From assembly GCA_016183025.1 (NCBI GenBank), contig JACPFL010000276.1, positions 17,354 through 52,813 of the forward strand: 35,460 nt of DNA. Reading direction: 5' to 3'. Every line of letters begins with the position of its first letter. Position 1 is the stretch's first letter. Positions 1 through 35,460 of the stretch are shown one piece after another. Source of the stretch: Deltaproteobacteria bacterium (GTDB taxonomy: Bacteria > Desulfobacterota > JACPFL01). Both the position numbers and the translations under genes were made by a program. The notes below the pieces were generated by a model. The model was given only the letters and a program-made list of their open reading frames with translations. It did no database searches and was not told the DNA's origin.

Positions 1-373
1 ACGTGCTCGAGAGCGCCATGTCGTAGCTGGAGCCGTCGCCCGCCAGGACAACGACCTGCATGTCGTCTTCCGGACGAAGCCGTCCTTTGGCCTGGAGGAT
101 GTCCAGCGCATCTCGCACGCCCTGCGCGCCTGCCGGCGCGCTCCCCATCGTGGTGTAGAGCCAGGAGCCGCGGAAGGGGGTGAAGGGGAAGACGGCCAGC
201 GAGGTGAAGCAGCCCGCCGCGTTGACGTAGACCACGCGGTCGCCCAGCACCTTGGCCGCTAGGCGGAGGGCGTCGAGGCCCCCGCACCCGGCACACATGG
301 TCGTGCCCGGGAGGATGGACTCCTCGCGGGGGAACTCCTTGAGGTTGCGGAACCTCCGCGCCTCGGCGGTCAC
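1..373 (-). CDS. 2-oxoacid:ferredoxin oxidoreductase, beta (TPP-binding) subunit, truncated by window start
   Basis: Manual reverse translation from GTG at 373 gives VTAEARRFRNLKEFPREESILPGTTMCAGCGGLDALRLAAKVLGDRVVYVNAAGCFTSLAVFPFTPF...VVVLAGDGSSYDMALSST. It has the CAGCG and GDGxxxD TPP motifs and follows the alpha subunit with a GTGA overlap. Open at the window edge. Confidence 0.85.
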   Translation of the reverse strand, partial: MTAEARRFRNLKEFPREESILPGTTMCAGCGGLDALRLAAKVLGDRVVYVNAAGCFTSLAVFPFTPFRGSWLYTTMGSAPAGAQGVRDALDILQAKGRLRPEDDMQVVVLAGDGSSYDMALSST

Positions 374-1587
374 GGGGTCACCTCCTTCCCCGCGATCCGC
401 AGGAGCGCCCGCGTCTCCCGGAGCTCGGCCTCGGTGCAGAGCAGGCGCGGGGGCGGCGTCTCGCCCGTGACTGCGGCCCGCTGGAGGTCGCCGAGGATGT
501 GGTCGAACTCCGCTGGGCTGATCTCCTTGCCGCCCAGTCCGCCGACGTACGACAGGAGCGGTGGGTGGGTGGGCTCGTGGTAGAGCGTGGCCGCCACCTC
601 CGCGAAGGTGATCCCCCCGGCCCCGATCCCGAGGTTCTGGTCGATCACGGCCACGGCCCGGCGGCCGCGCAGCGCCACAGCCACAGCCTCTCCCGGAAAC
701 GGGCGGAGCACCCGGAGGCGCAGGAGCCCAAGCCTGATCCCACGCTCGCGAGCGCGTGCCACAGCCGCCCGCCCCTTTGTGGCGAAGGCGTTGGACATGA
801 CGAGGACGAAGTCCGCGTCATCCAGGTGGTCCCCTTCGACGACGCCATAGCGCCGCCCGAACGCCTCGGCAAAGGCGGCGGCCGCCTCCTCGTGCACCGC
901 CAGGGCGTTCCGGGCGGCGAGGTGCATCTGGTAGCGGAAGTAGGAATACTGCGCGCCGCTCAGCACCGCCACCCCCTGGGCCATCGGCTTCCCCGCCCGG
1001 ATGAAGGCGTGCCGCGGCTCATAGGGGGGCAGGAAGGCCCGCACCACCTCGCTCTCTGGCAGTGAGACCATCTCTCGCGTGAAGGAGAGGTAGAAGCCGT
1101 CCTGGTTAATGAGGGCGGGGAGCAGCACCCGGCGGTCCTCGGCGATCCAGTAGGCGAGCAGGACCGAGTCCACGATCTCCTGGCAGGTCTCGGCGTGGAT
1201 CTGCAGGAACCCCGCGTCGCGGGCAGCGAGGACGTCGTTGTGGTCCGGCTCCAGGGTGATCGGGGAGGCCAGAGCCCGGGAGACGTTCACCAGGACGAGG
1301 GGGACCCGCCACCCCGCCACCGTGTAGAGCACCTCCATGGCGTACAGGAGCCCCTGGCTCGAGGTCGCGGTGAAGACCCGCGCGCCTGCCGCGGCGGCGG
1401 CCCCGGCGGCAGTCATCATCGAGTGCTCCGAGTCCATCATCACGAAGCGGGCGGACAGCTCGCCTTCTGCCACCCAGCGGGCCAGCGTCTCGATGATCTC
1501 CGTTTGGGGGGTGATGGGGAAGGCCGGGACGTAGTCCACCTCGGCGAGGCGGGCGCCCCACGCCGCGGCCTGGTTGCCGGTCATCAT
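370..1587 (-). CDS. 2-oxoacid:ferredoxin oxidoreductase, alpha subunit
   Basis: MMTGNQAAAWGARLAEVDYVPAFPITPQTEIIETLARWV...SEHSMMTAAGAAAAAGARVFTATSSQGLLYAMEVLY is characteristic of the POR/VOR alpha subunit. ATG at 1587 overlaps the upstream gene's TGA; a GTG at 1599 is an alternative start. Confidence 0.9.
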   Translation of the reverse strand: MMTGNQAAAWGARLAEVDYVPAFPITPQTEIIETLARWVAEGELSARFVMMDSEHSMMTAAGAAAAAGARVFTATSSQGLLYAMEVLYTVAGWRVPLVLVNVSRALASPITLEPDHNDVLAARDAGFLQIHAETCQEIVDSVLLAYWIAEDRRVLLPALINQDGFYLSFTREMVSLPESEVVRAFLPPYEPRHAFIRAGKPMAQGVAVLSGAQYSYFRYQMHLAARNALAVHEEAAAAFAEAFGRRYGVVEGDHLDDADFVLVMSNAFATKGRAAVARARERGIRLGLLRLRVLRPFPGEAVAVALRGRRAVAVIDQNLGIGAGGITFAEVAATLYHEPTHPPLLSYVGGLGGKEISPAEFDHILGDLQRAAVTGETPPPRLLCTEAELRETRALLRIAGKEVTP

Positions 1588-2489
1588 CACGCGCTCCACG
1601 GCCGTACCTCGCGCTCGTGGGTGATTACGTGGATCGGGCACTCCTCGACGCAGATCAGGCATCCCTTGCAGACCTCGTAGTCGATGATGGGCCTGTCCTC
1701 CGCGTCCAGGCTGATCGCCCCCTCGGGACAGCGCAGGAAACAGATCCAGCATCGGGTGCAGCGCTCGAAGTCCACCATCGGTCTGAAGATCCGCCAGCTC
1801 CCGGTGCGCCGCAGGGGGGTGTTGGCCGGGCCCATCACGCTCGCCGTCCCCAGCTCGGGCGGGTCATAGGCGACGTCCACCACCAGCGGGGCGGAGGGCA
1901 CGCAGGGCGCCGGGCGCAGCCCGATGGGGCGCACACAGGCGTAGGCCAGATCGGCCAGCTTGAGGTTGGCTTCGATCAGCGCCTCCGGGAGGTCAAGGTC
2001 TGCCAGCTCCTGGGCGAGGGCCAGCATGGTGCTGGATCGGCTGAGCCCCAGCATCCGGCACGCCGCCGCAGCCAGGGCTGCGGAGACCCCGGCCGCGCTG
2101 CCGGCCCAGTCAAGCGCCAGGGCGGTGAAGTCGTGAGCTTCCACCGGCCCTGTGCGGCCGTATCGCGCCCGAACTTCCGCGGAGCTGTGGGGGGTGTTCA
2201 GGAGCAGGGGGGCCTCAGGCTGCACACCGGCCAGCGGGGCCGCACCCGGGTCGTCCAGCAGGGTGTCATCAGCGACCACGAGGAGGTCGGGCGTGCTGAC
2301 CAGCCCGCGCTCCAGGATCGGCCCCGTGGCGATCCGGGCGTACGCGGTCATCGGGGCCCCCCGTCGTTCGGCCCCGTACACTAGCGCATCCTGGGCGGTG
2401 CAGCCATCCAGGGCTGCGGCGGTTCCGACCACCCGGCTGGCGGTCTTCATCCCTTGCCCGCCGCGGCCGTGGAAACGGGTCTGAAGCAT
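1587..2489 (-). CDS. 2-oxoacid:ferredoxin oxidoreductase, fused gamma-delta subunit (gamma domain plus 2x[4Fe-4S] ferredoxin domain)
   Basis: N-terminus FHGRGGQGMKTASRVVGTAAALDG (gamma). C-terminus CTRCWICFLRCP and CKGCLICVEECP (delta). One continuous ORF. Confidence 0.9.
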   Translation of the reverse strand: MLQTRFHGRGGQGMKTASRVVGTAAALDGCTAQDALVYGAERRGAPMTAYARIATGPILERGLVSTPDLLVVADDTLLDDPGAAPLAGVQPEAPLLLNTPHSSAEVRARYGRTGPVEAHDFTALALDWAGSAAGVSAALAAAACRMLGLSRSSTMLALAQELADLDLPEALIEANLKLADLAYACVRPIGLRPAPCVPSAPLVVDVAYDPPELGTASVMGPANTPLRRTGSWRIFRPMVDFERCTRCWICFLRCPEGAISLDAEDRPIIDYEVCKGCLICVEECPIHVITHEREVRPWSA

Positions 2490-2590
2490 CCGTCCTCCCG
2501 TCCGGTGAGGAATGCATCACACATGCCTGTGTCCCCGCCCCGATCCTCCTGACGTAAGGCCGCGATAGGAAAGGCGGACAGGAGGGCCAC

Positions 2591-2641
2591 CCCGACAGGC
2601 TGCCCGGAGACCTGACAAAACGCTCGGGAGTTGTCGGCAGG
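2591..2641 (-). repeat. Copy 1 of a composite intergenic element, upstream of the first oxidoreductase operon
   Basis: cccgacaggctgcccggagacctgacaaaacgctcgggagttgtcggcagg; shares CCCGACAG, GACCTGACAAAA(C/G)GCTCGG and TGTCGGCAGG with 26329-26376. Confidence 0.7.
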
Positions 2642-2719
2642 GCCGGACGGGGCGAAGATCAGGTATGTCCCGGCTGGGGCCTGGGAAACTATCAGGGACC
2701 GCGCTCTCCGTTCTCTGGT

Positions 2720-3853
2720 ATGCCTGATGAAGGGGCCTTGAGGCGAAGCGAGGGACGAACCGTGGAACGGAGAGGGAGCGAAGGTACGCCCGGTCTGCTG
2801 ACGCTCGACGGCGCCTACGGCGAGGGCGGCGGCCAGATCCTCCGCACGGCTCTCTCCCTGGCGGTCGCGCTCCGTCGCTCCGTAGCCCTGACCCGGATCC
2901 GGACCGGGCGGCCGAAGCCCGGGCTTCAGCCACAGCACCTGACCGTGGTCCGGGCCCTTGCCGCGATCAGTGACGCCAAGGTGGCTGGCGATGCGCTCGG
3001 CTCCACGGAGCTCAGCTTCACCCCGCGCACGCTCCAGGGCGGGAGCTACCGCTTCGATGTCGGGGCCATCAAAGGGAGCGCCGGGGCGGTGTCTCTCCTC
3101 TTCCAGGCCTTGCTCCTCCCGCTAGCCTTCGCCCCAACCCCGTCCCGCCTCACGCTCATCGGTGGGACCCATGTACCCTGGAGCCCGCCGGTCCACTACC
3201 TCACGGAGGTGTTTCTCCCGGCGCTCGGTCGGATCGGAGTGGAGGCGCAGCTCGCGCTCCATCGCTGGGGATGGTATCCGGCAGGTGGCGGAGAGGTCGA
3301 GGGGAGGATCATCCCTACCCGCGAGCTCCAGGGGTTCCGGCCCGAGGTGCACCAAGTCCACACATCGATCACCGGGCTCTCAGCGGTCTCCCGTCTGCCG
3401 CGCTCGATCGCGGAGCGTCAACGCCGGCGTGCTGAGGAGCGACTCTCGGCCGCCAGGGTCGTCGCCCGGATCTCCGTGCAGGAAGACACCACTGCTCGGA
3501 GCCCGGGGACGCTACTCTTCCTCGCCAAGCCTGGCAGGGCCGGGTTCCCTGCGCTCGGGCGCCGCGGGGTCACGGCCGAGCAAGTCGCCGACGAGGCGGT
3601 GGAGGGGCTCCTCGCCTATCTGGCCAGCGGCGCCGCAGTGGACGACCACCTGGCGGACCAGCTCGTGCCATTCCTTGCGCTCGGCCGGGAGGGCTCCGAG
3701 TTCACCTGCCCGACGCTCTCGCCCCACCTCCGGACGGTCGCGTGGGTCGTCCAGCAGTTCCTGCCCGTCCGGATCGAGCTGGCCGATGCTTACCCGGCAC
3801 GGGTCCGGATAATTCCGGGAGGGAGCGCGCCAGCCGAGGCCCGGAGAACCTGA
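2720..3853 (+). CDS. rtcA: RNA 3'-terminal phosphate cyclase
   Basis: LTLDGAYGEGGGQILRTALSLAVALRRSVALTRIRTGRPKPGLQPQHLTVVRAL...KGSAGAVSLLFQALLLPL...GGTHVPWSPPVHYLTEVFLPAL matches the RtcA family signature. The exact start codon is uncertain. Confidence 0.93.
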   Translation: MPDEGALRRSEGRTVERRGSEGTPGLLTLDGAYGEGGGQILRTALSLAVALRRSVALTRIRTGRPKPGLQPQHLTVVRALAAISDAKVAGDALGSTELSFTPRTLQGGSYRFDVGAIKGSAGAVSLLFQALLLPLAFAPTPSRLTLIGGTHVPWSPPVHYLTEVFLPALGRIGVEAQLALHRWGWYPAGGGEVEGRIIPTRELQGFRPEVHQVHTSITGLSAVSRLPRSIAERQRRRAEERLSAARVVARISVQEDTTARSPGTLLFLAKPGRAGFPALGRRGVTAEQVADEAVEGLLAYLASGAAVDDHLADQLVPFLALGREGSEFTCPTLSPHLRTVAWVVQQFLPVRIELADAYPARVRIIPGGSAPAEARRT

Positions 3854-3927
3854 CAGGAGCGTCAGGGGGCGAAGGCGGGCCGAAGGAGTGGAAGCCAGGC
3901 TCTGAAGGACGCGGCAGGACCGGCCAG

Positions 3928-4458
3928 CTAAGGATGCCGCTCCCACCAGAAGGGCCAGCGGCGGCGGGTGGGCGGGGATTCCCGCCAGAGCGGATGCCCC
4001 GTCGCTCCTCTGAGGCGGAGGGTGTGGCCGCTCCGCTCGTCCTCGAGGGTCTGGACGATGATGACGACCCGGCCGTCCCGCTCCACGAGCTTCGAGCCTT
4101 TGACCACGAGCCGGTCGCCCGGGGCGAGGGTGGCGCCCAGGTCCCGCACGAACCACTGTGGGCCCAGCCACAGGAGGAAGGGGCTCCCCTCCGAGGGGTC
4201 GGCCGGTTGCAGCCTCACCCACACGGGCTGATCCGGGCTCGAGCCGGACTCGACGGCCGCCACGGTGCCCCGGACCTGGACTACGGTGTTCAGGTCGTAG
4301 CCCATCATGTGCGGGGGATGCCGGCGCCCCCACATCTGTGCGCGGCCAGTCGACACGAAGGCCAGGAGCGCGACCGGAAGGAGGAGCCCCACGAGCCAAG
4401 GCCGAGGTCTTCGCCCCGGACTACGCCCCGTGGCTCCCGTCGGCTCCCGGACGTGCAT
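3928..4458 (-). CDS. Exported small protein with OB-like VRGTV...GDRLVVKGS domain; function unknown
   Basis: Signal-anchor-like N-terminus (WLVGLLLPVALLAFVSTGRAQ) followed by VVQVRGTVAAVES...LGPQWFVRD...GDRLVVKGSKLV...LRLRGATGHPLW. Start chosen at ATG 4458; the ORF extends further upstream. Confidence 0.6.
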   Translation of the reverse strand: MHVREPTGATGRSPGRRPRPWLVGLLLPVALLAFVSTGRAQMWGRRHPPHMMGYDLNTVVQVRGTVAAVESGSSPDQPVWVRLQPADPSEGSPFLLWLGPQWFVRDLGATLAPGDRLVVKGSKLVERDGRVVIIVQTLEDERSGHTLRLRGATGHPLWRESPPTRRRWPFWWERHP

Positions 4459-4493
4459 CGCCTCAAGACCCCCGGCCGGGATTCTCCCAATGC

Positions 4494-4533
4494 AGGAGGG
4501 GTGGGCGGGAAAGGCTCCCCGCCCACCCCTCCT
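4494..4533 (-). terminator. Strong intergenic hairpin (perfect 16-bp stem, 8-nt loop) just after the Spy/ZraP-like gene, without a U-tract
   Basis: AGGAGGGGTGGGCGGG (4494-4509) / AAAGGCTC / CCCGCCCACCCCTCCT (4518-4533). Stop codon of the upstream gene at 4541-4543. Confidence 0.6.
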
Positions 4534-4540
4534 CTCGCCG

Positions 4541-5137
4541 CTAGAAAGCCCCGCAGGGCCCGAATCCGGCGCCTGGACCGGCCCCCATCGCCCTGGGGCC
4601 GTAGCCCATGCCTCGCCCCGGCCCAACGCCCTGGCGGGTCCCGGTCCCCCACATCATCCCGTGGGGTCCCACGGTCCCGAGCTGGGCCCGCTGCTCCGGG
4701 GTCAGGATCGCCAGCAGGGCCTCCCGGTTCTTGGTGGCCTTCTCGTAAAGCTGCGCCCTCAGATCTTGCACAGTCTTCTCAGCCGTCTCGATCTTGGCCT
4801 GGTCCCGTGGCTCAGTCCGATAGAGCGTCCGGAGCTCAAACCACTTCGTGTGCAGCTCAGTGCGGAGCGGAGCCGTCTCCTTGACGAACTCCTGGTGCAG
4901 CGTGGTGAGCTTCCCCTGCTGCTCCGGAGTCAGGGTGGGCAGCGCCGCCGGGCCGGAGCCCATCATGCCGCCGCCTGTGCCGGGGCCCATCATGCCGCCG
5001 CTTGTGCCGGGGCCCATCATCCCCGCGCTGTAGCCCATGCCACGCCCCGGCCCGAAGCCTGGCCCGATTGCCAGGGCTGCCGTGGCGGCGGCCAGCACGA
5101 TCCCGAGTGCCAGCCAGCCGATCGCCGTCCGTTTCAT
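4541..5137 (-). CDS. Spy/CpxP/ZraP-like periplasmic metal- or stress-associated protein (LTxxQ motifs, Met/Gly-rich arms)
   Basis: Signal peptide MKRTAIGWLALGIVLAAATAALA; LTPEQQGKLTTLHQEF...ILTPEQRAQLG; GMMGPGT repeats. Directly downstream of a ZraSR-like two-component pair. Confidence 0.8.
   Translation of the reverse strand: MKRTAIGWLALGIVLAAATAALAIGPGFGPGRGMGYSAGMMGPGTSGGMMGPGTGGGMMGSGPAALPTLTPEQQGKLTTLHQEFVKETAPLRTELHTKWFELRTLYRTEPRDQAKIETAEKTVQDLRAQLYEKATKNREALLAILTPEQRAQLGTVGPHGMMWGTGTRQGVGPGRGMGYGPRAMGAGPGAGFGPCGAF
4958..5021. repeat. 27-bp in-frame tandem repeat (about 2.3 copies) encoding GTGGGMMGP
   Basis: gcccatcatgccgccgcctgtgccggg starts at 4958, 4985 and (partial) 5012, giving a period of 27. 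Confidence 0.85.
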
Positions 5138-5186
5138 TGTTCTCCTCCTCCCGTCCTCAACGGGCTATGGGTTCGTCCTCTGGGAT

Positions 5187-5202
5187 TGCAGAGGCGATGC
5201 CC
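5187..5202 (-). promoter_or_regulatory. Candidate sigma54 -24/-12 promoter for the ZraP-like gene
   Basis: Minus strand reads GGGCATCGCCTCTGCA, with GG-N10-GC spacing and partial match to TGGCAC-N5-TTGCA. Predicted start about 40 nt upstream of the ATG at 5137. The adjacent regulator is a sigma54 activator (GAFTGA). Confidence 0.5.
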
Positions 5203-5232
5203 AGGAGAAGCTCGACCGAGAATGTGTCTCAG

Positions 5233-5248
5233 AGTTATCACACTAACT
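5233..5248. promoter_or_regulatory. Inverted repeat AGTTA-N6-TAACT, candidate upstream activator site
   Basis: agttatcacactaact lies in a short AT-rich island about 30-45 bp upstream of the candidate -24 element. Confidence 0.35.
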
Positions 5249-5372
5249 ACCGTATTTCAAAGGTCTTCTAATCATCCTTTCAGGGGCTATCGGTCTAGGC
5301 GTCTCCCAGGGGCCAGGCCGATTGCTGCAGGGATTGCACCACGCCGCGCAAGGGCTGCAGCGCCTGCGAAGC

Positions 5373-6896
5373 TCAGGGATCACTCGCCGGACGTTGGTTG
5401 GTGAGCCCATAGCTCTTGAGTCGGTACTGCAGGGTGCGGAGGGCCATCCCCAGGCGCCTGGCGGCCAGGCGCCGGTTCCCTCCGGTCTCCTCGAGCGCCC
5501 GCAGGATGGCTGCCTTCTCGATCTCCTCCATGGTACCGGGCTGGGGCGTCGGTGCTGCCCCGGGGGAGCGGACTCCGAGCGCGAGGTTCTCCGGCTGGAT
5601 CTCCTCCCCCCGGGCGACGATCAGGGTGCGCTCAATTGCATGCTCCAGCTCGCGGACGTTCCCGGGCCAGGCGTACTCGAGCAGGGACTGGACCGTGGCC
5701 CTGGAGAGGCGGAGACCCTCGCGGTGATGGCGGGATGCCACCCGGGCCAGGAAGGTCGTGGCCAGCGGCAGGATATCCTCGCGACGCTCTCTGAGCGGCG
5801 GGAGGTGGATGGGGAACACCTTGAGGCGATAGTAGAGGTCCTCCCGGAACCCGCGCTCCAGCACCGCCTGCTCGAGGTCCCGGTTGGTGGCGGCCACGAG
5901 ACGGACGTCCACGCGGATCGTCCGCGTCCCGCCCACCCGTTCGAACTGGCGCTCCTGCAGTACGCGCAGGAGTCGCGCCTGGAGCGCCGGGCTCATGTCC
6001 CCCACCTCGTCGAGAAACAGCGTGCCCCCATCGGCTAGCTCGAAGCGCCCGCGTCGCTGGGCCACGGCCCCGGTGAAGGCGCCCCGCTCATGTCCGAACA
6101 GCTCGCTCTCCAGCAGGTTCTCCGGGATCGCCACGCAGCTCACCGGGATGAACGGCCGATCAGCCCGAGGGCTCAGCCCGTGGATGGCCCGGGCGATGAC
6201 CCCCTTGCCGGTCCCGCTCTGTCCGGTCATGAGCACGGTGGCCGTGGTCGGGGCCACCAGGCGGACCAGCTCCAGGACCTCCTGCATCGCTCGGCTGACC
6301 GCGATGATCGGCTCCGGCAGGCCGGGGATCGAGACCGTGGTCTCCCCTGCCTCGAGGCGGCGGCCGGCACGGCCGCTGGCGGGTGGCTGGGCCCGGGCCC
6401 AGATCCCGCGCGACCGGGAGTTCCCTTCCCTGACGGCTGCAGCGGCCGGTGGGGTCCCGGTCTGTCCCGGTGCCGCCGGGGAGTGCGGCCCCCCGGGGAG
6501 GTCCGACCGCGCGCTCGCCTGGGCTCGTTCTGTCAGGGCCTTGCGCACGAGGAGCCGCAGCTCCTCGGGGCTCCCGAGCGGCTTCAGCAGGTAGTCGTAC
6601 GCGCCCCGGCGCATCGCCTCCACGGCCGAGGGGATGGTGCCGTAGGCCGTCAGCAGGATCACCGTGGTCTCGGGGTGCAGGCTCTTCACCTGTTCCAGCA
6701 GGTCGAGCCCGGAGAGACCGGGCATCCTGAGGTCGGTGATGATCATGTCAGCCGGCGCCTCCCGGAGCGCTTCGAGCGCAGCCCCGCCGTCCCTTGCCTC
6801 CCGGACCTCGTAGCCGGCATCGCGGAGCACCCGGGAGAGGAGCAGGCGCATCGAGGCCTCATCGTCCACTACCAGAATCCGGATGCGCTCAGACAC
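5373..6896 (-). CDS. Sigma54-dependent response regulator (receiver - AAA+ - Fis-type HTH), ZraR/AtoC-like
   Basis: Receiver: ILVVDDEASMRLLLSRVL...DMIITDLRMPGLSGLDLL. AAA+: GQSGTGKGVIARAIH, ESELFGHERGAFTGAV, GGTLFLDEVGDM. C-terminal HTH: AAILRALEETGGNRRLAARRLGMALRTLQYRLKSYGL. Confidence 0.94.
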   Translation of the reverse strand: MSERIRILVVDDEASMRLLLSRVLRDAGYEVREARDGGAALEALREAPADMIITDLRMPGLSGLDLLEQVKSLHPETTVILLTAYGTIPSAVEAMRRGAYDYLLKPLGSPEELRLLVRKALTERAQASARSDLPGGPHSPAAPGQTGTPPAAAAVREGNSRSRGIWARAQPPASGRAGRRLEAGETTVSIPGLPEPIIAVSRAMQEVLELVRLVAPTTATVLMTGQSGTGKGVIARAIHGLSPRADRPFIPVSCVAIPENLLESELFGHERGAFTGAVAQRRGRFELADGGTLFLDEVGDMSPALQARLLRVLQERQFERVGGTRTIRVDVRLVAATNRDLEQAVLERGFREDLYYRLKVFPIHLPPLRERREDILPLATTFLARVASRHHREGLRLSRATVQSLLEYAWPGNVRELEHAIERTLIVARGEEIQPENLALGVRSPGAAPTPQPGTMEEIEKAAILRALEETGGNRRLAARRLGMALRTLQYRLKSYGLTNQRPASDP

Positions 6897-8223
6897 CCGC
6901 CTCCTCCTGAGCCGGAAGCGTCACGGCGAACCTGGTCCCCTGCCCTGGCACGCTCTGGACCGTGATCGTGCCGCCGTGCTGCTCCACGATCTGCCGCGCG
7001 ATGGCCAACCCCAGCCCGGTCCCTCGCGGCCGGCGGGTGAAGAAGGGCGAGAAGATCTGCGAGAGGTCGTCGGGAGAGATCCCCTCGCCCCGGTCCTTGA
7101 TGGTCACCACGACCGTGCCGGGTCGGCCTGCCCGAAGCACCTGCACGGCCAGCACTCCCCCGCGGGGCATGGCCTGCAGGGCGTTCACCATCAGGTTGGT
7201 GAAGACTTGCCGGAGTCGCTCGGCATCGCCTGGGATCGGGGGAAGGTCCCGGGCCCCTTCCCGGTGGATCAGGACCCCCACCGCCTGGGCCTCCGGCTGG
7301 AAGCGCGCCACCAGTTCGTCCAACAGCGCCTCCAGCTTGACCTCCCCCCGCTGGATCGGGCGAGGGCGGGCGTACTCGAGCAGGTCAGCCGCGAGCTGCT
7401 CCAGACGCCGCGCCTCCCGGACCATGGCCTCCGTGACCTCCGCGCTACCCGCCTCCCCGCCCTGCCGTTCATGCAGGTACTGGGCAAGCCCTTTCAGGGC
7501 CGCCAGCGGGTTGCGGATCTCGTGCGCCAGGACTGCAGCCATCTCCCCCAGCACGGCCAGGCGCTCCCGGCGGGCATGGGCCGCCTGCAGGGCGACGTAG
7601 CGGCGCAGGGTGAGCAGCTCGTACGCCGCCAGCACGCCCACCAGGAGCAGGAGCAGACCCACAATGAGGGCGTGGACCTCGGCCTCCCGGAGCACCCAGC
7701 GGGCGGCGCTCGTGTGGAGGGCCACCCGCAGGAAGCGGAGGTGGGTGGCCGCCGCATCCGGCAACCGCAGGGGGAGGGTCAGCTCGTAGACCTCCTCGCC
7801 GGTGCCGAGCAGCACCAGCTCGGTGATCGGCATGTGCGTCTGGCTGGCCCGCCGCACGCGCTCGTCCACCTGCCGCCGTCCCACCAGCTCGGGGTTGGAA
7901 TGGGCCAGGACCAGGCCGTCCCCTTCCAGGACCGCCATGTAGGCGAGGTCGCGGTCCTGCTGCGTGGCGACCAGGGTCTGGAGCGCTCGGGCATCCCGGG
8001 CGCCGAGGGCCGACAGGGAGGCTGCCAGCGTGCGGGCGCGCGTGAGGGCCTCGCGCTGCAGTCGATCTTCCACTACCCGGGAGGCGGTGCGGTAGGTCAA
8101 CACGGTGCTCACCGCGAGCGCCAGCCCTGCCAGCGCGACCAGCGCCACGACGCCCCGCACCGGGAATGCCCTCCGCCCGCTCTCCTCCGCCAGCCGATCC
8201 CGGCTGCGGGGTTCCGTTGACAC
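6889..8223 (-). CDS. Sensor histidine kinase (TM - periplasmic sensor - TM - HisKA - HATPase), ZraS-like
   Basis: GTG start at 8223 (VSTEPRSRDRL...). H-box MAAVLAHEIRNPLAALKGL; N box QVFTNLMVNALQAMP; G boxes KDRGEGISPDDLSQIFSPFFTRRPRGTGLGLAIARQIVEQHGG. Its stop overlaps the regulator start. Confidence 0.92.
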   Translation of the reverse strand: MSTEPRSRDRLAEESGRRAFPVRGVVALVALAGLALAVSTVLTYRTASRVVEDRLQREALTRARTLAASLSALGARDARALQTLVATQQDRDLAYMAVLEGDGLVLAHSNPELVGRRQVDERVRRASQTHMPITELVLLGTGEEVYELTLPLRLPDAAATHLRFLRVALHTSAARWVLREAEVHALIVGLLLLLVGVLAAYELLTLRRYVALQAAHARRERLAVLGEMAAVLAHEIRNPLAALKGLAQYLHERQGGEAGSAEVTEAMVREARRLEQLAADLLEYARPRPIQRGEVKLEALLDELVARFQPEAQAVGVLIHREGARDLPPIPGDAERLRQVFTNLMVNALQAMPRGGVLAVQVLRAGRPGTVVVTIKDRGEGISPDDLSQIFSPFFTRRPRGTGLGLAIARQIVEQHGGTITVQSVPGQGTRFAVTLPAQEEAGV

Positions 8224-8267
8224 GTCGTGCTCCGCGCTCGCCTGGCCGCCAGAGTGCCGGGGCCGGG

Positions 8268-9668
8268 TCAGAACCGGCCCCCCTGCGCCAGCTTCTCCAG
8301 GTCCAGCACTTCGTCCAGCGTCTCTGCGGTCAGCAGGCCGGCCTCCAGGATCGCCCGGCGGATGGGCTTGTCCTCCTCCAGGCACTTCTTGAAGATCTTG
8401 GCCGCGTTGTCGTACCCGATGGCCGGGGCCAAGGCCGTCACCAGCGCGGCGCTCCGCTCGGCGTACTCCCGGCACCGTTTGGCGTCGGCGGTGATCCCCC
8501 GGACGCACTTGTCGGCCAGGGCCTGCGCCGCGCGCCCCTCGATCTCGATGGACTCCAGGAGGTCGTAGGCGATGACCGGCATCATGACGTTCAGGTCGAG
8601 GTTGCCGTTGAGCCCGGCGATCGCGATGGCCGCATCGTTCCCGATGACCTGGGCCGCCACCATGTTCACCGCCTCCGGGATCACCGGGTTCACCTTCCCG
8701 GGCATGATGCTCGAGCCGGGCTGCGTGGCCGGCAGCTCGATCTCGGCCAGCCCGGTGCGCGGCCCCGACGTCAACAGGCGCAGGTCGTTGGCCATCTTCA
8801 TCAGACCGACGGCAATGGTCTTCAGCGTCCCTGAGGTCTGCACGCAGGCGTCCTTGTTCTGCATCGCCTCGAACAGGTTGGGCGCCCGGCGGAAGCGCAG
8901 CCCCGTCAAGGCGTTCAGCTCCTTGACCACCCCATCGGCGAACCCGGGGGCGGCGTTGAGCCCGGTCCCGAGCGCCGTCCCCCCGATCGGGAGCTCCGCC
9001 AGCTGCGATTTGGCCTGTTCCACGCGCTCGATCCCGTGCCGGATCACGCTCGCGTACCCCGAGAACTCCTGGCCGAGGGTGATGGGCACCGCGTCCTGGA
9101 GATGCGTGCGCCCTGACTTGACCACCCGGGCGAACTCCTGCGCCTTTCCCTCGAGCGCTTCGGCCAGCGCCCTGAGCCCGGGGAGCAGCGTGCGCTCGAT
9201 CGCCTCCATCGCGGCCACATGGATGGCCGTCGGGAAGACGTCGTTGGTCGACTGCCCCATGTTGACGTGGTCATTGGGGTGCACGGTCTTGTCGCCCCGC
9301 TTCCCCCCCAGCAGCTCGATGGCGCGGTTGCCGATGACCTCGTTGGCGTTCATGTTCGTGGAGGTGCCGGAGCCGGTCTGGAAGATGTCCACCACGAACT
9401 CGGTGTCCAGCCGCCCCTCGGCCACCTCCAGGGCCGCCTTCTCGATGCCCTCTGCCAGGCGATGATCCAGGAGTCCCAGGGCCCGGTTCGTCCGGGCGCA
9501 GGCCGCCTTGATCAGCCCCAGGGCCTTGATGAACCCCCGCTGGAAGCGCAGCCCGGAGATGGGGAAGTTCTCCACGGCCCGCGCGGTCTGCGCCGCGTAG
9601 TAGGCGTTGGCCGGCACCTGCATCTCCCCCATGCTGTCGCGCTCGATCCGATACCCCTTTTCCGCCAT
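8268..9668 (-). CDS. fumC: Class II fumarate hydratase
   Basis: MAEKGYRIERDSMGEMQVPANAYYAAQTARAVENFPISG...SGTSTNMNANEVIGNRA...GSSIMPGKVNPVIPEAVNMVAAQVIGND; fumarase signature GSSIMPGKVN. Confidence 0.97.
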   Translation of the reverse strand: MAEKGYRIERDSMGEMQVPANAYYAAQTARAVENFPISGLRFQRGFIKALGLIKAACARTNRALGLLDHRLAEGIEKAALEVAEGRLDTEFVVDIFQTGSGTSTNMNANEVIGNRAIELLGGKRGDKTVHPNDHVNMGQSTNDVFPTAIHVAAMEAIERTLLPGLRALAEALEGKAQEFARVVKSGRTHLQDAVPITLGQEFSGYASVIRHGIERVEQAKSQLAELPIGGTALGTGLNAAPGFADGVVKELNALTGLRFRRAPNLFEAMQNKDACVQTSGTLKTIAVGLMKMANDLRLLTSGPRTGLAEIELPATQPGSSIMPGKVNPVIPEAVNMVAAQVIGNDAAIAIAGLNGNLDLNVMMPVIAYDLLESIEIEGRAAQALADKCVRGITADAKRCREYAERSAALVTALAPAIGYDNAAKIFKKCLEEDKPIRRAILEAGLLTAETLDEVLDLEKLAQGGRF

Positions 9669-10194
9669 CGTCCCCTCCCCTGTCTCCCGATGTGGTCGGG
9701 CCTGTCGCGCACAAGCCCTGTCAACGGCTGAGGAAATGGTACCACGTCCGTCAATCCCGGAAAAATGTTGCAAGGGGGATGCCCCTCACCCTTCAAAGCC
9801 ATCACCCGGGCACAGGCAGGGGTTCCCGCGACCCCCGTCCGACCGTCTGGCCGCGAGGCAGCGAACATCCTGTCCGTGGCCTGACAGAATGCCGCCTCCG
9901 AGGAACCCGCACGAGCCCGGCGCGGAGCCCCTGCACTCTGCTCGTGCCGAGCGAGGCCCCGAAGACTTGGGACGTCTTCCGGCAACCCGGACCCTTCCGC
10001 CGCCAGAAATGGCAAGCGGTCCTGGCGTGGAGGAGTTCACTTCGCCACGGTGGCAAAAAGGCGACCGCCGCGAGCCAGATTGCGAAGCGCCACACCTCCC
10101 CATCAGACGGTCCGTCCTCAGGAACAGTTTTTGCTGACCTTCAACGTGTCCCCATACGCAAGGCGCAGGCCCGGCGCGCTTGGAGGAAGACGGG

Positions 10195-10521
10195 ATGGAT
10201 GGGATGTGGCTCTACGGGTGGAGCGTGGTGCTCAGCGTTTTCCTGTGGGTCGTCTGGATCCTGGCTGTTGGCCTCTGGGTGCTCATTCTGGGCAGCCTGA
10301 TCGTGACCCAGGTGCGGACAGCCGCTGAGCCGCCGGTGGCGTACGAGACCGGCGTGTGCCCGGTCCACGGAGTGCCGGTGGAGGTGACCTTCCGACGCCG
10401 GTCGCGGTTCAGCCGCCGCGTGACGGAGGTCCTCCGCTGCTCGGCTCAATCCGAGCCCGAGCGCCTCACCTGCAATCAGGCCTGTGTCGACAAGGGGCTG
10501 GGGGTCCAGGCGGCAGCGTAG
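10195..10521 (+). CDS. Small single-TM protein with four cysteines, upstream of the formate dehydrogenase operon
   Basis: ATG at 10195 preceded by GGAGG (10182-10186). WLYGWSVVLSVFLWVVWILAVGLWVLILGSLIV TM segment, then CPVHGVPVEV...VLRCSAQ...LTCNQACVDKG. 64-bp gap to fdhA. Confidence 0.65.
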   Translation: MDGMWLYGWSVVLSVFLWVVWILAVGLWVLILGSLIVTQVRTAAEPPVAYETGVCPVHGVPVEVTFRRRSRFSRRVTEVLRCSAQSEPERLTCNQACVDKGLGVQAAA

Positions 10522-10585
10522 GACTTCCAGCCAGCCGCGAGGACAGAGGGCTCCCGGCATCGCGGGACATCGGAGGGGTGAGGCC

Positions 10586-13500
10586 ATGAGCATCGATCGG
10601 AGGGACTTCCTGAAGGCGGCGGGCGCCGCGGCCGGCAGCCTGCTGCTCCCCGTCGGCGCGGAGGCGGCGGCCCAGGCCGCCCGTTTCCCACTCCACAAGC
10701 AAGTCATGGAAGGGCGGTCCATCTGCCCCTATTGCTCTGTCGGATGCGGCGTCATCATCGCCACGGACCAGGCGGGGCACGTGGTCAACACCGAGGGGGA
10801 TCCGGATCACCCCATCAACCGTGGGGCCCTGGACCCCAAGTCGGTGGCGATCACCCAGCTCTGCAACAGCCCCCTTCGGCTGAAGACGGTGCGGTACCGG
10901 GCGCCCGGGAGCGACCAGTGGGAGGACAAGCCGTGGGACTGGGCCCTCGGCGAGATCGCCAAGCGGATCAAGGCGACCCGCGATGCCACCTTCATCGCGA
11001 AGAACGCCCAAGGGGTCGCGGTCAACCGGACTGAAGCGATCGCCTGGCTGGGAGGCGCCGCCAACAACAACGAGGACTGCTACCTGGGCGCCAAGCTGAT
11101 GCGGGCCCTGGGGGTCGTCTACCTGGAGCACCAGGCCCGGATCTGACACTCCTCCACGGTGGCCGGTCTGGGCCCCACATTCGGTCGCGGCGCGATGACG
11201 AACCACTGGATCGACCTGAAGAACGCCGACGTCGTCCTCGTCATCGGCGGCAACCCGGCAGAGAACCACCCCGCCTCGATGCTCTGGGTCAACCGGGCCC
11301 GGGAGGAGCGAAAGGCCCGCCTCGTGGTGGTGGACCCCCGTCTGACCCGCACGGGCGCCCGGGCAGACCTCTATGCCCCCATCCGGAGCGGCACCGACAT
11401 CGTCTTCCTGGGGGGCCTCATCAACCACGCCATCCAGCGCCGCCTCTACAACGAGGAGTACGTCAAGGCGTACACCAACGCGCTGACGCTCGTTCATCCG
11501 CAGTACCGCGGGCCTGCCGAGCTGAATGGCGTCTTCTCCGGCTTCGACCCGAAGAAAAGGAGCTACAACCCTGAGACCTGGCAGTACCAGACGCGCACGG
11601 AGACTGTCACCGGCAAGCCGGTTACCCTCCCCAGGATGGCGGCAAGCCTCGACGACCCCCAGTGCGTCTTCGCCCACCTGAAGCGGCACTACGCCCGCTA
11701 TACCCCGGAGATGGTGGAACGGGTCTGCGGCACGCCAAAGGATCTCTTCCTCAAGGTCGCCGAGACCTTCTGCGCCACCGGGGAGCCCGGCAAAGCGGGG
11801 ACCATTCTCTACGCCATGGGCCAGACCCAGCACACGGTCGGCACGCAGAATGTCCGGGCCATGGCGATCCTCCAGCTCCTCCTGGGGAACGTCGGAATTC
11901 CGGGTGGCGGCGTCAACGCCCTCCGGGGCGAGTCCAACGTCCAGGGAAGCACCGACATGGCCCTGCTCTTCCACGACCTCCCGGGCTACCTCGGCTGCCC
12001 GACAGAGGCCCAGGCCGACTTCGCCAAGTTCACGGCCAAATGGGACACGACGAGCTTCTGGGCCAACGGGCCGAAGTTCTTCGTGAACCTGATGAAGGCG
12101 TGGTGGGGGGAGGCGGCCACGAAGGAGAATGACTGGGCGTACCACTACCTCCCCAAGGTCGGCGGGAACTACTCCTGGATTCCCCTCTTCGAGGCGCTCT
12201 ACACCGGGAAGATCAAGGGGCTGCTCGCCATGGGCCAGAATCCGGCCGTCTGTGGCCCCAACGCCCGGTTCGAGCGCAAGGCCCTGGGGAACCTCGACTG
12301 GCTGGTGGTGATGGAGCTGTTCGAGACCGAGACGTCCGCCTTCTGGCACGCGCCGGGCGTGGACCCCAAGACGATCAAGACCGAGGTCTTCCTGCTTCCT
12401 GCGGCCGATGCCATGCAGAAGGCCGGCAGCATCGTCACCAGCGGCCGGCTGATCCAGTGGCGGGACCGGGTGGCCGCCCCGCCCGGGGAGGCGAGAGAGG
12501 ACATCTGGATCCTGGACCGGATCTGCCGGACGCTCAAGGCCCTGTACAAGGGGAGCACGGCGGCCAAGGACCGACCGATCCTGGACCTGGTCTGGGATTA
12601 CGGCGATCCCCCCGAGGCCGGCCGCGTGGCCCGGGAGATCAATGGCTTCGCCCTGGGGGACGTGAAGGATAAGGACGGCAAGGTGCTGGTGGAGCCGGGC
12701 AAGACGATCCCCGGCCTGGCCGTGCTCGCGGCTGCGGCCGACCCGGGCACCATCGCCTGTGGCAACTGGCTCTATGCGGGCTACTTCCATCCGGCGGACG
12801 ACGGCACCGGCGTCGCCATGCCAGCAGCGAAGCGACGAGGGCTGAAGGACCCGGGCGGCCGCGGCATCTACCCCTACTGGGGGTGGGCGTGGCCGGCCAA
12901 CCGCCGGATCCTGTACAACCGCTGCTCGGCCCGGCCGGACGGCCGCCCCTGGAGCGAGGTGATGAGGCTCATCTGGTGGGACGCCGCGCAGAAGGAATGG
13001 GCGGGCTACGATGTCCCCGATTTCCCGCCCACCAAGGCGCCGGAGACCAGGGCCGATCCGGCTGGCACCGGGCTCGCCGCGCAGAGCGGGACCGACGCCT
13101 TCCTCATGAAGGCCGATGGCAAGGGGTGGCTCTTCTCCCCGAAGGGGCTCACGGACGGCCCCCTGCCAGAGCACTACGAGCCCCTGGAGTCCCCCATCCG
13201 TAACCCCCTCTCCCGCGTCCAGGTCAACCCTGTAGTCAGGGTCTGGGAGACCGATAAGGACAAGGAGGTGGGGGACCGGGTCGGGGCGGCGGAGCAATTC
13301 CCCATCATCTGCACCACGTACCGGCTCACGGAGCACTTTCAGGCCGGGGCCATGTCGCGCACCCTGCCGTGGCTGGCCGAGACCCAGCCGGAGATGTTCG
13401 TGGAGATCAGCAAGGAGCTGGCGGCCGAGAAGCGGATCAAGAACGGCGACCGCGTGATCGTCACCTCGGCCCGGGGCCGGATTCGCGCCGTGGCCATGGT

Positions 13501-13693
13501 CACGGGCCGCTTCAAGCCCTTCCGCGTGGACGGCAAGCTCGTGCACCACATCGGGATGCCGTGGCACTACGGCTGGGTCGGGCTTGCCACCGGCGACAGC
13601 GCCAACGACCTGACCCCGCACGTGGGCGACGCCAACACCATGATCCCGGAGTACAAGGCGTTCCTGGTGGACCTCCGGAAGGCGGAGGTGTGA
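10586..13693 (+). CDS. fdhA: Respiratory formate dehydrogenase alpha subunit, selenocysteine-containing (in-frame TGA at 11144-11146), Tat-exported
   Basis: ORFs 10484..11146 and 11159..13693 are in the same frame, separated only by TGA: ...[49 protein letters not shown]. Tat motif RRDFLK; [4Fe-4S] motif CPYCSVGCG. Confidence 0.95.
11144..11178 (+). promoter_or_regulatory. UGA(Sec) codon plus bacterial SECIS-like hairpin
   Basis: TGA (11144-11146), 18-nt spacer, stem GTGGCC (11159-11164), loop GGTCTG (11165-11170), 3' arm GGCCCCAC (11171-11178; 2-nt bulge). The loop resembles the E. coli fdhF/fdnG SECIS apical loop. Confidence 0.85.
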
Positions 13694-13694
13694 G

Positions 13695-14489
13695 ATGGCC
13701 AAGGTCGCGATGCTCGTCGACACGACCCTCTGCACGGGCTGCCGAGGGTGCCAGGTGGCCTGCAAGCAGTGGTGGGACCTGTCCGCCGAGGTCACAGGGA
13801 ACCGGGGGAGCTATGAAAATCCGCCGGACCTCTCCCACAGCACCTGGACCCGCGTGACCTTCCACGAGGTGGAGGATGGCCGGGGCCTGCAGTGGTATCA
13901 CCTGGCGTGGGGGTGCGTGCACTGCACGGAGGCCGCCTGTGTGGACGTTTGTCCCACCGCGGCCCTGAAGTACCATCCGCTCGGGTTCGTCTCGCTGGAG
14001 CGGGACCTCTGCAACGGGTGCGGCTACTGCCTGACCGCCTGCCCGTTCGACATCCCCCAGCTGGAGAGCAACGTCCTGACCGGGCGGGGGAAGGCCACCA
14101 AGTGCAACCTCTGCCAGGACCGGGTGACCGAGGGCCTCATCCCGGCCTGCGTCAAGACCTGCCCGCCCGGGGCCATCCGCTTCGGGGACCGGCAGCAGAT
14201 GGTGACCCTGGGGCGGACCCGGGCGGCAGCCCTGCAGGAGCAGGGCTTCGCCGAGGCCAGCCTGTACGGCCCGGAGTTGCTGGGCGGGCTGGGACGGATG
14301 TTCGTGCTGGCGGCGCGCCCGGCGAAATACGGCCTGCCCGAGCGCCCCACCTACCCCCTCGCGGTGACCCTCTGGCAACGGCTCTTCCAGCCCCTGGGGC
14401 AGCTCGGGGTCCTCGCCACCGTCTTCGGCCTGGCCGCCAACTGGGTGGTGACGCGGCGGCTTCGAGGGAAGAAGAAGGAGGAGGTGTGA
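13695..14489 (+). CDS. fdhB: Formate dehydrogenase iron-sulfur (beta) subunit with C-terminal TM helix
   Basis: CTGCRGCQVACKQW...CVHCTEAACVDVCPTAAL...CNGCGYCLTACPFDIP...CNLCQDRVTEGLIPACVKTCPPGAI; C-terminal hydrophobic helix. Confidence 0.93.
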   Translation: MAKVAMLVDTTLCTGCRGCQVACKQWWDLSAEVTGNRGSYENPPDLSHSTWTRVTFHEVEDGRGLQWYHLAWGCVHCTEAACVDVCPTAALKYHPLGFVSLERDLCNGCGYCLTACPFDIPQLESNVLTGRGKATKCNLCQDRVTEGLIPACVKTCPPGAIRFGDRQQMVTLGRTRAAALQEQGFAEASLYGPELLGGLGRMFVLAARPAKYGLPERPTYPLAVTLWQRLFQPLGQLGVLATVFGLAANWVVTRRLRGKKKEEV

Positions 14490-14490
14490 G

Positions 14491-15165
14491 GTGAACGGAC
14501 GAGCGATCTCCCGCTTCACGGCCGGCGAGCGGCTCTTTCACTGGGTGTACTTCGTGGCGTTCCTCACGCTCGCTACCACCGGCGCCTTCCTCTATCTCCC
14601 CTGGTTCTCCTTCGCCATCGGCGAGTCGGGCGAAACGAGCCGGCTCCTCCACCGCCTCTTCGCCCTGCTGCTCCTCGCCGTGCCGATCCTGACCCTGATC
14701 GTCTCCCCGAAGGAGTTCCGCGCAGACCTTCGGGAAGGGCTCACGTGGCGGGCTGAGGACCGGCGGGCGCTCCGGGTGCTGCTGACGCGCTACTACTGGA
14801 CAGGCGATCCGGCGGGCCTGCCCCCGCAAGGGAAGTTCACGGCCGGGCAGAAGCTGAACATCGGGCTACAGATCCTGGCCTTCGCCGTCATGGCCGTGAC
14901 CGGGCTCCTGCTGTGGTTCGGTCGAGGACTCCTGCCTGTGGGACTCCTCCGGTGGAGCCTGATCCTGCACGGCGGGGCGGCCGTCGCGGCAACCTGCTTC
15001 GTCCTCGTCCACATCTACATGGTGACCCTCCTGCCCATGACCAACCAGGCCATCGCCTCCATGTTTCTGGGCACAGTCTCGGAGGAACATGCCCTGACGC
15101 ACCATCCGAAGTGGTACGAGGCCCTGGTGCGGCGGCGGATGAGCCGGGCGGAGCGGAGGGGATGA
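14491..15165 (+). CDS. fdhC: Formate dehydrogenase cytochrome b556 (gamma) subunit
   Basis: RFTAGERLFHWVYFVAFLTLATTGAFLYLPWF...KLNIGLQILAFAVMAVTGLLLWFGRGLL...LHGGAAVAATCFVLVHIYMV; membrane heme b subunit pattern. GTG start at 14491. Confidence 0.9.
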   Translation: MNGRAISRFTAGERLFHWVYFVAFLTLATTGAFLYLPWFSFAIGESGETSRLLHRLFALLLLAVPILTLIVSPKEFRADLREGLTWRAEDRRALRVLLTRYYWTGDPAGLPPQGKFTAGQKLNIGLQILAFAVMAVTGLLLWFGRGLLPVGLLRWSLILHGGAAVAATCFVLVHIYMVTLLPMTNQAIASMFLGTVSEEHALTHHPKWYEALVRRRMSRAERRG

Positions 15166-16016
15166 TGGGGCAGGACGCCGAGGTCCCGCTCCGGCTGCGG
15201 GAAGAGCGAGAGCAGAGGGCTGATCTGGCCCGGACCCTGGATCTGCACCTCGCCCTGCTGGCGGCCAGGGCGGAGGTGGCCGTTCGGGTGCCGGCTGACT
15301 GGCCCGAGCATGCTTGGTCCCGGCTCCAGCAAGGTGAGCCGGCCCTGTGCCTCGACGAGCTCGAGCTGGACTGGGAGGCGGTCGTCCGGCTGGCCAGAAC
15401 GGTCTGCCACATTCTGGCGCGCCAGGAGCCAGCGCGCTCTCCTGCCCTCGCCCGTATCGCCTCCCGATTCGATGAGGCCGCGCTCAGTCCCAAAGGCGTG
15501 CAAGCCCTGGTCGTCCGGTACCTGGCAGACCACGACGGGGGCGGACTCCCGGAGCCAGGCGTGGACCCGGCGCTCTTCGGCTTCGTGCTGAATCAGGCGC
15601 TTCACCCCTTTCTCCAGGCGTATGCGGCCGTCGCGGCGCCGTTGCTCGAACAGGAGCGCTGGCTCCGGGGACGGTGCCCCGTGTGCGGCGGCCATCCTGA
15701 CTTCGCCGCCCTGGAGGGTGAGGTCGGCGAGCGCCGGCTGCTCTGTGCGCGTTGCGACAGCGAATGGGCCTACCGGCGACTCGGGTGCCCCTTTTGTGGC
15801 AACGAGGACCCCGGGGGCCTGGGCTACTTCCCCACCGGAGACGGCGCCTACCGCCTCTACGTCTGCGAGCAGTGCAAGGGGTACCTGAAGACGGTTGACC
15901 TCAGGGAGACCTGGCGCAGGCGGTCCCTGCCCGTCGAGCGGATCCTGACGGTGGGGATGGATCTGGCTGCGGCGGAGCAGGGATATCGCAGGGCCACGGG
16001 ATCCCGCCCGGATTAG
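15162..16016 (+). CDS. fdhE: Formate dehydrogenase accessory protein FdhE
   Basis: GRCPVCGGHPDFAALEG...RRLLCARCDSEWAYRRLGCPFCGNEDPGGLGYF...YRLYVCEQCKGYLKTVDLRE. ATGA overlap with fdhC. Confidence 0.93.
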   Translation: MMGQDAEVPLRLREEREQRADLARTLDLHLALLAARAEVAVRVPADWPEHAWSRLQQGEPALCLDELELDWEAVVRLARTVCHILARQEPARSPALARIASRFDEAALSPKGVQALVVRYLADHDGGGLPEPGVDPALFGFVLNQALHPFLQAYAAVAAPLLEQERWLRGRCPVCGGHPDFAALEGEVGERRLLCARCDSEWAYRRLGCPFCGNEDPGGLGYFPTGDGAYRLYVCEQCKGYLKTVDLRETWRRRSLPVERILTVGMDLAAAEQGYRRATGSRPD

Positions 16017-16065
16017 GCTCTCGACGCGGACGGCAGTCCAGATCTGCTCGTGGTCGGCCCGGACC

Positions 16066-17190
16066 TCAGGTGGACACCGCGATGAGGTGGATGACGTCCT
16101 TCATGCTGAGGTAGCCCACGAGCCGCCCGTCCTCCACGACGGCCAGCCGTCCCAGGCCGTTCCGTGAGAGCTTCTCGAATGCCTCCCAGAGCGAATCCCC
16201 GGGGGTTGCCATCAGTGGCCCGGCCAGCGGGAGCATGAGATCCCGAACCGGGGTCTCGGCCCATCGCTCGCGGGGGACCTCCTTGAGCTGGCGGAGGCTG
16301 ATAATGCCGACCACCCGCCCGCCGTCAAGAACCGGGAAGCTCGACACGTGGTGCGCCCAGAAGAACTCCTCCACGAGATGCGCCACCGAGAGGTCAGTGG
16401 GGACATGGATCACCTCGGAGGTCATCGCGTCGCGGACCGAGAGGCGGCCGAGGACGCGCTGGAGCAGGAGCTGCTGATAGCTGCCCTCGGCGGCCTGGCG
16501 CAGGAACAGGCCGATGAGGACGAACCACAGCCCGCCCAGAAATTCCCCCGAGAGCGCCCGGAAGACCCCCGCGCCGATCAGCAAGAACGCGAAGACCGAG
16601 CCAGCGAGGCTCGCCATCCGGCTCGCCCAGGCGAGGTCCCCCTTCACCTTCCACAGGAGGGCGCGGAGCAGGCGCCCGCCGTCCAGCGGGAATCCCGGGA
16701 CGAGATTGAACGCCCCGACCAGGACGTTCACCAGGACCAGATAGCGCATGATGGCCGCCGGCGCCTCCGGCGGCCCGAGGAGGGCATAGGCCAGGGCGAC
16801 GACTGCCGCGATGGCGAAGCTCGTGAGCGGCCCGACGACCGCGACCGCGATCTCCACCCCGGGACGCTCTGGCTCGCGCTCCAGCTGGGAGACCCCCCCG
16901 AAGACGTGGAGCGTGATCCCAGAGACCGGGATCCCGCAGCGGCGCGCCACCACCGAGTGGGAGAGCTCGTGAAGCAGGACCGAGACGAACAGGAGCAGGG
17001 CGGCCAGCAGCCCGCTCGCCCAGTGGGCCAGAAGCGGCAGGTCCGGGAGCCGCTCGGGAAAGTAGCCGACCGACAGGCTCCAGGCGATGAGCCCGAAGAT
17101 CACGAGCCAGCTCACGTGAACCCGCACCGGGATCCCCCAGATCCGGAAGATCGTCGCGACGCCCTCCCTTGGCGGCCCTGCCCCCTTCAT
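16066..17190 (-). CDS. Site-2-protease-type (M50) membrane metalloprotease with tandem CBS domains
   Basis: LLFVSVLLHELSHSVVARRCGIPVSG (HExxH), NLVPGFPLDGGRLLRALLW, then a CBS pair VRDAMTSEVIHVPTDLSV...VRDLMLPLAGPLMATPGDSLWEAFEKL. Confidence 0.93.
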   Translation of the reverse strand: MKGAGPPREGVATIFRIWGIPVRVHVSWLVIFGLIAWSLSVGYFPERLPDLPLLAHWASGLLAALLLFVSVLLHELSHSVVARRCGIPVSGITLHVFGGVSQLEREPERPGVEIAVAVVGPLTSFAIAAVVALAYALLGPPEAPAAIMRYLVLVNVLVGAFNLVPGFPLDGGRLLRALLWKVKGDLAWASRMASLAGSVFAFLLIGAGVFRALSGEFLGGLWFVLIGLFLRQAAEGSYQQLLLQRVLGRLSVRDAMTSEVIHVPTDLSVAHLVEEFFWAHHVSSFPVLDGGRVVGIISLRQLKEVPRERWAETPVRDLMLPLAGPLMATPGDSLWEAFEKLSRNGLGRLAVVEDGRLVGYLSMKDVIHLIAVST

Positions 17191-17276
17191 CCCTCACCTC
17201 CCTGGCCAGAGTTTTACTACAATGCGATATCCGTGGGAACCGCGGACGGAGGAAAGGTCCTGGGGGGGTCTGGCCC

Positions 17277-17999
17277 GTGACGGTCCGCATCGGCACGTCC
17301 GGCTGGGTCTACAGCCACTGGCGGGGGATCTTCTACCCGAAGGATCTCCCCCAGCGCGCCTGGTTCGCCCACTACGCGGGCGAGTTCGACACCGTCGAGA
17401 TCAACAACTCGTTCTACCGGCTCCCGAGCCCGGCCACGTTCACCGCATGGCGGGAGCAGGCGCCCCAGGGGTTCCTGTACGCCGTCAAGGCCAGCCGTTT
17501 CCTCACACACTTGAAGAAGCTGAAGGACCCCGAGGGACCGCTCCAGCTCTTCTTCGAGCGGGCCGATCACCTGGGCAAGGCCCTCGGCCCCGTGCTCTAT
17601 CAGCTCCCGCCGCACTGGCAGGTCAACCTGGCGCGCCTGGAGCCCTTCCTGGCCGCTCTGCCGAAGCGCCGATCGCACGTCATCGAGTTCCGCGATGCGA
17701 GCTGGCTGAACGAAGAGGTCTTCCGCCTGATGGAGCGCTACCACGTCGCCCATTGCATCCACGATCTGCGGCCGCTCGACGTCCCCCTTCGCGTGACCGC
17801 GCCGCTTGTCTACCTGCGCTTCCACGGTGGCCAGACCCATAGCGGCGACTACCCGCGCGCGGCCCTCGAACGATGGGCCAGGAGAATCGAGGGCTGGCGG
17901 CGCGAACGACTCGACGTCCTCGTCTACTTCAACAACGATGTCGGCGGGTACGCCGTCAACGATGCGAGGGCGCTCAGAAGCCTGCTCGCTTCGCCTTGA
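17277..17999 (+). CDS. DUF72 family protein
   Basis: VRIGTSGWVYSHWRGIFYPKDLPQRAWFAHYAGEFDTVEINNSFYRLPSPATFTAWREQAPQGFLYAVKASRFLTHLKKL...VLVYFNNDVGGYAVNDA. Confidence 0.93.
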   Translation: MTVRIGTSGWVYSHWRGIFYPKDLPQRAWFAHYAGEFDTVEINNSFYRLPSPATFTAWREQAPQGFLYAVKASRFLTHLKKLKDPEGPLQLFFERADHLGKALGPVLYQLPPHWQVNLARLEPFLAALPKRRSHVIEFRDASWLNEEVFRLMERYHVAHCIHDLRPLDVPLRVTAPLVYLRFHGGQTHSGDYPRAALERWARRIEGWRRERLDVLVYFNNDVGGYAVNDARALRSLLASP

Positions 18000-18600
18000 A
18001 GCGCTTGAGCCTGACAATGTCCTCCCGCTCCCGCTCTTCGAGCGCGAGCGCGATCCGTGTCATCTCCTGCTCCAGGCGAGGGATCAGGAACTCCTCCAGG
18101 GCGTTGATCCGCCGGGAGGTCTTCTGGATCTGTTCCCCCAGACGCCTGAGGCGGATCTCCCGGGAGCAGATGGTGAGCAGGATCTCCAGGACCTCCTCAT
18201 GGCGCCGGGCCGCCTCGGCGGCCCCCAGCCCCCAGCCGACAGGGGAAGTGCCCCGGGCGTCGTGAGAGCGGAGGAGCCTCGGCCCCGTCACCTCGGGCGT
18301 GGGAACCCCCCAGACCTTTCGCTGCTCGATCTCCACGGGGATCTCCCTGGCTGCGGCCAGGGCCAGGGAGCCCAGGACCTCCTCCCCTTCCAGGGCCCTG
18401 GCCAGCGTCAAGACCCTGCTCGCCTCACGGAGGCTCTCCTCCAGTCGTTCCCTTCCGGCGATGACCCCCCGCATGAGGCGAAAGAATTCGTTGGCGAGGG
18501 CCTCGCGCTTCCCCCGGAGGAGCCCGGCCCCCTTGACCGCGATCTGCCGCCTACCCCGGATGCTCAGGAGCCCCATCCGTGTGGCGGGGACCTGCTCCAT
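17974..18600 (-). CDS. atpD: V/A-type ATPase subunit D
   Basis: [36 protein letters not shown]...[40 protein letters not shown]. Confidence 0.92.
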
Positions 18601-19981
18601 CTCCTCCTCCTTCCGTCCGGTAGCGCTCGATCAGGGACCGCTTGATCCTGGTCAGGGCCTCCACAGGGAATGCCCTGAGCAGGCGCCAGCCGATGGCCAG
18701 GGTCTCCTCGATGGGCCGCCCCCCGCTGCCCTGCCGGAGGAACTCCGCCTCGAAGCGGTCGGCGAACGTCAAGAAGACCCGCTCCTCCGCGCCGAGCCCG
18801 CCCTCCCCCACGATCGCCTCCATGCGCCTCACGTCCCGCCCCCGCGCGTAAAAGGCGTAGAGCTGGTCCGCCAGGGCCCGGTGATCCTCCCGGGTGCGGC
18901 CCTCCCCGATCCCCAGATTCATGAGGCGTGACAGCGAGGGGAGCACGTCCACGGGGGGGAAGATCCCCTTCCGGTCCAGCTCCCTGGAGAGCACGACCTG
19001 CCCCTCGGTGATGTATCCGGTGAGGTCGGGGATCGGGTGCGTGATGTCATCGTCCGGCATCGTGAGGATGGGGAGCTGGGTGATCGAGCCCTGGCGGCCG
19101 TGAATCTTGCCCGCCCGCTCGTAGAGGCTGGCGAGATCGGTGTACATGTAGCCGGGATAGCCGCGGCGCCCGGGGATCTCCTCCCGCGCCAGGGCCACCT
19201 CCCTGAGCGCCTCGCAGTAGTGGGTCATGTCGGTCAGGATCACCAGGACGTGCATCCCGTGCGTGAAGGCCAGGAACTCCGCGGCCGTGAGCGCGCAGCG
19301 GGGGGTCATGAGCCGCTCGATGGTGGGGTCGTCGGCCAGGTTGAGGAAAACCACGGTCCGGTCCTGGGTCCCAGAGCCCTCGAAGACCTTGAGGTAGTAG
19401 TCCGCCTCGCGGAAGGGGATCCCGATGGCGGCGAAGACCACACAGAACGGCTCCCCGCCCCGGACCTGGGCCTGCCGGACAATCTGGGCCGCCAGCGAGT
19501 GGGCCGGCAAGCCCGCGCCCGAAAAGATGGGGAGCTTCTGCCCGCGGACCAGGGTATTGAGGCCGTCGATGGCGGAGACCCCGGTCTGGATGAACTCGGA
19601 TGGCTTCTCCCGCCTGACGATGTTGATGGCCGAGCCGGTGATGGGGAGGGTCGTCTCGGGGATCACGGGCGGGAGGCCGTCAAGGGGCTGGCCGATCCCG
19701 TTGAAGGTCCGCCCCAGCATCTGTCTGGAGACCGGCAGGGTCGCCACCTCACCGGCGAAGATGACCTCGGTCCGTGCCGGGCAGATCCCCTGCGTCTCCT
19801 CCAGCACCTGGATCACCGCGTGGGTCTCGGAGAGCTCGATGACCTGCCCCCGGCGCTCCTGCTCCCCCTCGAGGCGGATCCGGACGATCTCCCCCAGCCG
19901 GGCCCGCCGCGCCCCCTCCACGAAGAGGAGCGGGCCGGCGATCGCGGTGGTCGACCGTGAGATGCGGGTGACGAGGTCCAT
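18551..19981 (-). CDS. atpB: V/A-type ATPase subunit B
   Basis: [19 protein letters not shown]...[45 protein letters not shown]...[19 protein letters not shown]. Confidence 0.96.
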
Positions 19982-19984
19982 CCC

Positions 19985-21727
19985 TCAGCTCCCCCTGAGC
20001 CGCTTCAGGGTTTCATCGATCTCGGTCATGAGCGCGCTCCCGATCGTCTCCATCTCGCCCGGGGGGACCTCGCCGAGCCGGAGGAGCCGCTCGTCCAGCC
20101 TGGTCTCCAGGATCGCCGCGAGGGACACGCCTTCGCTCAGGCTCCGGGCGGCGCTCCAGGAGAAGTGGAGGAGCAGACGGAGCATCCAGAGCGCCTTGCC
20201 GGGCGGGCAGGAGGCATCCACTTCGTGAAAGGCGCTCTGGCGGAGGAACCCTTCACGGAGGAGCCGGGCCGACTCGATGACGATCCGCTCTTGGTCCTGG
20301 ATCGCCTCCAGGCCGACCAGCTGCACGATCTCCTGGAGCTCCCGCTCCCGCTGGAGCAGGCGCATGGCCTCCTCCCTGAGGGCCACCCACTCCGCCCCGG
20401 CCTCCCGCGCGAACCACTCCTGGAGGCGTTCGGCGTAGAGGGTGAAGCTCTGGGCCCAATCGATGGCCGGGAAGTGACGACGATACGCGAGGTCCGTGCT
20501 GAGGGCCCAGAGGGCGCCCGTGACCCGGAGGGAGGCCTGGGTGACCGGCTCCGAAAAGTCCCCGCCAGGAGGAGAGACCGCCCCCACGACCGTGACCGCG
20601 CCCTCCCCGTCACCGCCGAGCGGGACGACCCGGCCGGCACGCTCGTAGAATTGTCCCAGGCGCGTGGCGAGGTAGGTCGGATAACCTTCCTCTCCGGGCA
20701 TCTCCTCCAGGCGGGAGGAGACCTCGCGGAGCGCCTCGGCCCAGCGGGAGGTGCTGTCGACCGTGAGGGCCACGTGATAGCCCATGTCTCTGAAGTACTC
20801 GGCGATGGTGATCCCCGTGTAGATGGAGGCCTCCCGGGCCGCCACGGGCATGTTGGAGGTGTTGACCACCAGGACTGTCCGGTCCATGAGCGGGGCCCCG
20901 GTCCGGGGGTCCTCCAGATGCGGGAAGTCGCTCAGGACCTCGCTCATCTCGTTCCCCCGCTCTCCGCACCCCACGAAGACAATCACGTCCGCCGCGGCGA
21001 ACTTGGCCAGGGTCTGCTCCAGCACGGTCTTCCCCGTTCCGAAGCCGCCCGGGATGATGGCGGTGCCTCCCGCCGCGATGGGGAAGAAGCAGTCCAGGAC
21101 CCGTTGGCCCGTGAGGAAGGGCAGCTCGGGGGTGAGCCGACGCCTGAACGGGCGTCGCCGCCTGACCGGCCAGCGCTGGAGCATAGAGAGCTGGCGGCCG
21201 TCTTCCAGCACCACCACCGGATCGGTCACCGCCGCCTCACCCGGCTTCACCTCCCTGATCGTGCCGGACACGCCCGGCGGGACCAGGATCCGATGGGCGA
21301 GGCCTGCGGTCTCTCGGACCACCCCTATGATCTGTCCTTCAGTGAGTCGATCACCTGTGGCCACCTTCGGCTCGAATCGCCAGCGCTTCTGCCGATCCAG
21401 CGCTGGATGGGCGATCCCCCTGCGGAGAAAGTCCCCTGCCAGGGCGGCCAGCGCCGGGAGCGGACGTTGGATCCCATCGAAGATCTGCCCCAGCAGCCCC
21501 GGTCCCAGCTCCACCGTCAGCGGCTCGCCGGTGCTGACCACGGGTTCCCCCAGGGCCAGGCCGGTGGTCTCCTCGTACACCTGCAGGGTCGCCAGCGCTC
21601 CCCGAATCCGGATGATCTCCCCCATGAGCCTTTCGTGCCCCACGCGTACCACCTCGTTCAGCCCCGCCTCCTCCAGGCCATTGGCCACGACCGCGGGACC
21701 CGAGATCTTCACGATCCGTCCGTCCAT
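19985..21727 (-). CDS. atpA: V/A-type ATPase catalytic subunit A
   Basis: [16 protein letters not shown]...[42 protein letters not shown]...[68 protein letters not shown]. Confidence 0.97.
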
Positions 21728-21733
21728 CGCTCC

Positions 21734-22066
21734 CTACCGTTGGATCTTCACGTGGTAGCCGATCGCCCGCCGGATGAGCGCGGCCACGTACTCCTCCCCG
21801 CGACCTACCTCCCCCCACCGCCTCGGCAGGCTGAAGGGGAGCAGGACCGGGAACCCCTCACGGCCGATCCGCTCCAGCAGAGGCTCGGGCACCCGGCCCA
21901 GGACTTCCTCCTCCACGGCCAGGACGCCCAGACTGGGGTCCGCCAGGAGAGCCGTGAAGCGCTCCGCCACCTCGCCCTCCTCCACCTCCTCAACCGCCAC
22001 CCCCGCCAGCCGGAACCCGAGCCCCTCGCCAGGGCGGGTGACCACCTTGAACCAGTAGCGACCCAT
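21734..22066 (-). CDS. atpF: V/A-type ATPase subunit F
   Basis: GEGLGFRLAGVAVEEVEEGEVAERFTALLADPSLGVLAVEEEVL; positioned between C and A. Confidence 0.85.
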   Translation of the reverse strand: MGRYWFKVVTRPGEGLGFRLAGVAVEEVEEGEVAERFTALLADPSLGVLAVEEEVLGRVPEPLLERIGREGFPVLLPFSLPRRWGEVGRGEEYVAALIRRAIGYHVKIQR

Positions 22067-23116
22067 CTACCGCTCGATGAGGTCGAGGAGTTCATCGGCC
22101 GGGAGGCCGAACTCCGTCGCCCTGAGGACCAGCCGGATCCGCCTCACCTCCGCTTGCCGCTCGAGCATGAAGGCCAGGGGGACCGCCAGCGAGAGGGGGT
22201 GGACTCTGGCCTCCCGCCGCATGGCCTCTCCGAGGGCCCGATGGAGGAGCTGGTCCGCCATGAAGGGATCGCCGAGCTTCCGCATCGTGATGGCCCCTGA
22301 AGCGAAGTAGCGCCGACCTTCCCGCGCGAGGGTCTCGCGGAGCTCCGGCTCTCCCAGCACGGCGCACTGCCGGAAGCGGTCGGCGCTCATGAGCCGGCCG
22401 CCGGGGATGAAGAACTCCTGTCCTCCTCCCACGCCGGCCAGCTTGAGCAGGGTCCCGGCATTGGCGAGGTCGATCTGGGCCTTGAGGAATCCCAGGAGGA
22501 TCCGGCCATCTTCGCCATCCCTCCTGGCTGCCTCAAGGGCCTGCGTGAAGAGGCAGCGATCCAGGGCCACCTCCAGGGAGAGCAGGTCGCGCCGGCGCTG
22601 GTACGCCGGCAGCGCCTCCTGGAGCGGGAGGGCGTGGGGGCTGCGCCACGTGGCCAGGAGATCGACCACGCCCTTCACCTCCCGCTGCCCGACCAGCTCT
22701 TGCAGCCCTCGCTCATCGAGGCCCGGCGTGGGGACGAGGAGCAGGAAGGTTCGCTCGGGCGGTTCCCCCCGGACGGTCCCGCGCAGGATCGTCTTGAGGT
22801 TCCAGCCGTCCTCAAAGGCCAGGATCGCCCGGAGCAGGGATCGGACCCGCTCCCCGCGCAGGAAGCGGTCGATCCGAATGAGGTCGTCGGTGAGCTTGAC
22901 CCTGAGCCCCCGCTCGGCGCCCTGCAGGGGATCGGACACTCTTCCGAGGTACGGAGCCAGGGCGTCACCGTAGTCGGTCTTCATCAGGAAGTCGAGCCTG
23001 GCTGTGAGCCCCGGCTGGGCCAGCAGCTCCAGGATCCCCTTGTGGCCCAGGAGCCGACCCTTCATCCCCTTCACCCGGGCGTTGGCGTAGTCACACCCCG
23101 CCATCGCCTTCTCCAA
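22067..23116 (-). CDS. atpC: V/A-type ATPase subunit C
   Basis: CDYANARVKGMKGRLLGHKGILELLAQPG...DLIRIDRFLRGERVRSLLRAILAFEDGWNLKTILRG; C/d-subunit pattern. A start at 23104 (MAGCDY) is also possible. Confidence 0.88.
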   Translation of the reverse strand: MEKAMAGCDYANARVKGMKGRLLGHKGILELLAQPGLTARLDFLMKTDYGDALAPYLGRVSDPLQGAERGLRVKLTDDLIRIDRFLRGERVRSLLRAILAFEDGWNLKTILRGTVRGEPPERTFLLLVPTPGLDERGLQELVGQREVKGVVDLLATWRSPHALPLQEALPAYQRRRDLLSLEVALDRCLFTQALEAARRDGEDGRILLGFLKAQIDLANAGTLLKLAGVGGGQEFFIPGGRLMSADRFRQCAVLGEPELRETLAREGRRYFASGAITMRKLGDPFMADQLLHRALGEAMRREARVHPLSLAVPLAFMLERQAEVRRIRLVLRATEFGLPADELLDLIER

Positions 23117-23687
23117 AGAGAATGGTCGCGATCCCTCCTTCGAGGAGCGGCCAGGCCTTCTGGAGCCGAGAGGGGAGCGTGTTGTCCAGGAGCTGCCGCC
23201 CCGCGAGCGAGACCTTCACCCCTCCGCAGCGATCGGCAGCGCCCGTGATCGTGGCCCGGAGCAGGAGTCCCGGGTGCCGCTGGCTGAGGTGCTGCCTGAG
23301 ATACTCCTCCTGCCCCTTGTCCACCCGGAACTCGAGGGGCCCGTCGCCCAGCTCGGGGACCAGCTCATCGGCGAGGCGAGCCAGGAGCGTGGCCTCGCCC
23401 AGGCCCGGCAGGCGCGCCTCGGCCTCTCGACGGAGCTCCGCCAGGAGCCGCCGCTTCTCTCCCAGGAGCCCCCGCTCCTGCTCGAGGCGGGCCCGGGACA
23501 GGGCCCGACCCGCCTCCTCCTCGAAGCGACGGCGCTCTCGCGTCAGGACTGCTTCGCGCTCCACGGCAACCTCGCGCCGGGTCTCCTCCAGGAGTCGCTG
23601 GCCCTCTCGCCTGGCCTGCTCCTGGAGCTCACGGACCTGTCGTCCGACTTCCTCCTCCAGGGCCTGGAGGAGCTCCCGGTAGCCCAC
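23091..23687 (-). CDS. atpE: V/A-type ATPase subunit E
   Basis: Coiled-coil N-terminus LLQALEEEVGRQVRELQEQARREGQRLLEETRRE; C-terminal GGVKVSLAGRQLLDNTLPSRLQKAWPLLEGGIATILFG. Confidence 0.88.
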   Translation of the reverse strand: MGYRELLQALEEEVGRQVRELQEQARREGQRLLEETRREVAVEREAVLTRERRRFEEEAGRALSRARLEQERGLLGEKRRLLAELRREAEARLPGLGEATLLARLADELVPELGDGPLEFRVDKGQEEYLRQHLSQRHPGLLLRATITGAADRCGGVKVSLAGRQLLDNTLPSRLQKAWPLLEGGIATILFGEGDGGV

Positions 23688-23689
23688 GG

Positions 23690-23908
23690 CTACCGCCCAC
23701 CGAAGAGGATCAGCACGGCGACGACGAACCCCAGGATCACCAGGGTCTCCGGGAGCGCCAGCATGATGATGACGACCCCCCGCAGCTCCGGCTTCTCGGC
23801 GATGGTCCCCGCGCCGGCCGAGCCGATCCGGGACTGGACCCAGGCCGTTGCGAACGCGGAGACCCCGATGGCGAGTGCCGCTGCCAGCGCGATCAGTACC
23901 CGTTCCAT
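23690..23908 (-). CDS. atpK: V/A-type ATPase proteolipid subunit K
   Basis: 72 aa, two TMs: MERVLIALAAALAIGVSAFATAWVQSRIGSAGAGTIAEKPELRGVVIIMLALPETLVILGFVVAVLILFGGR. LPET ion-binding carboxylate motif in TM2. Confidence 0.92.
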   Translation of the reverse strand: MERVLIALAAALAIGVSAFATAWVQSRIGSAGAGTIAEKPELRGVVIIMLALPETLVILGFVVAVLILFGGR

Positions 23909-23925
23909 CTCCGTCCTCCCTTCCC

Positions 23926-25824
23926 TCACGCTGTGAGCCTGAACGGCTCGTATGGTTTCCCGCCGGCCTCGTAGAACTTGTCGAAGAACTCCACGTAGTG
24001 CAGACGGAGGGCCTGGATCGTGGGGCCCAAGAGTCCCAGGGTGAAGTTCACCCCGTGCAGCAGGACGGCGGCTGTCACGCCGAGCACCGCGGGCGTGAAG
24101 ACCTCCGCCAACCGATTCGCCACCTGGGCCAGCATCACCGACGCGAGCCCCAAGGCCATGAGCCGCGCGTAGGAGAGGATGTTCCCCAGCGTGATCACCA
24201 GCTCCAGCGGCGCCAGGAAACCCTCCAGCACGATGGAGAGGACGAGCAGCGGGGCAAGGGCCAACAGGGCACCCTTCTCCAGGGGGGGCGGGAGGTAGCC
24301 CAGGCGGGCCAGCAACCAGGCGAGGGCCGCCAGGATCAGGGCCAGCGTCGAGGACTTGGCCAGCGCCTCCCGTCCCTTGGCACGCCGGAGGGCCGTCCAG
24401 AGGGCCAGGGTGATCCCCAGGAGGATGTGGATCGCTCCCAGGAACAGCGCCAGACCCAGGAAGGAGAGCGCGGCCTCCCTCCGATGCAGCAGGATCGGCC
24501 GCAACCCGACGAAGCCTCCCAGCTCCCCGAAGAGTTCCCCGAAGAGGAGCCCGAAGACAATGGCGCTCACCGCGCAGGCGAGGGCAATGGTAGTCAGGGC
24601 GCGCCCTGTCTCTCCTCCCCACCTCTTCGCCCGAACCACCAGGGCCAGGGCCAGGGTGAGCCCGCCAAACCCCACATCGCCCAGCATCAGGCCGAAGAAG
24701 AGCGGGAAGAACCCGGCCAGGAAGGGCGTGGGATCGGTGGAGCCGTAGCGGGGCAGAGGCACGAGGGAGAGGAGCAGCTCGAACGGCCGGATCAAGCCCG
24801 GGTTCCGGAGCACCACCGGCACCTCGGCATACTCCCCCTCCCGGATCGCGTGCTCCACGAGGGTCACCCTTCCCTGAAAAGCCTGCTCCAGGGCAGCGGC
24901 CAGCCTCCCGCACCGCTCGGCCGGCACCCAGCCGGCGATGACGAAGGCATGCTCGGTCTCCCCGCAGCGGGCCATGGCCCGGAGCCGGGCGAGGCGGTCC
25001 TGAGCCGCCCCAAGAGCCCGGCCCAGGGGCCCGTGCCACTGCCTGGAGAAGCTCAGGAGTTCGGCGTCGAGCTGCTGGATCTCACCGGGCAGCTCCTGGC
25101 CCCGCCTGAGGAGAAGGGAGAGGATCTTGACGAGAGGCTGACCTGCGTACTGCCCGGGGAGCTTGATCTCCGTGATCCCGCGCTCGAAGAGCAGGTGGGA
25201 GAGTTCACGGGCGAACTCGCGCGGGACGGTGAGGAGCACGCCGACTTGCTCACGGTCCACCTCCCGGGAGAGCAGGTAGTAGGCCCCGCGGGTGATCCGG
25301 CCCACCTCCTGTTCCAGGAAGGTGAGGACCTCGGGGCGGTCTCGCCTGACCAGGATCCCCACGGTCTCCACGTGTTCCACCCCCTCCAGCACAGGCGGGA
25401 GCGGGACCAGGGCCGTGAGGAGCCGTTCGTAGCGGGCGACGAGATCTCGTTCTTCCTCGAGCGCCAGGCGCCGGTCGTTCAGGGCCCGGACATCCAACTC
25501 GAGCGCCTCCAGGCGGGAAAGAAATTCAGGCGAGGTCACGTCAGGCAACGAGTCCTCCTGCACGCCCGCTCTCGGGACGGGGAGGGCCACCAGCAGCTCG
25601 TGGAGCCGGCGGGAGATCTCCTCCAGGGAGCGCTCCGTGGCGACGTCGGCCCCGGCCAGGGGGATCTGCCGCACCGCCCCCTTCTCCCCCATGCGGGCCC
25701 CCTCCCCGAGCGCGTCCGAGAGCGAGCGGAGCTGGAGGACCCCCTGGGCATGCAGGAACCGGAGCGCGTCCGGCAGCAGCCACCGGGGCCCCAGCACCTG
25801 GGCCTTGGACATGGGGACGATCAC
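23926..25824 (-). CDS. atpI: V/A-type ATPase subunit I
   Basis: Long cytoplasmic N-terminus and about seven TMs: DPTPFLAGFFPLFFGLMLGDVGFGGLTLALALV...ANRLAEVFTPAVLGVTAAVLLHGVNFTLGLLGPTIQALRLHYVEFFDKFYEAGGKPYEPF. Confidence 0.95.
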   Translation of the reverse strand: MIVPMSKAQVLGPRWLLPDALRFLHAQGVLQLRSLSDALGEGARMGEKGAVRQIPLAGADVATERSLEEISRRLHELLVALPVPRAGVQEDSLPDVTSPEFLSRLEALELDVRALNDRRLALEEERDLVARYERLLTALVPLPPVLEGVEHVETVGILVRRDRPEVLTFLEQEVGRITRGAYYLLSREVDREQVGVLLTVPREFARELSHLLFERGITEIKLPGQYAGQPLVKILSLLLRRGQELPGEIQQLDAELLSFSRQWHGPLGRALGAAQDRLARLRAMARCGETEHAFVIAGWVPAERCGRLAAALEQAFQGRVTLVEHAIREGEYAEVPVVLRNPGLIRPFELLLSLVPLPRYGSTDPTPFLAGFFPLFFGLMLGDVGFGGLTLALALVVRAKRWGGETGRALTTIALACAVSAIVFGLLFGELFGELGGFVGLRPILLHRREAALSFLGLALFLGAIHILLGITLALWTALRRAKGREALAKSSTLALILAALAWLLARLGYLPPPLEKGALLALAPLLVLSIVLEGFLAPLELVITLGNILSYARLMALGLASVMLAQVANRLAEVFTPAVLGVTAAVLLHGVNFTLGLLGPTIQALRLHYVEFFDKFYEAGGKPYEPFRLTA

Positions 25825-26165
25825 GGCGCTCCCTTCCCTGCGACGCAGGAGAGGAGCAGGGCCAAGGCCTGCTCCCGCTTCTCGTCGGCCCGGCGGCGCA
25901 GGCTCTCCGCTCGCTCTGCGTTCTCTTCCCGGATGGCCGCCAGGGCCGCCTGTAGCTCCCGGGCTCGCTCCTGACGGAGACGTGCGAGTGCCTCGCGAAG
26001 CTCATGCTCTCCCTGCTCCCTCAGGCGGGCGGCCTCCTGGCGGGCCTGATCCAGTAGCGCTTCGGCCTCCTGGCGGGCGGCCTCGAGCCGGCGGTCCAGG
26101 GCGAGCTCATCCTCCCTCAGCCTCGCCAGGGTATTCGTCTCGTCCACCGAACCAGCGGCTCCCAT
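25821..26165 (-). CDS. V/A-type ATPase peripheral-stalk subunit (G/H-like coiled coil)
   Basis: Coiled coil LREDELALDRRLEAARQEAEALLDQARQEAARLREQGEHELREALARLRQERAREL; first gene of the ATPase operon, overlapping the I subunit. ATG at 26165 chosen over 26198. Confidence 0.8.
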   Translation of the reverse strand: MGAAGSVDETNTLARLREDELALDRRLEAARQEAEALLDQARQEAARLREQGEHELREALARLRQERARELQAALAAIREENAERAESLRRRADEKREQALALLLSCVAGKGAP

Positions 26166-26328
26166 TGCGAGATGGCCCCTCACCAACGGCCGAGTCACAC
26201 GACGGCCGCCCTATCCGCGGTCCCCCTTCGACCCCCCTCGCGCGGAAGGGTTGCATCGGGGATGCCCGGTGTCTCCTCCAGATTTCTATGGCGCCAAGCG
26301 GAGGTGGCGGGGAGCGATGCGGCCCACA

Positions 26329-26376
26329 CCCGACAGAGTGTCAGAAGGACCTGACAAAAGGCTCGGTGTCGGCAGG
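26329..26376 (-). repeat. Copy 2 of a composite intergenic element, upstream of the V-ATPase operon
   Basis: cccgacagagtgtcagaaggacctgacaaaaggctcggtgtcggcagg; aligns with 2591-2641. Confidence 0.7.
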
Positions 26377-26515
26377 CGGCGGGGGGGGAGCGGCGGGGAG
26401 GTAAAGGGGGGGACCGGTTGACGGAGACACGCGCCCCAACCAGTCGGCACCGTGTCCGCGGAGCGGACCCTATTCGATCAGGAGGAGTGCCGCCTCGAGG
26501 GGAGTGCGGGGCCGA

Positions 26516-26701
26516 TCACGCTGCGGCCACCTTCGGGCATTCCCGCACTCGCACCCTTCGCGGGACGTAGCCACCCCCGTCTCGCGTCATCAGTTCCAGG
26601 AGTCCGCCGCAGTGCTCGCAGGGCTGCTCGGTGGGACGCTCCACCCCGTGCCACCCCCAGAACCAGGCCTTGCATTCGGAGCACCGCCAGATCGGCGCCA
26701 T
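26516..26701 (-). CDS. Small zinc-ribbon protein
   Basis: MAPIWRCSECKAWFWGWHGVERPTEQPCEHCGGLLELMTRDGGGYVPRRVRVRECPKVAAA; CxxC...CxxC pairs. Confidence 0.6.
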   Translation of the reverse strand: MAPIWRCSECKAWFWGWHGVERPTEQPCEHCGGLLELMTRDGGGYVPRRVRVRECPKVAAA

Positions 26702-26728
26702 CCCGTCCTCCCCTTGCCCGCGTCCCCT

Positions 26729-27247
26729 TCACATGACCTCGACACGCGAGGCCTGCGGGCCCTTGTCCCCCTGTTCGAGGTCGATCGCCACGGCAGTGCC
26801 GACCTCAAGCTTCTCGAACGGCAGCCCGGTCACGGAACGCCGGTGAAAGTAGGCCTGCCGTCCGTTGTCGAGGAGCACGAACCCGAACCCCTCCTCGGGG
26901 AAGAGCTGGTGCACCGTGCCCCGGAGTCGGGGGGCCGGCTCCTTGACCACCGTCCAGCCATGGCGCCCGGGCTCACGAGGGAGCATGCGCTCGAGCGCGG
27001 CGAACGCCGCCCGGATCGCCTCGTCCATGGTCTTCTTCTGCTTGCTGACCACGAGCTGGTCTCCCGGGATCGAACCGACCAGGCGTACCTCCTCGGCCCC
27101 CTCCAGGTGATGCGGGCTCTTGATCAGGGTCACCCGCAGGTGCAGGATCTCGGGCGCCTTCCGAGCCAGGCCCTGAGCCTGCTTCTCGATCAGGTGCTGC
27201 CACCGCTCCCGCACCTCAGTGTGCCGTCCCTCCACGGTCAGGTCCAT
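26729..27247 (-). CDS. HPF/RaiA-like ribosome-associated domain fused to a C-terminal cold-shock domain
   Basis: N-terminus MDLTVEGRHTEVRERWQHLIEKQAQGLARKAPEILHLRVTLIKSPHH...MDEAIRAAFAALERML (HPF-like). C-terminus LRGTVHQLFPEEGFGFVLLDNGRQAYFHRRSVTGLPFEKLEVGTAVAIDLEQGDKGPQASRVEVM (CSD). Confidence 0.85.
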   Translation of the reverse strand: MDLTVEGRHTEVRERWQHLIEKQAQGLARKAPEILHLRVTLIKSPHHLEGAEEVRLVGSIPGDQLVVSKQKKTMDEAIRAAFAALERMLPREPGRHGWTVVKEPAPRLRGTVHQLFPEEGFGFVLLDNGRQAYFHRRSVTGLPFEKLEVGTAVAIDLEQGDKGPQASRVEVM

Positions 27248-28193
27248 TGCTTCCCCCGGTCTCTGCCCCGAGCCGCTCCAGGCGCTGCAGACGCTCCCAC
27301 TCGGCCTCCACCTCGCGCTCGATCTGCTCGATCAGGGCCTCGTGGCCGGGCTCGAGCAGGTGGGCGAACCGGCCCTGGCTGGCGAGCCACTCCGTCACCG
27401 GCCGGCGCGTCCTGGGGCGGTGCGTGATGCGCAGCCGGCCCTCCGCGACCTCGTAGATCGGCCAGACCCCGCACTCCACAGCCAGCCGGGCGATGTCGAT
27501 CGTCTCGCTGGTCGCGTGGCGCCACCCGCGCGGGCAGGGCGCCAGGACGTTGAGGAACGTCGGGCCTTCGGCCGCCAGGGCCCGCCGGACTTTGCCCATG
27601 AGGTCGTGCCACAGATGCACGGAGGCCTGGGCGGCGTACGGGATGCGATGGGCTGCGACGATCGCCGTCAGGTCCTTGCGCGGCTGAAGTTTCCCCGGGC
27701 TGGCCCGGCCGGCCGGCGCCGTGGTGGTGTGGGCCCCGAGCGGGGTCGCGCTGGAGCGCTGGATCCCCGTGTTCATGTACGCCTCATTGTTGTAACAGAC
27801 GTAGAGGAACGAGTGGCCGCGCTCGAGCGCCCCGGAGAGGGCCTGCAGCCCGATGTCGTACGTGCCCCCGTCCCCGGCGAAGGCGAGGAACTTGACCGGG
27901 CCATTGTGCGGCAGCCGCCCCTTGCGGCGGAGCACCCGGTACATGGCCTCCACGCCGGAGATGGTAGCAGCCGTGTTCTCGAACGCGCTGTGGATCCAGG
28001 GGACGCGCCAGGCGGTGTACGGGTAGAGGGTGGTGGCGACCTCCAGGCATCCGGTGGCGTTCGCCACGACCACCGGCTCCTCGCAGGCCAGCAGGACCTG
28101 GCGCACGACGATGGAGGCCCCACACCCGGCGCAGAGCCGATGCCCCGGGGAAAGCCGGTCCGGCCGCTCAGAGATCTCGCGCAGCGATGCCAT
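27216..28193 (-). CDS. porB: Pyruvate/2-oxoacid:ferredoxin oxidoreductase beta subunit
   Basis: LSPGHRLCAGCGASIVVRQVLLACEEPVVVANATGCLEVATTLYPYTAWRVPWIHSAFENTAATISGVEAMYR...FAGDGGTYDIGLQALSGALERGHSFLYVCYNNEAYMNTGIQRSSATPLGAHTTTAPAG. Confidence 0.95.
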   Translation of the reverse strand: MASLREISERPDRLSPGHRLCAGCGASIVVRQVLLACEEPVVVANATGCLEVATTLYPYTAWRVPWIHSAFENTAATISGVEAMYRVLRRKGRLPHNGPVKFLAFAGDGGTYDIGLQALSGALERGHSFLYVCYNNEAYMNTGIQRSSATPLGAHTTTAPAGRASPGKLQPRKDLTAIVAAHRIPYAAQASVHLWHDLMGKVRRALAAEGPTFLNVLAPCPRGWRHATSETIDIARLAVECGVWPIYEVAEGRLRITHRPRTRRPVTEWLASQGRFAHLLEPGHEALIEQIEREVEAEWERLQRLERLGAETGGSNGPDRGGTAH

Positions 28194-28201
28194 GTGCCCT
28201 C

Positions 28202-29383
28202 CTACTCCCGTACCGCCAGGTAGTCCACCGGCTCCGGCGGCTCCCCCGTCTCCAGGGCCTTCTCCAGCGCCTCGGCCACCTCCGTCACATGCTCGACGAG
28301 CAGGTCACGCCCGCCCAGGCCGAACACCCGCCCGATCACGAGCGGGGGCGACGGGAGGCCGTAGAGGGCGGAGCGAACCTCGGTGAACACCGGCGCGCCG
28401 AACCCGCCCGGCGAGTCCGCCCGGTCCAGCACAGCGATGGCCCGCAGGTGCCCAAGCGCGTCGCGCAGGCGGGCATGAGGAAACGGGCGGAGGACCCGCG
28501 GCCGCAGCACGCCGACCCGCATCCCCCGGGCCCGCAGCTCGTCCGCCGCCACCCGGCAGGTGCCGGCCGCCGAGGAGAGCGCGATGAGCCCGAACTCCGC
28601 GTCCTCGAGTCGGTAGGCCTCGGTGAGCCCGTAGGTCCGGCCGAAGCGGGCCCCGAACTCCGTCCCGACCGCTTCGATCACGCGCTCGGCCCGCCGCATG
28701 GCCTCCACGAGCTGACGCCGGTGCTCCATGTAGGTGTCGGGAAGGGCCAGGGGGCCATAGCTGACCGGATGGGCGAGGTCGAGCAGCGGGTGGTGCGGGA
28801 CGTAGGGGCCCACGAAGCCCCGGACGGCTTCCCTGTCCTCCACGACCATCCGCTCGATGGAATGGCTGATGATGAACCCGTCCATCCCCGAGAGGACCGG
28901 CAGGCGGACCTCGGGGTGCTCGGCGATCCGGACGGCCTGCAGGGTGTTGTCGTACGCCTCCTGGGCGGTCTCCGCGTAGAGCTGGATGCAGCCCGAGTCC
29001 CGCGCCCCCATCATGTCGCTGTGGTCGCCGTGGATGTTCAGCGGGGCCGACAGCGCGCGGTTGGCCACGCTGATCACGATGGGCAGGCGCAGCCCCGCGG
29101 CGATGTAGAGGACCTCCCACATGAGGGCCAGCCCCTGGGAGGAGGTCGCGGTCATGACCCGTCCTCCCGCGGCTGCCGCGCCGACGCACGCCGACAGCGC
29201 GCTGTGCTCGCTCTCGGCCAGCACGAGCTCGCTGTCCACCTCGCCGTTGGCGATGTAGGTCGCGAAGCTCTGCATGATCTCCGTGGAGGGGGTGATGGGG
29301 TAGGCGGCCACCACGTCCGGCTCGATCTGCTGCATGGCCAGCGCGACCGCCGTATTCCCCGTGAGCGCGACCGTCTGGGTCAT
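28202..29383 (-). CDS. porA: Pyruvate/2-oxoacid:ferredoxin oxidoreductase alpha subunit
   Basis: MTQTVALTGNTAVALAMQQIEPDVVAAYPITPSTEIMQSFATYIANGEVDSELVLAESEHSALSACVGAAAAGGRVMTATSSQGLALMWEVLYIAAGLRLPIV. ATGA overlap with porD. Confidence 0.95.
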   Translation of the reverse strand: MTQTVALTGNTAVALAMQQIEPDVVAAYPITPSTEIMQSFATYIANGEVDSELVLAESEHSALSACVGAAAAGGRVMTATSSQGLALMWEVLYIAAGLRLPIVISVANRALSAPLNIHGDHSDMMGARDSGCIQLYAETAQEAYDNTLQAVRIAEHPEVRLPVLSGMDGFIISHSIERMVVEDREAVRGFVGPYVPHHPLLDLAHPVSYGPLALPDTYMEHRRQLVEAMRRAERVIEAVGTEFGARFGRTYGLTEAYRLEDAEFGLIALSSAAGTCRVAADELRARGMRVGVLRPRVLRPFPHARLRDALGHLRAIAVLDRADSPGGFGAPVFTEVRSALYGLPSPPLVIGRVFGLGGRDLLVEHVTEVAEALEKALETGEPPEPVDYLAVRE

Positions 29384-29697
29384 GGCTCCGCTCGGTCCTG
29401 AAAGGCCGACTCCTCCACCATGGCGATCGCCCGGGCGGAGGGGGGGCAGACCGCCGCGCAGATCCCGCACCCCTTGCAGTGCTCCAGGTCGAACCCGAGC
29501 AGGCGGCCGCCCTTGACCTGGATCGCGCTGTCCGGGCAGAAGATCCAGCAGATCAGGCAGTCCGTGCACCGCTCGCGGTCGAGCACGGGACGGAAGGTCC
29601 GCCAGCCACCGGTCAGGTACTGGACGGCATTGCCGGGCTCCAGGATCAACGCGCCCTCGGGGATCCGCCGCCAGCCGAGCGGCTCAGGGTTCACCAT
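29380..29697 (-). CDS. porD: Pyruvate/2-oxoacid:ferredoxin oxidoreductase delta (2x[4Fe-4S]) subunit
   Basis: TGGWRTFRPVLDRERCTDCLICWIFCPDSAIQVKGGRLLGFDLEHCKGCGICAAVCPPSARAIAMV. Confidence 0.94.
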   Translation of the reverse strand: MVNPEPLGWRRIPEGALILEPGNAVQYLTGGWRTFRPVLDRERCTDCLICWIFCPDSAIQVKGGRLLGFDLEHCKGCGICAAVCPPSARAIAMVEESAFQDRAEP

Positions 29698-30274
29698 CCG
29701 ATTTGACCTCCTTGTAGCCCCGCTCCAGGGCCCTGTAATTGGCCTGCAGCACGTGGGACTGCACCTTCCGGCCCAGGCTCGTCTGGAGCTGGGCCGTCAG
29801 GGCCGGCAGGCCGATCACGCCCGCTGCGCGGGCGAGGGCCCCCAGCATCACCGTGTTCGGGAGGGGTCGCCCGAGCGTGTCGAGCGCGATCCGGGTCGCG
29901 TCCACGGTCCAGACCCGCTGGTCTCCGTTCGTCGGGAGGCGGCGCGCCACTTCGGCTGCTGGCTTCGGTGAGTTCACCACGAAGATCGTGGTGGGCTTCG
30001 CCCCCTCGGTGAGCACGTCCGACTGCGCCACGAGCGTGGGGTCGAGCACGACCACCGCATCCGGCGCACGCACCTGCGCATGCAGGGCGATGGGCTCCTC
30101 GCTGATCCGGTTATAGGCCCGGAGCGGCGCGCCCTCGCGCTCCGGACCGTACTCGGGGAACGCCTGGACGTAGAGGCCGGCCGCGATCAGCGCCTCAGCC
30201 AGCGTCTTGGCCGCGGTCACGGCCCCCTGCCCGGCCCGAGCGTGCCAGCGGATCTCGATGTAGCGCGCCTCCAC
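29684..30274 (-). CDS. porG: Pyruvate/2-oxoacid:ferredoxin oxidoreductase gamma subunit
   Basis: VEARYIEIRWHARAGQGAVTAAKTLAEALIAAGLYVQAFPEYGPEREGAPLRAYNRISEEPI; GTG start at 30274. Confidence 0.94.
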   Translation of the reverse strand: MEARYIEIRWHARAGQGAVTAAKTLAEALIAAGLYVQAFPEYGPEREGAPLRAYNRISEEPIALHAQVRAPDAVVVLDPTLVAQSDVLTEGAKPTTIFVVNSPKPAAEVARRLPTNGDQRVWTVDATRIALDTLGRPLPNTVMLGALARAAGVIGLPALTAQLQTSLGRKVQSHVLQANYRALERGYKEVKSDGEP

Positions 30275-30287
30275 GGCGTCCCTTCCC

Positions 30288-31139
30288 TTAGTTCTGGACC
30301 GGGCCGCGCGCGAAGAGGATGGGGAGGGCACCCATCCGGAGCACCGCCGTGGCCGTCCGACCCAGGATCAGCTTGTGCTCGCTCGCCTGGCTGAACGCCC
30401 CCAGACAGATGAGGTCACCCTGAACCTCCCGGGCGAACTTGAGGATGGCCTCGGCCGGCTGGCCCCGACGCCAGAAGCCCCGGACCGGCACAGACGTGGC
30501 CGTCTGCCACAGCCACTCCAGTGCCTCGCTGAGCAGGCCGGCCCCTGCGGCCTCGGTGTTCTGCACGGTCACGACGTCCAAGGCCAGGCCGAGCAGGGCT
30601 CCGGCACTCGCTGCCAGCTCAAGCGCCTGCCGTCCGCCCGGGCTCCCGTCGAACGCGACCACGGCTCGCTCCAGCTTGCGCTCGAACGGGGGCGTCACCA
30701 GCACCGGGGTCGTGCTCCTCCGCACGACCCGCTCGGTCAGCGACCCCTGGATCCCGTAGATGGGATGCTTGCCACGCTCGGCCATGACCAGCAGGCCTGC
30801 GTCCCGCGCCGCCTCAGGAATGACCTCCAGCACCCGGCCGGTGAGCTTCCGCGGCTCCGCCTTCACGCCCCGGGCCTCGAGCTGCTGGATCGCCATCTCG
30901 AGGATCAGGTCGGCCTTCCGCTCCAGGATATTGGCCACCCACTCCTGTTCCTCCGGACCGAAGGCCACCCCCACCCGGTCGTATAGCTCCAGGATCAGGG
31001 GTTCCTCCAGCGCGGGCATGTCCACCACGTGCAGGACTGTCACCTGCGCACCCGTCCTGGCGGCAATCTGCGCGGTGTAGGAGATCGCTGTCTGGCTCCC
31101 CAGCGACCCATCGGTGGCCACGACGATCTCGCCGAACAT
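30288..31139 (-). CDS. Universal stress protein, two tandem Usp domains
   Basis: MFGEIVVATDGSLGSQTAISYTAQIAARTGAQVTVLHVVD...GLLVMAERGKHPIYGIQGSLTERVVRRSTTPVLV; second domain RAVVAFDGSPGGRQALELAASAGALLGLALDVVTV. Confidence 0.92.
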   Translation of the reverse strand: MFGEIVVATDGSLGSQTAISYTAQIAARTGAQVTVLHVVDMPALEEPLILELYDRVGVAFGPEEQEWVANILERKADLILEMAIQQLEARGVKAEPRKLTGRVLEVIPEAARDAGLLVMAERGKHPIYGIQGSLTERVVRRSTTPVLVTPPFERKLERAVVAFDGSPGGRQALELAASAGALLGLALDVVTVQNTEAAGAGLLSEALEWLWQTATSVPVRGFWRRGQPAEAILKFAREVQGDLICLGAFSQASEHKLILGRTATAVLRMGALPILFARGPVQN

Positions 31140-31350
31140 CTGGTCTGCCTCCTCGCGGGGAAGCCTGCCGTACAAGGGCACCTTCCCGCTTCCATTGCCG
31201 GTAGGGTGCACCGTGTGTGCCAGTGGACCGCGGCACTCCTCTCACCCCGTCAAAAAACATGAATCCCATGTCTTGTCAAGAGGTTATGGCCCATCGGGCT
31301 CGAGGGGCTCTGCGGGTGAAGCGGGCCGGAACGGCCCATCGTGGCCGCGA

Positions 31351-31390
31351 CCAGACAGGCTGCCCGCACCCAGCCGACAAGCTGTCAGGA
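31351..31390. repeat. GACA-AGC-TGTC palindrome plus a 13-bp block shared with 2593-2606
   Basis: ccagacaggctgcccgcacccagccgacaagctgtcagg; GACAGGCTGCCCG is identical to the block in 2591-2641, and GACAAGCTGTC is shared (reverse complement) with 31904-31930. Confidence 0.5.
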
Positions 31391-31427
31391 TAGCTGTGGA
31401 CCTGGCGACGATGACGCTCATCGGGTG

Positions 31428-31688
31428 TCACCGCGTCCGGCGGCGCCGGCTCGTCGCCCTGCTGCTGTCCAGCGTGCCGTGAGGGGCGGCCCGGCGGTGG
31501 GCAGCAATGACCTCGTCGATGATCTCGCCGCAGATCACACAGTGCCACTGCCCGAGTACGTCCCAGAGGAGCGGCTTCTCGTACCCCATCCGCGCTCCAC
31601 ACCGCGGGCAGAGAACCGGGCCCTCCGCCCGGACATCCTCGTGGCCGAAGCGTTCGAGCCTCGCCTTGCCTGCCGTCAGCATCGTCAT
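31428..31688 (-). CDS. Small zinc-ribbon protein
   Basis: VLCPRCGARMGYEKPLLWDVLGQWHCVICGEIIDEVIAAHRR; two CxxC knuckles. Confidence 0.55.
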   Translation of the reverse strand: MTMLTAGKARLERFGHEDVRAEGPVLCPRCGARMGYEKPLLWDVLGQWHCVICGEIIDEVIAAHRRAAPHGTLDSSRATSRRRRTR

Positions 31689-31903
31689 CCTCCGCGCTCG
31701 CGCCGGGACTGCGCTCCGGCGTGAACCTGTCCAGGTACCGGCTGATCCCGCCACGGTCCCGATCTTGAAGCCCGCTTTTTCACATGAGCACCAACCATGC
31801 CAGGACAGCCGCCGGCGCGGTTCGGGCTGGTCGCGCCATCGGGCCGGGTTTCACGCGGTTAAGGGATGCGAGCCTGACGGGGGCCCACCACCGTGTCGCG
31901 TTG

Positions 31904-31930
31904 CGGACAGCTTGTCAGGACGCCGACAGG
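31904..31930. repeat. GACA-GCT-TGTC palindrome with adjacent CCGACAGG half-site
   Basis: cggacagcttgtcaggacgccgacagg. Confidence 0.5.
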
Positions 31931-31990
31931 TTGCCGCGCGGGGCCGGTGAGCCGAGCCTGGAAAGAAGGGTCCGGGTGAAGTGGACGAGC

Positions 31991-32689
31991 TTACGGCTGG
32001 GGCAGGAGCAGGCCGAAGAGGTGCCCGACGATGCCGGCGCCCATGGCGATGGCAAGAAACTCCAGGCCCGATGCCCACGGGCTCCGATGGGTCAGCCGGG
32101 CCTTGACGGCGCCCACGGCGAAGAGCGCGAGCGCGCCGAGGCCGACGGAGACCGCCAGGGCGCTCAGGCCCGTCGTCACGATGTAGGGGAAGAGCGGGAT
32201 GATCCCGCCGATCGGGAAGGCCAGCCCCATGGTCAGGGCGGCCGTCCCGGGGCTGTGGGCCTCGGAGCTGCCCAGGCCGAGCACCTTCTCCTGGAACGTC
32301 TTGAGGAAGGCCTCCTCGTGGTCCCGGAGGAGCTTCACTATCTGGTAGGCCTTCTGGCGGCTCAGCCCCTCCTCGCCCAGCGCGTGCAGGAGCTGCTCCT
32401 GGGCCAGATAGGGCTCGCGGCCGAACTGCCGGACCTCCTCCCGCACCTCCTTCTCGTAGACCTCCTCCTCGGCCTTGGTGGACAGGTATGCGCCGGCAGC
32501 CATGGAGACGGCGCCGGAGAACATCTGCACGAGCCCACCGAGCAGGATCAAGCGGGCGTCCGGCGTTGCCGCCTGCAGCCCGGCGAGGAACGCCACAGTG
32601 CTGAGGATGCCGTCCTGCATCCCGAAGACGATCTCTCGGATCCGGCCCCGCCGCTCGATCCGCTCACGCTTGGCCGCGACCTCCATCAT
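31991..32689 (-). CDS. VIT1/CCC1-family iron/manganese transporter
   Basis: RIREIVFGMQDGILSTVAFLAGLQAAT...LVQMFSGAVSMAAGAYLSTKAEEEVYEKEVREE...ALTMGLAFPIGGIIPLFPYIV. Confidence 0.92.
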   Translation of the reverse strand: MMEVAAKRERIERRGRIREIVFGMQDGILSTVAFLAGLQAATPDARLILLGGLVQMFSGAVSMAAGAYLSTKAEEEVYEKEVREEVRQFGREPYLAQEQLLHALGEEGLSRQKAYQIVKLLRDHEEAFLKTFQEKVLGLGSSEAHSPGTAALTMGLAFPIGGIIPLFPYIVTTGLSALAVSVGLGALALFAVGAVKARLTHRSPWASGLEFLAIAMGAGIVGHLFGLLLPQP

Positions 32690-32692
32690 GGC

Positions 32693-33217
32693 TCAGCTCT
32701 CCGGGCGCCAGTCCGCCGGGCACTGGCGGCCGGACTGCAGCGCCTTGAGCACGCGCACGGTCTCCTCGATGCTCCGCCCCACGTCCACGTGACTCACCAC
32801 GCAGTACCGCACGACCCCCTCGGGATCCAGGATGAACGTGGCCCGTGCCGCCCGGCCGCTCGCCGGGTCGAGCACACCGTAGCCCCGGCAGACCTCCCGG
32901 CCCTCGTCGCTGAGCAGCGGGTAGTCGATCCCGCCCAGCTCCTTGGCCCAGGCCAGGTGGGAGTCCGGGCCATCCACGCTGATCCCCAGGACCTCGCACC
33001 CGAGCTGCTGGAGTGTCGCGTAGGCCCGCTGGAACCCCACGGCCTCGGTCGGGCAGATGAAGGAGAAGTCCGCCGGGTAGAAGAACAGGAGCACCCAGCG
33101 TCCCAGGGAATCCCGCAGGCGGAAGCGTCCGACCCTCCCCTGCTGGACCCCCTCCAGGGCGAACTCGGGTGCCCGGGCCCCCACGGGTGAAGCAGGCGGG
33201 AAGGTGCGATCAAGCAT
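32693..33217 (-). CDS. Peroxiredoxin (AhpC/TSA family)
   Basis: PVGARAPEFALEGV...LGRWVLLFFYPADFSFICPTEAVGFQRAYATLQQLGCEVLGISVDGPDSHLAWAKE; peroxidatic Cys in FSFICPTE. Confidence 0.95.
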   Translation of the reverse strand: MLDRTFPPASPVGARAPEFALEGVQQGRVGRFRLRDSLGRWVLLFFYPADFSFICPTEAVGFQRAYATLQQLGCEVLGISVDGPDSHLAWAKELGGIDYPLLSDEGREVCRGYGVLDPASGRAARATFILDPEGVVRYCVVSHVDVGRSIEETVRVLKALQSGRQCPADWRPES

Positions 33218-33273
33218 CGAGGGGCCCCACCGCCAGCCGTCCTCCGCCCACGCTGTGCAGGCTCGTCGCGCAC

Positions 33274-33296
33274 AGACCTCACACGCGTACAGGTCT
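33274..33296. promoter_or_regulatory. Inverted repeat AGACCT-N11-AGGTCT overlapping the -10/start region: candidate operator
   Basis: agacctcacacgcgtacaggtct; perfect 6-bp arms with a near-centred ACGCGT palindrome. Confidence 0.6.
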
Positions 33297-33323
33297 TATA
33301 GCCGCCTGCATCCCCCCAGTCAA
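33295..33323 (-). promoter_or_regulatory. Near-consensus sigma70-type promoter of the peroxiredoxin gene
   Basis: Minus strand TTGACT (33318-33323), 17-bp spacer, TATAAG (33295-33300). Predicted start around 33288, about 70 nt upstream of the ATG at 33217. Confidence 0.75.
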
Positions 33324-33440
33324 CGCCGTCAGGTCCTCGGGGCCCCTCGCGCGCGCCGGGCATGGACGTCGTTCAGGTCGAGCCGCTGCGGGTAGGCATT
33401 GATTCCGGGGATCTCCCCGGATGGGCGTCGAGATCCTCCC

Positions 33441-33947
33441 TCAGGGGAGGCCGCGCACCAGCAGCATGCCCAACGCCACCAGGGCCAGCGCCAGGAGGAA
33501 GTTGAGCCGCCCGATCCACGAGGCCTGCTGCCGGAGCCTCCGGGCCTCGGGCGAGCCAGGGCTCGCCTGCCACAGGGCCGTGGCCCGGGGGCCGATGCGG
33601 AAGTCGTGCACGAGGCTGAGCCCCAGGACGATGACGACCAGGAGCAGCTTGATCGCCAGGACCCGGCCGATCGGGCCCTGCCAGAGGCGCCCGCTCCACA
33701 CGTCCGCCCACCCGACACCCCGGTAGACCAGATTGAAGGTGCCGCTGAGCAGAAGCAAACCCAGGCAGGCCCACCCCACCCAGCGGAAACGCACCCCGGT
33801 CCAGTGGATGAGCCCGGGCGCGGATGCCCGGTACTCCGGCCGTCGGGTCACCGGAAGCAGGATCAGGGCGAGGAAGGCCATGCCGCCGATCCATACCGCG
33901 GCGGCCAGGATATGCAGCCAGACCGAGACCAGGTAGAGCGCGCGCAT
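33441..33947 (-). CDS. CopD-like multi-TM membrane protein
   Basis: MRALYLVSVWLHILAAAVWIGGMAFLALILLPV...RFRWVGWACLGLLLLSGTFNLVYRG...LAIKLLLVVIVLGLSLVHDFRIGPRA; conserved His/Trp in TM1 (WLHILAAAVWIGG). Confidence 0.75.
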   Translation of the reverse strand: MRALYLVSVWLHILAAAVWIGGMAFLALILLPVTRRPEYRASAPGLIHWTGVRFRWVGWACLGLLLLSGTFNLVYRGVGWADVWSGRLWQGPIGRVLAIKLLLVVIVLGLSLVHDFRIGPRATALWQASPGSPEARRLRQQASWIGRLNFLLALALVALGMLLVRGLP

Positions 33948-34092
33948 GTTCAGCAGCCTCGTCGTTGCGCCCAACGCGCCATCCAGGTACCAATATTGCA
34001 CCGTGATACCAGGGGGAGCAATGCTCCTGCAGCCTGCGGAGGAATTTCCCGGCAACGGAGGGCACAGTGCCCCATCCGGGACAACTTGTCCC

Positions 34093-34611
34093 ATGAAGGC
34101 CGTCACGCTCCAGGACGGGAGCGTGGTCCGGCTGCGGCCGATCCGCCCGGAGGACGAACCGGAGCTGATCGCCTTCCACGGGCGGCTCAGCCGCGAGACG
34201 GCCTACCGGCGCTTCCTGTCGGTGATGCCCCGGCTCCCCTCCGACCTGGCGCACCTCCTGGCCAACGTGGACTACGACCGGCGGATGGCGATCGTCGCGA
34301 TCGGCCCCGAGGAGCAGATCATCGCGGTCGCCCGCTACAAATACGATGAAGCCGCGGGGGAGGCCGAGATCGCCCTGGTCGTGCAGGACCAGTGGCAGGG
34401 GAAAGGGCTCGGGACGCTGCTGTTCGGGGAGCTGCTCGCCTACGCGGAGACCAGGGGGATCCCCCGGTTCCGGGCCTACGTCCTCTGGGACAACCAGCGC
34501 ATGCTCGACATGCTCACCCGGTTCACCGAGATCCTGGAGCGGCGCACCGAGTTCGGGGTCGTCTCGCTCCTGTTCGCGCCCCGTCCCCGGACCGAGCCCG
34601 CCGCGGCCTGA
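34093..34611 (+). CDS. GNAT-family N-acetyltransferase
   Basis: VRLRPIRPEDEPELIAFHGRLSRETAYRRFLSVMPRL...GEAEIALVVQDQWQGKGLGTLLFGELLAYAETRGIPRFRAYVLWDNQRMLDML; Q/RxxGxG/A-like acetyl-CoA motif. Confidence 0.88.
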   Translation: MKAVTLQDGSVVRLRPIRPEDEPELIAFHGRLSRETAYRRFLSVMPRLPSDLAHLLANVDYDRRMAIVAIGPEEQIIAVARYKYDEAAGEAEIALVVQDQWQGKGLGTLLFGELLAYAETRGIPRFRAYVLWDNQRMLDMLTRFTEILERRTEFGVVSLLFAPRPRTEPAAA

Positions 34612-34626
34612 GCTGTCCTCCAGCCG

Positions 34627-35460
34627 TCATCCTCTCCTGCCCCGTCTCGTGGAGGGTGTCCTCCGGAGCACCCACTTGCGCGCCTCCTCGAGCAGGAGCA
34701 GCGCTGGCGGGAAGAGGAGCAGGAGCCTCCACTCCGCGAACCCGAGCGGCGCCAGGCCAAAGAGCGATGGGAACGGCGGGACCAGGATCAGGACCAGGAG
34801 GATCCCGATCTCGGCAGCGATCCCGAGGAGCACGAGCCGGTTGCTGAAGAGCCCAACCCGGAAGACGGAGTCCCGGTCGGTTCGGCACGCGAAGACGTTG
34901 CCGACCTGCACCGCCACGATCCCCGCCAGCGTCATGGTCGTGGCGCGCCGGTAGAGGTCCCCGGCGGCCGCCATCGGCAGCCCCGGCCGCCACCCCGCCA
35001 CCCAGTACGCCCAGAAGAAGGCCAGGAGCGAAAGGGCCGCCTCCGCCACCCCCAGGAACCCGTAGGCGTGCACAAGGCGCCCCGCCCCCAGGAGGCGTTG
35101 GGCGCGCGGCCGCGGCGGCCGGTCCATCACCCCGGGCTCGGGCGGCTCGGCACCCAGGGCCAGGGCCGGGAGCAGGTCGGTGCCCAGGTCCACCGCGAGG
35201 ATCTGCATCACGGTCAGCGGCAGGGGGATTTCCAGGAAGACGAAGGCCAGGAACGGCACCAGCTCGGGGACATTGGAGGCGAAGATGTAGGTGACGAACT
35301 TCCCTATGTTCGCGTAGATCGCGCGCCCCTGGCGGACCGCCGCCACGATCGAGGCGAAGTTGTCGTCGGTGATCACCATCACCGCGGCCTCTTTGGCCAC
35401 CTCGCTTCCCCGCTTGCCCATCGCCACGCCGATGTCGGCGGCCTTGAGCGCCGGCGCGTC
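34627..35460 (-). CDS. P2-type cation-transporting ATPase, C-terminal part (truncated at window end)
   Basis: Reverse translation from the edge: DAPALKAADIGVAMGKRGSEVAKEAAVMVITDDNFASIVAAVRQGRAIYANIGKFVTYIFASNVPELVPFLAFVFLEIPLPLTVMQILAVDLGTDLLPALALGAEPPE. Confidence 0.95.
   Translation of the reverse strand, partial: DAPALKAADIGVAMGKRGSEVAKEAAVMVITDDNFASIVAAVRQGRAIYANIGKFVTYIFASNVPELVPFLAFVFLEIPLPLTVMQILAVDLGTDLLPALALGAEPPEPGVMDRPPRPRAQRLLGAGRLVHAYGFLGVAEAALSLLAFFWAYWVAGWRPGLPMAAAGDLYRRATTMTLAGIVAVQVGNVFACRTDRDSVFRVGLFSNRLVLLGIAAEIGILLVLILVPPFPSLFGLAPLGFAEWRLLLLFPPALLLLEEARKWVLRRTPSTRRGRRG

Follow-up and report, generated by a model that had tools for sequence, protein, structure and literature searches.

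Upstream of two minus-strand operons, one for a 2-oxoacid:ferredoxin oxidoreductase and one for a V/A-type ATPase, an intergenic block of about 50 bp is found in similar form, and this locus raises the question whether the block is an operator defining a regulon or a small dispersed repeat. An earlier note on this DNA had left room for both; the sigma-54 promoters, the further members and the regulator gene in the window do not figure in it. The window, by which the whole analysed stretch of 35,460 nucleotides is meant, corresponds to positions 17354-52813 of contig C83 in a draft genome of 3.68 Mb and 308 contigs, and its right end is the end of the contig. An operator is now strongly favoured; palindrome pairs like those of the block recur beside same-strand sigma-54 promoters at operons without the remaining sequence. 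Judged from the sequence, the block can be read, with a probability of roughly 0.85, as a tandem enhancer (UAS) of sigma-54-dependent promoters for an activator of the NtrC type, most likely the one encoded at 5373-6896.

The Shared Block and Its Copies

Two copies of the block were confirmed, at 2591-2641 and at 26329-26376, each consisting of CCCGACAG, then GACCTGACAAAA(C/G)GCTCGG and then TGTCGGCAGG. Reading of the sequence bore out that both are intergenic, in like orientation and located upstream of minus-strand operons. In a local alignment, the two intergenic regions reached a score of 40.5, compared to 15.1 +/- 2.3 with a maximum of 25.5 for 300 dinucleotide-shuffle pairs. The similarity exceeds the block as first described: it covers ~160 bp in total, ~100 bp of which lie beyond the block, and ends at TGCATC-N4-ATGCC.

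With a sequence model built from these two copies (R1), a third copy was identified in the same genome, on contig C235 (G000:C235:3094-3248), which has the same geometry and was scored with E = 1.3e-32 by a three-copy model (R2). At E < 1e-30, R2 returned exactly three long copies, with no other convincing match. In all three, the distance from TGCATC-N4-ATGCC to CCTGACAAAA is exactly 98 bp (positions 2513 and 2611 in copy 1, 26252 and 26350 in copy 2, 1423 and 1521 in the L146 numbering of copy 3). Conserved across the copies are CCGACAG-N-CTGTCRG, CCTGACAAAA and a downstream -24/-12 motif. Identity among the three amounts to 39-57% between the blocks versus 82-85% in the enhancer block, and the invariant columns are clustered (p = 0.003, three copies). 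As to the symmetry ascribed to the block, the spacing of the YYGACA half-sites holds as claimed, with 20 bp in copy 1 and 21 bp in copy 2; the outer CCGACA...TGTCGG inverted repeat, which had been stressed as well, is not an essential part, since copy 3 lacks GCTCGG and TGTCGGCAGG.

The position of the third copy relative to the window can be judged from the gene for a P-type cation ATPase, one part of which is at the end of C83 (window 34627-35460) and the other at the start of C235 (2-2050 in the L148 numbering used for this contig). The reading frame that leaves the window at 35460 with ...VVMVTGDYG resumes in frame on C235 with DAPALKAADIGVAMG..., and therefore C235 very probably adjoins C83, across a gap of ~250 bp. 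Joined in this way, they would place the three long copies within ~39 kb and in one orientation. Homology to malic enzyme begins ~50 bp downstream of copy 3, right after an in-frame stop; the fragment of 157 amino acids (L148 2565-3038, minus strand) is devoid of the N-terminal part, so that a 5' deletion or a misassembly would account for it. At L148 3305-3320 on the minus strand, a very strong -24/-12 match, TGGCATTTCCCTTGCT, is followed by a Shine-Dalgarno sequence and the ATG of a short open reading frame which crosses the enhancer of the third copy.

Predicted Sigma-54 Promoters and Paired Sites in the Window

On the minus strand, the partner found at 98 bp reads AGGCATGTGTGATGCA in copy 1, GGGCATCCCCGATGCA in copy 2 and GGGCATCGCCGATGCA in copy 3, and the GG-N10-GC spacing of sigma-54 promoters is present in each. 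The published sigma-54 consensus is TGGCAC-N5-7-TTGCT (PMC12316311); copies 1-3 differ from it in the -12 box, with ATGCA in place of TTGCA. The enhancer sites have the form of a 15-bp imperfect palindrome, SNGACAR-N-YTGTCNS, and are located 19-23 bp apart with 4-8 nt between the sites. In copies 1-3, the right half of the second palindrome is degenerate.

Copy 1 contains the palindrome CCGACAGGCTGCCCG at 2592-2606, the site CTGACAAAACGCTCG at 2612-2626, 20 bp apart from it, and an extra half-site, TGTCGGCAGG, at 2632-2641, all on the minus strand. Its predicted promoter AGGCATGTGTGATGCA (2513-2528, minus strand), which is among the four top-scoring -24/-12 sites of the window, would start transcription near 2502, followed by the Shine-Dalgarno sequence GGGAGG and an ATG at 2489. 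This ATG opens the por-type 2-oxoacid:ferredoxin oxidoreductase operon (370-2489), in which a gamma/delta subunit with Fer4 (1587-2489) and a PorA-type alpha subunit (370-1752) are encoded and which runs on out of the window. A gene for an RNA 3'-phosphate cyclase (2720-3853, plus strand) is divergent from copy 1. In E. coli, the rtc genes are under sigma-54 control; in the copy 1 region, no plus-strand -24/-12 site was seen for the cyclase gene.

In copy 2, the sites CCGACAGAGTGTCAG (26330-26344) and CTGACAAAAGGCTCG (26351-26365) are 21 bp apart, and the predicted promoter GGGCATCCCCGATGCA is located at 26252-26267 on the same minus strand. The V/A-type ATPase operon behind it (17974-26198, minus strand) codes for G, I, E, C, an open reading frame in the F position, A, B and D, and its first ATG is probably at 26165. 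With its counterpart in Anaeromyxobacter oryzisoli, the A subunit (19985-21727) shares 67% identity, more than with any other named match, which suggests a horizontal exchange.

The first copies yielded a promoter pattern, GGCAYNNNNNRTGCA, and a palindrome pattern, CYGACAGNCTGTCRG, and the window was searched with each of them separately. Besides copies 1 and 2, the two patterns come together at 9769/9839-9881, at 31207/31352-31374 and at 31787/31904-31923, in each case in intergenic DNA and on the minus strand; a further meeting at 8156/8246 is probably coding and was not counted as a member. Six meetings were observed in the window, compared to a mean of 0.34 and a maximum of 4 in 500 dinucleotide shuffles, and promoters with two spaced sites numbered three, versus none in all 500 shuffles.

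The first of these additional promoters, GGGCATCCCCCTTGCA (9769-9784, minus strand), is preceded by three sites within 9839-9895, at 9839-9853, 9862-9876 and 9881-9895 (CTGACAGAATGCCGC). It belongs to an operon for a two-component system, the first gene of which codes for a lyase of the aspartate ammonia-lyase/fumarase family (8268-9669, minus strand) with its ATG at 9669 behind GGGAGGGGACG; a kinase and a regulator gene are also part of this operon. The second, TGGCACACACGGTGCA (31207-31222, minus strand), has a UAS at 31352-31388 consisting of two sites (31352-31366 and 31374-31388) 22 bp apart. It precedes a minus-strand operon (26516-31211) for Usp (30288-31211), PorG (29684-30331), PorA (28202-29569) and PorB (27216-28193), with a hibernation factor plus cold-shock domain (26729-27247) and a zinc ribbon protein (26516-26701) as distal genes. 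The third, TGGCATGGTTGGTGCT (31787-31802, minus strand), stands before a small zinc-ribbon open reading frame (31428-31754), and its UAS (31904-31937) is formed by CGGACAGCTTGTCAG at 31904-31918 and CCGACAGGTTGCCGC at 31923-31937, 19 bp apart.

A site matrix (PWM) identified six pairs at these five promoters and none in 40 shuffles; 55-130 bp downstream of each pair, a -24/-12 site reaches a score of 9.0 or more. The pattern test is the fairer of the two, since some of these sites had gone into the matrix. On a consensus score (TGGCAC-N5-TTGC with invariant GG-N10-GC), the five promoters reach 9.2-10.4, and the top four -24/-12 sites in the window, with weights taken from the literature consensus, are four of the five that adjoin a UAS. 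The site centres lie at about -107, -109, -106.5, -174 and -144.5 relative to the predicted starts, which are located near 2502, 9758, 26241, 31196 and 31776 on the minus strand. Tandem dyad sites roughly 80-200 bp upstream, on the non-gene side, are characteristic of sigma-54 promoters with an enhancer, and the centres found here fall within this range.

Occurrence in the Genome and in Other Members of the Phylum

The genome was scanned by pattern and by sequence model. The dual-site pattern GACARNNTGYCNGN{5,10}GACAR gave seven matches and the reversed control none. Five of the seven are known copies or window sites, and the other two are located on contigs C50 and C115. For the C50 match, a -24/-12 site, TGGCATACAGGTTGCG, was identified downstream. 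The C115 match (G000:C115:7146-7169) is a good palindrome pair with no good -24/-12 site nearby; it is close to a gene for a multihaem cytochrome. Outside the window on C83, pairs at 4820 and 9123 lie in front of -24/-12 sites that belong to two Usp genes and to a CBS-CBS-Usp gene; the pair at 9123 had been left out of matrix building. On C235, a gene for a phosphoribosyltransferase is preceded by a pair at 14752 whose -24/-12 site is weaker. In the genome-wide motif scan that had been proposed in the earlier note, the matches are concentrated at these putative sigma-54 promoters.

In 394 other genomes of the phylum, the dual-site pattern was found at most four times per genome, usually once or not at all, and matches to the long element were at noise level (best 5e-4, 395 genomes). 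Footprinting upstream of the KorA and V-ATPase genes of phylum-level relatives, which include no genome of the same class, gave no matching sites. The element is absent from the relatives compared, all of which are related at the phylum level. The draft genome contains no 16S rRNA gene. On C83, a CDC48-like protein with two AAA domains and a CDC48 N-terminal domain is encoded (13415-16057 in the L192 numbering), here in a bacterial host.

The Candidate Activator

The genome contains a single rpoN (one Sigma54_DBD on contig C154, E 1.3e-62) and about 18 full Sigma54_activat domains. One of these activators is encoded in the window at 5373-6896 on the minus strand. The protein consists of a receiver (Response_reg), an AAA+ domain with GAFTGA (Sigma54_activat) and a Fis-type HTH (HTH_8), the composition of the NtrC family; the nearest NCBIfam models are AtoC, NtrC and ZraR, none of which is reached at the equivalog cut-off. 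The adjacent gene (6889-8508, minus strand) codes for a membrane sensor histidine kinase with HisKA, HATPase_c and a weak match to periplasmic sCache_3, resembling ZraS/AtoS in its core, and its true start is probably near 8235. Because it is placed within the cluster, the local regulator was chosen among the activators of the genome, and its position makes it the one most likely to bind the enhancers.

The same sigma-54 enhancer architecture might instead be served by another NtrC-type activator of this genome, which is considered unlikely, but has to be weighed seriously. The large number of activators leaves ample choice, no specificity residues are known for this motif, and the enhancer also occurs on C50, where no regulator was recognised in the examined part of the contig. 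Against this, the regulator at 5373-6896 is the only activator within the cluster, a strong -24/-12 site and an enhancer of three sites precede its own operon, and every pair on C83 faces the same way around it.

Other Readings of the Block

That the block is a small mobile or dispersed repeat of the MITE/REP kind, present by chance in three copies upstream of operons, is very improbable. Three copies that can be aligned over ~160 bp, all within ~39 kb if C83 and C235 are joined, the hairpins at both ends and the truncated malic enzyme next to copy 3 would suit such a repeat. However, only three long copies were found by R2, all of them intergenic and co-oriented with the genes rather than numerous and independent of orientation, and their identity is concentrated in the functional blocks. 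Moreover, the recurrence of palindrome pairs with -24/-12 sites at unrelated promoters without the remaining sequence already largely refutes a mobile repeat. A duplication of the promoter region could be the reason why copies 1-3 can be aligned.

Just as little weight can be given to an ordinary operator of a repressor or of a sigma-70 activator recognising CCGACA/TGTCGG. Palindromic half-sites are what such a protein would recognise, and a spacing of two helical turns exists in some operators; yet no sigma-70-type promoter was identified in either intergenic region, and the distance of ~107-174 bp together with the coupling to GG-N10-GC fits enhancers. Terminators were not found in either region. 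An ECF-type promoter, considered for TGTC...TGTC at 20-21 bp, was dropped after the -24/-12 motif had been recognised, because the TGTC interval differs by 1 bp between the copies and no other ECF features are present. A CooA/CRP-type site was also dropped, as the central spacing is variable.

That the minus-strand transcripts carry a structured RNA leader, such as a riboswitch or an attenuator, can be dismissed almost entirely. The inverted repeats in the block and a best folding z-score of -2.0 (copy 2) speak for it; against it stand whole leaders folding no better than shuffles (z +1.2 and -0.3), the lack of an Rfam family match, no convincing covariation in alignment folding, and a predicted sigma-54 start near 2502, which would leave the block untranscribed from that promoter.

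Proposed Mechanism and Function

For the block as a sigma-54 enhancer, the following course of events is proposed. The membrane kinase (6889-8508) would phosphorylate the response regulator (5373-6896), dimers of which would bind side by side to the palindromes; at 19-23 bp, or about two helical turns, these sites lie on the same face of the DNA. The bound dimers would then assemble into an active ring which, by looping of the DNA from enhancer centres at about -107 to -174 relative to the predicted start, could contact the RNA polymerase-sigma54 waiting at the GG-N10-GC promoter, and ATP would be spent by the ring to open this promoter-bound complex. The operon of the regulator has the same enhancer and promoter, which would result in positive autoregulation.

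The predicted regulon would occupy the minus strand of one region of ~65 kb. Among its products would be the V-type ATPase, two 2-oxoacid:ferredoxin oxidoreductases and an aspartase/fumarase, along with a ribosome-hibernation factor and with proteins of the universal stress and CBS types. Besides the two blocks of the earlier note, at least three more enhancers in the window and four in neighbouring contigs would take part in it. Since ferredoxin oxidoreductases, aspartase/fumarase, V-type ATPase, Usp, CBS and the hibernation factor are among the targets, the inducing state may be low oxygen or low energy. Only tentatively, the whole can be seen as an undescribed NtrC-type two-component system which senses low energy or oxygen and, via a new enhancer, switches one block of ~65 kb jointly to ferredoxin-based carbon metabolism, use of the V-type ATPase, ribosome hibernation and stress survival. 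This would make it a sigma-54 counterpart of the hypoxia/dormancy regulons that includes a rotary ATPase.

A sequence similarity is thereby turned into a regulon map, in which a candidate for the regulator, together with its sensor, is joined to an enhancer matrix and to no fewer than seven additional promoters, all of them predicted. If the map is true, operons for a V-type ATPase and for pyruvate/2-oxoacid:ferredoxin oxidoreductases are under sigma-54 control and, going by the gene set, regulons of the hypoxia/dormancy kind may have been built on differing types of regulators across phyla.

Comparison to Known Systems

The predicted system can be classed as a sigma-54 enhancer-promoter regulon, a type already known, in which the motif and the target set are new. 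The domain order, the GAFTGA loop and tandem palindromic enhancers about 100-170 bp upstream are common to NtrC, ZraR and AtoC; the enhancer sequence and the target genes differ from those of these systems. A literature search for the enhancer motif found nothing, and in a limited search no paper with a V-type ATPase in this kind of regulon was found.

The closest functional parallel is NmpRSTU of Myxococcus xanthus (PMC11841059). Common to it and to the predicted system are an NtrC-like regulator, two dyad enhancer sites at a preferred spacing, a sigma-54 promoter downstream and the regulator genes within the regulon. The likeness extends to the NmpR targets, among which are a P-type ATPase, hemerythrin and proteins of the universal stress and CBS types; the NmpR regulon is induced by hypoxia, and its authors compare it with the hypoxia regulons of other bacteria (PMC11841059). 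However, the NmpR enhancer is GCGCA-N5-TGCGC with sites 14-15 nt apart (PMC11841059), whereas SNGACAR-N-YTGTCNS with 4-8 nt between the sites was found here. In the NmpR system, sensing involves a heme kinase and a hybrid kinase. Here it would fall to a single membrane kinase, in which, apart from HisKA and HATPase_c, only a weak sCache_3 match was found, and no heme-binding protoglobin as in NmpU. Because enhancer sequence and sensor differ, the system was not filed as NmpR. In addition, the V-type ATPase and the 2-oxoacid:ferredoxin oxidoreductases are predicted targets here and are not listed for NmpR.

The lxa locus of Burkholderia cenocepacia and the DosR regulon of Mycobacterium tuberculosis are also hypoxia-induced, with different regulators that are not known to be of the sigma-54-enhancer type. 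Universal stress, CBS, P-type ATPase and phosphoribosyltransferase genes are partly shared with them, a likeness of gene content alone. The C235 neighbourhood also contains hemerythrin and nitrate-reductase-like genes, and together with the predicted targets these recall the regulons of low-oxygen response. The cluster in the window further encodes, at 16066-17190, an M50 peptidase of the membrane that carries two CBS domains, and the combination of an M50 peptidase with CBS domains is also known from hypoxia regulons.
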